Positions 1 to 64,000 of a stretch of 64,000 bases of DNA are shown here, piece by piece (position 1 is the first letter of the stretch; every line of letters begins with the position of its first letter). The stretch lies in the NCBI GenBank assembly GCA_029866155.1, contig JARWZW010000068.1, forward strand, positions 1 to 64,000, given 5' to 3'. Below the pieces are notes generated by a model. The model was not told the origin of the DNA. It ran no database searches and was given only the letters and a program-made list of their open reading frames with translations. The DNA comes from Caulobacter sp. Its GTDB lineage: Bacteria; Pseudomonadota; Alphaproteobacteria; Caulobacterales; Caulobacteraceae. The position numbers and the translations under genes were made by a program.

Positions 1-236
1 GCGTTGGGCGTGACGAAAGCGGCGAACGCCGCGCTGGCGGGCCGGGCCGCCAGCGCGGCGACGGTTTCTTCCACCGACAGGGGTGTAAATCGCAAGCCGG
101 CAAACCCGACGGCGGCGAAGGGACCAGTCACAGCCGTGGACGCCAGGGCGGAAACTGGCGCGGGGCTTGCCGCAGGTTTCCCTGTCCGTCCCGCTTTGCT
201 ACGTCCTGACAAAAGGTCTGTCCCATTCCCATGCAT
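1..236 (-). CDS. WecG/TagA/CpsF-family glycosyltransferase, N-terminal part (cut by window edge)
   Basis: The open frame enters from the left edge, so only the N-terminus is visible. It contains the sequence LSVEETVAALAARP followed by VTPNA at the edge. This resembles the start of the WecG/TagA/CpsF fold, where a helix is followed by the conserved T-P-N that begins the acceptor site. The family transfers a UDP-activated sugar to a lipid-linked intermediate at the inner membrane. The start is uncertain: an ATG lies at 236 and an in-frame GTG at 131, and neither has a convincing ribosome binding site. The gene diverges from the priming sugar transferase at 332. A complete family member lies at 13321. 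The family call is inferred from a short segment. Confidence 0.5.
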   Translation of the reverse strand, partial: MHGNGTDLLSGRSKAGRTGKPAASPAPVSALASTAVTGPFAAVGFAGLRFTPLSVEETVAALAARPASAAFAAFVTPN

Positions 237-331
237 CGAACTAGCCGTCCTGGTCTGACTGCGCGCTTTTGCAGGGTTCTGCAGGAGCCGGGCCAAGACC
301 TGTCCTCTGCCCGGCGCGGGTCCGGTAGATC

Positions 332-985
332 ATGAGCCGCTCTCCCCTGCCCGGCCTTGTCATCGGTGGCGGCCGCGATGTCACCCTGGAATTGTTGATC
401 AAGCGGTTGATGGACGTGATCGCCTCCATTGTCTTGATCATCCTTCTTGGGCCGCTCCTTGTCGCGATCGCCATTCTCGTGGCTGTGACCTCCCCCGGGC
501 CCGTTCTGTATGCCTGCGACTGGGTCGGCCAGGGCGGCAGGCCCTTTCGGGGCTACAAGTTCCGCACCATGATACCGGACGCAGACGCCCGGGAGGCGGA
601 GCTGCAGTCCCGAAACGAAATGAGCGGTCCCGCCTTCAAGATGGCGAACGATCCCAGGGTAACGGGTCTCGGCCGGATGCTGCGCAAGTACAGTCTTGAT
701 GAACTGCCGCAGCTTTGGAGCGTCCTTAAAGGCGATCTGAGCCTTGTCGGGCCCAGGCCGCCCCGCGCCCATGAGTTTGCCCGGTTCACCGAGTTCCAGC
801 GCCAGAAATTGTCAGCGCAGCAGGGCATCACCTGTCTCTGGCAGGTCGAGGGACGTCACCGCATCAGCGACTATGACGAATGGGTCGCCCTGGACATAGA
901 GTATATCCGCAACTGGTCGCTCTGGCTGGACATCAAGATCCTCTTCCGGACAGTCGGGGTCGTTATCAGGGGGACCGGCGTATGA
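332..985 (+). CDS. Priming sugar-phosphate transferase (bacterial sugar transferase family)
   Basis: This 217-residue monotopic phosphoglycosyl transferase would load the first sugar-1-phosphate onto undecaprenyl phosphate to begin exopolysaccharide repeat synthesis. A hydrophobic re-entrant segment spans about residues 25-52. It is followed by KFRTM (76-80), the catalytic Asp-Glu dyad in SLDELPQL (123-124) and GPRPP (140-144), all typical of the PglC/WcaJ catalytic core. At about 200 residues it is the short form, without the WbaP/WcaJ N-terminal membrane domain. Its TGA overlaps the ATG of the next glycosyltransferase, which points to translational coupling. Caulobacter uses such enzymes (HfsE, PssY, PssZ) to start holdfast polysaccharide; which one this corresponds to cannot be told from sequence alone. 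Confidence 0.9.
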
Positions 986-1938
986 CATCGAGGATCGACA
1001 TCAGCGTTGTGGTCCTGAGTTACAACCGCGTTCACCTGCTGGGACGGACGCTCAGGGGTTGCCTGGCCCAGGCCGCCGACGCCCCGTGTTTCGAGATCAT
1101 CGTGGTCGACAATCATCCCGATCGACTGTCGGAGGGCCTGGTGGAAGGCCTGGCCACCGCCAACCCCGCCGTCCCGCTGGTGTATCTCAGCGACAGTCGG
1201 CGAAACATCTCCATTGTCCGCAACAAGGCCATTGCGGCGGCGAGCGGGACCTATGTGGTCTTCATCGATGATGACGAGGCGCCCCAGCCCCTTTGGCTGG
1301 CCGAGATGTTCGCCTGTCTCGAACGTACCGGGGCCGACGCCGCCTTCGGTCCCAAATTGCCGGAATTCGAGGGCGGAGCCGCACCGGACTGGGACCCACA
1401 GGGCTGGCGCTACACCCTGGACTTCCAGCTTCCGGCCGACACGCCGCTGCATCTGTTCGGGCGGTTCCGACGAAAGGGCAAGGGTCTGGGAAGCGGCAAC
1501 GCCGCCTTCCGGGTATCGACCTGCCTTGCCGATCCGGAACCCTTCGCGGTGGCGTTTGGCGACGCCAATGGCGAGGACACGCAGCTCCTGTTTCGTCTGG
1601 CCCTGGCCGGCCGCAGGTTCGTCTGGTGCCCGACAGCTGTTGTTCACGAGTTTATCGAAACCGAGCGCGCCCGGCCCGATTACATGATCACCCGGATGAA
1701 ACGGGGATCGCAGCACTATGCCGTCTGCCGCATTGACACCAGTCGCAACAAGCTGCTGACCACCCTGCGAGTGGCGTTGCTGGGACTGGCTCAGTTTTCG
1801 GTCCATGCAGCGCTTTATGTTCTGTCTGGCGAGGCTATCCAGCCTGGCCGCTATGACCACCGTATCGGCATGGCGAAAGGACTTGGCAAACTGACCTGGC
1901 GCTCGCCGATCGGCTTCATCAATGAGGGGGCTGCGTGA
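982..1938 (+). CDS. Family 2 glycosyltransferase, copy 1
   Basis: This is a 318-residue GT-A fold glycosyltransferase. The N-terminus has the nucleotide-binding strand ISVVVLSYNR, then IIVVDNHP near residue 40, and the metal-binding FIDDDE (94-99). An acidic GEDTQLLFR segment further on is the usual catalytic-base region. The ATG at 982 overlaps the stop of the sugar transferase, so this start is preferred over the longer open frame beginning at 880. Its stop overlaps the GTG of the next gene. The two neighbours are clearly paralogous along their full length, including a shared C-terminal GMAKGLGKLTWR/MMAHGLGKLTFR motif, so they probably arose by tandem duplication. Donor and acceptor are not predictable. 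Confidence 0.85.
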   Translation: MTSRIDISVVVLSYNRVHLLGRTLRGCLAQAADAPCFEIIVVDNHPDRLSEGLVEGLATANPAVPLVYLSDSRRNISIVRNKAIAAASGTYVVFIDDDEAPQPLWLAEMFACLERTGADAAFGPKLPEFEGGAAPDWDPQGWRYTLDFQLPADTPLHLFGRFRRKGKGLGSGNAAFRVSTCLADPEPFAVAFGDANGEDTQLLFRLALAGRRFVWCPTAVVHEFIETERARPDYMITRMKRGSQHYAVCRIDTSRNKLLTTLRVALLGLAQFSVHAALYVLSGEAIQPGRYDHRIGMAKGLGKLTWRSPIGFINEGAA

Positions 1939-2936
1939 ACCGCAAGGCGCCGGACCCGGCTGCCGAGGCCATGGACCTCAGCATCGTCATCGCCACCTAC
2001 GACCGTCCGGCGCATCTGGCCCTGACTCTGCAGTCCTGCCTGTCCCAGACCAACGATCTGGGCCTGGACCTGGAAATCATCGTCATCGACAACCACCCCA
2101 GCGGCAGCGGTCGCCAGGTCTGCGATCGCTTGACCGAAGAGGGCGATCACCCGGTTCGTTATGTAGTGGATCTCACCCGCAATATGGCGGTCCTGCGCAA
2201 TCGCGGATTTTCTGAGGCGAGGGGACTGTGGCTAGCCTTCATCGATGATGACGAGATCGCCGATCCGGACTGGACCGACGCCCTGGTTCGCACGCTTCAG
2301 GCGACGGACGCCGATATCGTGGTCGGGCCCCGGCTAGCCCGGTTTGAAGGCGGCAGTCCGCCAGCCTATGACCCCGGAGGCAAAAGCTTCGTGCGTGATC
2401 TTGGCCTGGTCGACCAGGCCGAGATCATCCTGACCGAACCCTCCGGCAAGCCACGCTTTGGGCTCGGTACAGGCAACTCCCTGTTCAATCTGGCCCGCTG
2501 TTACGTTCCGGGACAGGGCCCCATGCTGACAGCCTTTGGCGACGCCGGAGGCGAGGACGCTGAACTTTTCGTCAGGCTGCACCGAATGGGGCGCCGCATC
2601 ATCTGGTCGGCCGGGGCTCGTGTTACCGAAACTGTGCCGGCTCATCGCACCAGCCCGGCCTACCGTTTCCTGCGCACACGCCGGGAAACCCAGCACTATG
2701 TCAGCATCTATCTCGACGGCGCGCGAAACCAGCGTCTGGCCTGGATTGTCCTTATGGCAAAAGGACTTGCCCAGGCTGCTGTCGGCGCTCTCATCGCTGC
2801 AGTCTCCTTTGAGTTCGGTTCGGACAGGCGCATCTCCGGACGGCTGATGATGGCCCATGGCCTTGGCAAGCTGACCTTTCGACATCCGGTCGGCTATATC
2901 GCTGAACCACCCGGCAAAACCCTGCTTCCCGACTAG
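1935..2936 (+). CDS. Family 2 glycosyltransferase, copy 2
   Basis: This 333-residue paralogue of the preceding gene carries the same landmarks: LSIVIATYDRP, IIVIDNHP, FIDDDE (103-107) and GEDAELFVRL, and an equivalent C-terminal hydrophobic stretch. It starts at a GTG inside the previous gene's stop codon. It would add a second sugar to the lipid-linked repeat unit. Divergence between the two copies is spread over the whole length, so specificities may differ. A gap of about 90 bases separates it from the transaldolase gene. Confidence 0.85.
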   Translation: MNRKAPDPAAEAMDLSIVIATYDRPAHLALTLQSCLSQTNDLGLDLEIIVIDNHPSGSGRQVCDRLTEEGDHPVRYVVDLTRNMAVLRNRGFSEARGLWLAFIDDDEIADPDWTDALVRTLQATDADIVVGPRLARFEGGSPPAYDPGGKSFVRDLGLVDQAEIILTEPSGKPRFGLGTGNSLFNLARCYVPGQGPMLTAFGDAGGEDAELFVRLHRMGRRIIWSAGARVTETVPAHRTSPAYRFLRTRRETQHYVSIYLDGARNQRLAWIVLMAKGLAQAAVGALIAAVSFEFGSDRRISGRLMMAHGLGKLTFRHPVGYIAEPPGKTLLPD

Positions 2937-3029
2937 CCCAGGGTGTGCGGATTATTCTTTCGGGACTGGCGCGAATATTGATCCGACGAGGCTCAGCTGT
3001 GCCCATTTGGGCCATTCGTTGGAGACACC

Positions 3030-3779
3030 ATGTTGCGCGATCTTGTCGCCCCATACGCCGCCTCGCCAGCTCCGATGCTCCAGGGCATCAAACTGTTCGG
3101 CGACGGCGCCAGCCTCGCGGACTTTTCCCGGCTGCGCAGCGAAGGCCGCGTGGTCGGGTTCACGACCAACCCGACCCTGATGTTCAAGGCAGGGGTCCAG
3201 GACTATGCCGCCTTCGCCCGGCAGCTGATCCACCTGATCCCGGACATGCCCCTGTCGTTCGAAGTGTTCTCAGATGACCTTGAGGAGATGGATCGGCAGG
3301 CTCGCCTGATCTCCGGCTGGGGTCGCAATGCCTATGTGAAGATACCAATCACCAACACCCGGGGCGAGAGCTGCCTGCCGCTGGTCGGACGGCTGAGCGC
3401 CGACGGGGTCAAGGTCAATGTCACGGCCATCATGACCCTGGAACAGACAGCAGCCACGGTCGAGGCCCTGAACACGGCTGTCCCGGCAATCATCTCGATC
3501 TTCGCAGGCCGCATCGCCGACACCGGGATCGATCCGGTGCCGGTCATGCGGGCGGCAGTGGCCATGGCGGCTCGCAAGCCCCGGGCAGAGGTCCTCTGGG
3601 CCAGCACCCGAGAGGTGTTCAACCTCTACCAGGCCCGCGATTGCGGTTGTCACATCATCACCGCCACCCCGGATATCCTTCGCAAGCTGGATATGTCCGG
3701 CAAGGACCTGGATGCGCTGTCGCTGGAAACCGTCGCCATGTTCCGCGACGACGCGGTCACTGCCGGCTACCGGATCTAG
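3030..3779 (+). CDS. Transaldolase-family protein
   Basis: This 249-residue (beta/alpha)8 aldolase belongs to the transaldolase/fructose-6-phosphate aldolase family. TTNPTL (45-50) follows the first strands, and the Schiff-base lysine is in YVKIPITN (K104). The ATG at 3030 has a GGAG ribosome site 5 bases upstream. The length fits the short FSA-like branch rather than the roughly 320-residue TalB form. It stands at the head of the heptose cassette, so a role in supplying or trimming sedoheptulose-7-phosphate for the GmhA-like isomerase is a reasonable inference, but the substrate is unproven. Twelve bases separate it from the nucleotidyltransferase. Confidence 0.85.
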   Translation: MLRDLVAPYAASPAPMLQGIKLFGDGASLADFSRLRSEGRVVGFTTNPTLMFKAGVQDYAAFARQLIHLIPDMPLSFEVFSDDLEEMDRQARLISGWGRNAYVKIPITNTRGESCLPLVGRLSADGVKVNVTAIMTLEQTAATVEALNTAVPAIISIFAGRIADTGIDPVPVMRAAVAMAARKPRAEVLWASTREVFNLYQARDCGCHIITATPDILRKLDMSGKDLDALSLETVAMFRDDAVTAGYRI

Positions 3780-3791
3780 GAACAGACCGGC

Positions 3792-4523
3792 ATGACCCAG
3801 GCCCTGGTTCTGGCCGCAGGCCTTGGAAGTCGCATCCGTTCGGTGGCGGGCGACCTGCCCAAGCCGCTGATGCCTTTTGCCGGCGAGCCGATCCTGGCGG
3901 GCAATCTCCGCTGGCTGGCTGATAGCGGGGTGACAGATGTCTGGATCAATCTGCATTACGGCGCAGAGGCGATCCGCCAGACCATCGGCGATGGCTCCGC
4001 TCTGGGTCTGTCGGTTCGCTATGTCTTCGAACCGACCTTGCTGGGCACGGCCGGGGCGCTGGGCAACATCCGGCAGCAGGTCCGGGGGCCAATCTTCGTG
4101 GTCTATGGCGACAGCGTTGTACGCTGCAATCTGGCCGCCCTTGCCGCCCGGCATCACGCCCGGGCCGCCGAGGTCACCATCGCCCTGTTCGACCGGGAGC
4201 GTCATGCCCATACCGGAATTGCCGGCGGCAGGGTGAAGCTTGGCCAGGACGGCGCGGTGAACGGATTTGTCGAGGGCGCCGGGGACGACAACGCTCACCC
4301 CCTGGTCAATGCCGGCCTCTATTGCCTGAACCCTTCGGTTCTCGATCTGATACCGCCGGGCTTCAGCGATTTTGGCCGGGACATCTTTCCGGCCATGCTC
4401 AGCGCCGGCCGCCGCCTTGATGGCCTCATCATGGAGGCTGGCGGCTTCTGTCTCGGGCTGGACACCCCGGAAAGCCATGCGGTCGGCGCCGCTCTGCTGG
4501 AACAGGGAAGACTGGTCCTTTGA
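3792..4523 (+). CDS. Sugar-1-phosphate nucleotidyltransferase, copy 1
   Basis: This 243-residue Rossmann-like nucleotidyltransferase begins with LAAGLGSRIRS, the pyrophosphorylase signature. It continues with LPKPLMPFAGEP and the metal-binding VYGDSV, then a C-terminal sugar-binding half ending near GLDTPES. In heptose loci this family (HddC) makes GDP-D-glycero-alpha-D-manno-heptose; MurU/RmlA-like enzymes are the alternatives. A second family member lies at 7778, on the other side of the two kinases, so the locus may make two activated sugars. The gene overlaps the start of the phosphatase by four bases. Confidence 0.8.
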   Translation: MTQALVLAAGLGSRIRSVAGDLPKPLMPFAGEPILAGNLRWLADSGVTDVWINLHYGAEAIRQTIGDGSALGLSVRYVFEPTLLGTAGALGNIRQQVRGPIFVVYGDSVVRCNLAALAARHHARAAEVTIALFDRERHAHTGIAGGRVKLGQDGAVNGFVEGAGDDNAHPLVNAGLYCLNPSVLDLIPPGFSDFGRDIFPAMLSAGRRLDGLIMEAGGFCLGLDTPESHAVGAALLEQGRLVL

Positions 4524-5065
4524 GCCTGCGCCCTGCCATCTTCTTCGACCGCGACGGCGTGCTGAATGACGTGGTCTGGCGCGACGGCAAGCCGGCTTCG
4601 CCCCGCTCGCCGGACGAGCTGCTGCTGGCGGACGACTGCCGTGAGGTCGTGAGCCGCCTGAAGTCGGCAGGCTTTCTGACTTTTGTCGTCACAAACCAGC
4701 CGGATGTTCGCCGGGGCCTGATGACGGCCACAGACCTCGAGGCGATCCATCGGCGCCTGGCTGAACACATCACCTTTGAAGAAATTGCCTGCTGTCCTCA
4801 TGACGACCGGGACTGCTGCGGCTGCAGAAAGCCCAGGCCCGGAATGCTGCTGGACCTCGCCCGCCGCTGGTCCGTCGATCTGGCCGCCAGCTGGATGATC
4901 GGCGACCAGGACCGCGACACCGCCTGCGGCCAGGCCGCCGGCTGCCACACCGCCCTGCTCAGCCGCTCGTATAACAGCGGAGCCGGCGCCGACATCAATG
5001 CCGCCGAACTGACCCTGATCTGCGACCAGATCCTTGAATCCCTCCCCCTTCGCCAGACCGCCTGA
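4520..5065 (+). CDS. gmhB: GmhB-like heptose bisphosphate phosphatase (HAD family)
   Basis: This 181-residue HAD phosphatase has the nucleophile motif DRDGVLN (D10, D12), the VVTNQPDV segment of motif II, and a zinc-binding Cys/His loop CCPHDDRDCCGCRKP followed by GMLLDLA. That loop is the hallmark of GmhB-type D-glycero-D-manno-heptose 1,7-bisphosphate phosphatases. It starts at a TTG overlapping the previous stop codon (TTGA), which implies coupling. The expected reaction removes the C7 phosphate to leave heptose 1-phosphate for the nucleotidyltransferase. Histidinol-phosphatase-like members share the fold, but the neighbourhood favours heptose. Confidence 0.85.
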   Translation: MSLRPAIFFDRDGVLNDVVWRDGKPASPRSPDELLLADDCREVVSRLKSAGFLTFVVTNQPDVRRGLMTATDLEAIHRRLAEHITFEEIACCPHDDRDCCGCRKPRPGMLLDLARRWSVDLAASWMIGDQDRDTACGQAAGCHTALLSRSYNSGAGADINAAELTLICDQILESLPLRQTA

Positions 5066-5078
5066 CCCTGGAGCCGCC

Positions 5079-5696
5079 ATGTTCATCGACCATTTCTTCG
5101 ACGCCGTCGCCCGCGCCACCGCCGCCATTGACCGCGAGTCGGTGGAGGCCACAGCCCAGGCCCTGGCCGCTGTCCGCGAACGGGGGGGCCGGCTGTTCAT
5201 CATCGGTGTCGGCGGAAGCGCGGGTCATGCCAGCCATGCCACCAATGACTTCCGCAAGATCTGCGGGTTCGAGGCCTATTGCCCGACCGACAACGTCTCC
5301 GAACTGACGGCCCGTATTAATGACGAGGGCTGGGAAGGCACCCTGTCCACCTGGCTGCAAACCAGCCGGCTGAAGCCGGAGGACGGCCTGCTGATCTTCT
5401 CTGTCGGCGGCGGCAGCATCGACCCTCCAGTCAGCGCCAATATCGTCCGGGCAATCCAGCTGGCCAAACAGCGCGGCGCCATGGTTACCGGCATTGTCGG
5501 GCGGAACGGCGGCTACACCGCCCAGGCTGCGGACGCCTGTGTCGTTATCCCGACCGTCGACCCGCAACTGATCACGCCGATTGTCGAGGGCCTGGCGGCT
5601 GTCGTCTGGCATCTGCTGGTGTCCCACCCGGCGCTCGCCCAGTCCAAGGGGCATTGGGAGCAGATCACACCGGCCTCCGATCCCGTTGCGGCCTGA
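5079..5696 (+). CDS. gmhA: GmhA-like SIS-domain phosphoheptose isomerase
   Basis: This SIS-domain protein of 205 residues has the phosphosugar-binding GVGGSAGHASH near residue 45 and SVGGGSIDPP near residue 110. The family converts sedoheptulose 7-phosphate to D-glycero-D-manno-heptose 7-phosphate. The ATG at 5079 (FIDHFFDAV follows) is chosen over the earlier one at 5034, which lies inside the phosphatase gene. The stop is four bases before the kinase start. Relative to enterobacterial GmhA it looks like the divergent isomerases of GDP-heptose clusters. Confidence 0.8.
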   Translation: MFIDHFFDAVARATAAIDRESVEATAQALAAVRERGGRLFIIGVGGSAGHASHATNDFRKICGFEAYCPTDNVSELTARINDEGWEGTLSTWLQTSRLKPEDGLLIFSVGGGSIDPPVSANIVRAIQLAKQRGAMVTGIVGRNGGYTAQAADACVVIPTVDPQLITPIVEGLAAVVWHLLVSHPALAQSKGHWEQITPASDPVAA

Positions 5697-5700
5697 ACCG

Positions 5701-6705
5701 ATGATCTCGACCCGCACACCGCTGCGCGTAACCCTCGGCGGCGGCGGCACCGATCTAGAGAGCTATTATCGCCTTGGTGGCGGATTCATCTTCGCCATGG
5801 CGCTGGACAAGTACATCCACATCACCGCCCATCGCCCCCTGTTCGACAGCCGGGTGGTTCTCTACGGGCCTCAGCCGGAGGCCTCGGAGCGAGCGATGGA
5901 TGTCCGCCATGAACTGGTGCGGGCCGCATTGCTGTCCCATGGCCTGGAGAACCGCATCGAGGCCGCCTCTCTCGCCGACATCGCCGGCGGGACAGGTCTC
6001 GGCTCTTCCAGCAGCTTTCTGGTGGGCTTTCTCAACGCGCTTCACGCCCTTAAGGGAGAAAGTCCTACGGCCCATGACCTGGCCGAGGAAGCCTGCACCC
6101 TTGAGATCAAGACCCTTCAGAAAGGCATAGGCAAGCAAGACCAGTACATGGCGGCCTTCGGCGGCCTGACCACCCTGGACATCGCTCCGGACGGCAGGGT
6201 CGAAGTGGGACGAGTCGATATCCCGGCGGACCTCGAGGCTGCCTTCCTGTCCCACACCCACATCTACTATACAGGCCTCAGACGGGACGCTGCAGTGATC
6301 CTGTCTGACCAGAACAGCGCCATGCGGTCGGACGCCTCTCCACAGCGCGGCCAGGTCGATGAGAGCCTGACCTTCATCAAGGACCTCGGCTACCGTATCC
6401 GGGACGCCTGGATAGCCGGAGACATCGAGGGCTGGGGCCGGATGCTGGACGAACATTGGCGACAGAAGAAGCGGCTCTCCAGCAAGATCAGCTGGCCCCA
6501 CATCGACCAGCTTTACGATCATGTCAAAGGCGCCTTCGGCGTCACAGGCGGCAAGGTGATCGGCGCCGGCGGCGGCGGTTTCCTGATGCTGTTCTGCCCT
6601 GGAAACGGTCAGGCCCTGGAAGATTACATGACGGCCCAGCAGATGCCCCGGCTGCACTACGGCATCGACCGCCACGGGTCCCGAGTGCTGGGCGCCGCCG
6701 CATGA
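5701..6705 (+). CDS. HddA-like GHMP-family sugar kinase, copy 1
   Basis: This 334-residue GHMP kinase has the N-terminal substrate strand RVTLGGGGTDLESYY. The ATP-binding loop GGTGLGSSSSF (motif 2) lies near residue 100, and the C-terminal GAGGGGFLMLF (motif 3) near residue 285. These match D-glycero-alpha-D-manno-heptose 7-phosphate kinase (HddA), which adds the anomeric phosphate. An ATG at 5701 directly after the isomerase stop is used; the longer open frame upstream overlaps the isomerase. The stop overlaps the start of a second, paralogous kinase. Fucose/L-arabinose-type GHMP kinases are an alternative. Confidence 0.8.
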   Translation: MISTRTPLRVTLGGGGTDLESYYRLGGGFIFAMALDKYIHITAHRPLFDSRVVLYGPQPEASERAMDVRHELVRAALLSHGLENRIEAASLADIAGGTGLGSSSSFLVGFLNALHALKGESPTAHDLAEEACTLEIKTLQKGIGKQDQYMAAFGGLTTLDIAPDGRVEVGRVDIPADLEAAFLSHTHIYYTGLRRDAAVILSDQNSAMRSDASPQRGQVDESLTFIKDLGYRIRDAWIAGDIEGWGRMLDEHWRQKKRLSSKISWPHIDQLYDHVKGAFGVTGGKVIGAGGGGFLMLFCPGNGQALEDYMTAQQMPRLHYGIDRHGSRVLGAAA

Positions 6706-7778
6706 TCCAGACGGCGCCTCAGAGACCGCCCTTGGCGATGGCCCTGAACGGAGTCCGGGCCAGGGCGCCTCTCCGCCTTGGACTGGCAGGCGGCGGAACC
6801 GACCTTTCTCCCTATTGCGATCAATTTGGCGGTGCTGTGCTCAACGCCACCATCGACCGTTTCGCATTCGCCCATCTGAGCGCCGAGCCTGAAGGCCGGA
6901 TCGCCTTCCGGGCCAGCGATATCCGGGCCGAGGAGGTCTATGCGCCCGGCCAGATCATGAGCGTGAATGGCCCCTTGATGCTGCACAAGGCCGTTTATCA
7001 GTACATGACCCGCACCTATCTGGGCGGACAGCAGCCCTCGCTGACGGTGTCCACGACTACAGATGCTCCTCCCGGCTCGGGGCTTGGCTCCTCCTCGGCC
7101 CTGGTGGTCGCCCTGGTTGAGGCCTTCCGCATGGCGCTGGACCTGCAGTTGGGGCCATACGAAATCGCGCAGCTGGCCTATCGGATCGAGCGAGAGGACC
7201 TTGGTCTGGCCGGCGGCCGGCAGGATCAGTATGCGGCCGCTTTCGGAGGCATCAACTTCATCGAATTCCTGGCGGATGAGCGGGTGATCGTGAATCCGCT
7301 GCGGGTGCGTCGCGGCTACCTCAACGAACTGGAATCCTCGCTGGTCATCTGCTTCACTGGTCAGTCCCGGCAGTCAGCCGGGATCATCGCGCGTCAGGTG
7401 GAAGGGCTGCGCCAGATGGACGGCCTGGTGATCGAAAACATGCATCGCCTGAAGGCCGACGCCGGGGCCATGAAGCAAGCCATGCTGGGGGGTGATATCC
7501 GCGAGGTTGGCCGGGTGCTGATACGATCCTGGGAAGCCAAGAAGGGCACAGCGAGCGGTATCGCCACGCCCCTGGTGGACGAACTGTTCGATCTTGCAAT
7601 GGCTCAGGGCGCCTGGGGCGGCAAGGTGTCCGGGGCCGGCGGTGGCGGATTTCTGATGTTCTGCACCGACCCCGAAAATCGCTATCGTCTGACCTCCGCC
7701 CTCAATGAAGCGGGGGGGCAGGCCAGCGCCGTGAAGTTCACCTTCGACGGAGCCGAGGCCTGGAGCGTGAAGGCCTGA
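6702..7778 (+). CDS. HddA-like GHMP-family sugar kinase, copy 2
   Basis: This is a 358-residue paralogue of the preceding kinase with the same three motifs: RLGLAGGGTDLSPY, PGSGLGSSSALVV and GAGGGGFLMFC. It carries an extra N-terminal segment of about 25 residues. The ATG at 6702 overlaps the TGA of copy 1 and the stop overlaps the start of the second nucleotidyltransferase. Kinase 2 and nucleotidyltransferase 2 are therefore physically coupled and likely work on one sugar-1-phosphate. Two HddA-like kinases side by side suggest either two related heptoses or one neofunctionalised copy. Confidence 0.8.
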   Translation: MIQTAPQRPPLAMALNGVRARAPLRLGLAGGGTDLSPYCDQFGGAVLNATIDRFAFAHLSAEPEGRIAFRASDIRAEEVYAPGQIMSVNGPLMLHKAVYQYMTRTYLGGQQPSLTVSTTTDAPPGSGLGSSSALVVALVEAFRMALDLQLGPYEIAQLAYRIEREDLGLAGGRQDQYAAAFGGINFIEFLADERVIVNPLRVRRGYLNELESSLVICFTGQSRQSAGIIARQVEGLRQMDGLVIENMHRLKADAGAMKQAMLGGDIREVGRVLIRSWEAKKGTASGIATPLVDELFDLAMAQGAWGGKVSGAGGGGFLMFCTDPENRYRLTSALNEAGGQASAVKFTFDGAEAWSVKA

Positions 7779-8479
7779 TGGGCGCCGCGGCGCGCCAGGG
7801 CGTGATCCTGATGGGCGGGTTGGGAACCCGTCTCGGGAACCTCTCGAGCCACACACCCAAGCCCATGCTGCCCGTGCAGGGCCGGCCGTTCGTCGAGTGG
7901 CTGATCGAGAAGGCCCGGCGCACTGGCATTGAGCGAATGCTGCTGCTCTGCGGCCATCGCGCTGAGGTGGTCGAGGCCTGGCGTCCCGGTGCGGAAGCCC
8001 GGTTTGATATCTCCATCGAGATCAGCAGGGAGCCGCAGCCTCTGGGCACGGCCGGAGCCCTGATCCACGCCCGGGCGCAACTGGCTGATGACTTTCTGCT
8101 GTTGAACGGAGACACCTGGTTTGACTTCGACTGGTCGGCGCTCGCCCTTCAGAAGGATGATCTGGGCGCCCTGGCCCTGCGCCCGGTTTCGCCAGCTGAC
8201 CGCTATGAAACCATCACCCTGGCGTCGGGACGAGCCATCGCCATCAATCCAAGAAACCTTGATCTTGGCGCCGGCCTGATCAATGCCGGCGTCTATCGGC
8301 TCCGCCCCGCCGCCCTGGACGGATTCTCGGCCCCGGCCTCTCTGGAGGGGGATGTTCTGCCGGTTCTGGCGAGCCGGGGAGCCCTGGCCGGACAAAGGTT
8401 CGAGGGCGGATTCATCGATATCGGCCTGCCTGAAACCTATGACGCCGCCCAGACGATGGACCTGGGCGCTCCGCAATGA
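7778..8479 (+). CDS. Sugar-1-phosphate nucleotidyltransferase, copy 2 (HddC-like)
   Basis: This 233-residue nucleotidyltransferase has the signature ILMGGLGTRLGN with the usual Ala replaced by Met. It is followed by TPKPMLPVQGRPF and LLNGDTWFD, and ends with a GGFIDIGLPETYD segment characteristic of HddC/RfbF-like enzymes. The usual product would be GDP-D-glycero-D-manno-heptose. It overlaps kinase 2 upstream and the GH10 gene downstream by four bases, so the run from 3792 to 9570 is close to one translationally coupled operon. Confidence 0.8.
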   Translation: MGAAARQGVILMGGLGTRLGNLSSHTPKPMLPVQGRPFVEWLIEKARRTGIERMLLLCGHRAEVVEAWRPGAEARFDISIEISREPQPLGTAGALIHARAQLADDFLLLNGDTWFDFDWSALALQKDDLGALALRPVSPADRYETITLASGRAIAINPRNLDLGAGLINAGVYRLRPAALDGFSAPASLEGDVLPVLASRGALAGQRFEGGFIDIGLPETYDAAQTMDLGAPQ

Positions 8480-9570
8480 CCGCGGGGGCGACACGGCGCA
8501 GCCTTTTGGCCGGCGTCGCCGGGCTCGCCGGCCTCCCGGCCCAGGTCATGGCCCGGGATTCGACGGCAGCGGGTCTGGCCGCCCTCGCCGCCCGCCGGGG
8601 CGTGGACTACGGGGCCGCCGTCGAACCTGAAAACCTGGCCCGGGACTCGAGCTTTGCAGACCTGATCAATCGGGAATGCGTCAGCGTGACTCCCGAAAAT
8701 CACCTCAAATGGAACATCCTCCGTCCGACGCCGGACCATTTCGACTTCGGCGGCGCAGATGCCGTTGTCGCTTTCGCCAAGGCCCGGCAATTGGCAGTGC
8801 ATGGCCATTGCCTGGTCTGGCACGAGGCCAATCCGGCCTGGCTGGCCGCAGGCCTGACCCGGCAAAACGCCGAGGCCTTGCTGAACCATCACATCGGCAA
8901 GGTGGTGGGACGATATGCCGGCCATGTTGGAAGCTGGGATGTCGTCAACGAGCCCGTCGAACGCAATGATCGCCGGCCCGACGGCCTGCGCCGGTCCCTC
9001 TGGTTGAGCAGCCTGGGACCCGACTATATCCCCCTGGCCTTCGAAGCCGCTCACCGGGCGGATCCGGCAGCCCGGCTGGTCCTTTCGGACTATGGTCTGG
9101 AGTATGACGACGAGCCTTGGATGGTCGAAAAGCGCGGCTCCCTGCTGGCGTTGCTGGCCGACTGGAAGCGCGCCGGGGTTCCCATCCACGCCCTGGGGAT
9201 TCAGGGACATCTGATCGGGTCTCGCCCACCGGCCTTCGGGACGGGATTGCAGAACTTTCTGCGGGATGTCGGCCGGCTCGGTCTCGATATCCATGTCACC
9301 GAACTGGACGTCAATGACCAGCAGGTGGCCGGCGGTCAGGACCACCGGGACAGGATCGTGGCTGACTGTTACCGGGCCTTCCTGAGGGCCGTACTGACCT
9401 CCTCCAGGCTTCGCGTTGTGACCACCTGGGGCCTTTCCGATCGCTACAGCTCCAAGCAGGACATGTTTCCCCGCCCAGACGGCGCCCCGGTGCGCCCGCT
9501 TCCCTTCGACCGGGAGCTTTCCCGAAAGGCGGCCTGGCATGCGATGGCCGACGCCTTCTCGGTCCGCTGA
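8476..9570 (+). CDS. Tat-exported GH10 glycoside hydrolase (endo-1,4-beta-xylanase family)
   Basis: A twin-arginine leader (TRRSLLAGVAGLAG, cut near AQVMA) is followed by a GH10 catalytic barrel in a 364-residue protein. The visible family landmarks are TPENHLKWN, GHCLVWHEANPAW, the acid/base glutamate in WDVVNEP near residue 158, and the nucleophile in HVTELDVND near residue 276. Family 10 enzymes cleave xylan and related beta-glycans. The ATG overlaps the preceding nucleotidyltransferase stop, so the enzyme is part of the polysaccharide operon. A role in trimming or releasing the exported polymer is more likely here than plant xylan use, but this is inference from context. Confidence 0.85.
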   Translation: MTAGATRRSLLAGVAGLAGLPAQVMARDSTAAGLAALAARRGVDYGAAVEPENLARDSSFADLINRECVSVTPENHLKWNILRPTPDHFDFGGADAVVAFAKARQLAVHGHCLVWHEANPAWLAAGLTRQNAEALLNHHIGKVVGRYAGHVGSWDVVNEPVERNDRRPDGLRRSLWLSSLGPDYIPLAFEAAHRADPAARLVLSDYGLEYDDEPWMVEKRGSLLALLADWKRAGVPIHALGIQGHLIGSRPPAFGTGLQNFLRDVGRLGLDIHVTELDVNDQQVAGGQDHRDRIVADCYRAFLRAVLTSSRLRVVTTWGLSDRYSSKQDMFPRPDGAPVRPLPFDRELSRKAAWHAMADAFSVR

Positions 9571-9576
9571 CGCCCC

Positions 9577-10083
9577 TCAGGGCCTCGTCTTTACCTGGTG
9601 CAGCCCCACTCGGCCTGACTCTGCAGCAAGACCAGCGACCGCAATACTGAAACCGGGATCACAGGGCGGAAGATGGGCATTCCAATGGGCTCCGGGCGGC
9701 TCGCAGCCGGTTATTCTGGGCGGATCCAGACCAAGGATGAGAGGCATCTGCCTTGAAAATCCCACCCCCAGGGCCTTGAGCCCGGCCTCGTTGAGCGTCC
9801 AGAGATCAAAGAAGTGACGGGTCCGCTCCGGCTCCTCGGACGAGGCGATGAGGGCCGCAGCGACCGGGTCAAACTGCATCTGAGCGATGGCCTGGCTATC
9901 GACCGAGCCGTCTATAGCCTCGATATCGACCCCGACGATGCAGCGACGGCCAATGACGCAGGCGCTTGCGCCTTTGGTCCGGGACAGACTGATGGAGAGC
10001 TCCAACTCGGGCCGCCAGGCAGTCCTGAGCGCCCCGAGCGGCGTCCTGTCCAGGCGACCATCCCACCCCAGAGGGTCCAGCAT
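9577..10083 (-). CDS. 4'-phosphopantetheinyl transferase (Sfp-type)
   Basis: The C-terminal domain carries the magnesium-binding VGVDIEAID, then LWTLNEAGLKALG. The latter corresponds to the W-(S/T)-x-K-E-A-x-x-K signature, with Asn in place of the first Lys. The product would transfer phosphopantetheine to a carrier-domain serine, most obviously that of the divergent NRPS-like protein. The only canonical start is the ATG at 10083, giving 168 residues. The frame stays open and protein-like upstream to about 10242 (for example IIVLAWSRED), but that stretch has no ATG, GTG or TTG. The N-terminus is therefore unresolved: a rare start codon or a frameshift is possible. It converges on the GH10 gene. 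Confidence 0.75.
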   Translation of the reverse strand: MLDPLGWDGRLDRTPLGALRTAWRPELELSISLSRTKGASACVIGRRCIVGVDIEAIDGSVDSQAIAQMQFDPVAAALIASSEEPERTRHFFDLWTLNEAGLKALGVGFSRQMPLILGLDPPRITGCEPPGAHWNAHLPPCDPGFSIAVAGLAAESGRVGLHQVKTRP

Positions 10084-10207
10084 ATCGGCCAGAAGCCGGC
10101 GGGACGCCGCTCGGTCGTCTTCCCGCGACCAGGCAAGGACGATGATTGGCGCGTCGGTTGCAGCCCATGGCTCGGACAGCCGATTCAGGACAGTCGAGGA
10201 ATTGATC

Positions 10208-13200
10208 GTGGCCGCTCCGCAACGGGGAAAGACGCTGGAGACTCAACAGTCTATCGACACAGCCGGCGTCGACCAGCCCATCCATGTCCCGCCGAAGGAC
10301 CTGGCCGAGCGGTCACAGATGGCGGACTTTCGCCGTCGCATGGAATCCCTGTCAGGCCAGGCCTTCGCCGATCACGCGGACTTTCACCGGTTCAGCGTTG
10401 AAAATGCTGCATTTTTTTGGTCCAATCTGCTGGACTGGCTGGAGCTGCCACAGTCTGGCTCGCCGGTTCCCGCCCTGGAAGGCGAGACCTGCGAAACCGC
10501 GCGCCATTTTCCCGATCTTCGGCTGAACTATGCCGAGTGCCTGCTTCAGGGGGCCGATGGGGATCTGGCCCTGCTGGGCTTGTCCGAAGGGGTGATGGCC
10601 CAAAGACTGTCCCGAGCCGAGCTGCGCAACAGGGTCGAACGTCTGGCGGCGGGCCTGCAGTCCCTGGGACTTCGACCGGGGGACCCTGTGGCGGCCGTGC
10701 TTCGGAACGACGTCGAGGCGGTGATCGCGGTGCTGGCCGTGGCGGCCTGCGGCGGCGTGGTGGCGACCGCAGCGCCGGACATGGGGGCTGACCTGCTTGC
10801 AGCGCGCCTGTCGCCCTTTGCGCCGAAATTCCTGCTAACGGCGCTGGCGCCCCGTCCCCGGGATAGCGGTTTGCCCCTGTCGAAGCGGGCCACCGCGCTG
10901 GCGGCCGGACTGCCCTCCCTGAGGGTCGTGCTGGTCCTGGACGGCCATGAACGCCTGACTGACGACGTCTTCCCTCCCGGCCTGGAAGTTCACAGGACAG
11001 GGGCGCTGCCGACCAGCTCCGGTGGCTTTCGCTACGAGCATTTTCCCTTCAATCATCCCTTGTTTGTGCTGTTTTCTTCCGGAACGACCGGACCGGCCAA
11101 GGGGTTTGTCCACGGCGCTGGCGGAACCCTTCTGGAGCATCTGAAGGAACACAGGCTGCATTGCGATCTGGGGCCGGGAGACCGCCTGTGCTTCCAGACC
11201 TCGCCGGCCTGGATGATGTGGCATTGGCAGCTTTCGGCCCTGGGCGCCGGGGCCGCCATCCTGGTCCATGACGGTGCGGTCAGCGGCCCGGAAACGCTCT
11301 GGGGGATCGCCGCTGAACATGGCGTCACAGTCCTGGGGACCAGCCCTCCCTACCTGCAACTCTGCCAGTCCCTCGACTACCGCCCCCCCGCCGGTCAGGA
11401 CCTGTCATCCCTGCGAGCGGTGCTGTCGACCGGGTCTATTCTGCATCCGGATCAGGCGCGCTGGGTCTGCCAGGCCATCAAGCCCCTCCCGGTCCAGTCG
11501 ATCAGCGGCGGGTCGGACATCATCGGCTGCTTTGTTCTGGGCCACCCCGGCCTGCCGACCTTTGCGGGCGAAGCCCAGTGCCTGAGCCTTGGCCTCGACG
11601 TAGGGATCTCGGAGGGCGAACTCACCTGTAGCAATCCGTTTCCATCCAGACCGCTGCACCTCCTGGCGGATCCAGATGGCCAGAAGTTTCACCAGGCCTA
11701 TTTCTCTGGCCCGGACGGGGCCTGGCGACATGGCGACCGGATCGAGATTACACCGCGCGGGGGCGTGATCCTGAAGGGGCGGATGGACGGCGTCCTGAAT
11801 ATCCGCGGCATCCGTATCGGGCCGGCGGAGGTCTATCGCATTCTTCGGGAAATCCCGGAACTGGGCCAGTGCCTTGTCGTGGAGCAGTCCGCCAGTCCGG
11901 CCCGGGACGCCCGCATGGTGCTGCTGGCGACCCTGAAACCAGGCGTCGTCATGGGACAGGACCTCAAGCAGGTCATACGAAGGACATTGTCCGAAAAGGC
12001 CTCTGCGGCCCACGTTCCGGAAATCATCCTGGCCGTTGACGATCTGCCGATGACCCATAGCGGCAAGCTGTCCGAGGCCGCCGCCCGGGACGTTGTAAAC
12101 GGTGCAGCAATAGCCAATTTGCGGGCGCTCAAGAACCCGGACTCCTTGAAGTCCATTGCTCGCGCCATGGCCGACATGGCTAGCCCGCCGGCAGGGGGTC
12201 CAGACGCTCTCGAGTCCTGGCTGGCGGGGCTCTGGTCCGAGCTGCTACAGACCGAGGATCCCGGTCCGGATGACAATTTCTTCGACCTGGGCGGACACTC
12301 CCTGATGGCGGCGCGGATCCTTGCAGAGATCCGCCAGCGAACAGGCCGCGCCCTGCCGATGGCCACCCTGTTGCATGCACCGACCCTGCGCAGCCTGACG
12401 GCGGCCATGCAGTCGAAGGACTGGCAGGCCGGATCGCGATTGACGTCCCTCGTTGAGGACGGCGAAGGGGCGCCGTTCTTCCTGGTGCACAGCATGACCG
12501 GCAATGTGCTTCAGCTGCACAGCCTGGTGAAGGCGCTGGGCAAGGGGCGGCCGGTGATCGGCATACAGGCCAGGGGCCTGGATCTCGACGAGACGCCACT
12601 GGATCGGGTCGAGGCCATGGCGGACGACTACCTTCAGGCAATCTGCGCCCGGCAGCCCCGTGGCCCCTACAGCCTGGGCGGCTTCTCATTCGGCGGACTG
12701 GTGGCCTTTGAAATGGCGCGCCGACTGAGGGCTCGCGGCGAGCAGGTGGCGCTTCTGGTGCTGCTGGACACCCAGCCGGACAAGGCCTTCCTGCCCCTGG
12801 CCGAGCGGACCAGGTTGCTGGGTATCAGGCTGGCTCACCACGCCGGCCGTCTGGTCCGGATGGGGCTGGCCGGGCAACTGACCTATCTGCGCGACAGGAT
12901 GCTGGCCTTGGCTGGCCGCCGGCCCCCTCCGCCGGCCCCCGCCTATTCCATGCCCCCCCACATCCAGGCGATCCGTGATGGAATTCTTGCGGCAACGGCC
13001 TTTTACCGACCGGGGGCCTATGACGGGCCGATTCTGTTCATCCGCGCCGCTGTGCCAGCTCCGGTCAGTTTCGACCCTGTGACACTCTGGAGAACCGTCA
13101 CCGAAGGCCGGGTCGAGACAATCACCGCTCCAGGCGACCATGACAGCATGATCGAACCACCCCATGTCGAAGTCCTGGCCGCGCTGCTCCGGGAGCGACT

Positions 13201-13237
13201 CGGATCGCTGGGTCAGCCCGGTCCCGGACCTCGGTGA
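10208..13237 (+). CDS. NRPS-like protein: acetoacetyl-CoA-synthetase-like adenylation, carrier and thioesterase domains
   Basis: This is a 1009-residue three-domain protein. The N-terminal region (HADFHRFSVEN, then AAFFWSNLLDW) is the cap typical of acetoacetyl-CoA synthetases. The adenylation core has the P-loop SSGTTGPAKG near residue 290 and the C-terminal lysine in THSGKLSEAA. A carrier domain follows with the phosphopantetheine serine in DLGGHSLMAA (about S698). A type I thioesterase completes it, with the nucleophile in GGFSFGG (about S827), LLDTQPD and a late GDHDSM histidine. The start is a GTG at 10208, preceded by GAGGA seven bases upstream. There is no condensation or ketosynthase domain. 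The inferred job is to activate a small beta-keto or hydroxy acid and release or hand it on, perhaps as a glycan acyl substituent. The substrate is unknown. Confidence 0.85.
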   Translation: MAAPQRGKTLETQQSIDTAGVDQPIHVPPKDLAERSQMADFRRRMESLSGQAFADHADFHRFSVENAAFFWSNLLDWLELPQSGSPVPALEGETCETARHFPDLRLNYAECLLQGADGDLALLGLSEGVMAQRLSRAELRNRVERLAAGLQSLGLRPGDPVAAVLRNDVEAVIAVLAVAACGGVVATAAPDMGADLLAARLSPFAPKFLLTALAPRPRDSGLPLSKRATALAAGLPSLRVVLVLDGHERLTDDVFPPGLEVHRTGALPTSSGGFRYEHFPFNHPLFVLFSSGTTGPAKGFVHGAGGTLLEHLKEHRLHCDLGPGDRLCFQTSPAWMMWHWQLSALGAGAAILVHDGAVSGPETLWGIAAEHGVTVLGTSPPYLQLCQSLDYRPPAGQDLSSLRAVLSTGSILHPDQARWVCQAIKPLPVQSISGGSDIIGCFVLGHPGLPTFAGEAQCLSLGLDVGISEGELTCSNPFPSRPLHLLADPDGQKFHQAYFSGPDGAWRHGDRIEITPRGGVILKGRMDGVLNIRGIRIGPAEVYRILREIPELGQCLVVEQSASPARDARMVLLATLKPGVVMGQDLKQVIRRTLSEKASAAHVPEIILAVDDLPMTHSGKLSEAAARDVVNGAAIANLRALKNPDSLKSIARAMADMASPPAGGPDALESWLAGLWSELLQTEDPGPDDNFFDLGGHSLMAARILAEIRQRTGRALPMATLLHAPTLRSLTAAMQSKDWQAGSRLTSLVEDGEGAPFFLVHSMTGNVLQLHSLVKALGKGRPVIGIQARGLDLDETPLDRVEAMADDYLQAICARQPRGPYSLGGFSFGGLVAFEMARRLRARGEQVALLVLLDTQPDKAFLPLAERTRLLGIRLAHHAGRLVRMGLAGQLTYLRDRMLALAGRRPPPPAPAYSMPPHIQAIRDGILAATAFYRPGAYDGPILFIRAAVPAPVSFDPVTLWRTVTEGRVETITAPGDHDSMIEPPHVEVLAALLRERLGSLGQPGPGPR

Positions 13238-13320
13238 ACCTCTCATTCACCAGGTTTCTCAGGCCCAAATTAAGCCTGCCATGCGCAGACTGCAGCTGAT
13301 CTTGCCGCCGGGATGCCTGC

Positions 13321-14256
13321 ATGTCTTGTTCTGCGCTTCTTGAACCCGCAACCCTGGTGGAGGCCAGCCGTCCCTTTCGATTGACCCGTCGCCCCGAGGA
13401 GCGGGTCGTCCTGCTTGGCCAGTTGATGGACATGGTTCGCCCGGAAGAGGTCTTGCACTTCATTTCGGGCAGTATCGCCGCCCGTCGAAAAGCCCTGATA
13501 GCCAACCACAACGCCCACAGCCTCTATCTGCTGCGCCGAAACCCGGAATTTGCGGCCTACTACCAGATGGCGGATCTGGTGGAGGTCGATTCCCTGCCGC
13601 TGCTGCTCTGGGCCAATGGCACCGGCCGCCGGAGCCGCCGCTTTCATCGCTGCACCTATCTGGACTGGCGGGACCCCTTCTGGAATCTCGCCTCCGAACG
13701 GGAGTGGCGCGTCTTCTACCTTGGCGGCGCGCCTGGCGTGGCCGAGGCCGCCAAGGCAGCCCTGATCGAGACCTGGCCCGGCCTGACCCTTGAGGTCTGT
13801 GACGGCTATTTCGATATGTCCGCTGGCAAGACAGCCAACAGTGCTGTCCTGTCCCAGATCAAGGCCTTCGCCCCAGATGTTCTGTTCGTGGGCATGGGAA
13901 TGCCCCGACAGGAGCTGTGGATTCAGCAGAACTACGATCATTTGCCAGCCTGTGCGATCCTGCCCGTCGGGGCGGCCTTCGACTATGAGGCCGGGGTCCA
14001 GAAGGCTGCGCCCCGCTGGATGGGACGGATCGGGGTGGAATGGCTGTTCCGGCTTCTTCATGATCCAAGGCGGCTATTCAGTCGCTACTGCGTAGAGCCC
14101 TGGTTCCTGATCGCCATGCTGATCCAGGACGCGTTCGTCGCTCATGCAGAGCGACGGAAGACTCAGAAAATGGAGCGCCGCCGCCAACCTGCGACGGTCA
14201 GCCCGTCGCCCGGACGCAGGGCTGCAGATCAGCGGCGGACTCTGCCCACCGTCTGA
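13321..14256 (+). CDS. WecG/TagA/CpsF-family glycosyltransferase
   Basis: This 311-residue protein has the family's core: LIANHNAHSLYLLR (the usual TPN is NHN here), the aspartate in DLVEVDSLPLL, FYLGGAPGV, and FVGMGMPRQELWI, ending with GAAFDYEAG and PRWMGRIGVEWLFRLL. Members transfer N-acetylmannosaminuronic acid, N-acetylmannosamine or similar residues to a lipid-linked acceptor. The C-terminal basic helix probably docks on the inner membrane. It follows the NRPS-like gene on the same strand by 83 bases. A second family member starts at the window's left edge. Confidence 0.88.
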   Translation: MSCSALLEPATLVEASRPFRLTRRPEERVVLLGQLMDMVRPEEVLHFISGSIAARRKALIANHNAHSLYLLRRNPEFAAYYQMADLVEVDSLPLLLWANGTGRRSRRFHRCTYLDWRDPFWNLASEREWRVFYLGGAPGVAEAAKAALIETWPGLTLEVCDGYFDMSAGKTANSAVLSQIKAFAPDVLFVGMGMPRQELWIQQNYDHLPACAILPVGAAFDYEAGVQKAAPRWMGRIGVEWLFRLLHDPRRLFSRYCVEPWFLIAMLIQDAFVAHAERRKTQKMERRRQPATVSPSPGRRAADQRRTLPTV

Positions 14257-14432
14257 CCGCTTTAGGGCCTGACCAGCCCGGGCTGGATTCCCGAGCGACA
14301 AGCGGGAGTAACTGCCACGGGTTCAAGCAACGGGGGCAAAGCGCGCGCCGCAATTGCCTGCAGCCTTGCAAAGCCACCGGGTCGCGCATCCCTTATGAAA
14401 ACCATCCCAGCGCGCCTTGAGGGTTCCGGCCG

Positions 14433-15491
14433 ATGAAGGTCCCGACGCGGTCGGCGGCCAGTCTGATTCTGGCCCTGTTCATTAGCGGCTGCGCCGCACC
14501 CTCTGCAGTCCTGTCCCCGCCGCTCGTTTCACCCGGCATGGTCGAAGCGGAGGCCGCGTTTGAGCTGGAGGCCGTCCTCCAGCGTCTCAGGCAACAGGAT
14601 CAGCAGCTATCCACGGTCACATTTCGACTGGGCGATGCCGGGTCAGGCTTCTGCAAGCACCCCGGTCCGGTCTCAGGCCTGGTGCTGCATCATCCTGCTC
14701 AATATGGATCGGCTGTCCGTGCCCATGCCAACCGCGTCTTCGATATGGGGGACGATCTGGCGATCATGGCGGTCGCCGCTGGCAGCCCGGCTGAGGTCGC
14801 CGGGCTGAGGCCTGGGGATCGACTGTTGGCAGTAAATGGCCAGACCTTTCCGCCGGTTCGGCAGCCAATCCCGCGCGCCGGAAGCCATGCGCCGCTTGAT
14901 CAGGCGCAGCGGCGGATCGCCAGCGAAATGCGAAACGGTCCCGTCAGGCTGTCCATTCTCCGGACTGGCGTCGCACTCGAGCTCCGGCTCGATCCTGTTG
15001 CTCACTGCACGACCGAGGTTCAGCTTGAGATCTCCAGTAGGGTCAGGGCCATGGCAGACGCCGAACGGGTCTTCGTCACGACCGCCATGGTGCGCTACGC
15101 CCGCAATGACGATGAGCTGGCCCTGTTTGTCGCCCACGAACTTGCCCATGTTTATCTGGGACATGGTGGCCCGGTCTCATCATCCAGCCGGTCACGTATC
15201 GCCATCGGGCCGGGCCCGGACGGTCTGCGCCGGATGGAGGCGGAGGCTGACTATCTGGCTCTCTATCTGACCGCCCGCGCGGGCTATGACGCCGAGGCGG
15301 CTCCAGCCCTCTGGCGTCAGCTTGGCGCTGATTTTCCAGCTGTTCGAGAGCAGAGCAGGTCGCATCCAGGTTCCCTCGAGCGGGTCGCCGCCATGCGCGC
15401 AACCCTGGAGGAAATCCGCGAGAAAAGAGCTGCGGGCCTGCCGCTCTGGCCAGACAGGGTGTTCAAGACCCTGTCATCCGCTCCGATGTGA
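14433..15491 (+). CDS. PDZ-containing M48-type metalloprotease lipoprotein
   Basis: A lipoprotein signal (LILALFISGCAAP) predicts anchoring by the cysteine at residue 20. A PDZ-like segment occupies about residues 105-190, with VAAGSPAEVAGLRPGDRLLAVNG as its core. The zinc site HELAH (in FVAHELAHVYLGH) with a downstream glutamate in RMEAEADYLAL identifies an M48-like peptidase. At 352 residues it lacks the M48A transmembrane bundle and resembles periplasmic BepA/LoiP-type proteases that handle outer-membrane proteins. The ATG at 14433 has GAGGG 10 bases upstream. No operon partner is evident. Confidence 0.8.
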   Translation: MKVPTRSAASLILALFISGCAAPSAVLSPPLVSPGMVEAEAAFELEAVLQRLRQQDQQLSTVTFRLGDAGSGFCKHPGPVSGLVLHHPAQYGSAVRAHANRVFDMGDDLAIMAVAAGSPAEVAGLRPGDRLLAVNGQTFPPVRQPIPRAGSHAPLDQAQRRIASEMRNGPVRLSILRTGVALELRLDPVAHCTTEVQLEISSRVRAMADAERVFVTTAMVRYARNDDELALFVAHELAHVYLGHGGPVSSSSRSRIAIGPGPDGLRRMEAEADYLALYLTARAGYDAEAAPALWRQLGADFPAVREQSRSHPGSLERVAAMRATLEEIREKRAAGLPLWPDRVFKTLSSAPM

Positions 15492-15948
15492 CAGAACCGG
15501 CAGGATCAGAACGGTCCTTGAATTCGGGAAATTGGAGACTTCCTGTTGATCGCGGCGTCCTCTCTGCCGAAGGATAGTCTGGCGTCTCGGGGAAGACCCC
15601 TGGCTCGAGTCAGTTGATTGTTCAAAGGTCAAGCCCAGCTGCCAAAGCCGGGAGCAGCCGGACGGTTGCTGCAAAAATCAACAGGGCAAGCCAGACCAAG
15701 GGCGTCGGTCTGAAGCGCAGGGCTACCTCACCTGCGGGGCGGGGGGTCTCTTCTGCCTCCGATGGCTGCTTCGCCCCCAGACCCAATTCCGCCTCCACCA
15801 GCCGACGTCCTGCCGCCGACCGCCAATCTGTACCTTGACTGGGCGCAACAACCTGCCGAAGCGTTCCGTCATCCCTCACGGGAATCCGGACAGACTTCCG
15901 GTCGCCGCTTCGCCCTGGAGGGCGGGCGGCTGACAATGCGCAAACCGT
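15492..15948. other. Interval between convergent genes with no confident gene
   Basis: This interval separates the stop of the M48 lipoprotein from the stop of the DUF3617-like lipoprotein. The only candidate in it is the small minus-strand frame at 15622-15936 described separately. Third-position GC in that frame is lower than in neighbouring genes. I see no RNA gene or clear hairpin terminator. Confidence 0.5.
15622..15936 (-). CDS. Possible small membrane protein (weak)
   Basis: This open frame of 104 codons begins at TTG, in the same reading frame as, and 12 bases after, the TGA of the DUF3617-like lipoprotein. The first two thirds are polar. The last third has a plausible transmembrane helix (PLVWLALLIFAATVRLLPAL), which is the main argument for it being real. 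Against it are the TTG start, no clear ribosome site and codon positions less GC-biased than those of its neighbours. No family is recognised. It may be a spurious frame, or a C-terminal extension reached by readthrough. Confidence 0.3.
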   Translation of the reverse strand: MSAARPPGRSGDRKSVRIPVRDDGTLRQVVAPSQGTDWRSAAGRRLVEAELGLGAKQPSEAEETPRPAGEVALRFRPTPLVWLALLIFAATVRLLPALAAGLDL

Positions 15949-16509
15949 TCAGAACCCCGATGACGAGCCAATCTGCAACAGGTTCACCCTCTGGCCGGTC
16001 TCGAACTGCGCCTCGCCAGCCTGCATGTCGGCGGGGCATGGCCCGAGCCACTCAGCGTCTATGGAGACCGTTCGGGCGCCCACAAGCTCCAGAACCGGCG
16101 AGTTGCGGGTCATGGTTTCGGCCCGCATCTGGTATTTTTCCTGAAAATTGCCGACGACCTCTCCAGCCATCTGCGTCTGCACCCCAGGCGTCGTTTCGCA
16201 GACGGACTCAAATTTCCAGGCGCCACCGGGCGTCTTGCGCATGAGGTTCCTGGAGCAACCCTGGCGCAAGCCGCCGCCACCGCCCCACCAGGACAGCTTC
16301 TGATCCGCAGCGGCGTCCAGACAGAGGGTCAGGCTTCGGATTCCTTCTGTTCCCTCGATGAGCATGACCTGCCGCCAAAGGCCTGGCCTTCGAACAGGCG
16401 CGTCCCGAACCGTTGTGGCCCCGTCGCGGGCTGCCGCAGGCGGTTGGCCGTCGCAGGCGGACAGAACGGCCACAGCCCCGACAACGATGATAAGGTTCAA
16501 CCCACGCAT
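15949..16509 (-). CDS. DUF3617-like lipoprotein
   Basis: A 186-residue protein with a lipoprotein signal (AVAVLSACDG, lipidated Cys near residue 19). The mature part begins RRPGLWRQVMLIEG, has a LCLDAAADQ segment and a conserved Cys pair, and continues with FESVCETTPG and the MRAETM region. This order (G-x-W, then CL, then C, then a beta-rich domain) matches DUF3617 proteins, which are periplasmic and of unknown function. It is transcribed divergently from the phosphatase at 16763 across 250 bases. No function can be assigned. Confidence 0.7.
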   Translation of the reverse strand: MRGLNLIIVVGAVAVLSACDGQPPAAARDGATTVRDAPVRRPGLWRQVMLIEGTEGIRSLTLCLDAAADQKLSWWGGGGGLRQGCSRNLMRKTPGGAWKFESVCETTPGVQTQMAGEVVGNFQEKYQMRAETMTRNSPVLELVGARTVSIDAEWLGPCPADMQAGEAQFETGQRVNLLQIGSSSGF

Positions 16510-16762
16510 AGGCGCCCCACTTCACAATTTTGCCGATAATTGCACTCCGAAACTCGCTGAGGTCAATGCGCACGGTGCGGAACTACCCAATTTGCGCACA
16601 ATCGCGGCAGATTGCTCCGCGACCGCCGGCCTTACCGGCGAACCGGACCACCAACCGGGAAATTTCACTCCAGCATCACAGCCGTCGCCGATACGGCCCT
16701 ACAGGAAACGGAGTTGTGTAATCCCCGTACAGCCCCATCCGGCCCCTTGAAAAGCGAGAACC

Positions 16763-17617
16763 ATGTCGCCCGGCTACCGACTTCGTTTGCCAGTCCTGGC
16801 CGGTCGCAGGGGGAACCGCGCCCTTGGTGACCGACGGATCTTCGCCATCGGCGACATCCACGGCTGCGACGATCTCCTGTCCGCCCTCCTGACCGAGATC
16901 ACGTCCGCAACCGCAGCGGACGCCAAGGGCCCCCTACTCATCTTTCTCGGCGACTATGTGGACCGGGGGCCGGATTCCCGAAATGTCATCGAAAGGCTGA
17001 ACAGTCTTGCAGCTCGAGGGATCAGCGCTCGCTTTCTCTGCGGCAATCATGAGGAGGTGTTGCTGCGCTTCCTCGAACGCCCGGAGTCTGCAGGGGACTG
17101 GCTGGAGTTTGGAGGGCGGTCGACCCTGTTGTCCTATGGCGTGCACCCGCCGGACGATGTCCTGCATAGCCAAGCATGGCAGGACGTCCGGATGGCGTTG
17201 CTGACTGCACTTCCGGATAGCCATCTGCGCTTCCTGCGCAGCCTTGAGGACAGTATCGATCTCGGAGACTTTCTGTTCGTCCATGCGGGGGTGGATCCAT
17301 CCAGGCCCCTCGAACAACAAAAGTCTCACGACCTCAGATGGATGCGGGAACCCTTCCTGTCAGATCCTCGCCAACTGACCCGGATGATTGTTCATGGGCA
17401 TAGCCCGACCCTGAAGCCTCATTTCGATCGGCGACGCATCGGTATCGACACCTGGGCCTACCACTCCGGCATCCTGACTGCTGTCGAACTGTTCGGAACA
17501 CGAGTTCGATTCCTTCAGGCTCGACGCCAGGGCGAAGAGATCAGGTCCACCTGGATGGATACGAAAGGAAATTCGCAGGAAGTTCATAGTTCCGGGTCGG
17601 TTCTGCCACAACCGTGA
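16763..17617 (+). CDS. PPP-family serine/threonine protein phosphatase-like metallophosphoesterase
   Basis: All three PPP signatures are present in order in this 284-residue protein: GDIHG near residue 31, GDYVDRG near residue 68 and GNHEE near residue 96. Later metal ligands sit in FVHAGVDP and VHGHSP. Bacterial members dephosphorylate Ser/Thr/Tyr phosphoproteins or diadenosine polyphosphates (ApaH relatives). The protein is cytoplasmic, with no signal. It stands alone upstream of the UDP-glucose dehydrogenase gene, separated by about 130 bases. A role in regulating polysaccharide export is possible from location only. Confidence 0.85.
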   Translation: MSPGYRLRLPVLAGRRGNRALGDRRIFAIGDIHGCDDLLSALLTEITSATAADAKGPLLIFLGDYVDRGPDSRNVIERLNSLAARGISARFLCGNHEEVLLRFLERPESAGDWLEFGGRSTLLSYGVHPPDDVLHSQAWQDVRMALLTALPDSHLRFLRSLEDSIDLGDFLFVHAGVDPSRPLEQQKSHDLRWMREPFLSDPRQLTRMIVHGHSPTLKPHFDRRRIGIDTWAYHSGILTAVELFGTRVRFLQARRQGEEIRSTWMDTKGNSQEVHSSGSVLPQP

Positions 17618-17746
17618 TCAAAATCGTATGCAGGCCGAACTGCGATCAGGGGGAGAACAAATGCTGCCCCGAGGAGGCGCGGCAGGACTGGTTTTTATTC
17701 CTAGGGCCCGCTAGTGCCTCTTGCGACCAAAGTGTGAGGATTACAA

Positions 17747-19051
17747 ATGCGCGTAGCGATGATCGGCACCGGATATGTGGGACTTGTGTCAGGGGCCTGT
17801 TTTGCCGATTTCGGCCATACGGTCTGCTGTATCGACAAGGATGCTGGCAAGATCGAGCGGCTTTGGAACGGCGAGATGCCCATCTACGAGCCGGGACTTG
17901 ATGGCCTCGTCGCCCAGAACGTCCGGGAAGACCGCCTGACCTTTGCGGTGGACGCTGCAGAAGCCGTCCGCAGCGCCGACGCTGTTTTCATCGCTGTTGG
18001 AACCCCATCCCGCCGCGGAGACGGCCACGCCGACCTGTCCTACGTCTATGCCGCCGCCGAAGAGATCGCCATGCTCATGGATGGTTTCACCGTCGTGGTC
18101 ACCAAGTCGACGGTTCCTGTCGGCACAGGCGATGAAATCGAGCGCATCATCCGCGCTAAACGTCCCGACGCCGATTTTGCCGTGGTTTCCAACCCGGAGT
18201 TCCTCCGCGAAGGCGCCGCCATCAACGACTTCAAGCGTCCCGATCGCGTTGTGGTGGGCACCGAGGACGAACGCGCCCGGGAAGTGATGCGGGAACTGTA
18301 CCGTCCGCTCAATCTGAATGAGACGCCGATCGTCTTCACGGGCCGCCGCACCAGCGAACTGATCAAGTATGCGGCCAACGCCTTCCTCGCGATGAAGATC
18401 ACCTTCATCAACGAGATCGCTGACCTTTGTGAGGCCGTGGGCGCTGACGTCCAGCAGGTCGCAAAGGGGATCGGCCTCGACAACCGCATCGGTTCCAAGT
18501 TCCTGCATGCTGGCCCCGGCTACGGCGGCAGCTGTTTTCCGAAAGACACGATCGCTCTTGTCCGGACGGCAGCCAGCGCAGGCGCCCCCATCGAACTTGT
18601 CGAGGCCACTGTCCGTGTCAATGACAAGCGCAAAAAGGCTATGGCCGGCAAGGTTGCCAAGGCCCTTGGAACCGAGGACCTTACCGGCAAGGTCGTGGGC
18701 GTACTGGGCCTGACGTTCAAGCCCAACACCGACGACATGCGCGACTCACCCAGCCTGGACATCATTCCTGCGCTCCAGGCCATGGGGGCGACCATCCAGG
18801 CCTTTGATCCCGAAGGCCATGAAGCGCGTCAGATGCTGACCGGCGTGGATTTCAAGGATGGCCCCTATGAAGCCATAGAAGGCGCCCATGCCTTGGTCAT
18901 TATCACCGAATGGGATCAGTTCCGCGCCCTCGACCTTGGGCGGATTAAAACCTTGATGCTATCCCCGATTGTTGTCGATCTACGAAACATCTACCGTTCC
19001 GAGGACATGAAGGCGCATGGACTGCAGTACAGCAGCATCGGTCGGGCCTAA
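17747..19051 (+). CDS. ugd: UDP-glucose 6-dehydrogenase
   Basis: At 434 residues this has the family's usual length. The NAD-binding motif GTGYVGLVSG is at residues 7-16, SNPEFLREG marks the substrate-binding region, and the catalytic cysteine is in GGSCFPKD (about C262). LGLTFKPNTDDMRDSPS marks the C-terminal domain. The enzyme oxidises UDP-glucose to UDP-glucuronate with two NAD+, feeding acidic sugars to the polysaccharide locus. The next gene, a glycosyltransferase, begins within 40 bases and is likely cotranscribed. Confidence 0.95.
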   Translation: MRVAMIGTGYVGLVSGACFADFGHTVCCIDKDAGKIERLWNGEMPIYEPGLDGLVAQNVREDRLTFAVDAAEAVRSADAVFIAVGTPSRRGDGHADLSYVYAAAEEIAMLMDGFTVVVTKSTVPVGTGDEIERIIRAKRPDADFAVVSNPEFLREGAAINDFKRPDRVVVGTEDERAREVMRELYRPLNLNETPIVFTGRRTSELIKYAANAFLAMKITFINEIADLCEAVGADVQQVAKGIGLDNRIGSKFLHAGPGYGGSCFPKDTIALVRTAASAGAPIELVEATVRVNDKRKKAMAGKVAKALGTEDLTGKVVGVLGLTFKPNTDDMRDSPSLDIIPALQAMGATIQAFDPEGHEARQMLTGVDFKDGPYEAIEGAHALVIITEWDQFRALDLGRIKTLMLSPIVVDLRNIYRSEDMKAHGLQYSSIGRA

Positions 19052-19069
19052 CAGACCGCTTCTGCGGGG

Positions 19070-20035
19070 TTGCGGGGGCTCGGCCCCGTGACCCCCCTGC
19101 CCCCCCTGGCCGCAAACGTCCGGCCAGAAGACAGCCTCGCCCTGGCGCCGGTCGCCCTGTTTGTTTATCGTCGCACCGACCTGCTCGATCAGGTTCTGGA
19201 CGCGCTCCAGGCCTGTCCGGAGTTTGAAACCTCGCCGGTCTTCGTCTTCTCGGATGGACCGAAAAGCCCGGCTGCCGAAGCGGACGTGAAGGCCGTCAGG
19301 AGACTTCTGCAACGCCGGCGCCGCACCAATATGCATATTCTTGAGGCGGCCTCGAACCAGGGACTGGCCAGTTCCATCATTGGCGGCGTCTCGCAACTGA
19401 CAGAGCGCTACGGCCGGGTGATTGTCCTGGAGGACGATCTGATCGTCACACCCTCCACCCTAACCTGGTTCAACGCCGCCCTTCGATCCTACGACAGCGA
19501 TGATCGGGTGATGCAGGTCTCCGGCTACATGTTCGACAGCCCCGCACTTCGCCGGCTCCACTCAGGCGTCCTCCTGCCGATGACAACCTCATGGGGCTGG
19601 GCAACCTGGAAGCGGGCCTGGGATCGGTTCGATCCGCAGGCCACCGGTTGGCAAGCCCTGTCAGCCCAGCCGGACTTGCGGCGGCGGTTCGACCTGGGGA
19701 ACTGCTACCCCTATTCGAAGATGCTGGAACGCCAGATGCGGGGCGAAATCGATAGCTGGGCTATCCGCTGGTACTGGTCTGTGTTTCAGGCGGAGGGCCT
19801 CTGCCTCTTTCCGCCCAGGTCTCATGTCAAAAACCTGGGCCAGGACGCCGCCGCCACCCATCCTGGCGCCCTGGCGTGGTTGCGCCGGTTCGCAAACCGG
19901 GCTCGTTCGCCTCTGCAGACCGGTGTCGCACCTTTTCCAACTGAGATGGCAGCAGACCTGACGGCGTTTCGCCAGGTGACCGCTGCGATTGACCGCTCTC
20001 CCGTGGCCCGATTGTTGCGGTTCCTGGGCTCCTGA
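19070..20035 (+). CDS. Glycosyltransferase (GT2/GNT-I-like)
   Basis: This is a 321-residue GT-A fold protein. VALFVYRRTD is the first strand, VFVFSDGPK the second, and VIVLEDDLIV holds the acidic metal site. PMTTSWGWATWKRAW follows, an aromatic-rich acceptor loop found in a group of bacterial sugar transferases, then SWAIRWYWSVF and a conserved NLG near the C-terminus. The start is uncertain: TTG at 19070 or GTG at 19088. It directly follows the UDP-glucose dehydrogenase, so a glucuronic or related acidic sugar donor is plausible. That donor assignment is inference. Confidence 0.78.
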   Translation: MRGLGPVTPLPPLAANVRPEDSLALAPVALFVYRRTDLLDQVLDALQACPEFETSPVFVFSDGPKSPAAEADVKAVRRLLQRRRRTNMHILEAASNQGLASSIIGGVSQLTERYGRVIVLEDDLIVTPSTLTWFNAALRSYDSDDRVMQVSGYMFDSPALRRLHSGVLLPMTTSWGWATWKRAWDRFDPQATGWQALSAQPDLRRRFDLGNCYPYSKMLERQMRGEIDSWAIRWYWSVFQAEGLCLFPPRSHVKNLGQDAAATHPGALAWLRRFANRARSPLQTGVAPFPTEMAADLTAFRQVTAAIDRSPVARLLRFLGS

Positions 20036-20095
20036 GCCTGTCGGCAGAGTCAGTCCTGGCCTCGTCGGGCCCGGCTTCGGCTCGCCAGGTCCGGC

Positions 20096-20629
20096 CTAGA
20101 CGATCTGCATCACCGTACCGTCCAGCGCCATGAGCCCGATCTCCACCTCCATATGGGGGTGCTTCGTCAGGATCGCTGAACGAAGGGCATAGAGTTGTCG
20201 GACATGGCTACGAAGCTCGGTTTCAGGATCCTTCACGGCCGCCTCGCCCAGGATCATCTTGTAGGCGCCGCAATCACGGTGATCGAGAATGATCACCCGG
20301 TGCACCTCATGCAGTTGAACCGCCAGTTCAATATGGGTCATGAACGCTTCATTCCAGTGAGGAAAGCGGTCATTGAGGGCGCCCAGAGACGCCCCGGCCA
20401 TGGCCATGTGATCGTACTTGTCCCGCAATCCCCGGGCGTCCATGTAGCTCGTGACTTCATTGGCCAGCCTGAAGTCCATGCAGGTCAGCAAAAGCGCCTC
20501 GCAATGTCCGCCCGCCCGGGCCGGTGTCACGGGCATGGTCGCCGCCAGCCCCGCGACAGCAGCTCCAGCAAAGACAGCCCGCCGCGACAATGTCGGCCAC
20601 TGACTGAGGCCGTTGCATCCACATTCCAC
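20096..20629 (-). CDS. Exported beta-carbonic-anhydrase-like protein
   Basis: A twin-arginine type leader (LSRRAVFAGAAVAGLA) precedes a roughly 130-residue domain with LLTCMDFRL (the C-x-D-x-R dyad) and IILDHRDCGAY (H-x-x-C). These together give the zinc ligands and Asp/Arg pair of beta carbonic anhydrases. The domain is shorter than classical enzymes, so catalysis is probable but not certain. I prefer the GTG at 20629, because a G-rich ribosome site (GGGGGG) lies 8 bases upstream; a TTG at 20644 is the alternative. It diverges from aminopeptidase P. Confidence 0.72.
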   Translation of the reverse strand: MECGCNGLSQWPTLSRRAVFAGAAVAGLAATMPVTPARAGGHCEALLLTCMDFRLANEVTSYMDARGLRDKYDHMAMAGASLGALNDRFPHWNEAFMTHIELAVQLHEVHRVIILDHRDCGAYKMILGEAAVKDPETELRSHVRQLYALRSAILTKHPHMEVEIGLMALDGTVMQIV

Positions 20630-20749
20630 TGTTGGTCCCCCCAAACAAGGATGGGGACACCGTAGGGCCTCAGCGTTAGCAAGACCTTAGCTGAGGATGA
20701 CGCCCAACAAACGCTTGGCTTGATCCATCTCGCAGGCCTAAATCTGCCC

Positions 20750-22558
20750 ATGCGCCAGAAATTCGACGAAACCACAGACCCTTCCTTCGGCCAGCGGCAC
20801 GTTCCGCTCATTCGCCAGGCCATGGCCGCCCAGGGCCTGGACGGGCTGCTCGTGCCCCACGAGGACGAACATCAGAATGAATACCTGCCGGCCGCCAATG
20901 ACCGGCTGGCCTGGGCGACCGGATTTACAGGCTCGGCCGGCGCTGCAGTGATCATGAAGGACAGGGCCGCTGTCTTCGTGGACGGACGCTACACCCTTCA
21001 GGTCCGCGAGCAGGTAGACCAATCCCTTTTCGAGATCCGCGATCTCGTCGAGGGCGGCGTCCCGGCCTATCTCGAAACCGCCTCTGGCGCCGTCATCGGC
21101 TATGATCCCCGTTTGCATAGCCCAGACGCCCTTGCCGCGCTCAGTCGGGCCGCCATCAAGGCCGGCGCCACCCTCAAACCGGTTGATCCCAATCCCCTGG
21201 ATACCGCCTGGGGCGCAGCGCGCCCTGAACAGCCCAAGGCTCCGGTTGTGCCCCAGACTCTCGTCCATACCGGAGAGGACTCCACCGGCAAGCGCAGCAG
21301 GATCGGTGAGGCCCTGAAGGCCATGGGGGCTGATGCCTCCGTTATCACCGCCCCGGCCTCGATTGCCTGGCTCTTCAATGTCAGGGGTGGCGATGTGATC
21401 CGCACGCCCCTGCCGCTTAGCCAGGCGATTCTGCGAGCGGACGGAAGCGCGCGGCTGTTTCTGGACCCGGAAAAAATTACCGAGGACCTGCCTGCCTGGC
21501 TGGGCAACCAGGTGTCCCTGGAACCCCCCTCCGCCCTGGAAGCTGCTCTCGACGGTCTCAAGGGCTCCACAGTCCTGATTGACCCCGGTCAATCCTCGGC
21601 CTGGTATTTTGATCGTCTGTCCACAGCCGGCGCCACGGTCCTCCGTGGCATGGATCCCTGCACCCTGCCCAGGGCCTGCAAAAACGAGGTCGAGATCACT
21701 GGGACGCGCAACGCCCACCGTCGGGACGGCGCCGCCCTGTCCCGCTTCCTTCATTGGCTCGCCACTGAAGGACAGATCAATCCGCCTGACGAAAAGGAAG
21801 CGGTCGCCAAGCTTGAAGGCTTCCGGGAAGCAACGGGCAGTCTTCAGGACCTGTCATTCGACACGATCGGGGCCGCCAATGGGCATGGGGCCCTGCCGCA
21901 TTATCACCCCAGCGAGCGCTCCAACGAGCGGGCCCGGCCTGGCTCGCTCCTGCTGATCGACAGCGGCGGTCAGTATCTGGACGGCACCACCGATGTCACC
22001 CGAACTGTCGCCATCGGAGAGCCCAGCGAGGAGATGCGCCGTCGCAACACCCTGGTGCTGAAAGGCCATCTGGCTCTTGCCCGCCTGAGGTTTCCGGCCG
22101 GTACCACAGGCTCGGCGATCGACGCCTTCGCCCGAGCCGCACTCTGGGCTGCCGGGCTGGACTACGACCATGGCACGGGTCACGGGGTTGGCGTCTATCT
22201 GGGCGTCCATGAAGGCCCCCACCGCATCGCCAAGGCGCCGAACACCATAGCCCTTCAGACTGGCATGATCGTCTCCAACGAACCTGGCTACTACAAGAGC
22301 GGCGAGTACGGCATTCGGATCGAGAACCTCGAGGTGGTCATGCCGGCGGAGCCAGTTCCCGGTGGCGAGCGCCCGATGCACCGGTTCGAAGCCCTGACCC
22401 TCGCACCGATCGACCGGAGGCTGGTGGTGGTCGAGATGCTCAATGTGGAAGAACGGGCGCAGTTCGACGCCTATCACGCGAGGGTCCTGCGAGAGATCGC
22501 GCCCTTGGTCGAGCCCATGGTGGCCGATTGGCTGACAAAGGCCTGCGCGCCGCTCTGA
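20750..22558 (+). CDS. pepP: Xaa-Pro aminopeptidase (aminopeptidase P, M24B)
   Basis: This is a roughly 600-residue three-domain aminopeptidase P of the long type. The N-terminal creatinase-like domains begin near DGLLVPHEDEHQNEYL. The C-terminal pita-bread domain has the metal ligands in LLIDSGGQYLDGTTDVTRT (two Asp), HGTGHGVGVYLGVHEGP (His), NEPGYYKSGEYGIRIENL (Glu) and a final Glu. It removes N-terminal residues preceding proline in the cytoplasm. The ATG at 20750 is preferred to the in-frame TTG at 20720. A bidirectional hairpin terminator follows. Confidence 0.9.
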   Translation: MRQKFDETTDPSFGQRHVPLIRQAMAAQGLDGLLVPHEDEHQNEYLPAANDRLAWATGFTGSAGAAVIMKDRAAVFVDGRYTLQVREQVDQSLFEIRDLVEGGVPAYLETASGAVIGYDPRLHSPDALAALSRAAIKAGATLKPVDPNPLDTAWGAARPEQPKAPVVPQTLVHTGEDSTGKRSRIGEALKAMGADASVITAPASIAWLFNVRGGDVIRTPLPLSQAILRADGSARLFLDPEKITEDLPAWLGNQVSLEPPSALEAALDGLKGSTVLIDPGQSSAWYFDRLSTAGATVLRGMDPCTLPRACKNEVEITGTRNAHRRDGAALSRFLHWLATEGQINPPDEKEAVAKLEGFREATGSLQDLSFDTIGAANGHGALPHYHPSERSNERARPGSLLLIDSGGQYLDGTTDVTRTVAIGEPSEEMRRRNTLVLKGHLALARLRFPAGTTGSAIDAFARAALWAAGLDYDHGTGHGVGVYLGVHEGPHRIAKAPNTIALQTGMIVSNEPGYYKSGEYGIRIENLEVVMPAEPVPGGERPMHRFEALTLAPIDRRLVVVEMLNVEERAQFDAYHARVLREIAPLVEPMVADWLTKACAPL

Positions 22559-22597
22559 CCACGACGCGGCGCCGGCCATCCTAGGCGAGCCCATGAA

Positions 22598-22630
22598 AAA
22601 AGGCCCGGCGCCAAAAGCGCCGGGCCTTTT
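22598..22630. terminator. Bidirectional rho-independent terminator
   Basis: A perfect 14-bp stem (AAAAGGCCCGGCGC with its complement) encloses a five-base loop (CAAAA) and ends in TTTT in both directions. It lies between the convergent aminopeptidase P and acyl-CoA dehydrogenase genes, so it can stop transcription from either side. Confidence 0.88.
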
Positions 22631-22651
22631 GACTGTCCCGATCCTTTTGGA

Positions 22652-23797
22652 TCAGGCGGCCTTGCCGAAGCTCAGGGTTTCGTAGCGACGCAGGTGATGA
22701 TCGACGGAGCCGAACAGGCCCTCGATCATGGTGGCGCGCTTGAAGTAATGGCCGACCGCCAGTTCGTTGGTCATGCCCATGCCGCCATGGATCTGGATGG
22801 CGTTCTGGCCGACAAACTTGCAGGCCTTGCCGATCTGAACCTTGGCCGCAGACACGGCCTTTGCGCGCTCGACATCGGATTCGTCCAGCTTCAGGGTCGC
22901 CATATAGGTCATGGACACCGACTGTTCGACGTTCATGAACATGTCGACCATGCGGTGTTGCAGCACCTGGAAATTGGCGATCGCCGTGCCGAACTGTTTG
23001 CGCTGACGGGCATAGTCCAGGGTAGTCTCATGCATTCTACGCATGGCGCCGACGGCTTCGGCGCAGGTGGCCGAAATGGCCTCGTCCAGCACCTTTTCGA
23101 CCAGGGGAAGGCCCGCGCCTTCGCCACCGATCAGCGCGTCTGCCGGAACCGAGACGTTCTCGAAATAGACTTCCGAGGCGCGCTGGCCGTCAACCGTCGG
23201 ATAATCACGGGTCACGATGCCCTTGGAGGCCTTGTCGACCAGGAACACGGAAACCCCGCCAGCGTCACGCTGGGCGCCGCCGGTGCGGGCAGTGACGATG
23301 AGATGGGTGGCCCATGGAGCCCCGACCACGACCGCCTTGTGGCCATTCAGAACGTAGCCCGCGCCGTCCTTCTTGGCGGTGGTCTTGATATCAGACCAGG
23401 TGTAGCGGGCTTGGGGTTCGGCATAGGCAAAAGCGATCACGGCCTTGCCTTCAATGATCTGGCCGATGACATCGGCTGCGCCGGCATAGCCGGAATGTTT
23501 CAGGAAGCCGCCGCCGATCACCACTGTGCCGAGATAGGGCTCGACCACCAGGGCCTTGCCGAACTCCTCCATGACAATCATGTTTTCGATGGCGCCGCCG
23601 CCCAGACCACCATGGTCTTCGGCGAACGGGGCCCCCAGGATTCCCAGTTCATTGGCGAACGCACCCCAGTTGGCGGCGCTCCAGCCGGACTCGGAGTTTA
23701 TCAGCTTCTGACGGCTGTCGAAATTGTAGCGATCCTGCAGAAAGCTCGCGACCGTGTCGCGGAGCATCGACTGCTCTTCGCTGAAATTGAAATCCAT
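22652..23797 (-). CDS. Acyl-CoA dehydrogenase (pimeloyl-CoA dehydrogenase small-subunit-like)
   Basis: This 381-residue flavoprotein fits the acyl-CoA dehydrogenase fold: an N-terminal helical domain (MDFNFSEEQSMLRDTV), GILGAPFAEDHGGLGGG, a middle beta domain, and a C-terminal helical domain with ARQRKQFG and QIHGGMGMTNEL. The usual catalytic Glu region is not canonical, as in PimD-type small subunits. The ATG at 23797 has GGAG at a good distance; a longer frame to 23938 is rejected. It is the second gene of a pair with the dehydrogenase at 23974, about 180 bases apart, and the two probably act as a heteromeric dehydrogenase on dicarboxylyl- or long-chain acyl-CoA. Confidence 0.85.
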   Translation of the reverse strand: MDFNFSEEQSMLRDTVASFLQDRYNFDSRQKLINSESGWSAANWGAFANELGILGAPFAEDHGGLGGGAIENMIVMEEFGKALVVEPYLGTVVIGGGFLKHSGYAGAADVIGQIIEGKAVIAFAYAEPQARYTWSDIKTTAKKDGAGYVLNGHKAVVVGAPWATHLIVTARTGGAQRDAGGVSVFLVDKASKGIVTRDYPTVDGQRASEVYFENVSVPADALIGGEGAGLPLVEKVLDEAISATCAEAVGAMRRMHETTLDYARQRKQFGTAIANFQVLQHRMVDMFMNVEQSVSMTYMATLKLDESDVERAKAVSAAKVQIGKACKFVGQNAIQIHGGMGMTNELAVGHYFKRATMIEGLFGSVDHHLRRYETLSFGKAA

Positions 23798-23973
23798 CCT
23801 GGAAGCTCCGTCCTTATGGTTTGGCCCTGCCTCTGATGGCGGGGTTGGTATTCTAAAATTCGCAGGGTCAGGCGATGCCCGACCTGACCCCGATTGGCAA
23901 TGCTCTGTCGCAAGGTTGACACCCCTGACCCGCCGCAAACCGCAGCAGGCCAGGAAGTTGTCCCAAGGCGATC

Positions 23974-25188
23974 CTAGAGACCCAGCACCATCTTGGCGAT
24001 GATATTGCGCTGGATCTCGTTTGACCCGCCATAGATCGAGGTCTTGCGGGTGTTGAAGTAGTTGGGCGAGGTGCGATGGGCCGAATCCGGGCCGATGGGA
24101 TGCATGTTGTCGCCATCCGCCGGGAAGCCCCGGAAATAGGGCGCGCCGTAATGGCCGGCGGCCTCGAGGGCAAGTTCGGTAATCCGTTGCTGGATTTCCG
24201 TTCCCTTGATCTTCAGGAGCGAGGATTCCGGCCCAGGTCCCTTTCCGGCGCTTTCGGACGCCAGAACACGCAGTTCAGTATATTCAAGGGCGGTCAGGTC
24301 GATCTCCAGTTCCGCGACCTTGCGCTTGAAATCGGCGTCTTTCAGCAGGTTCGCGCCGTCGTCGCTATACTCGGCCGACGCCATCTCGCGGATCCGCTCG
24401 ACACCACGCTTCGAGCGGGCGACGCCAGCGATGCCGGACCGTTCATGGGCCAGCAGGAACTTGGCGCAGGTCCAGCCCTTGTTCTCTTCAAACACGCGGT
24501 TCTCAACGGGAACCTTGACGTACTCGAGCCAGACTTCGTTGACTTCATGCCCACCATCGATGGTGATGATCGGGCGCACGGTGATGCCGGGCGTCTTCAT
24601 GTCGATCAGCAGGAAGGAGATGCCCTCCTGGATCTTGGCGGTCGGGTCGGTGCGGACGAGAAAGAACCCCCAGTCAGCGTGTTGGGCCAGGGTGGTCCAG
24701 GTCTTCTGACCGTTGACCAGGTAATAGTCCTTGCCGTCATCGCCTGTGAAGCGCTCGGCCTTGGTCTTGAGGCTGGCCAGGTCGGAGCCGGCGCCCGGCT
24801 CGCTATAGCCCTGGCACCACCATTCCTCGCCGTTGTAGATTTTCGGAAGGTAGCGTTCCTTCTGCTCCTTGGTGCCGAAGGTGTAGATCACCGGGGCAAC
24901 CATGGCGACGCCGAAGGGCAGAACTGCAATGGCGTCAGCCCGGGCCATTTCTTCGGAGAAAAGGTACTTTTGGGTGGAGGTCCACTCACAGCCGCCCCAC
25001 TCCTTGGGCCAGGACGGCGCAACCCAGCCCTTCTTGGCCAGAATCCTGTGCCAGGTCAGGAAGTCTTCCTTGGCCATTTCGTCGCCTTCGTCGACCTTGG
25101 CCCGCAGCTCGGCGGGATAGTTTGCGGAGACAAAGGCGCGAACCTCATCACGGAAGGCGAGGTCTTCAGGCGAAAAATCCAGATTCAT
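23974..25188 (-). CDS. Acyl-CoA dehydrogenase (pimeloyl-CoA dehydrogenase large-subunit-like)
   Basis: This 404-residue acyl-CoA dehydrogenase has the FAD-binding CQGYSEPGAGSDLA and NGQKTWTT segments, and an active-site region around SIYGGSNEIQRNIIAKMVLGL at the extreme C-terminus. It starts MNLDFSPEDLAFRDEVRAFV. The family makes trans-2-enoyl-CoA during beta-oxidation and passes electrons to ETF. Together with the downstream dehydrogenase it matches the PimC/PimD pairing known from alphaproteobacteria. The actual chain length and specificity cannot be read from the sequence. Confidence 0.87.
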   Translation of the reverse strand: MNLDFSPEDLAFRDEVRAFVSANYPAELRAKVDEGDEMAKEDFLTWHRILAKKGWVAPSWPKEWGGCEWTSTQKYLFSEEMARADAIAVLPFGVAMVAPVIYTFGTKEQKERYLPKIYNGEEWWCQGYSEPGAGSDLASLKTKAERFTGDDGKDYYLVNGQKTWTTLAQHADWGFFLVRTDPTAKIQEGISFLLIDMKTPGITVRPIITIDGGHEVNEVWLEYVKVPVENRVFEENKGWTCAKFLLAHERSGIAGVARSKRGVERIREMASAEYSDDGANLLKDADFKRKVAELEIDLTALEYTELRVLASESAGKGPGPESSLLKIKGTEIQQRITELALEAAGHYGAPYFRGFPADGDNMHPIGPDSAHRTSPNYFNTRKTSIYGGSNEIQRNIIAKMVLGL

Positions 25189-25307
25189 CAGAGGCTCCCG
25201 GCGCGGCCCTCAACGGACCATTTTTGTTGAGCGTAATAATAGGGCTCGCTCGCCGATTTGCAAAGATGACGCTTGCGTCAACGTCAATTTGACCGATCCG
25301 GATGGCC

Positions 25308-25343
25308 AAAAAAATAGCGCTCCGTCCTGGGGAGACAGAGCGC
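25308..25343 (-). terminator. Rho-independent terminator of the small secreted protein gene
   Basis: Read on the minus strand, a near-perfect stem (GCGCTCTGTC paired with GACGGAGCGC, one mismatch) with a CCCCAG-type loop is followed by TATTTTTTT. It lies 40 bases beyond the stop of the gene at 25384-25716 and upstream of the dehydrogenase operon, insulating the two. Confidence 0.75.
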
Positions 25344-25383
25344 CAAGGCTGTTGGGTGCTCGGGTGCAGACGCAGCGAAAATC

Positions 25384-25716
25384 CTAGCCAGCAAAGACCT
25401 GGCAGGCGCCGCTCCGCTCGGCGATCAGTTCGGCCTTGCGGGCCTCATCGGCCCGGTTGGCCTCGGACAGGGCCTTGTCCTGGGCAGTCATGGCCTTCTC
25501 GACGATGAAGTCAGCGCGGCCGCGCTTGTTGGCCTTGATCGCGGCGTCAAAGCCGGCTGTCTCGACCGCGCCCAGCGCCGGAGATTTTGCCAGGCCCTTG
25601 CAGCGGGCAAGCTTCACGAACTGCGCGTCCGACAGGCGGTCGACCGGTTGAGCGTTGGCCGCCGAAACAACAGCGACGGACATCAGGGCAACAGTGGCAA
25701 TCAGCAGGGTTTTCAT
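25384..25716 (-). CDS. Small secreted protein of unknown function
   Basis: This 110-residue protein has a clear signal peptide (MKTLLIATVALMSVAVVSAANAQ, cleavage after ANA). The mature part is helical and charged, with two cysteines, one in LARCKGLA and one in SGACQVFAG, that could form a disulfide. Its sequence resembles the small helical periplasmic proteins common in Caulobacterales, but no family is recognised. The ATG at 25716 is used because the signal starts there. A terminator follows, and an AT-rich region precedes it. Confidence 0.75.
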   Translation of the reverse strand: MKTLLIATVALMSVAVVSAANAQPVDRLSDAQFVKLARCKGLAKSPALGAVETAGFDAAIKANKRGRADFIVEKAMTAQDKALSEANRADEARKAELIAERSGACQVFAG

Positions 25717-25751
25717 GGGGCCTCTCCGGGGGAAGAAATTCGACAAGCCAT

Positions 25752-25860
25752 CAATGCTGAAACAGTGCTGTATTCGCAAATTACAATTAGGATATAATAT
25801 CAGTATTACGCGGATTTAATTCATAACAATTCTGTAATACTAAAATGCTGACTGTCACAA
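25752..25860. promoter_or_regulatory. AT-rich divergent promoter region
   Basis: This stretch is far richer in A+T than the surrounding DNA and lies between a small secreted protein gene (minus) and a thioesterase-fold gene (plus). It contains the inverted heptamers GTATTAC and GTAATAC around 25813-25843, and several TATAAT-like hexamers. No specific regulator is assigned. Confidence 0.4.
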
Positions 25861-25885
25861 CGCCTGCAGCCCCCCCCTTGCCACA

Positions 25886-26383
25886 ATGTCTTTGGCCCGC
25901 GATCCTGACCACATGAATGTTGCCTCACCTTCCCCCTGGGGGCCACTCCGCATGACCCCGGAGGACCTCAACGGCTTCCTGCTGCGGGCCTTTCCGACCG
26001 GTGCACCCGACCAGATGCCGAAGGTCGTCCGGCTTGAACCCGGCGCTGCCTGGCTCCTGTCACCAACCTCGGAGCGAAATCTTCGACCAGGCGGAGTGAT
26101 CTCCGGCCCGACCCTGATGAGCCTGGCGGACACGGCGGCCTATGCCTTGATCCTGGCCCATATCGGCGAGGTGCCAATGGCGGTCACCACATCCCTTACC
26201 ATCCATTTCCTGCGAGCCTGCAAGCCCGGCCCCCTCACCGCCGAGGCGCGATTGCTGAAGCTCGGACGCCGGATCGCGACCTGCGATGTGATGATGGGAA
26301 CAGAAGGCCCCGATCGCTGGGCCGCCAAGGCGACTGTCGCCTACGCCCTGCCGGACACCCTCCAGACCGAGTCGCCTCAGTAA
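25886..26383 (+). CDS. PaaI-type hotdog thioesterase
   Basis: This 165-residue protein has the PaaI/YigI hotdog-fold signature: GGVISGPTLMSLADTAAYALI (central helix with the catalytic Asp) and TTSLTIHFLRACKPGPLTAEARLL. The family hydrolyses acyl-CoA thioesters. Starts at 25886, 25913 and 25952 are in frame. The last is preceded by a G-rich run and removes a poorly conserved N-terminus, so the true protein could be about 143 residues. It overlaps the DUF1289 gene by one base (TAATG), as in an operon. Confidence 0.8.
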   Translation: MSLARDPDHMNVASPSPWGPLRMTPEDLNGFLLRAFPTGAPDQMPKVVRLEPGAAWLLSPTSERNLRPGGVISGPTLMSLADTAAYALILAHIGEVPMAVTTSLTIHFLRACKPGPLTAEARLLKLGRRIATCDVMMGTEGPDRWAAKATVAYALPDTLQTESPQ

Positions 26384-26595
26384 TGACCCAGCCCCCGCGC
26401 CCCATAGCGACGCCATGCGTCAAGGTCTGTATCGTCGATGGAGAGAGCAACATTTGCCTGGGCTGCTATCGAACTCTGCCGGAAATTGGCGGTTGGTCGC
26501 GGCTGACAGATCCGGAGCGAAGGGAGATCATGGCCGCCCTCCCGGAAAGACGAACGCGGATCCGGCCGGAAAAGCTCGGCCTGTTGGGAAACTGA
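26383..26595 (+). CDS. DUF1289 small protein
   Basis: This 70-residue protein has the DUF1289 motif: TPCVKVC, NICLGCYRTLPEIGGW, then W-S-x-L and ER. The four cysteines (C-x4-C and C-x2-C) suggest a metal or Fe-S site. The function is unknown; members are cytoplasmic, short, and widespread in proteobacteria. The ATG overlaps the thioesterase stop, so translation is coupled. Confidence 0.85.
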   Translation: MTQPPRPIATPCVKVCIVDGESNICLGCYRTLPEIGGWSRLTDPERREIMAALPERRTRIRPEKLGLLGN

Positions 26596-26690
26596 GCGCC
26601 GTTCACCGGATACAAACCTGCAAGCGCTAGAACCGGCTCAAGGGGTCTAAACACGCACCCCGCGAAGCCAGGATTGGCGGAGTAGGGTCT

Positions 26691-27218
26691 ATGCTGAGGA
26701 TTGCAACCATCGTTCTGGTCGGCGCCCTGTCCGCCGTTGGCGCAGCGGGCGCTGTCACCAGCATCGATATTGTCAGTCGATCACCGCAACTGGCCGATGA
26801 CAGGGCCTCAATCGCACAACTGGCCGCTCGGACGTCCGCCACATCTCCGGCGACCGCCGCCCAGGTGACCAAGGCGGCAGACGGTCATTACTGGGCCGAG
26901 GCGAGCGTCAACGGCGCCGCAGTCCGCTTTCTGGTCGATACGGGCGCAACCGCCGTCGCCCTGACCATTGCCGACGCAAGGCGTCTGGGCCTCGACACGG
27001 AAGCCCTGGACTATCGTGTCGATGTCACCACCGCGGACGGAAAGACGCGGGCCGCGCAGGTAAAGCTGGCCAGCATCACCATCGCAGGAGCCCGGGTCGA
27101 CAATGTCGAGGCCCTGGTTCTGGAAAGCGGATTGCAGACTTCGCTGCTTGGTATGAGTTACCTTGGCCGACTTTCATCATTCGAAGCGACCCGTACAGCC
27201 CTCATCCTCAGGCCATAG
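26691..27218 (+). CDS. Retropepsin-like aspartic protease (TIGR02281 type), membrane anchored
   Basis: A hydrophobic N-terminal segment (IATIVLVGALSAVGAAGAV) is followed by an alpha-proteobacterial clan AA domain with the catalytic FLVDTGATAVAL motif near residue 86 and a TSLLGMSYLGRL segment near the C-terminus. At 175 residues it would be active as a dimer, like retropepsins, on the periplasmic side. The substrate is unknown. It is monocistronic and converges on gltX. Confidence 0.8.
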   Translation: MLRIATIVLVGALSAVGAAGAVTSIDIVSRSPQLADDRASIAQLAARTSATSPATAAQVTKAADGHYWAEASVNGAAVRFLVDTGATAVALTIADARRLGLDTEALDYRVDVTTADGKTRAAQVKLASITIAGARVDNVEALVLESGLQTSLLGMSYLGRLSSFEATRTALILRP

Positions 27219-27240
27219 GGCCTTTGGCGGGCTGAACTAC

Positions 27241-28575
27241 TCAGGCCACATGGCCTGACAGACGCCGGCCGGCGCGATCGCGGCCGATCAAGACCAGCAT
27301 CGGCCCCATCTCTGGTCCATGGTCCTGGCCGATCAGCGCTGCCCGCAGGGGCTGGAACAGCGCCCGCCCCTTGGCCCCAGTGGCGTCCTTCACGGCATTG
27401 GTCCAGCTTGACCAGCTGCTTGCATCCAGGGTTTGAGGCAACAGGGCCAGAGCTGCATCCAGAAACGCCTGGTCCGCCACCACCGGAGTGACCGGGCCGG
27501 CGACAATCCGCGCCCAGTCCTTCACGTCATCGAACAGGGAAAGGTTGGCGCGGATCGCAAGCCAGAAGGCTTCACCGAGGTCAGCGCCGCGGGCTTCCAG
27601 CCGTGGCTTCGCCTGCTCGTAGCTCATGGCGTGCAGAACCCCGGCATTGATCCGGGCCATGTCAGCCGGATCGAACCTGGCGGGATTGCGTCCCATCTTG
27701 GCGAAATCGAAGGACTCACCCAGGGCCTGAAGGTCAGCAACAGCCTCAAGCGGGTCAGAGGTTCCGAGCCTTGCGATGTGACAGGCGATGGTCAGAGGCT
27801 CCATCCCCCGATCACGCAGGTCCATGATCGACAGGGACCCCAGGCGCTTGCTCAGGGCGCCGCCGTCGGCGTCCACAAGCAGGCTGAAATGGGCGAAGAC
27901 CGGAACAGGGCCCCCCAAGGCTTCGAAGATCTCGATCTGGGCGCCAGTATTGGTGACATGGTCCTCGCCCCGGATCACATGGGTGATGCCGAGGTCGATG
28001 TCATCCGCCACCGAAGGCAGGGTGTAGAGGAAGGCGCCGTCTTCGCGGATCAGCACGGGATCGGACATGGAAGCGGTATCAACCTCACAGTCGCCCCGCA
28101 CCAGATCGGTCCATTTGACCCGCTTGCCGTCCAGCCGAAATCGCCAATGCGGCTTCCGCCCCTCGGCCTCGAGCACCTGACGCTCTTCGTCGGTCAGCTT
28201 GAGGGCCGTCCGATCATAGATGGGCGGCTGGCCACGGGACAGTTGAACCTTGCGCCGGCGGTCAAGCTCATCCTGGGTTTCGTAGCAGGGATAGAGCCGC
28301 CCCTGGGAGCGCAGCCGCTCCATGGCGAGGTGGTAGAGATCGAAACGGGCCGACTGATTGTATTTTTCGTCCCAGGTAAGGCCGAGCCACGTCAGGTCGG
28401 TCTCGATGCCCTGCTCATAGTCAAGGGTCGAGCGCTCACGGTCCGTATCGTCAATCCGCAACACGAACTCGCCGCCCTGCCCCCGGGCAAACACCCAGTT
28501 GACGATGGCGGCGCGAATGTTGCCGACGTGAATGCGTCCCGTGGGGGACGGTGCGAAACGGACCTTCACGGTCAT
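27241..28575 (-). CDS. gltX: Glutamyl-tRNA synthetase
   Basis: This 444-residue class I synthetase carries the HIGH-type motif PTGRIHVGN near residue 12, IDDTDRERS, and the KMSKS-type loop as ALSKRLGS near residue 240. It charges tRNA-Glu, or tRNA-Gln as well in bacteria lacking GlnRS. Alphaproteobacteria often carry two gltX copies; whether this is the discriminating or non-discriminating one cannot be decided here. The ATG at 28575 starts MTVKVRFAPSPTG; the longer frame to 28593 is not used. Confidence 0.93.
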   Translation of the reverse strand: MTVKVRFAPSPTGRIHVGNIRAAIVNWVFARGQGGEFVLRIDDTDRERSTLDYEQGIETDLTWLGLTWDEKYNQSARFDLYHLAMERLRSQGRLYPCYETQDELDRRRKVQLSRGQPPIYDRTALKLTDEERQVLEAEGRKPHWRFRLDGKRVKWTDLVRGDCEVDTASMSDPVLIREDGAFLYTLPSVADDIDLGITHVIRGEDHVTNTGAQIEIFEALGGPVPVFAHFSLLVDADGGALSKRLGSLSIMDLRDRGMEPLTIACHIARLGTSDPLEAVADLQALGESFDFAKMGRNPARFDPADMARINAGVLHAMSYEQAKPRLEARGADLGEAFWLAIRANLSLFDDVKDWARIVAGPVTPVVADQAFLDAALALLPQTLDASSWSSWTNAVKDATGAKGRALFQPLRAALIGQDHGPEMGPMLVLIGRDRAGRRLSGHVA

Positions 28576-28669
28576 GAGGACTATCCCAGGCAAAGTCGCG
28601 CTAGGTCGTCTTTCGGGCCAACGAAGTCAAGGGAGCCATTGCCAGGCGCTGATCCTCGGTGATCGCGAC

Positions 28670-29098
28670 TCAGTCGTCGCGATGGACCCGCTCACGACGT
28701 TCATGCCGCTCCTGGGCCTCGAGGCTCAGGGTTGCAATAGGACGGGCATCCAGCCGGGCCAGCCCGATCGGCTCTCCGGTCTCTTCACAATAACCGTAGG
28801 AGCCATCATCGATTCTGCGCATGGCTTCGTCGATCTTGGAAATCAGCTTGCGCTGCCGATCTCGGGCCCGAAGTTCCAGCGCCCGATCGGTTTCGGACGA
28901 GGCACGGTCCGCAAGGTCCGGATGATTCTCGGTTTCCTTCTGAAGCACGGCCACGGTCTCCCGGGATTCGCGAAGAATCTCGGCCTTCCAGTCCAGCAAC
29001 TTCTTCCGAAAATGCTCGAGCTGTCGCTCGCACATAAAAGGCTCATCGTCCGAAGGACGATAGCCGTCGCCTGTCTCAAGAACCGTAGCCGCCGTCAT
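28670..29098 (-). CDS. dksA: DksA-family RNA polymerase-binding factor
   Basis: This 142-residue protein has the coiled-coil region (ERQLEHFRKKLLDWKAEIL to DRASSETDRALELR) and the globular C-terminal domain GYCEETGEPIGLARLDARP. DksA binds RNA polymerase in the secondary channel and works with ppGpp in the stringent response. Only one of the four zinc cysteines of the enterobacterial protein remains, a pattern I associate with alphaproteobacterial members. The ATG at 29098 begins MTAATVLETG. A leader hairpin lies upstream. Confidence 0.9.
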   Translation of the reverse strand: MTAATVLETGDGYRPSDDEPFMCERQLEHFRKKLLDWKAEILRESRETVAVLQKETENHPDLADRASSETDRALELRARDRQRKLISKIDEAMRRIDDGSYGYCEETGEPIGLARLDARPIATLSLEAQERHERRERVHRDD

Positions 29099-29120
29099 TG
29101 ACGCCTCACGCCCTGCCAAT

Positions 29121-29139
29121 CCCGCTCACCGCGAGCGGG
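29121..29139 (-). other. Leader hairpin upstream of dksA
   Basis: CCCGCTC and GAGCGGG form a perfect seven-base-pair stem with a five-base loop, located between fliX and dksA about 25 bases before the dksA ATG. There is no T-run after it, so it is not an obvious intrinsic terminator. It may be an attenuator or simply stabilise the fliX 3' end. Confidence 0.4.
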
Positions 29140-29192
29140 GCCTTATAACAAAAGCCGTTGGTCATTCAATGAACCTCGTGAGCCCTTTGATG

Positions 29193-29621
29193 TCAGGATG
29201 CCGTTTGAGCACGTTGGAGCTTGGCCAACTCGACGGCGGCCCGGGTTTCGATCTGGTCGAGCAGGCCTTCAAGGCCTGAGTCATCGGTCTGCTGCCGCTG
29301 ATCCCGCACCGCCCTGACGAGGCGATCCAGGGCGCTGGCCGGAATCTGACCGTCCAGAACAGCAAGCTGCAGGTCATCCAGCACATCCAGGATTCGGCCG
29401 GCGCGTCCCAGGGCCTTTTTCCGTCGCTCGAGGGGACCGGACGTCTCCTGCAGCGCCAGAAGGGCGTCGAGGGAAGCCACGCCGGTCATGCCGGACATGG
29501 CGCTGACCCCGGCCCGGGCCGCAGGCCCTCCGGTGGGCAGGACGAAAGCCGCACCCGATCCGCTGCCGGCGGGACTGGAGGCTGCCCTCCCCGTCACACT
29601 GCTGGATGAGCCAACCTTCAT
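29193..29621 (-). CDS. fliX: Flagellar assembly regulator FliX
   Basis: This 142-residue protein is recognised from the Caulobacter FliX pattern: a short MKVGSSSSV start, a low-complexity Ser/Gly/Ala region, then GVASLDALLALQE, GPLERRKKALGRAGRILDVLDDLQLAVLDG, and ETRAAVELAKLQRA at the end. FliX couples completion of early flagellar structures to activation of the sigma54 activator FlbD. The internal ATG at 29621 is chosen by analogy with Caulobacter; the frame is open further upstream to 29714 but begins in the regulatory region. It is divergent from flgI, as in Caulobacter. Confidence 0.87.
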   Translation of the reverse strand: MKVGSSSSVTGRAASSPAGSGSGAAFVLPTGGPAARAGVSAMSGMTGVASLDALLALQETSGPLERRKKALGRAGRILDVLDDLQLAVLDGQIPASALDRLVRAVRDQRQQTDDSGLEGLLDQIETRAAVELAKLQRAQTAS

Positions 29622-29663
29622 GATCCCGACACCACCGATCCACAACTGAACGCCGACCCTGCC

Positions 29664-29678
29664 CTGCCTTGTTTGCCG
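29664..29678 (-). promoter_or_regulatory. ftr-like (FlbD-binding) element 1
   Basis: On the minus strand this reads CGGCAAACAAGGCAG, similar to the ftr elements that bind FlbD in Caulobacter flagellar promoters (CGGC, then A-rich, then GCC). It lies about 80 bases upstream of the sigma54-type site. The consensus is from memory, so the call is tentative. Confidence 0.45.
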
Positions 29679-29679
29679 T

Positions 29680-29687
29680 ATGGTTAA
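29680..29687 (-). promoter_or_regulatory. CtrA half-site TTAACCAT
   Basis: The minus strand reads TTAACCAT, the strong half of the Caulobacterales CtrA box, located about 60 bases before the fliX ATG. The companion TTAA half is degenerate. CtrA control of class II fliX transcription would fit. Confidence 0.5.
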
Positions 29688-29690
29688 TGC

Positions 29691-29706
29691 CGGGCAAATT
29701 CTGCCG
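29691..29706 (+). promoter_or_regulatory. ftr-like (FlbD-binding) element 2
   Basis: The plus strand reads CGGGCAAATTCTGCCG, related to the neighbouring element on the other strand (shared GGCAAA core). It is placed 50 to 70 bases upstream of the sigma54 promoter of flgI, a sensible position for an activator. The call is tentative. Confidence 0.45.
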
Positions 29707-29756
29707 CTCCCCATGACGGCCGCCCCTACAAGGTTCTGATTTTATGAACTTTTATC

Positions 29757-29774
29757 TTGGCCCGCTTCTCGCAT
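29757..29774 (+). promoter_or_regulatory. Sigma54-type -24/-12 promoter of flgI
   Basis: TTGGCCCG then CTTC then TCGCAT gives the invariant GG and GC dinucleotides (29759-29760 and 29771-29772) separated by ten bases, as sigma54 requires. The predicted start lies about 25 bases before the flgI ATG at 29808, leaving a short leader with the GGTGGAG ribosome site. Caulobacter flgI-type class III operons use this promoter class. Confidence 0.65.
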
Positions 29775-29807
29775 GCCTTTCGCGAAATCCAGTGCGGGTG
29801 GAGTTTC

Positions 29808-30917
29808 ATGCAGCGACTGATGTCGGCAATGCTTCTGGCGGCGACGCTGAGCCTCGGACTGGCGGGTTCCAGTCTCGCAGCTTCGCGCATCAAGGATATC
29901 GTCGAATTCGAGGGCGTCCGTGAGAACATGCTGGTCGGCTACGGCCTCGTGGTCGGGCTCAACGGCACAGGCGACAACCTGCGCAACGCCCCGATGACCA
30001 AACAGAGCCAGGAATCGATGCTGGAGCGGCTGGGCGTCAATGTCCGCGACGCCAACCTCAATTCCAAGAATGTCGCCGCCGTCATGGTGACGGCCCGACT
30101 GCCGCCCTTCGCCGGCGCAGGAACGCCGATCGACGTGACCGTCTCTTCCATGGGAGACGCCAAGAACCTGCAGGGTGGCACGCTGCTGGTCACCAGCCTG
30201 CTGGGCGCTGATGGTCAGGCCTATGCCCTTGCACAGGGTTCTGTACAGACCGGATCGGTCTCGGCTTCGGGCGCCTCCGGGTCTTCGATCTCCAAGGGCG
30301 TTCCCACCGCTGGCCGGATCGCCGGAGGCGCCATCATCGAACGGGAACTGGGCTTCCAGATGGCCAGCATGGGTCAGATGCGCCTGACCCTGCGCAATCC
30401 CGATTTCACCACCGCCCGGCGGATAGCCGACGCCGTCAACACGCGCTTTCCCGGCACAGCCCTCGCGGAAAATCCCAGCATCGTCCTGGTGCGTCCGCCA
30501 GCCGGGCAGAGCGTCATGACCTTTGTCACCTCGATCGAGAACCTCTCGGTCGAGCCTGACTTCGGCGCCAAGGTGGTGATCGACGAGGTGGCCGGCGTAA
30601 TTGTGATGGGCGAAGGCGTGAGGGTTTCCACCGTCGCTATCGCCCAGGGCAACCTGACCATTTCCGTCCAGGAAACGCCTAATGTCAGTCAGCCAGGCGC
30701 CTTCAGCCGAGGGGGCGAAACCGTTGTCACGCCGCAGTCCCAGGTCAGCGTTGACGAAGAAAAAGGCCGCAAGCTCATCACCCTGAAGAGCGGGGCTTCT
30801 CTGTCCAGCCTGGTGGCGGGACTGAACGCCCTGGGCGTCACCCCCCGGGATATGATCTCGATCTTGCAGGCCATCAAGGCGGCCGGCGCCCTCCAGGCCG
30901 ATGTCGAGGTGATGTGA
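29808..30917 (+). CDS. flgI: Flagellar P-ring protein FlgI
   Basis: This 369-residue protein has an N-terminal signal peptide ([19 protein letters not shown]), then [18 protein letters not shown] and [13 protein letters not shown], and an intact C-terminal half ending [18 protein letters not shown]. FlgI forms the P ring around the flagellar rod in the peptidoglycan layer after Sec export. The ATG at 29808, preceded by GGTGGAG, is chosen instead of an earlier in-frame TTG (29757) that coincides with the -24 promoter element. The stop overlaps the next gene's start. Confidence 0.95.
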
Positions 30918-31240
30918 TGAGCAGCGCCCTCGCCGCCCCCGTCGATGTGCTTCTGGCCCAGGGCCAGTCTGCCGTCCGACCGGACCGAAGCCACATCCGC
31001 CAGACCGCCCAGGCCTTCGAAGCCAGCTTCCTTTCGGTGATGCTGTCCCAGATGTTCGACGGGGTCGAGACCCCGGCCCCCTTCGGCGGCGGCCAGGGCG
31101 AGTCGATGTTCAAGTCCTTCTACACCGACGCCATCGCCAAACAGGTCACACGCTCCGGCGGTATTGGCGTCGCCGCCTCGGTGGAGCGGGAAATGCTGAA
31201 ACTGCAAGGCCTTGAAGAGGATAAGCCCAATGGCGCTTGA
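30917..31240 (+). CDS. cheL: FlgJ N-terminal domain rod protein (CheL)
   Basis: This 107-residue protein corresponds to the FlgJ rod-binding domain alone: [19 protein letters not shown], then [21 protein letters not shown]. The muramidase half of enterobacterial FlgJ is absent, as in Caulobacter CheL. It probably caps rod assembly in the periplasm. Its ATG overlaps the flgI stop (TGATG), and it overlaps flbY by 11 bases. Confidence 0.87.
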
Positions 31241-31670
31241 CGCCCGCGACGCTGCTGACCGCGTTGATCAACTCATTCTGCTGACCAGCCGCCTTACGGG
31301 TCTGGTCGCGGACCAGGCCCTCGCCTTCGAACAACGACGACCGCAGGATGCGGCGGCCCAGCTTGAGGAGACATCGCGGCTAGCCAATCTCTACCGCCAT
31401 GAATCGGCCCGAGTCCGGGCCGATCCGTCCCTGATCGAGGGCGCGACCCTGGAAAAGCGGGTCGCCCTCATGCGGACCACCGAAGCCTTTGACGCGGTCC
31501 TGGCGCGCCAGGGCCGCGCCCTTGAAGCCGCCCGGACGGTCACGGAAGGCCTAGTCAAGGCGATTGCCGAGGAGGTTGTAGCCCAGCGCAATACGGGTTC
31601 CGGCTATGGTCCCGCTGCCACCAATACAGCAGCCGACGCCAGGGCCGTCACCCTCAATCGCAGGGCCTGA
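31230..31670 (+). CDS. flbY: FlbY-like flagellar protein (FlgN-like helical)
   Basis: This 146-residue, strongly helical protein has a pattern seen in FlgN-type chaperones: [23 protein letters not shown] followed by repeated R/E-rich helices. In Caulobacter the third gene of the flgI-cheL operon is flbY, and position and size agree. An ATG at 31230 with AGAGGA upstream is chosen over a TTG at 31212. The detailed function is unproven in the family. Confidence 0.7.
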
Positions 31671-31692
31671 CCGACGGTCTGCGACCGTCCTG

Positions 31693-32352
31693 TCAACGCC
31701 GGGATTTGATCCGGGCGGGCGTCCAGAGCTGGTCCTGGATGACCTTCCAGAGCTGACCGATTTCCTGTGCCGCCGCACTGGTCGGCGCAGATTCCTGGAC
31801 CGCCTTGCCCTCGGCGATCGCCTGTTGATAGGCGATGCGCGACCGCAGTCCTGTTGACAGGATGGGGCGCCCCAGGGGCGTCAACTGGGCGACCGTATCG
31901 CCGACACAGGCCATCTCCTTGCCAGCCCTGCGGGGCGGCGCCTGGTTGATGACAAAGGCGCCCGCCTTGCCCAACCGGCCGACGAGTTCGGCGGTGTCCC
32001 TGACTGCCTTCACATCCAGAAAGCTCGGCCGAAGGACCATCAGGCAGAAATCGGCGCATCGAACCGCGTCCGCCAGGTCCTCACTGGCGCTGGGGCTGGT
32101 GTCGATAATCATCAGATCCCGCCCCGCTCTTTGCGAGGCCTGCTGGGTGGCGAAAAGCGCCGCCGACTTAGCCCCGAAAACGACCGGCCCGCCCGACTGG
32201 CGGGCCTTGCGCCATTCCGTTGCGGAAGCCTGTCGGTCACAGTCGGCGACCAGCACCCCCAGCCCCGATTGCCAGGCCGCGACCGCCAGATGGACGGCTA
32301 GGGTGGTCTTGCCGGTGCCGCCCTTGCGGGAAAGGATAGCAAGGGTCTTCAC
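31693..32352 (-). CDS. ParA-family ATPase (orphan)
   Basis: This 219-residue P-loop ATPase has the deviant Walker A motif KGGTGKTT, DCDRQASATEW and MIIDTSPSASE (Walker B). This type positions proteins or plasmids/chromosomes by ATP-driven dimerisation. No parB or parS-like array is adjacent, so it is not a canonical chromosome-partition pair. It could be a MipZ/TipN-like or chemoreceptor-positioning protein. The start is GTG at 32352; TTG/ATG frames further upstream are less convincing. It converges on the flagellar operon. Confidence 0.75.
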   Translation of the reverse strand: MKTLAILSRKGGTGKTTLAVHLAVAAWQSGLGVLVADCDRQASATEWRKARQSGGPVVFGAKSAALFATQQASQRAGRDLMIIDTSPSASEDLADAVRCADFCLMVLRPSFLDVKAVRDTAELVGRLGKAGAFVINQAPPRRAGKEMACVGDTVAQLTPLGRPILSTGLRSRIAYQQAIAEGKAVQESAPTSAAAQEIGQLWKVIQDQLWTPARIKSRR

Positions 32353-32483
32353 GCAGCGCCTCGTCCAGCCGCCGCGCATGCCCAATCCAGACCGGTCATA
32401 CCGATTCCGCCATAGCGCCCTGCTCCCCGAGCGGCCCCGATATCACGGGTCGATACCGGGCGACAGGTGAGACTCCGCTCAGG

Positions 32484-32498
32484 TTAGCCGAATCTTAA
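32484..32498 (+). promoter_or_regulatory. Near-consensus CtrA box (TTAG-N7-TTAA)
   Basis: TTAG, seven bases, then TTAAC resembles the CtrA consensus with one mismatch. It lies between the ParA-like gene (start 32352) and the tetR stop, about 130 bases upstream of the ParA-like start. The call is tentative. Confidence 0.3.
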
Positions 32499-32564
32499 CG
32501 ATTGACGCCCCGCGCGCTTCCTCTGGCTGCGGGACGCTCGGCAGCACCACCTGAAGGCCGGGAT

Positions 32565-33137
32565 TTAAGCCATTTCGTCAGCCAGGTTCCCCAGGCTCTC
32601 CGAGACCCGAAGGATCGGATCGTCCGACCGCTCTGCCCTGGCAAGGATCAAGGCACCCTCCAGGGCTGCTACCGCCATGAGAGCGAGGGTACTGGCCGAA
32701 GGCCGGGTCAGGCCGGCGGCCATCAGCCGCTCCGACATGGCTGAAGTCCAGTCGGCGAATACCGTTCGCGCCGCCATGGCGATGGCCGCATCGCCAGCGG
32801 CCTCTTCCAGAACAGTAGTGGCGATCGGACAGCCGTCCCGATAACCGGAGGCACGGAGCCAGCCGGCCATCAACTGACCATAGCTACGGATGAAATCACC
32901 CGGGGCCAGGCCAACCGGAAGCCCAGCGATGGTTGCGCTGACCTTGCCGCCTGCCGCCGCCACGGCCGCAGCACCTATGGCCGACTTGCCGCCTGGAAAG
33001 TAGTGATAGACTGACCCCTTGGGCGCACCGCTGACCTCGACGATCTGGGCCAGGCCCGTCGCCGCGAAGCCCTGGCGTCGAAACAGCCGCGTCGCAGCTC
33101 CCACGATCGCATCACGGTGCCTGGGTTTGGCGGACAT
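32565..33137 (-). CDS. TetR-family regulator (LmrA/YfiR type)
   Basis: This 190-residue regulator has the N-terminal helix-turn-helix in GLAQIVEVSGAPKGSVYHYFPGGKSAIG and a C-terminal all-helical ligand domain (PIATTVLEEAAGD). The start MSAKPRHRD at 33137 has an AAAGG ribosome site. It is divergent from a thioesterase, with a TAGAC-x2-GTCTA palindrome between them, so autorepression and control of the neighbour are expected. The inducer is unknown but could be an acyl-CoA-like molecule. Confidence 0.85.
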   Translation of the reverse strand: MSAKPRHRDAIVGAATRLFRRQGFAATGLAQIVEVSGAPKGSVYHYFPGGKSAIGAAAVAAAGGKVSATIAGLPVGLAPGDFIRSYGQLMAGWLRASGYRDGCPIATTVLEEAAGDAAIAMAARTVFADWTSAMSERLMAAGLTRPSASTLALMAVAALEGALILARAERSDDPILRVSESLGNLADEMA

Positions 33138-33169
33138 GGCTTGCCTTTCGATATGACAAGGCAATTATA

Positions 33170-33181
33170 TAGACTGGTCTA
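33170..33181. promoter_or_regulatory. TetR operator palindrome TAGACTGGTCTA
   Basis: The two five-base arms TAGAC and GTCTA are exactly complementary around TG. On the minus strand the sequence is directly followed by TATAAT, a perfect -10 for tetR. The thioesterase ATG begins two bases away, so binding would block both genes. Confidence 0.65.
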
Positions 33182-33182
33182 A

Positions 33183-33626
33183 ATGAAAGCTGAACCCGTG
33201 ACTGATGCCCTCCAAGCCATACCGCAAGGATTCGAGCCCCACTTTCGCCGCAGCCGGATCACCGATCCCTGGGAACCGCTGTTCAGTCGCCGAATTCCGG
33301 GCCAGGCCATCCTGATCGGACTCAGGGCAGGCGAGCCACACGTCAACAGCCGGGAGTTTGTCCATGGAGGCCTGATCGCCACCCTGGCCGACAATGCCAT
33401 GGGCCTGTCATGTCATGAGCATCTTCAGGGCGCCGCCCCAAGCGGTCTGGTGACCGTCAGCCTCGGCATCGACTATCTGGGGATTGCGCGGATCGGACAG
33501 TGGCTCGAGTTTTCAACAAGCTTCGTCAAGCCCGGACGAAACCTGTGTTTCGCCCAGGCCTTTGTCACCGCCGACGGCAAGGCCTGCGCCCGGGCCAATG
33601 CCACCTTTTCCGTCCCTACCAAATAG
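33183..33626 (+). CDS. PaaI-like hotdog thioesterase
   Basis: This 147-residue protein has the PaaI-type motif EFVHGGLIATLADNAMGLSC (catalytic Asp after HGG) and GLVTVSLGIDYLGIARIGQWLEF. The family cleaves phenylacetyl- or short acyl-CoA thioesters as a salvage reaction. Because the TetR operator ends two bases before its ATG, this could be a leaderless message; an in-frame GTG at 33198 is an alternative start. It is independent of the thioesterase at 25886. Confidence 0.8.
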   Translation: MKAEPVTDALQAIPQGFEPHFRRSRITDPWEPLFSRRIPGQAILIGLRAGEPHVNSREFVHGGLIATLADNAMGLSCHEHLQGAAPSGLVTVSLGIDYLGIARIGQWLEFSTSFVKPGRNLCFAQAFVTADGKACARANATFSVPTK

Positions 33627-33661
33627 GAATATTGCCGAAGTCGCAGCGCCCCGCAATGTTT

Positions 33662-33676
33662 GTTCTCCCAATGTTC
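33662..33676 (+). promoter_or_regulatory. LexA (SOS) box GTTC-N7-GTTC upstream of uvrA
   Basis: GTTC, TCCCAAT, GTTC matches the alphaproteobacterial LexA consensus exactly. It is located about 80 bases before uvrA, which is a LexA target in Caulobacter and Rhizobium, so the placement is sensible. Confidence 0.8.
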
Positions 33677-33754
33677 TTGTGTTAATCCTGCATCCTGACA
33701 CTACATATTGCTCTTCCGCCGTCGTGCTGCAGAACGGCCCCAGCAATCTTGGAC

Positions 33755-36652
33755 ATGATGGCCGAACAACTGAACTTCATCCGGGTGCGCGGCGCGCGGG
33801 AGCATAACCTCAAGGACGTCAGCGTCGATATCCCGCGCGGCGAACTGGTGGTGATCACTGGCCTGTCGGGTTCAGGAAAGAGTTCGCTGGCCTTCGACAC
33901 CATCTATGCCGAGGGTCAGCGCCGCTATGTCGAGAGCCTGTCGGCCTATGCCCGGCAGTTTCTGGAGCTGATGAGCAAGCCGGATGTCGATCTGATCGAA
34001 GGCCTGTCGCCAGCCATTTCCATTGAGCAGAAGACCACCAGTCGCAATCCCCGATCCACGGTCGGTACGGTCACCGAGATTCACGACTACATGCGCCTGC
34101 TGTGGGCGCGGGTAGGGGTGCCCTATTCACCGGCGACGGGACTGCCCATCGAGAGCCAGACCGTCAGCCAGATGGTCGACAGGCTCACCAACCTGCCCGA
34201 GGGCGAGCGGCTGTATCTGCTGGCGCCGGTGGTGCGCGACCGAAAGGGCGAATATCGCAAGGAAATCGCCGAATGGCGCAAGTCCGGCTTCCAGCGGCTG
34301 AAGATCGACGGGACCCTCTATCCGATCGAGGATGTCCCTGAGCTCGACAAGAAGTTCAAGCACGACATCGACATCGTCGTCGACCGGCTTGTCACCAAGA
34401 ACGGTCTGGAAACCCGCTATGCCGACAGCCTGGAGACCGCCCTGCGTCTGGCGGACGGAATCGCCGTCGCGGAATGGGCGGATGTGGCCGAGGGCGAGAC
34501 CGAACCGCGCAGGATCATCTTCTCCGAAAAATTCGCCTGTCCCGTCAGCGGGTTTACAATCACCGAGATCGAGCCAAGGCTGTTTTCATTCAACAACCCG
34601 GCCGGCGCCTGCCCCAACTGTGACGGTCTTGGAGCCAAGCTGGCGTTCGACGCCGACCTGCTGATCCCCGATGCCGACAAGAGCCTGCACAAGGGCGCGG
34701 TCGCCCCATGGGCCAAGGGCCCGTCGCCCCTCTATACCCAGACCCTGCAGGCCCTCGCCCTGCATTACGAGTTTTCCATGGACCAGCCCTGGCGCGCCCT
34801 GCCGCAGAAGGCGCGGGACGTGGTGTTGCACGGTACGGGCGCGGAAAAGATCAAGTTCGTCTATGACGACAACGCCCGCAAGTATGAGGTGGTAAAGCCC
34901 TTCGAAGGCGTGCTGCCCAACCTGGAGCGTCGCTGGCGGGAGACCGATTCAAGCTGGGTGCGCGAAGAACTCGGCCGCTATCAGTCCGACACGCCATGCG
35001 AGGTCTGTGGCGGGGCGCGTCTGCGACCCGAGGCCCTTGCGGTCAAGATTGCCGGGCGCAGCATCGCCGAAGCCTCGGCCCTGGCCATTCGCCCGGCCAG
35101 GGACTGGTTCAGCTCTCTCGAGGATCAACTGACCGCCAAACAGCTGGAAATCGCACGGCGGATCCTGAAGGAGATCAATGACCGACTGCGGTTTCTGGTC
35201 GATGTCGGACTGGACTATCTGAACCTGTCGCGTGGATCCGGCACCCTGTCGGGCGGCGAAAGCCAGCGCATCCGCCTGGCCAGCCAGATCGGTTCCGGCC
35301 TGACCGGCGTGCTCTATGTCCTGGATGAGCCATCCATCGGCCTGCATCAGAGGGACAACACCCGGCTGCTGACCTCGCTTCAGGGTCTTCGGGATCTGGG
35401 AAACAGCGTGCTGGTGGTCGAGCATGACGAAGAAGCGATCCTCACCGCTGACTATGTCATCGACATGGGGCCGGCGGCCGGGGTCCACGGCGGTCATGTG
35501 GTGGCTGAGGGCAAGCCGTCTGATATCATGGACAATCCGGCCAGCATCACAGGCCAATATCTGACCGGAACCCGCGAGATCGAGGTGCCGGAAAAGCGCC
35601 GGCCGATCTCGAAGAAGAAAGTGCTGCGGGTCGTCGGCGCCACGGGCAACAATCTGAAAAATGTCACCGCCGAGATCCCTGTCGGGACCTTTACCTGCAT
35701 CACCGGTGTGTCAGGTGGCGGCAAGTCCACCTTCACCATCGAGACCCTCTACAAGGCGGCGGCCCGGCGCCTGAACAACGCTTCCGACGCCCCCGCCCAC
35801 CACGAGCGGATCGAGGGACTTGAGAATTTCGACAAGGTCATCGATATCGACCAGAGCCCGATCGGGCGAACGCCTCGGTCCAATCCGGCCACCTATACGG
35901 GCGCCTTCCAGCCGATCCGGGACTGGTTCGCCGGCCTGCCGGAGTCAAAGGCCCGTGGCTACGGCCCCGGCCGGTTCAGCTTCAACGTCAAGGGCGGCCG
36001 ATGCGAAGCCTGCCAGGGCGACGGGCTGATCAAGATCGAGATGCATTTCCTGCCGGACGTCTATGTCACCTGCGATGTCTGCAAGGGCAAACGCTACAAC
36101 CGCGAAACCCTGGAGATCCTGTTCAAGGGCAAGTCGATCGCGGACGTTCTGGACATGACCGTCGAGGAGTCGGCCGAGTTCTTCAAGGCCGTGCCGCCGG
36201 TGCGGGACAAGATGGAAACCCTCAAGCGGGTCGGCCTGACCTACGTCAAGGTCGGCCAGTCGGCGACAACCCTGTCAGGCGGCGAGGCGCAGCGGGTCAA
36301 GCTGTCCAAGGAACTGTCAAAACGGGCGACGGGCCGCACCCTCTATATCCTCGATGAGCCGACCACTGGCCTGCATTTCGAAGATGTCCGCAAGCTGCTG
36401 GAGGTCCTGCATGAACTGGTCGACCAGGGCAACACCGTAGTGGTCATCGAGCATAACCTGGACGTGGTGAAGACGGCTGACTGGCTGGTGGACTTCGGCC
36501 CGGAAGGCGGCGACGGCGGCGGGGAGATCGTCGGGTTCGGTACGCCGGAACAGCTGGCCGTCATTCCAGGCAGCTGGACCGGTCGCTATCTCGACACCTT
36601 GCTCAAGCGCCATCGCGACCGGGCGGCCGAACGGCGCAAGAGGCGGGCCTAG
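33755..36652 (+). CDS. uvrA: Excinuclease ABC subunit A
   Basis: This 965-residue UvrA has two ABC ATPase halves. The first Walker A is [13 protein letters not shown] near residue 42 and the second is [11 protein letters not shown] near residue 660, each with its LSGGE signature. Zinc modules are visible as CPVSGF with CPNCDGLG, and CEACQGDG with CDVCKGKRY. UvrA dimer with UvrB locates bulky DNA lesions for nucleotide excision repair. The ATG at 33755 is preferred to an earlier TTG; the alternative 33758 ATG is one codon later. A LexA box lies upstream. A hairpin follows the stop. Confidence 0.97.
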
Positions 36653-36699
36653 AGCCTGTTCCGCTATGATCGATCCTACCATAACGGAAAAACAGGCTC
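36652..36699 (+). terminator. Candidate terminator or repeat hairpin after uvrA
   Basis: GAGCCTGTT and AACAGGCTC form a nine-base-pair outer stem, with a second inner match (CCGCTATGAT against ACCATAACGG, imperfect), starting at the uvrA stop. The T-run is weak, so terminator function is less certain than the hairpin itself. Confidence 0.5.
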
Positions 36700-36826
36700 C
36701 AATTCAGAATGTTAGAGCATGATCTGACAAATCTGATGCGGCTGCATGAACATGCCCCAACACTTCAAACCAGATTGTGTTTTTCCACTTTGACTGGTTC
36801 GGTCAAACCGGAAGGGTCTCATGGGT

Positions 36827-37735
36827 TCAGTCGAACACCTCGGCGCCTGTGCCGCGAAGCTGCTGATAGATGACAGCAGCCGGACAGACGAAGATCATCG
36901 AGGTCAGGGCTGAGGTAACGGCGTTGACCAGGAAATAGGTGATCATCAGGGGCGAGACCAGGGCGCTGAGCGAGCTCATGTCCGGGTTCATCACCACGGC
37001 CCCGGCCTCCTTGAAGCCAAAGGCCAGGGCGGCGAACCCGAAGAAGACAGCCATAACCAGCACCGAAACGATAATGCCCATGACCACGGCAAGGACATAG
37101 GCGCCCAGCAGCGGCCAGACATGACCCTTGGTCATTTTCCAGGATTCAGCGAGGCTGACCTTGCCGGTGGCGAAGGCGATGGGGCTGATGAGGGACAGGC
37201 GGAGGCTGACCCAGACAAGGCCGGCCAGGGCCATCAGTCCCGCCAGGACCGCCATCAGGCCGCCGAGAACAGGGCTGACCATGCCCCCGAGGAATGCCAC
37301 GATCACCACCCCCAGCGCGAAGGCGAAATAGACACCCATGATGACCAGAAATGCGAGCACAAGGGCCCAGATCTGACGGACCTCGTCACCGCCGAGCTTG
37401 AGGCCGCCAAAGCCGCCATCCGAGGGGCGCAAGACAAGCCTGTTGGCAGCCGCGTAAAGTATACCGGTAAAGATGAGCGAAATGGGCAGGATCAGGAGGA
37501 AGGCTGGCGCCAGACGGCCATAGATGGCCAGCATCGCCTCGGGGTCAGCCTCGGCGGCCTGCCCGCTGATTTCTCTGAGCTCAGTCATGGCGGTACCGGC
37601 CAGGCTGGCCATGATCACACTGGCGGTCACGGTGCTCGCCAGGGAGATCAACGCCCAGGCAACGACGGCCATCGGATTTTCCCGGGCCACCTTGAAGCCG
37701 ACCAGACCTGCGTCTGTCGCCGAAAAACTCGCCAT
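36827..37735 (-). CDS. Multi-pass membrane protein, paralogue A
   Basis: This 302-residue hydrophobic protein has about six transmembrane segments. The N-terminus (FSATDAGLVGFKVARENPMAVVAWALI) shares a layout with two other membrane proteins in this region (38826 and 39872): a motif D/T-x-x-F-x-G-F-x-x-x-(R/K)-x-x-P, then long helices, and a SLAESWKMTKG-type segment mid-protein. That segment is common to glycerophosphodiester-phosphodiesterase membrane domain and DUF975-like proteins. I do not know the function. The ATG at 37735 begins MASFSATD; an earlier in-frame ATG exists. Confidence 0.7.
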   Translation of the reverse strand: MASFSATDAGLVGFKVARENPMAVVAWALISLASTVTASVIMASLAGTAMTELREISGQAAEADPEAMLAIYGRLAPAFLLILPISLIFTGILYAAANRLVLRPSDGGFGGLKLGGDEVRQIWALVLAFLVIMGVYFAFALGVVIVAFLGGMVSPVLGGLMAVLAGLMALAGLVWVSLRLSLISPIAFATGKVSLAESWKMTKGHVWPLLGAYVLAVVMGIIVSVLVMAVFFGFAALAFGFKEAGAVVMNPDMSSLSALVSPLMITYFLVNAVTSALTSMIFVCPAAVIYQQLRGTGAEVFD

Positions 37736-37909
37736 GTCCTGTCTTCCCATGCCCTTCCGACCGGCGGAAGCCGCTTATAACTAACAGAATCCAGTCAGCC
37801 CGCCACGTCCGGACCGCAAAATTGGCGTGGGTCAGACATCCGTGCTAGTCAGAATGATCGAATGACGCCTTCCCCCGTCCCCCTCCGATCCGGATTCGTG
37901 AATTCATCC

Positions 37910-38215
37910 ATGAAGCTTGCCCTCGTCTCGCTGGTTGCCGCCCTGTTCGCGACCGCAACCGTTGCCAACGCCCAGGTGGCTTCAGCCGCTGCACCCGTGG
38001 TCGCCGCCAGCCCTGCCGTTGACGCCAAGACAGAAGCAAAGGCCGATCCAAACAGGACTGTCTGCAAGAAGACTCCTGTGACGGGCAGCCGGTTCCCGAC
38101 CAAGACCTGCCGTACTCACCGCGATTGGGAAAAGCAGGAAGAGATCGACAAGCAGAACCTCGACGCCCAGCAGCGGGCGGGCCTGGCCACCTGCGCCACC
38201 AATCCCTGCAGCTAG
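37910..38215 (+). CDS. Small secreted cysteine protein (TGSR-x-P-x-K-x-C motif)
   Basis: This 101-residue secreted protein has a signal peptide (MKLALVSLVAALFATATVANA). The mature part carries DPNRTVCKKTPVTGSRFPTKTCRTHRDW, in which C-x-x-x-x-x-TGSR-x-x-x-x-x-C is a motif I recall in a family of small periplasmic proteins in Caulobacterales and sphingomonads. A further Cys pair lies at the C-terminus (ATCATNPCS). The function is unknown. It stands four bases ahead of the GST gene, probably cotranscribed. Confidence 0.65.
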   Translation: MKLALVSLVAALFATATVANAQVASAAAPVVAASPAVDAKTEAKADPNRTVCKKTPVTGSRFPTKTCRTHRDWEKQEEIDKQNLDAQQRAGLATCATNPCS

Positions 38216-38219
38216 TATC

Positions 38220-38840
38220 ATGATCCTGTATGGAGAGCGGAACCCGGCGCCCAATCCTCGCCGGGTTCGCATCTTTATCGCGGAAAAGGGCGTCGACCTG
38301 CCAGAAACCCAGGTCCAGATGCGCCGTCGCGAACACAAGAGCGACGAACACAGGGCCCGCAACTCCCTGGGCCAGTTGCCGACCCTGGTGCTGGACGACG
38401 GTTCAGCCATCTCGGAAAGCGTTTCGATCTGCCGGTATCTGGAATCCGTCTATCCGGACCCGCCCCTGTTCGGCCGGGATGGCAAGGAAGCGGCGCTGGT
38501 CGACATGTGGATCCGCCGTATCGAGTTCCAGCTGATGACGCCTGTGGGCATGTTCTGGCGGCACGCCCATCCTCTGACCGCCGCCCTCCTGACGCAGTTC
38601 AAGGATTTCGGGGAGTCCAACCGCGAAGCCTATGAACGATCCTGCCTGTGGCTGGATCGCGAACTGGCGTCCGGCGGGCCTTTCATCGCCGGCGAGCAGT
38701 TCGGCATGGCGGACATCGTCGCCCTGACCACTATCGATTTCGCCACCTTCACCGGCCTCGAGGTACCCGACCAGGCGACGGCGCTGAGGGCCTGGCGCGA
38801 GCAGGTCTCTGCGCGGCCGAGCGCCTCAGCCAACAGCTGA
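38220..38840 (+). CDS. Glutathione S-transferase-like protein
   Basis: This 206-residue protein has the thioredoxin-like N-terminal domain (MILYGERNPAPNPRRVRIFIAEKGVDL, then LPTLVLDDGSAISESVSICRYLE with the glutathione-contact Ser) and an all-helical C-terminal domain (GEQFGMADIVALTTID). The family conjugates or reduces with glutathione in the cytoplasm. The substrate is unknown. The 3' end overlaps the convergent membrane protein gene by 15 bases. Confidence 0.8.
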   Translation: MILYGERNPAPNPRRVRIFIAEKGVDLPETQVQMRRREHKSDEHRARNSLGQLPTLVLDDGSAISESVSICRYLESVYPDPPLFGRDGKEAALVDMWIRRIEFQLMTPVGMFWRHAHPLTAALLTQFKDFGESNREAYERSCLWLDRELASGGPFIAGEQFGMADIVALTTIDFATFTGLEVPDQATALRAWREQVSARPSASANS

Positions 38841-39767
38841 CGGCGCCTCGCCATCTTCGGAATCCTGCGACGCCTGGACGGCCGACAGCTCGCGATAGGC
38901 ATAGACCACTTCGCCGCAGAGCACACAGAACAGAACTGCCAGCAGGGCGGATTCGAAAACCGCCCGCAACAGCGGCCCGATGCCGAAATGATTCAGCACG
39001 CCCTCATCCTGGGGCCACAGGAAGGCGGAAAAGCTGTCCGGTGAAATTCCCAGCACAAACACGATCATGATCGAGGCCAGATAGAAACCGACCAGGGCGA
39101 TGGCGCTGACCGCCAGAACCAGAAGCATGCCCAGCAGGGCGCCGCCCAGCAGCCGCCAGAACACCCCGCGCGTCATCCGCCAGGCCTCCATCAGATCAAG
39201 CCGTCCCTGGTCGACGGCGATCGGCGCGGCCAGCGACAGACGGATGACGATGAACAGCATCATCAGCAGCGAGGCGAACTGCCCCAGCAGGACCAGCAAC
39301 CAGCCGGAGCCGATGGCGTCAGCCACGGGGCGCGCCAGAGACAGGCTGTAGCCCAGAACGATGCCAGAGGGGATGGCGGCGACGAACACGATCAGCACCA
39401 TGGCCAGATAGAGCCACAGCATCCGACCTTCATCCGGTCCAAGGCGAAACCGGGGGGCTGCGCCTGGATGCAACATGACCCGCAAAATAGAGGGCGCCAC
39501 GACACAGAGGCCGGCCAGCATCAGCACCAGCGCCAGGAAGGCCGCCGGCAGCAGATGGAAAGCGAAGACCTGCACCGTCTCCCAGGACCAGTCGAACTCG
39601 GTGGACACCTTCAGCTGCTGCAGTCGCATAGCCCAGGGCGACAGCCCGAAGGCCGTAGCCGCCAGATTGAGCGCCAACAGCGCCGACATCCACAAAGTCA
39701 CCGACTTTGGACGGTCACGGATGAACCGGAAACCCTCAAAGGACGCCTGAACGGGCGAGAAGGACAT
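38826..39767 (-). CDS. Multi-pass membrane protein, paralogue B
   Basis: This 313-residue membrane protein is paralogous to the ones at 36827 and 39872: FSPVQASFEGFRFIRDRPKSVTLWMSALL at the start, and a central APIAVDQGRLDLMEAWRMTRG segment resembling paralogue A's SLAESWKMTKG. Several hydrophobic helices are evident. It overlaps the GST gene tail to tail by 15 bases. No enzymatic motif is seen. Confidence 0.65.
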   Translation of the reverse strand: MSFSPVQASFEGFRFIRDRPKSVTLWMSALLALNLAATAFGLSPWAMRLQQLKVSTEFDWSWETVQVFAFHLLPAAFLALVLMLAGLCVVAPSILRVMLHPGAAPRFRLGPDEGRMLWLYLAMVLIVFVAAIPSGIVLGYSLSLARPVADAIGSGWLLVLLGQFASLLMMLFIVIRLSLAAPIAVDQGRLDLMEAWRMTRGVFWRLLGGALLGMLLVLAVSAIALVGFYLASIMIVFVLGISPDSFSAFLWPQDEGVLNHFGIGPLLRAVFESALLAVLFCVLCGEVVYAYRELSAVQASQDSEDGEAPSAVG

Positions 39768-39871
39768 GCTGGAACGCTCGATCCCCTGATGCGGGTCAGC
39801 TGATTCGCTTCACTCGCAGAACACTCCGCTTGTAAACCACCCTGCAGCTAAAAGGCGACAGGCTTCAGGCC

Positions 39872-40822
39872 TCAGGCAGCCATGGCTGACAGGTTGGGCT
39901 CAATCGTCGGCGGATCGGCCACAGGCGCAAGGGCGCGATAGGCTGCCGCCCAGGGCGCGGTCACCAGGGTGGTCAGGTAGCCCGCCGCCATTGACCCCAG
40001 CAACAGCGCGGCCAATCCCCATGGGACCAAGCCGGTCCAGACTGCCGGCGTCATCAGCCGGGCTGGATCCTGAAGCATTTCCATGGTCAGGGCGCCGGTT
40101 CCAAACACACCCGCCAGCAGGCCGCCGAACACCAGCCCGTAGAGCAGGGCCTGCAACATTGCCGCAACGATCGCACTAACCAGGGCGATCAGGAACAGAC
40201 TGCCGGTCCGGCCGCGCGTCATGGGCCAGCTTTCGAAAAGCAGGAAACTCCTGCGGTCGAAACTGAGGCCAAAAGCCATGGAAAGTCTGAGCAGCGCCCA
40301 GAGACCAGCAATCAGAACGGCGAGTCCGCCCAGGATTCCGACCGCAATCCCGGCCTCCGTGCTGGCCTGGCCGATCAGGACCGCCACAATCGCAACGATG
40401 ATCCCGGCGACCAACAAGGCCATGACACCGATGATGGACAGGACGATGCCGGTCACCACAAGCATCAGCTCGGCCTTGCCCAGCCGCATGAAGAACCAGG
40501 CCCGGTCTCCTGGGTTCAGAACTGACCGGAACATCGCTCCGCCCAGAAGCCCCCGGGCGACCAGACCAGCGATCATTGCAAAGGGCGAGATCAGGTTCAT
40601 TCGCCCCTGGATGGCCATGATGTCAGACATCTGCGGCTCGACTCCGGCCTGTTCCGCCGCGATCGCCGTCGTGATGAATTCGGCCATCATGGGGATCATC
40701 AGGGCCATGGGCGCGGCGACCAGGAGCATCTGGACAAGACCCCAGACCGCAGGCGCCAGCGGATTGCGCTTGATGACGCCGAACCCGGCAAAGGCCGTAT
40801 CGGTGATGTCCAGTTTCGCCAT
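39872..40822 (-). CDS. Multi-pass membrane protein, paralogue C
   Basis: This 316-residue hydrophobic protein is the third paralogue in the cluster. It begins MAKLDITDTAFAGFGVIKRNPLAPAVWGLV and carries a central SFLLFESWPMTRG segment that aligns with A and B. The three genes share orientation and are separated by about 100 to 1,100 bases. Their common architecture suggests an integral membrane role, perhaps multimeric, but no specific function can be assigned. Confidence 0.65.
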   Translation of the reverse strand: MAKLDITDTAFAGFGVIKRNPLAPAVWGLVQMLLVAAPMALMIPMMAEFITTAIAAEQAGVEPQMSDIMAIQGRMNLISPFAMIAGLVARGLLGGAMFRSVLNPGDRAWFFMRLGKAELMLVVTGIVLSIIGVMALLVAGIIVAIVAVLIGQASTEAGIAVGILGGLAVLIAGLWALLRLSMAFGLSFDRRSFLLFESWPMTRGRTGSLFLIALVSAIVAAMLQALLYGLVFGGLLAGVFGTGALTMEMLQDPARLMTPAVWTGLVPWGLAALLLGSMAAGYLTTLVTAPWAAAYRALAPVADPPTIEPNLSAMAA

Positions 40823-41018
40823 GACCAGAAAGTCCCCTTTTGTCCGCTGCGGAGCGGGCCCTGAGTCAGGAGAACACAGGTTTCATCTCCGCGCCATCTG
40901 CATCCTTGGGATGGCCCGTCCCCGGATCATGCCGGCCTGAATCCTCGGCGCAGCCAAAGATCTTGCTTTTAAGAACTATTAGCATTAATCGCCGGTCCGC
41001 CACGACTGGAAGACCTCC

Positions 41019-42155
41019 ATGACCCATCCTGCTATCAGCCGCCTACGTCGCCTGTGGCGCGACGTCCATCTCTGGATCGGGGTCGGCCTTCTGGTCCTGC
41101 TCGTGCCCCTTGGCGTCTCGGGGGCGATGCTCGTCTGGCATGACGGCCTCGAGCAGCTACTCCACCCAAAACGGTTTGCGGTCAGCGATATCGGACCGAT
41201 GCGTCCCGCCTCGGCCTATCTTGCGGCCTCGCGGGAAGCCCTGGTCGACCGCGCCAGCGTTTCCCAGATCCGTTTGCCGCAAGACGGGAGGGGTCCGGTC
41301 CTGGTTACGGCGCGGATCAACGGCCAGCGGCTGAAGCCAGCAGAGCGCCCCCAATCCCTGACCGTCTGGCTTGATCCGGCCACGGCGAGGGTCCTTGATG
41401 TCGCCAATACCCGCAACGAGCTGATCAACATCATGCATCGCCTGCATGGCAGCCTGCTGATCACGACGCCCGGGCTTGGTCGCAAGATCGTCGGCTGGAT
41501 GGGTTGGGCTATGACCCTGTCATGCCTGACAGGGCTTTGGCTCTGGTGGCCGCGAAATGGCAAGGTCCTGAATGGAATGCGCTGGCGGCGCACACCCTCG
41601 ATCTTCAACAACCTCCATCACATGGTCGGCTTCTGGATGCTGGCGCCCCTGCTCGTGGTGTCCCTGACCGGGGTCTATATCTCGTTCCCCGAAACGGGCC
41701 GCGCCCTGTTCGGCGTGGGCGAGCGCGCAGCCGGCCCTCCCCCGCCCCGCCCCGTCCCGGCGGCGCCCCTGGTCAGCCAGGCCACAGACATAGACAGGGC
41801 CGTCGCCGTAGCCTCTGCCGCCCAACCGGGTCTGGAACTGATCTCGATCAGCCTGCCATCGCAGGAGCGTGCGCCGGCCTGGCGCCTGCAGTTCACCGCA
41901 CCCGGCAGTGATGCGCCAGCTATCGTCCTGGTCGCGGACTCAGACGGCCAAGTCCTGAAGCCACGCGCCGGATCGGGCGGCGGCGCGACTTCTGATGGCC
42001 TGTCGCCGATCATGCGAAAGATCCATGATGCCCAGAAGACCCCTCTGATCTGGCAGATTTTGGTATTCCTGACTGGCGTCGCACCGCTGCTCCTGGGCAT
42101 TTCCGGAACCTGGATGTGGCTCCAGCGCCAATTTCGCCGGCGCAAGGTTGCATAG
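41019..42155 (+). CDS. PepSY-domain membrane protein (iron-uptake-associated type)
   Basis: This 378-residue inner-membrane protein has the PepSY-TM layout: an N-terminal helix (RDVHLWIGVGLLVLLVPLGVSGAML), extended periplasmic loops containing NIMHRLHGSLL and NLHHMVGFW, and two further helices with a C-terminal basic tail. This group occurs next to TonB-dependent siderophore receptors and is thought to act in ferric reduction or iron transport. No receptor lies adjacent here. An AT-rich stretch at about 40968-40990 upstream could be a metal-responsive operator, but it does not match a consensus well. Confidence 0.8.
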   Translation: MTHPAISRLRRLWRDVHLWIGVGLLVLLVPLGVSGAMLVWHDGLEQLLHPKRFAVSDIGPMRPASAYLAASREALVDRASVSQIRLPQDGRGPVLVTARINGQRLKPAERPQSLTVWLDPATARVLDVANTRNELINIMHRLHGSLLITTPGLGRKIVGWMGWAMTLSCLTGLWLWWPRNGKVLNGMRWRRTPSIFNNLHHMVGFWMLAPLLVVSLTGVYISFPETGRALFGVGERAAGPPPPRPVPAAPLVSQATDIDRAVAVASAAQPGLELISISLPSQERAPAWRLQFTAPGSDAPAIVLVADSDGQVLKPRAGSGGGATSDGLSPIMRKIHDAQKTPLIWQILVFLTGVAPLLLGISGTWMWLQRQFRRRKVA

Positions 42156-42333
42156 CCGACGGGCCAGAGGTCGTTCCGACCCGGCCACCCGGCCTTCTGC
42201 CGGCCGTCTCGCTTAGCGGGTAATGATCTATCGAGGGTATGGCTTCAGGCCTGGTTCACAATGGGCCGGTCCGATCCAGGGATGGCCAGCCGCACATCTT
42301 GGACTAAAGCCGCATTGAGACTATCTGTCCGCC

Positions 42334-43731
42334 ATGACCATCAAACCTGTTCATGTGATTGGCGGCGGCCTGGCCGGCTCGGAAGCGGCCTGGCAAATCG
42401 CGCTGGCTGGCGTGCCCGTGGTGCTGCACGAAATGCGGCCGGTGCGGGGCACCGACGCACACCAGACCGAGGCCCTTGCCGAACTGGTCTGCTCCAACAG
42501 TTTCCGGTCCGATGACTGGCGTTTCAATGCCGTTGGCCTGCTTCATGCCGAGATGCGCCGGTGCGACAGCCTGATCCTGTCAGCGGGCGACGCTCACCAG
42601 GTGCCGGCGGGAGGAGCCCTGGCGGTTGATCGCGACGGGTTCGCCGCCTCGGTCACGGCCAGGCTCGAAGCTCACCCCCTGGTAGATATCGTCCGGGAAG
42701 AGGTCGCAGGTCTGCCGCCCCAGGACTGGGACAGCGTCATCATCGCGACGGGACCGCTGACCTCCCCGGCCATGGCCGATGCGATCCTGGGCCTCACGGG
42801 CGAGGATTCCCTCAGCTTCTTCGACGCAATCGCGCCGATCATCCATCTCGAATCCATCGACATGGACATCGCCTGGCGCCAGTCGCGGTATGACAAGGAA
42901 GGTCCAGGCGGAGACGCGGCGGCCTATGTCAACTGCCCGATGAATCGGGAGCAGTACGAGGCCTTCATTGACGCCCTGCTGAGCGGGCCCAAGACAGAGT
43001 TCAAGGACTGGGAGAACGTCCCCTATTTCGATGGCTGCCTGCCCATCGAGGTCATGGCCGAGCGGGGCCGCGAAACCCTGCGACATGGTCCCATGAAGCC
43101 GGTGGGCCTGACCAACCCCCGCGACCCGCTGGTCAAGGCCCATGCCATTGTCCAGCTTCGGCAGGACAATGCGCTTGGCACCCTCTGGAACATGGTGGGG
43201 TTCCAGACCAAACTGAAACACGGAGTCCAGGCCGAGGTTTTCCGGATGATCCCGGGGCTGCAGAATGCCCAGTTCGCCCGGCTGGGCGGCCTGCACCGCA
43301 ACACTTTCCTCAACAGCCCCAGACTTCTGGACGGCCAGCTTCGCCTGAAGGCCGATCCGCGCCTTCGCTTCGCAGGTCAGGTGACCGGAGTGGAAGGTTA
43401 CGTCGAGAGCGCCGCCATCGGACTTCTGACCGGGCGGCTGGCGGCGGCCGAGCGGCTGGGCCGCCCCCTGGAGACACCTCCGGTCACCACCGCGCTCGGC
43501 GCCCTTGCCGCCCACATCACCGGCGGACATCTGGAAGGCGGCGGCAGCTTCCAGCCGATGAACATCAACTACGGCCTGCTGCCCCCGATGGAGGCTCCGA
43601 AGAAGGACGCAAACGGCGGCAAGATCCCGATGAAGGAGCGCGGCAGGGCCAAGAAGCAGTTGATGAGCCAGCGGGCCCTGGACGATCTGGAGCAGTGGCT
43701 CGGCGAGGGGCTCCTGGCCGCCGCCGAATAG
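42334..43731 (+). CDS. trmFO: Methylenetetrahydrofolate-tRNA-(uracil-5-)-methyltransferase TrmFO
   Basis: This 465-residue flavoprotein begins [17 protein letters not shown], the FAD-binding motif. It continues with the TrmFO-specific [31 protein letters not shown] and the C-terminal [15 protein letters not shown]. TrmFO uses methylenetetrahydrofolate and FAD to methylate U54 of the tRNA T-loop. This family replaces TrmA in many alphaproteobacteria. It is upstream of the S9 peptidase and closely spaced. Confidence 0.95.
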
Positions 43732-43818
43732 CCGGCGGTCTTGGGGTATGGCGTTCAGCCGGGCGCCGGAATAGGGTCCGACGCGCCTCAAGATCCTGCC
43801 TTCCGGAACCTTTTCTGC

Positions 43819-45906
43819 ATGTCGATTCCCGTCCGCCGCTTCGCTCTGGGGGCCATGGTTGCCCTGATGTCCCTGGCCGGAACCGTTTCCGCCGAGGCCA
43901 AGCCCTTTACCGCAAAGACTCTCGTCACTCTGGACAGGGTCAGCGACCCGAGAGTGTCGCCGGACGGGCGTTGGGCAGTCTATGGCCTTCGAAGCATGGA
44001 CTATGAGGCCAACAAGGCGTCAAACGCGCTTTGGCTCATAGACCTGAACGACCGGTCCATTCCCCCGCAACGCCTCGATGCCTCGGATGGCGGAATCACC
44101 TCCGCACGCTGGAGCCGCGACAGCAAGGCAGTCTATTTTCTGTCGAGCCGGGTCGCGGGAATCAATCAGGTCTTTCGACTGGACCTGTCGAACCGCACGG
44201 TGACCCAGGCCACTTTCCTGCCCATTGACGTCGAGAGCTTCGTCCTATCGCCCGATGGCAAGGGTCTGGCGGTCAGCTACAGCGGCTATCCTGACTGTCC
44301 TTCGCTCGACTGCGACCTGGAGCGCAGGAATACCCCCGCGCCCGACAAGAGCACTGGCCAAGTCTATACAAAACTGTTCATCCGCCACTGGGACAGCTGG
44401 GCTGACGGGCAGCGCAATCGCCTAGGCTTCGTTCGATTGGACGACAAGGGCGTTGGGGGCCAGGTCATCCCCCTGACGACGGGGTTTGACGGCGATGTTC
44501 CGTCCAAGCCTTTCGGCGACGATAGCGAATACGCCTTTACCCCGGACTCCTCGGCCGTAGTCTTTTCCGCAAGACTGGCGGGACGGACAGAAGCATGGTC
44601 GACCAATTTCGACCTCTGGAGGGTCAGCCTCGACGGACAGGGGCTGACCAACCTGACCGCCGCCAACAAGGCCTGGGACACCGGGCCGGTCTTCTCTCCG
44701 GATGGCAAGTTCATGGCCTATCGCGCCATGAAACGCCCTGGATTCGAGGCGGACCGCTGGCAGGTCGTGCTGAAGAACCTCAACACCGGCGTTGTCCGCG
44801 AACTGGCCGCCGACTGGGATCGATCCGCAGACTCCCTGGCCTGGAGCGCCGACAGCCGCACAGTCTTCGTGACCGCCCAGGACGTTGGCCAGGTCAGGAT
44901 ATTCTCGATGGATATCGGAACCGGCGAGGTCAAGGCCCGCACCACCGAAGGCCATGTCAGCGCCTTCAGCCTGACCCCCAAGGGGATGGTCTTTGCCCGC
45001 GACACCCTCGCCGGACCGGCCCAGATCTATGTCCAGGAGTGGAATACCGAGGCCCCGGCCAGGGTGCTGACCGACCACAACAAGGCCGTCATGGCCGAGG
45101 CAGATCTGGGCGCCTATGAACAGTTCCGCTTCCCTGGCTGGAATGGCGAGACGGTGTACGGCTATCTGGTCAAGCCGGCCAATTTCGATCCGGCGCGCAA
45201 GTATCCCGTCGCCTTCCTGATCCACGGCGGCCCGCAGGGCTCCTTTGGCAACCTCTTCCATTACCGCTGGAACGCCCAGACCTACGCCAGCGCCGGCTAT
45301 GCCGTCGTGATGATCGATTTCCACGGCTCAACGGGCTACGGTCAGGCCTTTACCGACGCCATCAGCCAGCACTGGGGCGATCGCCCGCAGGAAGATCTGG
45401 AAAAAGGCTGGGACCACGTCCTCAAGACCTACAGCTTTCTGGATGGCGGCCGGGCTTGCGCCCTGGGCGGCTCCTACGGGGGCTATATGGTCAACTGGAT
45501 CGCCGGCAACTGGAAGCGCCCCTGGAAGTGCCTCGTGAATCATGACGGCATCTTCGACACCCGCTTCATGGGCTACTCCACCGAAGAGCTCTGGTTCACC
45601 GAATGGGAAAACGGCGGCACGCCGTTCCGCCAGCCGGGCAACTACGAGCGATTCAATCCGGTCAACCATGTCCAGGACTGGACCGTGCCGATGCTGGTCA
45701 TCCAGGGCGGCAAGGACTTCCGGGTTCCGGCCGAGCAGGGTATCGCCACCTTCACCGCCCTTCAGCGCAAGGGAGTCGAGAGCCGCTTCCTCTATTTCCC
45801 TGACGAGAATCACTGGGTCCTGAAGGCTCAGAATTCCGTTCAATGGCACAATGAGGTCCTGGGCTGGCTGGACCGCTGGACAGCCCCCAAACCCAAGGGC
45901 CGATAG
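43819..45906 (+). CDS. S9-family prolyl oligopeptidase/dipeptidyl peptidase, secreted
   Basis: This 695-residue protein has an N-terminal signal peptide (FALGAMVALMSLAGTVSA). It has a beta-propeller of about 400 residues with repeated SPDG-type blades, and a C-terminal alpha/beta hydrolase domain with the nucleophile in GGSYGGYM and a catalytic-His region near PDENHWV. Family S9C/S9B enzymes cleave short peptides in the periplasm. The ATG at 43819 fits the signal; the frame extends to 43741 but without one. The gene is oriented with trmFO. Confidence 0.92.
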   Translation: MSIPVRRFALGAMVALMSLAGTVSAEAKPFTAKTLVTLDRVSDPRVSPDGRWAVYGLRSMDYEANKASNALWLIDLNDRSIPPQRLDASDGGITSARWSRDSKAVYFLSSRVAGINQVFRLDLSNRTVTQATFLPIDVESFVLSPDGKGLAVSYSGYPDCPSLDCDLERRNTPAPDKSTGQVYTKLFIRHWDSWADGQRNRLGFVRLDDKGVGGQVIPLTTGFDGDVPSKPFGDDSEYAFTPDSSAVVFSARLAGRTEAWSTNFDLWRVSLDGQGLTNLTAANKAWDTGPVFSPDGKFMAYRAMKRPGFEADRWQVVLKNLNTGVVRELAADWDRSADSLAWSADSRTVFVTAQDVGQVRIFSMDIGTGEVKARTTEGHVSAFSLTPKGMVFARDTLAGPAQIYVQEWNTEAPARVLTDHNKAVMAEADLGAYEQFRFPGWNGETVYGYLVKPANFDPARKYPVAFLIHGGPQGSFGNLFHYRWNAQTYASAGYAVVMIDFHGSTGYGQAFTDAISQHWGDRPQEDLEKGWDHVLKTYSFLDGGRACALGGSYGGYMVNWIAGNWKRPWKCLVNHDGIFDTRFMGYSTEELWFTEWENGGTPFRQPGNYERFNPVNHVQDWTVPMLVIQGGKDFRVPAEQGIATFTALQRKGVESRFLYFPDENHWVLKAQNSVQWHNEVLGWLDRWTAPKPKGR

Positions 45907-45912
45907 GCAGCC

Positions 45913-46581
45913 CTAGACTAGGCGTCCGGTCAGCACGGCGGCGGTGATGGACAGTCGCCGGCGGACCGGGCCCGGTCGCCCTTTGCCCGCATAGGATCGG
46001 GCCAGGGCTGCATGGGCCACAGCCGGAAAGGCCGGTAAGGGAAGGCTGGCCAGGGCGCCCCTTCCCCGCTTCAGGATGTGGCTCACGGCGGCTCTGTCCG
46101 CATGGCCGCCCCGTGCCAGGATCAGGGCGCGTGCGGCGTCCGCCACCTGCTCCACCCGGGCGGCAGGATCCAGCCGAAGGGCGGCCAGTCCCATGACAAC
46201 GCCATCGGTTTCGTCGATGCGGGCCAGCAGGGCCTCATCCTCAAGGTCGCCTGACAGGTCGGCGATCCGGCGATCCGGCAGACCAGCCACAGTGTCCATC
46301 GGCAGGTGGCAGGATTTCAGGGCCTCCAGCACCGGGTGCCCGCGGGTCGAGCCGTCCCGCAGCAATCCTTCGATGGCCTCATGCCACCAGGCCAGACGCA
46401 TTTCACCGATCAGCGGATCGCTGACCTTGCGAGGAATGGCGGCGAGAGCGTTATCCAGACTGTAGAGGGCGACCAGGTCCGCCCTCGCCATGGGATCGGA
46501 GACAAACCGGCTGGACATCCACCGGTCAGGATCCTCCAGGGCCAGGGCGGCATCCAGATTCCGGGGCTTGGCGTCAGACAT
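45913..46581 (-). CDS. Squalene/phytoene-synthase-like protein (NDUFAF6 type)
   Basis: This 222-residue protein of the isoprenyl-synthase fold has EMRLAWWHEAIEGL near the middle but lacks the paired DxxxD metal sites of true squalene/phytoene synthases. This form resembles NDUFAF6, the mitochondrial complex I assembly factor, and its alphaproteobacterial orthologues. It lies three genes downstream of secF, next to an NDUFAF3-like gene, which supports that reading. The start at 46581 is MSDAKPRNL; the frame is open further upstream into the terminator hairpin. Confidence 0.7.
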   Translation of the reverse strand: MSDAKPRNLDAALALEDPDRWMSSRFVSDPMARADLVALYSLDNALAAIPRKVSDPLIGEMRLAWWHEAIEGLLRDGSTRGHPVLEALKSCHLPMDTVAGLPDRRIADLSGDLEDEALLARIDETDGVVMGLAALRLDPAARVEQVADAARALILARGGHADRAAVSHILKRGRGALASLPLPAFPAVAHAALARSYAGKGRPGPVRRRLSITAAVLTGRLV

Positions 46582-46612
46582 GGGCTGCGATCCTCTGGGG
46601 CAGACAAGCAAA

Positions 46613-46641
46613 GGGCCCGCCGGCATGATGCCGGCGGGCCC
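46613..46641 (-). terminator. Strong hairpin terminator of the PuuD-like gene
   Basis: A perfect 13-base-pair stem (GGGCCCGCCGGCA and its complement) encloses a three-base loop. Read on the minus strand it is followed by a short TTTGCTT tract. It lies just beyond the stop of the PuuD-like gene and before the NDUFAF6-like ATG. Confidence 0.65.
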
Positions 46642-46665
46642 CTGCCAGGTTGTCGAGACCAGGCT

Positions 46666-47274
46666 TTAGGCGAACAGGGTCTGGTTCATGGCCATGGCCG
46701 TCAGCATGGGAAGCGACAGCAGGGTGTTGGTGCGCGAGAACAGCATGGCCTTCTTGGCGGCGGCGGCCTTTGCGTCTGCGTCAAAGCCTTCCTTGATGCC
46801 CAGGGCGATCTTCTGCGCAGGCCAGATGAAGGCCCAGACGTTGAAGAACATGATCGTGGCCAGCCACATGCCGATGCCGATCATGATGTTGCCCTTGTTG
46901 GAGAAGCCCTCGGTGGCCCCCAGGGTGAAGGCCTCCAGCAGATAACCACGCGAACCGGCCAGCAGGACACCGATCACCCAGGTGAGCAGCGCGGCCCAGC
47001 GGAACCAGAACAGCGCTTCCGGCGCGATGTACTTGGACACGGCGGGCTTCAGTTCGGCCGGGATGGACGGCATCATCCGGATCTGGACGAAGTTGAAATA
47101 GTAGAGAAGGCCGATCCAAAGGATGCCAAAACCGACATGGAGCCAGCGCAGCACCGCCTGCCAGAACAGGCCATCGGTCGCACCGTGATGCAGCCCGTAG
47201 GCGAGGATCATCACCAGCGCCAGGACGGTGCTGAGGATCATGGTGTTGCGGAAATTGGACAGCAGAGCCGTCAT
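46666..47274 (-). CDS. PuuD-type (urate hydroxylase family) membrane protein lacking cytochrome domain
   Basis: This 202-residue multi-pass membrane protein matches the membrane part of PuuD-like urate hydroxylases: RWLHVGFGILWIGLLYYFNFVQ, GNIMIGIGMWLATIMFFNVW and WPAQKIALGI. The full-length urate hydroxylase has an extra C-terminal cytochrome c domain that is absent here, so urate oxidation is uncertain. No other purine catabolism gene is near. It is inserted in a group of complex I assembly and translocation genes. Confidence 0.75.
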   Translation of the reverse strand: MTALLSNFRNTMILSTVLALVMILAYGLHHGATDGLFWQAVLRWLHVGFGILWIGLLYYFNFVQIRMMPSIPAELKPAVSKYIAPEALFWFRWAALLTWVIGVLLAGSRGYLLEAFTLGATEGFSNKGNIMIGIGMWLATIMFFNVWAFIWPAQKIALGIKEGFDADAKAAAAKKAMLFSRTNTLLSLPMLTAMAMNQTLFA

Positions 47275-47371
47275 GGTTTTACCCCCGGGAAGTTCTTGAT
47301 CTAGATCGTAGCATAGGCTGGTTCGATCGCGGTTGGAAGGCGGCGATCAACGGCCCGTCAAGGCGGCGGGG

Positions 47372-47725
47372 TCAGACAGCGATCAGGGCCGCGGCCAGCC
47401 GACGTCCATCGGACGCCAGCACATTGTAGTGGCGGGCGGCGGCTTCACTGGACATGAACTCCAGCCCCAGCCCCCGGGCGCGCAGGCCTTCGCGCAGTTC
47501 CCGGCCGGGCAGGGCCTGGGTCAGGCCCGTCCCCAGCAGCACGAACTCGACAGCGGGGCCGGCCGCAAAGACAGGCTCGAATTGTTCAAGGGTCAGGTCT
47601 GAAAGCCGCCCGACCGTCCAGTCCAGGGGCTGGTCATCGACGATCAGGAGCGACCCCGGCCGCCAGAGGCCGGCCACGCGAAATCCTCCGCCGCCCCAGG
47701 CGTCGATCGAAGGCGGTTTTCGCAT
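47372..47725 (-). CDS. Mth938-like/NDUFAF3-type protein
   Basis: This 117-residue protein has the Mth938/NDUFAF3 fold motifs: IDAWGGGGFRVAGLWRPGSLLIVDD near the start and FVLLGTGLTQALPGRELREGLRARGLGLEFM later. Members are short, cytoplasmic, and orthologous to the human complex I assembly factor NDUFAF3. It follows secF with an 8-base gap, an arrangement I recall as conserved across alphaproteobacteria. The ATG at 47725 is used; the longer frame runs into secF. Confidence 0.8.
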   Translation of the reverse strand: MRKPPSIDAWGGGGFRVAGLWRPGSLLIVDDQPLDWTVGRLSDLTLEQFEPVFAAGPAVEFVLLGTGLTQALPGRELREGLRARGLGLEFMSSEAAARHYNVLASDGRRLAAALIAV

Positions 47726-47733
47726 GACCCCGC

Positions 47734-48729
47734 TCAGGCCCGGCTCGCCGGACCCAGCACCGTGACTTCCGCCTCTTCCTCGCCGCGCTTGACGCCCAGC
47801 CACATCAGCATGGGCGCCGCGATGAAGAAGGAGGAAAAGGTTCCCACCACGATTCCGAAGATCATGGCCACGGAGAAGCCGAACAGGGCCTCACCGCCGA
47901 AGACCGCCAATCCCGTCAGGGCCATGATGCCGGTAACGCCGGTCATGATGGTCCGCGAAAAGGTCTCGTTGATCGACAGGTCAAGCAGCTCATTCATGGG
48001 CATACGCTTGTATTTGCGCAGATTTTCACGAACCCGGTCCAGAATGACGACGGTGTCGTTCACGGAATAGCCGATTATGGTCAGGATGGCCGCCACGGCG
48101 GTCAGGGTGAATTCCAGGTCGGTCAGGGCAAAGAGTCCGAAGGTCAGAACCACGTCATGCAGCAGGGCGACCGCTGCGCCGAGGCCAAAACTGCGACCAA
48201 AGCGGAACCAGATGTAGGTCATCATCATCGCGATGCCCAGGACGAGGGCGAGCAGCCCCTTGCTGAACAGTTCCCCGGAGACCTTGGGACCAACGACTTC
48301 GGTCTTGGTGAACTTGGTCGGTCCCAGAGCCTTGACCAGGGCCCGCTTGACCGTCTCGACACCCTCGGCGGCATTGACGCCTTCCGGAGTCTCGAAACTG
48401 ACCAGAGCGTCAGTAGCGCCGCCCAGTCCCTGGACCTGGATATCGCCGACGCCCTCCTTGCCAAGGGCGGAGCGGATCGCCGCCAGATCGACCTGGCGAG
48501 GCGCCGTGCTCAGTTCCAGCACCGTACCGCCGCGGAAATCGACCCCGCAGTTCAGACCGCCGCAGGGGGGCTTGAACGGCATCACCGTAAGGCCGACCGA
48601 CAGAACGCAAAGGACAAGGGACACGACCGCGATCGGCGCGGCAAAGCGCATCAGCCGGAAGTTGGTCTGGATCGGAATGATCTTGATCAGCGGCCAGAAG
48701 CCGGACCTGCGAGGCGAAGAGTCGGTCAT
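47734..48729 (-). CDS. secF: Protein translocase subunit SecF
   Basis: This 331-residue membrane protein has a first transmembrane segment, GVDFRGGTVLEL in the periplasmic domain, and a C-terminal bundle of five helices with GYSVNDTVVILDRVRENLRKY. SecF with SecD and YajC assists SecYEG by a proton-driven pull on emerging proteins. Its ATG overlaps the secD stop (TGA/ATG). Confidence 0.95.
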   Translation of the reverse strand: MTDSSPRRSGFWPLIKIIPIQTNFRLMRFAAPIAVVSLVLCVLSVGLTVMPFKPPCGGLNCGVDFRGGTVLELSTAPRQVDLAAIRSALGKEGVGDIQVQGLGGATDALVSFETPEGVNAAEGVETVKRALVKALGPTKFTKTEVVGPKVSGELFSKGLLALVLGIAMMMTYIWFRFGRSFGLGAAVALLHDVVLTFGLFALTDLEFTLTAVAAILTIIGYSVNDTVVILDRVRENLRKYKRMPMNELLDLSINETFSRTIMTGVTGIMALTGLAVFGGEALFGFSVAMIFGIVVGTFSSFFIAAPMLMWLGVKRGEEEAEVTVLGPASRA

Positions 48730-50321
48730 GTGATCGGAAGCTTCTTGGGACGGGCCACCCGGAACCAGAAGGCAAGCAGCACCTGGGTCACGAGAACAGC
48801 TGAAAACACGGAAGTGAACACGCCGATGGCCAGGGTCCAGGCGAAGCCTTTCACCGGTCCGGCCCCCAGCGAGAACATGATCACCGACGCCCCCAGATGG
48901 GTGATGTTGGCGTCAAAGATGGTGATCATCGCCCGGGAGAACCCGGCGTCGGCGGCGGCCAAGGGTGTTCGCCCTGCCCTCACCTCGTCACGCATCCGTT
49001 CGTAGATCAGAACGTTGGCGTCGACCGCCACGGCCAGGGTCAGGATCAAGCCGGCGATCCCCGGCAGGGTCAGGGTGGCCTGGGTCATGGACATGGCCGC
49101 GACAATCATCAGGCCGTTGACCAGCAGGGCAGCGACAGACACCCCGCCGAACAGCAGGCCATAGGAAATCACCATGAAGACCAGAACAGACACGAAGGCG
49201 ATCATTGTGGAGACCTGGCCCGCCGCGACGGCGTCGGCGCCAAGACCGGCGCTGACCGTGCGCTGCTCCTCGACCTTCAGGGGCGCCGGCAGGGCGCCGG
49301 CCCGCAACAGGATCGCCAGTTCATTGGCTGACTGAATGGTGAAATTGCCGGTGATCTGGCCTGAGCCGCCGGTGATCGGATTGATGATGTTCGGCGCGGA
49401 GATCACCTTGCCGTCCAGAACGATCGCGAAGGGCTTGCCGACATTGCGGCTTGTGACCGCGCCGAACCGCCTTGCGCCTTCGCCATTGAAGCGGAAGGAG
49501 ACCACGACCTGGCCCGTCTGGGGATCGGTTTCCTGCCGGGCGTCGACCAGCATCTCGCCGGAGACTTCCGCCCGCTTGCGGACCAGATAGGCCGGCGAAT
49601 AGGCGTCGGTGCTGGGCAGGACTTCGGATCCGGGCGGCACCCGGCCCTGCATGGCCTCACCCAGCGGCACAGTGGTGTCGACCATCTGGAAGGTCAGTTT
49701 GGCGGTCTGGCCGATGACCTTCTTAAGCTTCTCGGGGTCGCTCTCGCCGGCCGCCTGGACAACGATGCGGTTTTCACCCTGGCGGGAAATCGAAGGCTCC
49801 CGGGTGCCAAGCTCATCGACCCGGCGGGTGATGATCCCGATGGATTGCTCAACTGCGTTGGTCGAGACTTCCCGGATAGCCTGTTCGGTGTAGGCCGCCC
49901 GCAGCATCTGGTTGGACTGGCGGCTGACGGTGAGATCCGGCGTGCCGGTCTTGGTCGGCGCGGCCAGCTTGCCGATCTCGGCCTGGGCCAGGGCCAGCCT
50001 GCCGCCATCGGTGATGCGGACCGATACGCCGTCCCCGGCAACTCCCAGGCCTGAGAACTCGATGTTTGCATCACGCAACGACTTGCGGACGTCCTCGACC
50101 AGGTTGGTGACCCGCTCGCGGCGCAGGGCGTCTGTCTCCACCTCCAGCAGAAGGTAGGAGCCCCCCTGCAGGTCGAGGCCCAGATTCAGGGTCTTGCGAG
50201 GCAGCCACCCGGGCAGGCCGTCCCGCACCGAAGCGGGCAGGACATTGGGCATAGCGAACAGGAGGCTGAGAAGCACCGCCGCAACTACGGCGATGATCTT
50301 CCAGCGCGAGACGGTCATCAT
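48726..50321 (-). CDS. secD: Protein translocase subunit SecD
   Basis: This 531-residue subunit begins with a hydrophobic segment, then the P1 head region starting LGLDLQGGSYLLLEV, and a transmembrane bundle with AVDANVLIYERMRDEVRAG and GFAWTLAIGVFTSVFSAVLV. Two adjacent ATGs at 50321 and 50318 are both possible starts. It overlaps secF downstream and follows yajC, the usual operon. Confidence 0.95.
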   Translation of the reverse strand: MMTVSRWKIIAVVAAVLLSLLFAMPNVLPASVRDGLPGWLPRKTLNLGLDLQGGSYLLLEVETDALRRERVTNLVEDVRKSLRDANIEFSGLGVAGDGVSVRITDGGRLALAQAEIGKLAAPTKTGTPDLTVSRQSNQMLRAAYTEQAIREVSTNAVEQSIGIITRRVDELGTREPSISRQGENRIVVQAAGESDPEKLKKVIGQTAKLTFQMVDTTVPLGEAMQGRVPPGSEVLPSTDAYSPAYLVRKRAEVSGEMLVDARQETDPQTGQVVVSFRFNGEGARRFGAVTSRNVGKPFAIVLDGKVISAPNIINPITGGSGQITGNFTIQSANELAILLRAGALPAPLKVEEQRTVSAGLGADAVAAGQVSTMIAFVSVLVFMVISYGLLFGGVSVAALLVNGLMIVAAMSMTQATLTLPGIAGLILTLAVAVDANVLIYERMRDEVRAGRTPLAAADAGFSRAMITIFDANITHLGASVIMFSLGAGPVKGFAWTLAIGVFTSVFSAVLVTQVLLAFWFRVARPKKLPIT

Positions 50322-50352
50322 GTCGAGGGCGTTCCGGACTTGGCTTTTGAGA

Positions 50353-50661
50353 TCAGCTCTTGGCGTCGTTCGCGGGGGCGGGTTCGCCCTTGGTGCGGAC
50401 TACGGCGATCATGCCCTTGACCACCTTGACGGTGACGCCCTGGGCGACTTCGACGCCGACTTCCTTGTCCTCGACACGGACGACCTTGCCGATCATGCCG
50501 CTGGAAAGCTCGATCATGTCGCCGCGCTTCAGGTTGGTGATCATCATTTGATGCTCCTTGGCGCGCTTTTGCTGCGGGCGCAGGATCATGAAATAGAAGA
50601 GGGCGATAAGCAGGACCGGCAAGCCGATCGCTTGCAAAAGGCCAGAAGCGTCACCAGGCAT
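50353..50661 (-). CDS. yajC: Preprotein translocase subunit YajC
   Basis: This 102-residue protein has one N-terminal transmembrane helix (AIGLPVLLIALFYFMILRP, then QQKRAKEHQMM) followed by a beta-rich cytoplasmic tail. YajC is a small accessory component of the SecDF complex. It is the first gene of the yajC-secD-secF run, 31 bases before secD. Confidence 0.93.
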   Translation of the reverse strand: MPGDASGLLQAIGLPVLLIALFYFMILRPQQKRAKEHQMMITNLKRGDMIELSSGMIGKVVRVEDKEVGVEVAQGVTVKVVKGMIAVVRTKGEPAPANDAKS

Positions 50662-50825
50662 TTTAGCTCCAAACAGTCAGTTCGACCTGCGCAAGCGGTT
50701 GCGCCGGTTTGAGGTGGGCGGAAACTAGGGCCTGACCCCGCCTATTGCAATGAGCCCGCCCCATCCCGTCTGGACCCTGTGGCATTTCTCCGTCATGTCG
50801 GCCCCTGTCGACGCCCACGGATGCC

Positions 50826-51665
50826 ATGACCAGCCCTCATCTCGCCCCCCTGCTGACCCGGATCGCCGAAGCGCTCGAGCGTCTGGCGCCGCCTGCCCCG
50901 CCGCCAGCCGATTTCTCGACCGCCCGTATGTTTCGCCACGACGCCGCCCGAAACGCCTTCATCCCGGCTGTGGACTATCCACTGGCTATCGACCTGTTGA
51001 TCGGTGTGGACCGGCAAAAGGCGCGGTTCGTCGCCAACCTTCAGCGTTTCGCCAAGGGCCTGCCAGCCAACAACGCCCTCCTCTGGGGCGTCCGGGGCAC
51101 GGGCAAGAGTTCCATGGCCAAGGCCGCCTTCATGGAAGCGACCCTGACCTGGCCTGAACTGAAACTGATCGAGATCGACCGAGACGAGGTCGCCGCCCTG
51201 CCGCCGCTCTTCGACTGCCTGCGCGCCCGGGGCGAGCGATTCGTCGTCCTCTGCGACGACCTGTCCTTTGAAGACGGGGCGGCCGCCGCCAAAGCGCTGA
51301 AATCCGCGCTCGAGGGCGGCGTGGCCGGACCGCCGGACAATGTGCTGTTTGTCGCCACATCCAACCGCCGCCACCTGATGCCGCGGGACCACGCCGAGGG
51401 CCGGGGCCTGATCGCCGCCGCGGAAGACGCGGAGGAAGAGGTCAGCGTCTCGGACCGGTTCGGTCTGTGGATAGGATTCCCGGCCATGGACCAGGCGGCC
51501 TATCTGGAGGCCGTGCGCGGCTATGCGGCGCGGTTTGGCCTGGCGGCAGAAAACATCGACCGGCGCGCGCTGCAGTGGTCCCTGGCGCGGGGATCACGCT
51601 CGGGGCGTGTCGCCTGGCAGTTCATTCGCGATCTGGCGGGCGAGCAGGGTCAGCCCCTGCCCTGA
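50826..51665 (+). CDS. DUF815-type AAA+ ATPase
   Basis: This 279-residue ATPase has the Walker A motif GVRGTGKSSM near residue 83 and the Walker B FVVLCDDLSFED near residue 140. Sensor-type TSNRRHLMPRD and ARGSRSGRVAWQF follow. This arrangement is typical of DUF815, a family often next to secDF and yajC genes in alphaproteobacteria. The cellular role is not established. It runs opposite to yajC and converges on the LysM gene, ending two bases from its stop. Confidence 0.82.
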   Translation: MTSPHLAPLLTRIAEALERLAPPAPPPADFSTARMFRHDAARNAFIPAVDYPLAIDLLIGVDRQKARFVANLQRFAKGLPANNALLWGVRGTGKSSMAKAAFMEATLTWPELKLIEIDRDEVAALPPLFDCLRARGERFVVLCDDLSFEDGAAAAKALKSALEGGVAGPPDNVLFVATSNRRHLMPRDHAEGRGLIAAAEDAEEEVSVSDRFGLWIGFPAMDQAAYLEAVRGYAARFGLAAENIDRRALQWSLARGSRSGRVAWQFIRDLAGEQGQPLP

Positions 51666-51667
51666 CC

Positions 51668-53293
51668 CTATCTGGGAAGAACCAGGGTCGGGTCGATCGC
51701 CCGGGCCTTGAACCGTGCGGACGGGGAATGGCGGATCTCGAAATGCAGTTGCGGCCGGGGCGCCTCGCCCGAAGCGCCGACCAGGCCGATCTGCTGGCCT
51801 TTTGAAACCCGCTGCTGCATTTTCACGTCCGCCCGCTGCAGGTGGCCATAGACCGTGACCCAGCCGTCGGCGTGCTGGATCAGAACCGTCACGCCAAATC
51901 CTGGAACATCCCCGCCGGAATAGACCACCGTGCCTTCGGCCGAGGCCCGCACCGAGGTCCCGGCCGTGGCGCCGATATCGACTCCGTCATTGCGCTGTCC
52001 GCCGCCCTTGGGTCCATAGCTGGACAGGACCGTGCCGCGCACAGGCCAGTCAAAGCGACCACCGGCCATCCGCACATAGTCAGCCTCGGTATAGACCGGC
52101 GGCCGGTCGGCCTGCAGGGGCGCTGGCCCGGGCGGGGTCGAAATCGGCGGTGACGTCGGGGTTCTGGGCGGCGGCGCCGTGGCGGTAGGACGGGGCGCTG
52201 CCGGGCTGACGGCGGGCGGCCGGACAGAGCTCGTGGACGGCGGAACCACCGGAGCCGTGGGAGCGACCGGAGGGCGGACGACGGGCGGACGCACGACCGG
52301 AGTCGTCGCAGAGGGGCTCATCGCAACGGGCGGACGGGCGGCCGGCGGGGTCGCCGGAACCGTCGCAGGCGGCGGCCGGACCGTCGGGGTGCGGACCGGT
52401 GGCGGCGTCGTGACAGGCGCAACGACCGGCGCAGCGGCCGGAGGCGGCGTAACACGTGGCGAAGCGCCGACCGTCGGCTCCTCCGGCAGCTGGCTGGTTG
52501 TCGGGACCGGCGCTGGAACGGGTGTCACCACCTGCGGCGGCGGCGTCACAGGCCTTGGCGGCGTGCGGACGACCGGGGGCGGAAGCGGATCCAGCATGAC
52601 CGTGACCGTCTTCTTGATCGGGCCGGAATCCTTGAAGCCGGTCGGCAGTCTCAGCTTCTGGCCGGACCGGATGGCGTCCGACAGTTCAAAGCCATTCTCG
52701 TCGGCGATGGCCGCCGCCGATACGCCAAACCGCTTGGCGATCGCGAACAGGGTGTCGCCGCCCTGCACGACATAGGCCTTTGCCTTGCTGACCGGACCCT
52801 TGAGGGTCTGGCCCGGCTTGATCAGAAAGGGCTCTTTAAGATCGTTGTCGGCAGCCAGCTGCTTTCGGGTCGTGCCCATTTCACGAGCCACCGCATCCAG
52901 GCCCTGGCCGGACTTGACCCTGTAACTGATCGGCTTGCCCTCCACGGCCACCACCGGACCGGTGATGGATTTCACGGTCCGCACCTCGGTGCGCGGCGGC
53001 GGGGCGACATAGGGGGCGGGTTCAGGCTCCGGCAGCGGCGCCGGGGACGCAGCCTCGGGCGGCGGCAGGGGCCGGGTCTCGACGGTTCCCGCAGAGGGGA
53101 CCGACCCCATGGTCCGGGCCGGATCGCCATCCTGCACCCTGACAGGATATTGCGGGCCAGACAGCGGCTGAGCCCTGGGCGCCTCGCTCGGTGCGGGGTC
53201 GGCGGGTCCGGCGACAGCCGGCGCCGAAGTAGCAAAAGCCAGGACCGCCGCCGAGGCCGACAACAGAATCGCACGGGGGTGGAAGGGGGTCAT
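51668..53293 (-). CDS. LysM/M23-domain LytM factor (DipM/NlpD-like), degenerate active site
   Basis: This 541-residue envelope protein has a signal peptide (LLSASAAVLAFATSAPAVA). It carries two LysM domains, SYRVKSGQGLDAVAREMG and AYVVQGGDTLFAIAKRFG. A proline- and threonine-rich linker of about 150 residues separates them from a C-terminal M23/LytM domain. The LytM zinc site is degenerate: Asn replaces the first His (RNDGVDIGA) and Gln the first His of the second motif (RPQLHFEIR). It is thus probably an activator of amidases, as DipM and NlpD are. It sits downstream of pcm, as nlpD does in enterobacteria, and a TTAA-N7-TTAA box lies before it. Confidence 0.88.
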   Translation of the reverse strand: MTPFHPRAILLSASAAVLAFATSAPAVAGPADPAPSEAPRAQPLSGPQYPVRVQDGDPARTMGSVPSAGTVETRPLPPPEAASPAPLPEPEPAPYVAPPPRTEVRTVKSITGPVVAVEGKPISYRVKSGQGLDAVAREMGTTRKQLAADNDLKEPFLIKPGQTLKGPVSKAKAYVVQGGDTLFAIAKRFGVSAAAIADENGFELSDAIRSGQKLRLPTGFKDSGPIKKTVTVMLDPLPPPVVRTPPRPVTPPPQVVTPVPAPVPTTSQLPEEPTVGASPRVTPPPAAAPVVAPVTTPPPVRTPTVRPPPATVPATPPAARPPVAMSPSATTPVVRPPVVRPPVAPTAPVVPPSTSSVRPPAVSPAAPRPTATAPPPRTPTSPPISTPPGPAPLQADRPPVYTEADYVRMAGGRFDWPVRGTVLSSYGPKGGGQRNDGVDIGATAGTSVRASAEGTVVYSGGDVPGFGVTVLIQHADGWVTVYGHLQRADVKMQQRVSKGQQIGLVGASGEAPRPQLHFEIRHSPSARFKARAIDPTLVLPR

Positions 53294-53336
53294 CGCCGCT
53301 CCGTTCGGTTAGGCAGAACTCCTGACGCAATCGGTC

Positions 53337-53351
53337 TTAAGTCCGCGTTAA
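53337..53351 (-). promoter_or_regulatory. Full CtrA box TTAA-N7-TTAA before the LytM-factor gene
   Basis: TTAA, seven bases, TTAA is present exactly, about 50 bases upstream of the ATG at 53293, between pcm and this gene. It is the Caulobacterales CtrA consensus spacing and suggests cell-cycle control of a division-linked LytM factor. Confidence 0.65.
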
Positions 53352-53378
53352 GCAACAGCACTTCGCCGGCCCATCCGG

Positions 53379-54041
53379 TCACAACTCGCGCGCGACACCG
53401 TCAAGAAGGGGTACAAAACGCACTTCGCACAGTGTTTCCTTCAGAAAGCCGCCCGCTCCATCGCCCGCATAGCGGATCAGTTGCTGGACCGGCCCCTTGC
53501 CGACCGGCGCCACCAACACCCCGTCCGGTTTCAGCTGCGCCAAAAGGACTGTCGGCTCTTCCGGCGCCGCTGCCGTGACCATAATGCGGTCAAAAGGCGC
53601 CTGTTCGGGCCAGCCGTCGCCGCCATCGCCAAATCGGGTGATGACATTGGTCAGTTCCAGTCGCCGGAACCGGTCCTCGGCCTCGCGCATGAGGGTGCGA
53701 TACCGCTCGACCGTATAGACCAGCCGAGAGAGCCGACTGAGGACGGCGGTCTGGTATCCGGACCCGGTGCCGATCTCCAGCACCCGGGCTCGTCGGTCAA
53801 GGGTCAGGGCCTGGGTCATCAGGCCCACGATGAAGGGCTGGCTGATGGTTTGGCCGCAGGCGATGGGCAGGGCGGAATCTTCCCAGGACCGCTCCTTGAA
53901 CAGGTCCGGCGTAAACATCTCGCGCGGTGTCTTTTCCAGGGCGCCAAGCACCCGGGGATCGTTCACACCCTGGCTGCGCAACGACAGGATCAGCCGGGCG
54001 GCGCGGGTCTCCGGTGAATCCGGGGATGGGGGCTCGGCCAT
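53379..54041 (-). CDS. pcm: Protein-L-isoaspartate O-methyltransferase
   Basis: This 220-residue methyltransferase has VLEIGTGSGYQTAVL (SAM site), PIACGQTISQPFIVGLMTQAL (the substrate-side signature) and PVGKGPVQQLIRY. The enzyme initiates repair of isoaspartyl sites in aged proteins. The ATG at 54041 overlaps the surE stop as TGATG; a GTG one codon upstream is the other option. The order serS-surE-pcm-LytM mirrors the enterobacterial surE-pcm-nlpD group. Confidence 0.92.
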   Translation of the reverse strand: MAEPPSPDSPETRAARLILSLRSQGVNDPRVLGALEKTPREMFTPDLFKERSWEDSALPIACGQTISQPFIVGLMTQALTLDRRARVLEIGTGSGYQTAVLSRLSRLVYTVERYRTLMREAEDRFRRLELTNVITRFGDGGDGWPEQAPFDRIMVTAAAPEEPTVLLAQLKPDGVLVAPVGKGPVQQLIRYAGDGAGGFLKETLCEVRFVPLLDGVAREL

Positions 54042-54823
54042 CACAGTCGCGGCGGCGCCCCGCCCAGAAGGCCCCGCATGGCAAACAGGGTCTCATGGTG
54101 GGTCAGGTCGATATGCAGAGGCGTGACCGAGATACGGCCTTCATAGGTGGCCCTCAGGTCCGTGCCATCAGCAGGGTCGGACAACTGACCGGAAAAACCC
54201 ATCCAGTAGTAGTCGCGGCCCCGCAGGTCTGTGCGTTTCTCGGCGCGGCGAATGTGCATGTCGCGAAACCCCTGGCGGGTCACTTCGACCTCGGTGACGG
54301 CTTCAGGCGGTCGGGCGGGAAAATTGACGTTCATCACCACGTCGTTGGGCCAGCCGATCTCCAGCAGTCGCCGGACGATCCCGGGGCCAAAAGCCACGGC
54401 CGTCTCCCAATAGGCCTTCACCTCGTCATGGAAAGCCAGCATCGACTGCGACAGGGCGATGGAGGGGATTCCCAGGGCCATGCCTTCTATGGCGCCGGCC
54501 ACCGTGCCCGACATGGTGACATCCTCGGCGATGTTCTGGCCGCGGTTGACGCCCGACAGCACCAGGTCCGGCGCCGCTCCCTCTACCAGGTTTCGAATAC
54601 CCAGCATTACGCAGTCGGTCGGAGTCCCGGTCACTGCCCATTTGCGGTCTGCGACCTTCCTCACCCGCAAGGGATCAGCCAGGGTCAGGGCCCGGCTGGC
54701 CCCGGACTGTTCATATTCGGGCGCCACGATCCAGACATCGTCGGTCAGGGCCCGGGCGATCGTCTCGAGGGCCTCCAGACCCTCGGCATGGATGCCGTCG
54801 TCGTTGGTCAGCAGGATGCGCAT
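54041..54823 (-). CDS. surE: 5'-nucleotidase SurE
   Basis: This 260-residue enzyme begins [19 protein letters not shown] with the two Asp metal ligands of SurE. It continues with [22 protein letters not shown], a family signature. SurE hydrolyses nucleoside 5'- and 3'-monophosphates. Its stop overlaps the pcm start and its ATG overlaps the serS stop, so the three form one operon. Confidence 0.95.
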
Positions 54824-56103
54824 CAGGCCTCGCCGCCGATGTGGGTCAGGCCGCCCATATAGGGCTGCAAAGCCTCGGGAATGAAGATCCTGCCGCCTTC
54901 GTCCTGGTAGTTTTCCAGCACCGCCACCAGAGTTCGGCCTACGGCTAGGCCCGAACCGTTGAGGGTATGGACAAACCTTGTGCCCTTGCCGCCAGCCGCC
55001 TTCGTCCGGGCGTCCATCCGCCGGGCCTGGAAATCCCCGCAGTTGGAACAGCTGGAAATCTCACGGTAGGTATTCTGCGATGGCAGCCAGACCTCGAGGT
55101 CATAGGTCCGTCGGGCGGTGAAGCCCATGTCGCCGGCGCAGAGAAGCATGGTGCGGAAGGACAGGCCCAGAGCCTTGAGCACGCCCTCGGCGCAGTTGGT
55201 CATCCGCTCATGTTCCTCGCCGGACTTTTCCGGCGCGGTAATGGAAACAAGCTCGACCTTGTAGAACTGATGCTGGCGGATCATCCCCCTCGTGTCCCGG
55301 CCGCTGGCGCCGGCCTCGGACCGGAAACTGGGCGTCAGGGCGGTCATCCGAAGGGGCAGTTCCTCCTCTGCGGTGATCTGCTCCCGAACGATATTGGTCA
55401 GGGAGACCTCGGCGGTCGGGATCAGCCAGCGGCCATCAGTTGTGTGGAACAGGTCTTCGGCGAATTTCGGCAGTTGTCCCGTCCCGAACAGGGCCTCGTC
55501 CTTGACCATCAGCGGCGGGCTGATTTCGGTGTAGCCGTTCTTCAGCGTCTGGTGGTCCAGCATATATTGGCCCAGCGCCCGCTCCAGCCTCGCGATCTGT
55601 CCCTTGAGGACCACGAACCTAGAGCCGCTCATCCGGGCGGCGGCCTCGAAATCCATGCCGCCGAGAGACCCGCCCAGGTCCACATGGTCCCGGGCGTGGT
55701 TCAGCCGCAGAGGATCGCCATGCCGCCGGATCTCGACATTGCCGGCTTCGTCCGCTCCGGGGGGGACTTCCAGGTCTGGTATATTGGGCAGGGAGGCCAG
55801 AAGATCCCGCAGGACCGCGCCGGTCCGGATCTCGATCTCACCCTGGGCGGCCAGCTCGGCCTTCAGGGCCTCCACTTCGGCCATCAGGTCGGCGGCGGCG
55901 GCCTCATCCTTTTTGGCCTTGGCCTGGCCGATCAGCTTGCTGGCCTCGTTACGGCGACTCTGGGCCACCTGCAGTTGGGTCTGGGCGGCCCTCAGGACCG
56001 TGTCCAGTTCAAGAATCTGCGGCGTCTGAGGCGACAGTCCACGCGCGCTCCAGCCTGCGTCAAAGACGGCGGGATTGTCGCGGATGGCTTTGATGTCGTG
56101 CAT
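54823..56103 (-). CDS. serS: Seryl-tRNA synthetase
   Basis: This 426-residue class II synthetase has a long N-terminal antiparallel coiled coil (residues about 30-100). Class II motifs 2 and 3 are visible as [25 protein letters not shown] and [20 protein letters not shown]. The start is the ATG at 56103 ([10 protein letters not shown]); the frame is open to 56172 but without conserved sequence. It is the first gene of the serS-surE-pcm operon. Confidence 0.95.
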
Positions 56104-56220
56104 GGGTCTGGCCGCTGAAAGGAAGGCGCCCTGTCTAGTGCGCGTCGCACCCCGGATAAAGCCCTGCTGCATTCCCGGACGCCGCTTCAGCGGAACAATT
56201 GCGCGAGCGGCTTCTCTGGC

Positions 56221-57048
56221 TCAGGGCTTCTTGGAAAAATAGGTCTCGGCCTCGCCCGGGAAGGTCCTGGCCTTGACGTCGGCGGCGTAGCCGGCCGCAG
56301 CCCGGCCGATCTCGCCGCGCAGGTCAGCGTAGCGACGCACGAAGCGCGGGGTCCAGTCGAACAGGCCCAGCATATCGTCCGTCACCAGGATCTGGCCGTC
56401 GCAGCCAGCGCTGGCGCCGATGCCGATAGTTGGAGGCTCTATGGCTGCGGTGATGTCTCGGGCGAGGGGTTCGGCCACGCCCTCGATCACCACGGCGAAG
56501 GCTCCGGCCTCAGCGGTCGCCCGGGCCTCCGCCAGGATACGGGCCCGGCCTTCGTCATCGCGCCCCTTGGCCTTGAAGCCGCCGTCGACCAGCACCGCCT
56601 GGGGCCGAAGTCCGACATGACCCATGACCGGTATGCCCCGCTTGACCAGATAGTCGATGGTCTCGGGAACGGTCTGGCCGCTCTCGACCTTGACCGCCTG
56701 GGCGCCGGTTTCCTTCATCAGTCGGGCGGCATTGGCATAGGCGACCTCGGCGGCCCCTTCATAGGAACCAAACGGCATGTCGATCACCACCATCGCCCGA
56801 CGGGATCCGCGCATGACCGCCTGGCCATGCAGGATCATCATCTCCAGCGTCACGCCGACGGTGTTGGGCAGGCCGTGCACCACCATGCCGACGCTGTCCC
56901 CGACCAATAGAAGATCGCAGTGGTCATCGAGAATCTCAGCGACCGGAGCCGTATAGGCTGTCAAGCAGACGATGGGATCACCGCCCTTGCGGACAGTGAT
57001 ATCGGGCGCGGCCAGTCGGCGAACCGCGTCTTGACGGTGAGAGGACAG
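56221..57048 (-). CDS. panB: Ketopantoate hydroxymethyltransferase
   Basis: This 275-residue (beta/alpha)8 protein has [35 protein letters not shown] and MPFGSYEG, then [21 protein letters not shown]. It transfers a hydroxymethyl group from methylenetetrahydrofolate to ketoisovalerate, the first pantothenate step. The start is probably CTG at 57048: it aligns with the expected N-terminus ([11 protein letters not shown] after the initiator), and AGGAG lies seven bases upstream. The only canonical alternative is a GTG at 57099 inside the preceding anti-sigma gene, without a good ribosome site. Confidence 0.9.
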
Positions 57049-57049
57049 T

Positions 57050-57433
57050 TCAGAACTCCTGGGTCGCCCGGGTAATCGCGAAACCCAGAGCCAATACACC
57101 CAGCCCGACGGTCATCCAAAGCACTTCCGGACTGACCGGAAAGGCGCCCAGGCTGGAACTGGCCGACAGCAACTCCCTGGCGGCCTTGCCGACGGCGCCG
57201 GCCTGGGACGTCACCTCGCTGCCCGCCGCCTTGAGGAACAGGCCTGCGCCCATGAACTGACCGACCCCCACCAGGCCGGCCACGCCACCGGCGGCGCCGA
57301 TGAACAGGCGGCGCATGGACCAGCCTCGCTCTAGACGGGTCTCCACATCGCGAGCGAACAGTTCGGCATCGGGAAAATGCGGCGGCTCGGAGAACATCCG
57401 GTCCAGGCGCAATTCGAAATCGAGTTCAGACAT
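57050..57433 (-). CDS. Putative membrane anti-sigma factor, cassette 2
   Basis: This 127-residue protein has a cytoplasmic N-terminus ([37 protein letters not shown]) and two hydrophobic segments ([18 protein letters not shown] and [17 protein letters not shown]). Its first part parallels the 103-residue protein at 58556. The overlap with the ECF sigma gene by eight bases supports an anti-sigma role. It has no zinc-binding H-x3-C-x2-C motif. Its stop is two bases before the panB CTG start. The anti-sigma role is inference. Confidence 0.6.
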
Positions 57434-58001
57434 GTCCCTGCCTTTCCGCTTCGCGCCCTTCGCCCTGAGCAGGCGCAAGTCGGACCCGGAGTTTATCCAT
57501 ACCACGTTTGACATGGGACTTCACCGTTCCCAAGGGGGTATTCAGGGTTTCTGCCGCCTCGGCGTGAGACATGCCTGCGCCATAACAGAGCGAAACGCAC
57601 ATCCGTTCCGGATCGGAAAGGGTTTGCATGGCTTCGTCGAGATCGATCCGCGCCACGGTGCTCATCTCGCCTCCATGGCCGGCGTCCTCCGACTCCTGCT
57701 CATCTGTCAGCCGACTGTCCTTGCGCCACCGACGCACATAGAGCCGGGCAGCGATCCGTTTGACCCAGGCGCCGAAGGCGCCCTCGCCGCGGAACTCCGC
57801 AATCCGCTCGAAAGCGGTCAGAAAGGCGTCCTGCGCAATGTCGTCGGCCAGGGCCGGCTGGGCGCCCATGCGCCGCAGCAATCCCCGAACAGCCGAGCCG
57901 TGGCGGCGGACAAGCTCGCCAAAGGCCGGCCGCTCGCCCGCCGCCGCAAGGGCGGCGAGTTCGACATCATGCAGTCCCGCGACAGCCCTGGTCTGGGCCA
58001 T
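57426..58001 (-). CDS. ECF-family RNA polymerase sigma factor, cassette 2
   Basis: This 191-residue sigma factor has region 2 (ADDIAQDAFLTAFERIAEFRGEGAFGAWVKRIAARLYVRR) and region 4 (LDEAMQTLSDPERMCVSLCYGAGMSHAEAAETLNTPLGTVKSHVKRG). It lacks region 3, as ECF types do. It overlaps its downstream putative anti-sigma gene and follows a small membrane protein at 58037 by 35 bases. Target promoters are unknown. Confidence 0.88.
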   Translation of the reverse strand: MAQTRAVAGLHDVELAALAAAGERPAFGELVRRHGSAVRGLLRRMGAQPALADDIAQDAFLTAFERIAEFRGEGAFGAWVKRIAARLYVRRWRKDSRLTDEQESEDAGHGGEMSTVARIDLDEAMQTLSDPERMCVSLCYGAGMSHAEAAETLNTPLGTVKSHVKRGMDKLRVRLAPAQGEGREAERQGHV

Positions 58002-58036
58002 GAAACAGTCTCCCCCTGGTCAGGTCTGGGCGGCGA

Positions 58037-58432
58037 TCAGGGTTGCTTGGACTTGTTGGGGTTGAAGAAGCTGAGGACGATGTAGGTCAGGCCGACAATC
58101 CCTGGGATGGCCCCCATGCCCAGCATCGGGTGAAAAGCGTCGGCCTCTTCATAGCTCACGAAGTATCCGAAGGTGGCGATGCCCACGCCGACGGCGACCC
58201 AGATGATGCCGGTCCGCAGGTCGCTCAGGGCCGTGGGGGCCACCTTCACATTGCGGGTCATTGCGTCGATCATCTCGGGCGGCACAGGCTGACCCTTCTC
58301 GATGGCGGCTCGCAAGGTTGCCTGCATCTCGCGGCGTTCCTTGCTTTTGAAATAGCTGGGCAGGACGATCATGGCGGTGATGCCGCCGAAGATGGACAGG
58401 ATGGCGACAATGGGAGCCAGGTCTTCAAGCAT
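58037..58432 (-). CDS. Small membrane protein (DUF6249-like), cassette 2
   Basis: This 131-residue protein has one N-terminal helix (LAPIVAILSIFGGITAMIVLPSYF) and two C-terminal helices. Between them lies a charged segment with AAIEKGQPVPPEMIDAM. A similar A-x-x-G-x-x-x-P-x-x-(L/I) motif appears in the protein at 59388 (YAAQGREPPADLLAEL). Both precede an ECF sigma gene, so they seem to be paralogues. They may sense or scaffold an envelope signal, but no biochemical role is known. Confidence 0.65.
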   Translation of the reverse strand: MLEDLAPIVAILSIFGGITAMIVLPSYFKSKERREMQATLRAAIEKGQPVPPEMIDAMTRNVKVAPTALSDLRTGIIWVAVGVGIATFGYFVSYEEADAFHPMLGMGAIPGIVGLTYIVLSFFNPNKSKQP

Positions 58433-58555
58433 CTCGGTAACCCCTTTTCTCTTCAACGCCGCGCTTTTGCGTGCGTCCTATGATCATGAGAGGCCTTCCA
58501 GGGGCCGTTTGGATGCGAACCCTGACATGAATTGTTCGTAAGGCGCGTCGCCGGA

Positions 58556-58867
58556 TCAAACGTTTCTGGCAAGGATCTCCGCGCGCAGACCGACGTTACC
58601 AACCGCCACCAGGACAGAGAGGGTCGCGGCCAGCACCGCGACGCCGCTGAACAGGCTGTTGGCAAGGGGCTCTAGCACCCGGACAAGCGCCGGCGCCGCA
58701 GCCCAGAGCACCAGGCCGCCCGCTGCGGAGCTCAGAAGCGCCGCCTGGAGGGATTGGCGAAGAACCCTACCTGCAATCTGCCTCATCACTGCAGCCTCGA
58801 AGGTGGTGTCCCGGACCGGCGGCCGGCCCTGGCGCAGGATGGCGGTGATCTGGTCGTCAGGAGTCAT
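58556..58867 (-). CDS. Putative membrane anti-sigma factor, cassette 1
   Basis: This 103-residue protein begins MTPDDQITAILRQGRPPVRDTTFEAAVMRQIAGR, a short cytoplasmic region followed by two hydrophobic helices. It overlaps its sigma factor gene by four bases (ATGA). Its layout matches that of the 57050 protein. An anti-sigma role is inferred from position and topology only. Confidence 0.55.
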   Translation of the reverse strand: MTPDDQITAILRQGRPPVRDTTFEAAVMRQIAGRVLRQSLQAALLSSAAGGLVLWAAAPALVRVLEPLANSLFSGVAVLAATLSVLVAVGNVGLRAEILARNV

Positions 58868-59388
58868 GGCGCCTCTCCGAGTTCGGCAAGCAGTCTAGCG
58901 CGTCCGCGAGACACATGCGACTTGATCGTGCCCAGCGGCAGGCCCAGGGCTTCGGCCGCCTCCGGATGGGTCCAGCCCTCCGCAAGACAGAGCAGGACCG
59001 CCGCCCGCTGTTCCGGCCCCAGATCAGACAGGACCCGCTCGAGGGTGAGACGCAAAGCCGGGTCCATAGCCGGTTCCGCCGCTTGCGCCTCTGCCTCCAG
59101 CCACTCGCCATCGCGCCGACCCTGCCGGAGGCCCGACCGGAGCGCCGTCTGAACCTTGCGATAGGCAATGCCAAACAGCCAGGGCCGGAAGTCATCCGCC
59201 GCCCGAAGCCTGGACAGGCTGGACCAGGCCGAGATGAAGGTCTCCTGGGCCAGATCGTCGGCCTCGTCAGTCCTGCCCTGCAACAACCTTCGAAGGAACC
59301 CTCGCAGGGATTGCTGGTGGCGCTGCACCAATCGCGAAAAGGCCGCCTGGGACCCGCCCCTCGCCGCCTGGACCAGCGGCCCGTCCAT
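58864..59388 (-). CDS. ECF-family RNA polymerase sigma factor, cassette 1
   Basis: This 174-residue sigma factor has region 2 (ADDLAQETFISAWSSLSRLRAADDFRPWLFGIAYRK) and region 4 (LERVLSDLGPEQRAAVLLCLAEGWTHPEAAEALGLPLGTIKSHVSRG). The ATG at 59388 overlaps the stop of the preceding small membrane protein, so a coupled operon is likely. It is paralogous to the cassette 2 sigma. Confidence 0.87.
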   Translation of the reverse strand: MDGPLVQAARGGSQAAFSRLVQRHQQSLRGFLRRLLQGRTDEADDLAQETFISAWSSLSRLRAADDFRPWLFGIAYRKVQTALRSGLRQGRRDGEWLEAEAQAAEPAMDPALRLTLERVLSDLGPEQRAAVLLCLAEGWTHPEAAEALGLPLGTIKSHVSRGRARLLAELGEAP

Positions 59389-59786
59389 CAGTCCGGCCGG
59401 CGCGTCAGCACGGCAACCAGTGAGGCCAGGCAAAGGGCGGCCATGACGAATGTGACAATCACGAAGGCCTCGCCCGCCCCATAGGTGTCGGTGAAGCTGG
59501 CGAAGCCAAAGCCGCTGGCCAGAACTCCGAACAGAACCACCTGGTACCATCCATGTTCCCGGCGACGGTAGCGTCGCGCGCCCCTGTCGTCTGCTTCAGC
59601 GTCAATCGGACGGTTGAGTTCCGCCAGCAGATCGGCCGGCGGCTCCCGGCCCTGGGCGGCATAGCTCTTGATCAGGTCAAGGGTATCGCGATGACGGCGA
59701 TAGTTCAGCCAGCTCTGGAACGCCGAATAGAAAAAATAGCCGACCGGGAAGATCAGCCACCAATAGGAACGAAACAGATCTTCCAA
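59388..59786 (-). CDS. Small membrane protein, cassette 1
   Basis: This 132-residue membrane protein has an N-terminal helix (YWWLIFPVGYFFYSAFQSWL), a charged middle segment (LIKSYAAQGREPPADLLAELNR) and two C-terminal helices (VVLFGVLASGFGFASF and FVIVTFVMAALCLASLVAVL). It resembles the cassette 2 protein at 58037 in topology and in the middle motif. It is first in its cassette. The function is unknown. Confidence 0.6.
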   Translation of the reverse strand: MEDLFRSYWWLIFPVGYFFYSAFQSWLNYRRHRDTLDLIKSYAAQGREPPADLLAELNRPIDAEADDRGARRYRRREHGWYQVVLFGVLASGFGFASFTDTYGAGEAFVIVTFVMAALCLASLVAVLTRRPD

Positions 59787-59874
59787 AGCTAGGGTCTCCT
59801 TGACCGGCGGGCATCGCCGGCATCTTCAGGAGACAAGTCGCCGCCGGGCTGTCTCATGGATGCAGCGGCGGCAA

Positions 59875-60240
59875 CTATTTTTGCTCCGCCAGGGCGCGGA
59901 AGGCCGCTGCATATTGCTCGGGCTTGAATCCGACCAGCAGGAGCCCTGCCCCTTGCAGGACTGGTCGCTTGATCATCGAGGGCTGGGCCAGCATCAGACC
60001 GATCGCCTTTTCCCGCGTCAGATCCTGGCGATCCCCCTCAGGGAGTTTGCGGAAGGTCGTGCCGGACCGGTTCAAGATGAGCTCCCATCCCGCTTGGTCG
60101 GACCAGGCCTCCAGCTGCTTCCGGCCTACCCCCTGGGTCTTGTAGTCATGAAACACATAACTGCGCCCTTCCGCCTCAAGCCACTTTCGCGCCTTGACCA
60201 TGGTGTCGCAGGCCTTGATGCCGAAAAGGGTCAGGGTCAT
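59875..60240 (-). CDS. ArsC/Spx-family protein
   Basis: This 121-residue protein has the ArsC-like start TLTLFGIKACDTMVKARKWLE, with a single N-terminal Cys, and the later LAQPSMIKRPVLQ segment with the basic residues that contact glutathione. It resembles YffB/ArsC-fold glutathione-dependent thiol reductases more than true arsenate reductases. No arsenic genes are near, so arsenic resistance is not implied. The ATG at 60240 is used. Confidence 0.82.
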   Translation of the reverse strand: MTLTLFGIKACDTMVKARKWLEAEGRSYVFHDYKTQGVGRKQLEAWSDQAGWELILNRSGTTFRKLPEGDRQDLTREKAIGLMLAQPSMIKRPVLQGAGLLLVGFKPEQYAAAFRALAEQK

Positions 60241-60442
60241 GTCGGGAATCCAGAATCTGTCTGAACGGACCACTGCCCGAGCGGCCCTGGCTGTCAACAG
60301 GCGCAGGAGGGTCAGCCTCCATTTGCCAGGGGCGCCCTTCCGCTCACAAGAATCGGTCAAACCTCTGATCCGAACAACCCTTCGTGGCGTAACCAAGTAT
60401 GAGGAATGCGGCTGGGCGCGTCTGGACGGGAACAGCAAGGCC

Positions 60443-61627
60443 ATGAACAGTTGTCAAACCCTCGGCATGGCCGCACGACGGGCGACTATTCCGGCGGCGG
60501 TCCCGGGGTCATGGCTCCTGGCAATAGCAGCCTCGGCCCTGCTGGTGCTGGCCCCGGTAGCGGCTGTGGCGGAGCCAAATCCCTCGCCCAGTGCGGCAGA
60601 CAGGGTCGCTAGCCTTGCGCAAAAGGCGACCATGTCGGGCCAGATCCTGATCGGCGACATCTCCGGAGCCCAGGCCAGCCGCACCCTTGGTCTGGCCAAC
60701 CGCGAAACCAACCGCCCACATCGTGATCAGGACCGTTGGGTCTGGGCTTCCAACACCAAGTTCATCACGGCCGTTCTGGTGATGCAGCAGGTGGACGCGG
60801 GCCGATTGTCGCTCGACCAGCCGTTGCGCCGGTATCTGCCGGCCTTCACGGGACCAACGGGCGACCGGATCACCCTGCGCCAGCTCCTGCAGCACCGTTC
60901 GGGCCTGCCCAACCCCAATGACACGGCGCTGAACGCCAACGAGATTCCGGAATTCTATACCCAGTCCGGCGCGCGGATCTCCGACCGGGCGCGCGCCCTC
61001 GGCTATTGCGCCGGACCGGCTCGGACTGAACCGGGAGACGGGTTTGCCTCCTTTGCCTACAACAATTGTGACTATCTGGTGCTGGGGGCGATCCTGGAGG
61101 CGGTTACGGGAAAATCCTACGCCGCCCTGTTGCGCGACCAGATCGCCCGCCCCCTCGGCCTCAGGACCGTCAAGCTGGCGCCGGACAATGCGCCCGGCGG
61201 CGGCGCGGCCTCGATCGGCTACCTCGCGGGCAAACCCTTTCCGCCAGTCAATGTTGCCACACTGGGCGCGGGCGGCGCCATCACAGGATCTGCAGCTGAC
61301 CTGATGGCCATCGACATCGCCTTGATGAGCGGACGACTGCTCACTCCGGCCAGTCGGGCCACGCTCTGGCAAGGAGACCCCGCCCTCGGCTATCAGGCCC
61401 TGGGCGTCTGGTCTTTTCCGGCAGAACTGGCCGGCTGCAAGGGACCTGTCTCCCTGATCGAACGTCGGGGCGACTTCGCCGGAATCCAGATCCGCAACCT
61501 GATGGCGCCGGACCTTGGCCGAGCCATGGTCATGTTCATCAATGAAGCCGAGTATGACTTCGGCGAAATCTGGCAGGGACAGGGTCCGAGCTTTGACCTC
61601 GCCTCGGCGGCCTTCTGCGCAGAGTAA
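60443..61627 (+). CDS. Beta-lactamase-fold serine hydrolase (class C/EstB-like)
   Basis: This 394-residue protein has an N-terminal signal (LLAIAASALLVLAPVAAVA). Its nucleophile motif is SNTKF (S-x-x-K) and its second motif is YNN (Y-x-N), characteristic of the class C beta-lactamase/penicillin-binding fold. HRSGLPNPND is a typical block of this fold. Members range from beta-lactamases to esterases and D-aminopeptidases; antibiotic resistance cannot be assumed. The ATG at 60443 fits the signal better than several upstream starts in the frame from 60194. Confidence 0.8.
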   Translation: MNSCQTLGMAARRATIPAAVPGSWLLAIAASALLVLAPVAAVAEPNPSPSAADRVASLAQKATMSGQILIGDISGAQASRTLGLANRETNRPHRDQDRWVWASNTKFITAVLVMQQVDAGRLSLDQPLRRYLPAFTGPTGDRITLRQLLQHRSGLPNPNDTALNANEIPEFYTQSGARISDRARALGYCAGPARTEPGDGFASFAYNNCDYLVLGAILEAVTGKSYAALLRDQIARPLGLRTVKLAPDNAPGGGAASIGYLAGKPFPPVNVATLGAGGAITGSAADLMAIDIALMSGRLLTPASRATLWQGDPALGYQALGVWSFPAELAGCKGPVSLIERRGDFAGIQIRNLMAPDLGRAMVMFINEAEYDFGEIWQGQGPSFDLASAAFCAE

Positions 61628-61643
61628 GTCGACCTTTCCGGGC

Positions 61644-62126
61644 TCAACCGGCCAGCTTCGCCTCAGCCTCGGCCAACTCCAGCAACTGGTCTGCAACAAC
61701 GCCCCAGCCCTGCGCGAAGCCCATCTCTTCATGCTGCTTGTGAGAAGCGGCGTCCCAGTGGCGCGACCCGGCCCGGTAGCGGGTCCCGCTTCCTTCCGGG
61801 GCAAAGCTGAAGAAGCCCACCATGAAGGCTTTCTGCGGCATCCAGCCTGCCGTAAAGGCGTCGGTGAAGACAATGCTGCGATTGGGGATCACCTCAAGGA
61901 TCACCCCCTCCATCGAGGATGTATCGCCTTCGGGTCCGGTCATGATCATGGCCGAGCGACCACCAGGGCGCAGGTCCTGCTCGATGACCTTGGTCTTCCA
62001 GGGGCGGGGCGACCACCATTCTTCCAGTCGCTCCGTCCAGACGCGGTAGACCACCTCGGGAGGGGCGGCGATGTAGCGCTCGACGGCCAGTTCGAAAGGC
62101 CCTGTCGGGTTCTGGGTCTCGATCAA
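61644..62126 (-). CDS. SRPBCC/AHSA1-family protein
   Basis: This 160-residue protein has the START/SRPBCC (activator of Hsp90 ATPase homologue) pattern: ERYIAAPPEVVYRVWTERLEEWWSPRPWKT, then PNRSIVFTDAFTAGW and GTRYRAGSRHWD. Members bind hydrophobic ligands or act in stress responses. It is monocistronic. The ligand is unknown. Confidence 0.78.
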   Translation of the reverse strand: MIETQNPTGPFELAVERYIAAPPEVVYRVWTERLEEWWSPRPWKTKVIEQDLRPGGRSAMIMTGPEGDTSSMEGVILEVIPNRSIVFTDAFTAGWMPQKAFMVGFFSFAPEGSGTRYRAGSRHWDAASHKQHEEMGFAQGWGVVADQLLELAEAEAKLAG

Positions 62127-62282
62127 CAGATAGTTCCTTCTGCGGCGGTCCTCATCGCCGGAAAACTCACATTTTTCTAGGGGGAGAAAACCGGAGGGAC
62201 GTCAAACGTCACGGCTTGCGAGCACATCCGATTCAGGGCACCGCAGTAGATTATCTAATAAATACAACTAGGGAAAACTCAT

Positions 62283-63194
62283 TTGTCCGAAATCTACCGT
62301 TCAGCTGGCATTTCCTGTCGCTCGACACACGTGAACAACGAAGTGTTGGTGATTTCAGTATCAATCAGACCAAATCCAAACTTAGATGCACCTGGCTGGT
62401 TAAGTCGTGTATGCCAAAGAGATGGATATTCGGCTCTTGATATTTTGAACGCTCGGCGACTGGATTTTCCACGCGAAGAGGTCAGCACGCTACTCCCTAC
62501 CGTCTACAATTTCGCAAAAAACTACAAAAAAGTATTGATTTATGGACACAGCATTGCAGCCTATGCAGCTCTAAATTTCGCACCGTTCGTAGGCGCAAAG
62601 ATTGCAGTCGCGGCATCGCCTTTGTTTTCGCCCGACCCTGCCAAGGTTCCGTTTGAACGCCGCTGGCAAACGGAACGGCGCCTGCCCAAAGGATTCGCGT
62701 GGGACAATATGGTCCAGAGCTTGAATAATCTCGATCACGCGTATCTTCTGTATGATCCACATGACGACGATGACCATCACGTCAAGGCAATTTTAGAGGT
62801 TTCTCCATCTGTAACTCTGATAAAAATACCTTTCGGCGGTCACCCTGTGAGCACAGTACTTGCTGTCAACGGAAATATTTTCAAACTAATTGCCGATATT
62901 GCCCATGATCGGTTCAATCCAAAGATTTTTCGCTCAATAATTAGAGAAAGCCAAAGGCAATCACCGCGCTACTTCGAGACATTGGCGAAGAAGCAACCCC
63001 GAATACGCGATGAATTAAGAGTCCGCCTCCTCGAAAAGGGCCTCCAATTTCAACATTCCGCAACTCCCAGCTACCTCAAAAAGCTCATCCCCCCCTTAAT
63101 TCGACAAGGTCGAGTTAGGGAGGCAAAGGATTATGCCGACTTGGCCGTGATTGCTGGCGCAGCCCGTGCAGACGTGGACAAATTACTATTATAG
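62283..63194 (+). CDS. Alpha/beta-hydrolase-like protein, AT-rich, likely acquired
   Basis: This 303-residue product begins at TTG. Its central core has KVLIYGHSIAAYAALNFA, a GHS-I-A nucleophile-elbow motif as in alpha/beta hydrolases, and a later FGGHPVSTVL containing a possible catalytic His. Asp candidates lie around DPHDDDDHH. Base composition is clearly AT-richer than the rest of the window, and codon use differs, so transfer is likely. Its 5' neighbour is AT-rich and its 3' neighbour is an IS3-type element. The function is not recognised. Confidence 0.6.
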   Translation: MSEIYRSAGISCRSTHVNNEVLVISVSIRPNPNLDAPGWLSRVCQRDGYSALDILNARRLDFPREEVSTLLPTVYNFAKNYKKVLIYGHSIAAYAALNFAPFVGAKIAVAASPLFSPDPAKVPFERRWQTERRLPKGFAWDNMVQSLNNLDHAYLLYDPHDDDDHHVKAILEVSPSVTLIKIPFGGHPVSTVLAVNGNIFKLIADIAHDRFNPKIFRSIIRESQRQSPRYFETLAKKQPRIRDELRVRLLEKGLQFQHSATPSYLKKLIPPLIRQGRVREAKDYADLAVIAGAARADVDKLLL

Positions 63195-63279
63195 ACCCCC
63201 CATACCATACATGAAATTATAGGATTTAATCCAGTAATATTATCAAAATTATCAATTAATGGGCATTTCGCCATGACAC

Positions 63280-63423
63280 TTGTGTCTTCCAAATTCGTCC
63301 ATAAAGGAAATTAGTTATCAATTTCCGAAATGGACAAGGCAATGTATTCAAGGATTCGACTTCTATTCAGACTTCAGAATTGAAGGCACACGATCTCTGT
63401 GGCCGCTGCTTACAAACCGGCCT
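63280..63423 (+). pseudogene. Possible gene fragment truncated near the IS end
   Basis: A protein-like frame starting at TTG (63280) reads EISYQFPKWTRQC, then GFDFYSDFRIEG, before entering the C-rich end of the IS at about 63423. Composition is AT-rich like the preceding gene. It could be the start of a gene disrupted by the insertion, or chance. Support is weak. Confidence 0.25.
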
Positions 63424-64000
63424 GTGACGTGCCCCCCCCCTGAAACTCGTCCAGAAATAACTAGAGTTCGCCACAGGATTGAGGGTCCCCCCGGAATCTC
63501 CCCCAGTCTGAAGGTGAGCATCCGGGCGTCATCCAGCCCAGGGATGTGTGAGGACGGCTCTCGTTGTAGTGCCGTCGCCACGCCTCGATCTTGGCCCTGG
63601 CGTCGGCCAGAGACAAGAACCAATGGGTGTTCAGGCATTCGTCTCGGAGACGCCCGTTAAAGCTTTCGACGAAGGCGTTTTCGGTAGGTTTGCCCGGCCT
63701 GGAGAAGTCCAGGGTCACCCCGTTCTCGTAGGCCCAGCGATCAAGCGCCCTGGAGATGAACTCGGGGCCTTTGTCGACGCGGATGGTCCTGGGCGCGCCG
63801 CGGATTTCGGCGATCCTCTTCATGGCCTCAACGACCTGTTCACCTCGAATGCCTTGGTCGACATCGATCGCCAGGGCCTCGCGGGTGAAAGCATCGACTA
63901 CGGTCAGCGCCCGCAGGCGCCGGCCGTCGAACAGCGCGTCCGATACAAAGTCCATCGACCAAAGTTGGTTAGGCGCTCCAGGCCCCGGCTGCCGCTCGCG
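63423..64000 (-). mobile_element. IS3-family insertion sequence, incomplete at window edge
   Basis: The transposase at 63461 continues beyond the right edge. The likely terminal sequence inside the window begins near 63423-63425 with TGTGACGTGCC followed by a run of C. Only one end is visible, so terminal repeats and any target duplication cannot be compared. Confidence 0.6.
63461..64000 (-). CDS. IS3-family transposase (orfB, DDE), C-terminal part
   Basis: The product continues past the right edge. In the visible part, [15 protein letters not shown] contains the first catalytic Asp, [11 protein letters not shown] the second, and [15 protein letters not shown] the Glu, giving the complete D-D-E triad. 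The C-terminus [12 protein letters not shown] is typical of IS3 members. No frameshift is seen in the visible part. The upstream orfA that normally makes the fused product by frameshifting would lie outside. Confidence 0.88.

Follow-up and report, generated by a model that had tools for sequence, protein, structure and literature searches.

What does a stand-alone protein made of an adenylation (A) domain, a carrier (T) domain and a thioesterase (TE) do at the end of a heptose/exopolysaccharide (EPS) locus? We addressed this question in a window of 64,000 nucleotides, the whole stretch of Caulobacter sp. DNA analysed here, in which the protein and its parts lie as follows.

10208..13237, forward strand: A-T-TE synthetase, 1009 residues from a GTG start, with which the starts of relatives roughly coincide
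10280..12157, forward strand: adenylation domain of acetoacetyl-CoA synthetase (AACS) type, spanning residues 25-650, with an AACS-like tail at its C-terminus (TIGR01217, 4wd1)
12218..12406, forward strand: carrier (T) domain, with Ser698 in GGHSL (PF00550)
12473..13180, forward strand: thioesterase domain, with Ser827, Asp854 and His978 (PF00975)

Translation of the open frame from the GTG at 10208 yields the 1009 residues. A start at ATG 9887 was rejected, and the GTG is the best start, since the additional upstream part would be mostly antisense to the neighbouring phosphopantetheinyl transferase (PPTase) gene and relatives begin near 10208. The architecture described in the first-pass annotation, an A-T-TE protein with an AACS-like A domain, an intact carrier serine and thioesterase nucleophile motif, and neither condensation nor ketosynthase domain, was confirmed. 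AMP-binding, PP-binding and Thioesterase matches exceeded their Pfam cut-offs, with AMP-binding_C slightly under its own, and the same scan revealed no condensation or ketosynthase domain. The carrier motif GGHSL and the TE motifs GFSFGG, LLDT (with the Asp) and GDHDSM (with the His) were all read in the protein. The triad Ser827, Asp854 and His978 is common to 11 of 12 aligned proteins, the exception being G657, which has no TE. Carrier serine and triad are retained across relatives at 43-67% identity, two rows (B94 and B95) falling outside the carrier motif pattern used on the aligned relatives. The A, T and TE domains thus stand, with these residues intact, in the order of a single NRPS-like module. 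An amino-acid NRPS module of the typical kind was discarded, given a TIGR01733 score of 99 bits against a cut-off of 317.4. The fusion is neither an assembly error nor an oddity of a single genome, since the A-T-TE protein was found in further genomes of the family and in Burkholderiaceae.

The relationship of the A domain to AACS was then considered. The window protein scored 530.9 bits with TIGR01217 (acetoacetate--CoA ligase; cut-off 520.9) and missed the related model PRK03584 (586.8 versus 639). The best solved relative of the A domain is the AACS structure 4wd1 (E 4e-110). M336, M337, T408 and G434 occupy the equivalents of Acs V310, T311, V386 and W414, which we take to be the residues lining the Acs acyl pocket, and the same letters are found in 4wd1; Lys620 is presumably the catalytic lysine. 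In a tree from which L030 was omitted, 31 A domains of the A-T-TE type formed one clade against 21 AACS-like ones (support 100/100, branch length 0.88), and the two groups are separated by 33 near-fixed residue differences. Since Q341, P380 and G440 are among these fixed differences, another substrate could be meant. The window genome encodes no other AACS-type enzyme, only relatives at 27-29% identity. We infer from these sequence features that the A domain would adenylate acetoacetate or a near relative. The A-T-TE proteins are a distinct family, seemingly derived from AACS, and their database label is acetoacetate-CoA ligase.

The genes around the synthetase were assigned as follows.

332-985, forward strand: priming sugar-phosphate transferase
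880-1938 and 1935-2936, forward strand: two GT2 glycosyltransferases
3030..3779, forward strand: transaldolase-like enzyme (TIGR02134, 311.4 bits, cut-off 281.95)
3792..4523, forward strand: sugar-1-phosphate nucleotidyltransferase
4520..5065, forward strand: GmhB-like phosphatase
5034..5696, forward strand: GmhA-like SIS isomerase
5581..6705, forward strand: HddA-like kinase 1 (GHMP), open frame from TTG
6456..7778, forward strand: HddA-like heptose 7-phosphate kinase 2 (GHMP; NF049969, 341.2 bits, under the cut-off of 600); the open frame begins at TTG and the true start is probably later
7778..8479, forward strand: HddC-like heptose-1-phosphate nucleotidyltransferase (NF049965, 115.5 bits, under the cut-off of 300)
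8476..9570, forward strand: GH10 glycosidase (PF00331, E 4.8e-79)
9577..10206, reverse strand: Sfp-type PPTase (PF01648), with an ATG-bounded open frame at 9577-10083
13321..14256, forward strand: WecG/TagA/CpsF glycosyltransferase, 3' of the A-T-TE gene and outside the conserved block

Glycan enzymes do flank the synthetase on both sides, as had been noted, with GH10 and the heptose enzymes upstream and the WecG-type glycosyltransferase downstream. The GH10 protein, whose N-terminus looks, by eye, like that of an exported protein, accompanies the synthetase in all four loci of the genus.

Sfp-type PPTases carry the motifs GVD(I/V)E and WxxxExxxK. The diverging gene, reported earlier as a PPTase, indeed scored 43.6 with PF01648 (cut-off 25), and GVDIE and WTLNEAGLK were read in its product. 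Likeness to relatives extends to about position 10206, where ATC or ATA stands in all four genomes, and the ATG-bounded frame probably falls short of the true N-terminus. When the copies of two relatives were scanned at a loose threshold with the model of the PPTase N-terminal domain, only that of G264 gave a weak match. Three of the four genomes with the block (G000, G017 and G264) encode no PPTase besides AcpS and the Sfp-type enzyme next to the synthetase, and no carrier besides the A-T-TE protein and a single AcpP-like protein. Because each of the three has just one carrier of NRPS type and just one PPTase of Sfp type, the pairing can be tested directly. In Burkholderiaceae, a PPTase lies directly downstream of the A-T-TE gene in 8 of 28 loci, and the PPTase query had no match beside the synthetase in 19. 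Since the PPTase of G1081 was overlooked by the initial gene calling and found later, small neighbours may be missing at other loci as well.

The earlier proposal that the enzyme may supply either a substituent for a glycan or an acyl product of its own had been drawn from its glycan enzyme neighbours, and was to be checked by searching other Caulobacterales and comparing neighbours. A search recovered the A-T-TE protein in 4 of 390 genomes of the family, all four copies, from one genus, lying at the 3' end of the same heptose/EPS block. A search for related loci returned one, L012, which is the G017 contig; further searches returned only G1081 once more (399 genomes) and only G657 (5 genomes). 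Eleven genomes of the genus have kinase 2 and lack the A-T-TE gene, and it was absent from all eight sister loci that were read (those outside G272, G006 and G012). Between the window and G017, HddC, GH10 and A-T-TE have diverged more deeply than the heptose genes, HddC falling beyond the step in identity, with the more divergent genes. Fast protein evolution as the sole cause of the lower A-T-TE identity was rejected, since fourfold-degenerate sites are also less identical between the two.

Among 249 Burkholderiaceae genomes, 35 had A-T-TE matches, two of them partial (G1212 and G1373). We read 28 loci on 29 stretches, L041 and L042 being two halves of one, with flanks of 8-18 kb on either side, and grouped them ourselves by shared flanks into 13 settings; L064 and L122 agree in record length and flanks and seem to be one record, and the L063 copy is cut short in its frame. 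Pfam scans covered a chosen few genes of each of L059, L060, L062, L064, L107, L113, L114, L117, L121, L123 and L124; the remaining loci were read by eye, the Cupriavidus-type L109, L110 and L112 through shared-neighbour clustering only. Polysaccharide-assembly genes were recognised in 5 of the 13 settings (7 of the 28 loci), one setting being a lipopolysaccharide (LPS)/heptosyltransferase locus. In L114, the A-T-TE gene is flanked by a flippase-type gene and by genes for a priming transferase, glycosyltransferases and heptosyltransferases; in L124, it occurs with Wzc, SLBB, GT2 and GT87 genes; and in L059, L113 and L117, it adjoins a MurJ-type flippase gene and a pectate-lyase-like gene. WecA-type PF00953 genes lie near the copies of L121 and L123, the background frequency having been computed for PF02397 only. 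For the latter family, 2 of 25 A-T-TE copies in 20 genomes were within 10 kb of a member, versus about 0.25 expected by our own arithmetic from 68 genes in about 135 Mb. With the window's own genes as a narrow query set, one glycan-gene match was obtained among the Burkholderiaceae loci, in L114. No polysaccharide-assembly gene was recognised within the 8-18 kb flanks of the other 21 loci, which include the whole Cupriavidus-type group with its adjoining PPTase; one of the 21 (L060) has a pectate-lyase-like gene. The first-pass annotation had named homologues lying mainly outside glycan loci as the outcome that would speak against it, and the plain count in Burkholderiaceae comes close to this, with all four copies of the genus inside such a locus. 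The earlier proposal is partly supported: the genus and the 5 settings speak for its glycan branch; the 21 loci and the eight sister loci without the synthetase weigh against that branch.

We tentatively favor, at slightly less than an even chance, carrier-based acyl transfer by the A-T-TE protein, with surface glycan as a frequent acceptor. The neighbouring PPTase would prime Ser698 of the T domain, and the A domain would adenylate a small C4 acid with a beta-oxo (or beta-hydroxy) group, acetoacetate being the likeliest, and load it on the T arm instead of CoA. The TE would take the acyl group on Ser827 and, as a guess, hand it to an acceptor with a hydroxyl or amine group. For the genus and several Burkholderiaceae, our best guess at this acceptor is a sugar belonging to a cell-surface polysaccharide or to the precursor of one. 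The A-T-TE protein and its PPTase would otherwise be a self-sufficient unit, which would explain the scattered distribution. A bolder version, which we consider unlikely, holds that the HddC variant, GH10, PPTase and A-T-TE form one exchangeable acylation cassette ending the heptose EPS locus. The A-T-TE protein would then add acetoacetyl or 3-hydroxybutyryl groups to the heptose polymer or its precursor, the terminal domain (TE, or GNAT-like in G657) would pick the acceptor, and the same enzyme would serve in LPS/EPS loci of Burkholderiaceae.

Somewhat unlikely, in our estimate, yet a strong rival, is a separate small diffusible product, for which the TE would join two or three acyl units or lactonise one, the glycan neighbours being incidental. 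The gene stands alone, with at most the PPTase adjoining, in Cupriavidus-type and other Burkholderiaceae loci, the TE is closest to NRPS/PKS release domains including that of EntF, and the domain order is that of the fungal non-reducing NRPS-like enzymes described in PMC9047271. However, the A domain is of the AACS rather than the aryl-pyruvate type, and the linkage to the block in every genus copy and to polysaccharide genes in the 5 settings would be left unexplained. Transfer to a lipid, amine or protein instead of a glycan would fit the weak GNAT-like end of G657 and L062, where genes for an AMP-ligase and for a protein combining AMP-binding, carrier and acyltransferase parts are found close to the copy, but shared-neighbour clustering found no such acceptor recurring beside the synthetase, and we regard this as improbable. 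Least probable of all, and very much so, is a plain AACS with a decorative T-TE part: the TIGR01217 score, the retained pocket letters and C-terminal tail and a genome without another AACS would agree with it, but the T serine and TE triad are conserved at 43-67% identity, a dedicated PPTase would be pointless and the A domains form a separate clade.

Compared with known systems, the carrier-based transfer that we favor has partial counterparts, and a literature search on AACS in connection with a thioesterase, a carrier protein, NRPS or polysaccharide yielded no description that we recognised as the A-T-TE architecture. The atypical condensation domain of Ebony has a GNAT fold. G657, with the same A-T part and no TE, seems to resemble Ebony in that a weakly GNAT-like end follows A-T; its GNAT matches are all under cut-off, and a search for structural relatives of this end found no credible solved structure. 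The window protein, unlike Ebony, terminates in a TE. The TEs of fungal quinone and furanone synthetases join aryl pyruvates, EntF joins its own units, and RalA is a bacterial kin of the AcyN-like A-T-TE enzymes. According to PMC9047271, AcyN and its fungal kin share the A-T-TE order without a condensation domain, and their TE condenses two identical alpha-keto acids; they activate aromatic alpha-keto acids, in contrast to the AACS-type A domain of the window. Terminal T-TE parts of NRPS modules (EntF; 7crn) resemble the window protein in sequence family and triad, but the latter has neither an upstream condensation domain nor an amino-acid A domain. The 3-hydroxybutanoyl substituents of Rhizobium EPS are an earlier example of an EPS that bears a C4 acyl group, although the portion of PMC5748678 available to us names no carrier-protein synthetase. 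Should acetoacetate be the acid and a sugar the acceptor, the A-T-TE protein would offer bacteria a way to acylate their surface polysaccharides through a carrier protein. From the AACS fold there seems to have arisen a family that loads a carrier, has a PPTase of its own and occurs in Burkholderiaceae and, within the window's family, in a single genus. The A domain resembles AACS (TIGR01217; 4wd1) over its whole length, in its acyl-pocket letters and in its C-terminal tail, and differs in being fused to T and TE, in forming its own clade and in the 33 near-fixed positions.

The frame at 10208-13237 (+) spans 1009 residues, in which hmmscan detected an AMP-binding (A) domain, a carrier (T) and a thioesterase (TE), and no condensation or ketosynthase domain. 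The A domain scored 530.9 with the acetoacetate--CoA ligase model TIGR01217 (cut-off 520.9), 586.8 with PRK03584 (under its cut-off of 639) and 99 with the amino-acid adenylation model (cut-off 317.4); its best solved relative was acetoacetate-CoA ligase 4wd1 (E 4e-110). Ser698 (in GGHSL), Ser827, Asp854 and His978 were all intact. The first-pass annotation of a single polypeptide with an acetoacetyl-CoA synthetase (AACS)-like A domain was thus borne out, and domain searches agreed with the glycan enzymes and divergent phosphopantetheinyl transferase (PPTase) that it had placed beside this A-T-TE protein. The equivalog cut-off of TIGR01217 is exceeded here by a fusion, which naming by that model would call acetoacetate--CoA ligase.

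The frame is open to an ATG at 9887, which we rejected as the start: 9887-10207 is nearly all antisense to the PPTase. Relatives in the same-genus genomes G264 and G276 begin at about the position of GTG 10208. No ATG, GTG or TTG fits the conserved N-terminal stretch of the window PPTase, and the first codon of this stretch is ATC or ATA in 4/4 genomes. In the window it occupies 10206-10204, and the A-T-TE start is a single base away. The simplest reading, which is not proven, is a rare initiator for the PPTase, with the two start codons head to head.

When 52 A domains were placed in a maximum-likelihood tree, 31 A-T-TE/A-T-X rows separated from 21 AACS-like rows (100/100, branch length 0.88), and 33 aligned positions were near-fixed yet different between the 31 A-T-X rows and 16 AACS rows. 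Residues M336, M337, T408 and G434 occupy the positions of Acs V310, T311, V386 and W414, which line the acyl pocket of Acs, and the same letters are found in 4wd1. By eye, the AACS C-terminal tail is retained in the alignment. Because of these pocket letters and this tail, our best guess from sequence is that the A domain would use acetoacetate or a close C4 acid.

A-T-TE is a family and not a single case. Six of 390 genomes of the window's family matched at E <= 1e-100, with carrier and TE also covered in four: the window's own (G000) and the same-genus G017, G264 and G276, whose proteins are 60-68% identical to the window's. The window's own protein aside, only the match in G657 extended well beyond the A domain in the class search (385 genomes), and only that in G1081 in the phylum search (398 genomes). 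We read the family of G1081, from plasmid matches, as Burkholderiaceae; 35/249 of its genomes matched at E <= 1e-150 (eight of them twice), spread over 5/25 genera. A wider search through the order gave 1/399 genomes. Of 72,556 plasmid records, 94 matched at E <= 1e-80, and seven, from Cupriavidus, Caballeronia and Paraburkholderia, covered at least 80% of the query; the annotated name, given for 2/7, was acetoacetate--CoA ligase.

The locus PPTase appears dedicated to A-T-TE. G000, G017 and G264 each have just two ACPS-family proteins: the locus PPTase and an AcpS, which we recognised by eye and which lies near pdxJ- and lepB-like genes. Their carrier-family proteins are also two in number, A-T-TE and one of ~80 residues that we read as AcpP. 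G276 is an exception, with three ACPS and six carrier matches. We then read 28 Burkholderiaceae loci (~8 kb each side for most, ~18 kb for plasmid records and G1081). A full-length PPTase match lies directly 3' of A-T-TE on the same strand in eight, an orientation unlike that in the window's genus; 19 have no PPTase match beside A-T-TE, and a partial match follows A-T-TE of the Cupriavidus necator plasmid (L058 21142-21315), perhaps a remnant.

In the window, A-T-TE closes a heptose/EPS block:

332-13237: block of priming transferase, two GT2, transaldolase, two nucleotidyltransferases, GmhB, GmhA, two heptose-7-phosphate-type kinases, GH10, PPTase and A-T-TE
880-2936: GT2 pair
3792-8479: nucleotidyltransferase pair
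5581-7778: heptose-7-phosphate-type kinase pair
8476-9570: GH10 (xylanase-family) with export-type N-terminus
9577-10083 (-): PPTase, ATG-bounded frame, with likeness to ~10206
22652-26383 (outside the block): two acyl-CoA dehydrogenase-family genes and a 4HBT thioesterase-superfamily gene, with no link to A-T-TE seen

The paralogous pairs look as if they served two activated heptoses, or two steps, in parallel. The block is syntenic in G017, G264 and G276; genes beyond 13321 are not, and in G017 the contig stops there. Further upstream, the relatives carry Wzy_C, Poly_export, Wzz and WecG types, and the block is therefore part of an EPS or capsule locus. Relatives of kinase 2 at >=59% identity were found in 15/75 genus genomes, four of them with A-T-TE. 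Eight of the remaining 11 loci were read; heptose genes were present, and GH10, PPTase and A-T-TE were missing from all eight. GH10 thus occurs in 4/4 loci with A-T-TE and in 0/8 without.

DNA identity between the window and G017 was 79-93% up to 7750 and 57-76% beyond. The drop is sharp, falls where the HddC-like gene begins and is seen in both DNA and 4-fold sites. Nine heptose-side genes had 84-98% protein identity and 60-75% identity at 4-fold sites, versus 66-75% and 37-40% for HddC, GH10 and A-T-TE. GC content is nearly equal on both sides, and against G264 the difference was small. Position ~7750 is probably a recombination boundary inside the EPS locus. For the window/G017 pair, the end of the block thus traces back to an older common ancestor than the rest of it does, as if exchanged as a unit.

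Outside the genus, the glycan company of A-T-TE is mixed. The first-pass annotation had raised the case of homologues lying mainly outside glycan loci; when the 28 loci were grouped by common flanks into 13 settings, polysaccharide-assembly genes were recognised in five settings, comprising seven loci. These genes, and the pectate-lyase/epimerase-like genes (PF12708), are:

L114: two heptosyltransferase-family genes, pfkB-type kinase, three glycosyltransferases, priming transferase, epimerase, flippase-type gene, phosphomannomutase, Kdo hydroxylase
L121: WecA-type PF00953 gene, GlmS-like gene, GINT1_N gene
L123: PF00953, polysaccharide deacetylase, pectate-lyase-like gene at 3549-4673 (below cut-off)
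L124: Wzc, SLBB, GT2, GT87
L059: pectate-lyase-like gene at 22565-23863, adjoining MurJ-type flippase (domain scan)
L113: pectate-lyase-like gene at 12847-14304, adjoining MurJ-type flippase (by eye)
L117: pectate-lyase-like gene at 5615-6913, adjoining MurJ-type flippase (by eye)
L060: pectate-lyase-like gene only, at 21246-22295

This gene set makes L114 an LPS-type locus. In the remaining 20 loci, among them all seven of Cupriavidus type, L058 and L061 (Caballeronia Lep1P3), no polysaccharide-assembly genes were recognised. As a control, we used the 68 PF02397 priming transferases in 20 of these genomes (~135 Mb in total): 2/25 A-T-TE copies lay within 10 kb of one, versus ~0.25 expected. 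The PPTase apart, no single neighbour was observed to recur across lineages; the nearest is the pectate-lyase-like gene (five loci), perhaps a counterpart of the window's GH10. In L062, an AMP-ligase and an AMP-binding/carrier/acyltransferase protein (10608-15289) lie 5' of the Paraburkholderia phymatum copy.

Given the domain families, the neighbouring PPTase would prime the carrier, the A domain would adenylate a C4 acid, and the C4 acyl would be loaded on Ser698 and then moved to Ser827. We tentatively favor acyl transfer by A-T-TE with a surface glycan as frequent acceptor, the TE release step being predicted. That A-T-TE makes a separate small product is somewhat less likely but a serious rival, and acyl transfer to another acceptor seems improbable. 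Plain AACS activity, as the TIGR01217 name would have it, is the least probable of the four, and we leave a small share of probability to other explanations.

A literature search for AACS with thioesterase, NRPS, carrier or polysaccharide yielded no description that we recognised of such an A-T-TE. The variant in G657 (L025 548-3736 (-)) has an AACS-type A-T followed by a GNAT-like stretch in place of TE. Its GNAT matches are weak and all below cut-off (Pfam E 0.003-0.03; NCBIfam AAC(6') models E 0.001-0.1), and this stretch found no credible relative among solved structures. Should this stretch be a GNAT, A-T would feed acyl transfer in G657, in the manner of Ebony. Ebony is described as working with a domain that differs from the usual condensation domain (PMC10531068). 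The fungal A-T-TE enzymes take aromatic alpha-keto acids as substrates (PMC9047271), and rhizobial EPS carries 3-hydroxybutanoyl groups (PMC5748678).
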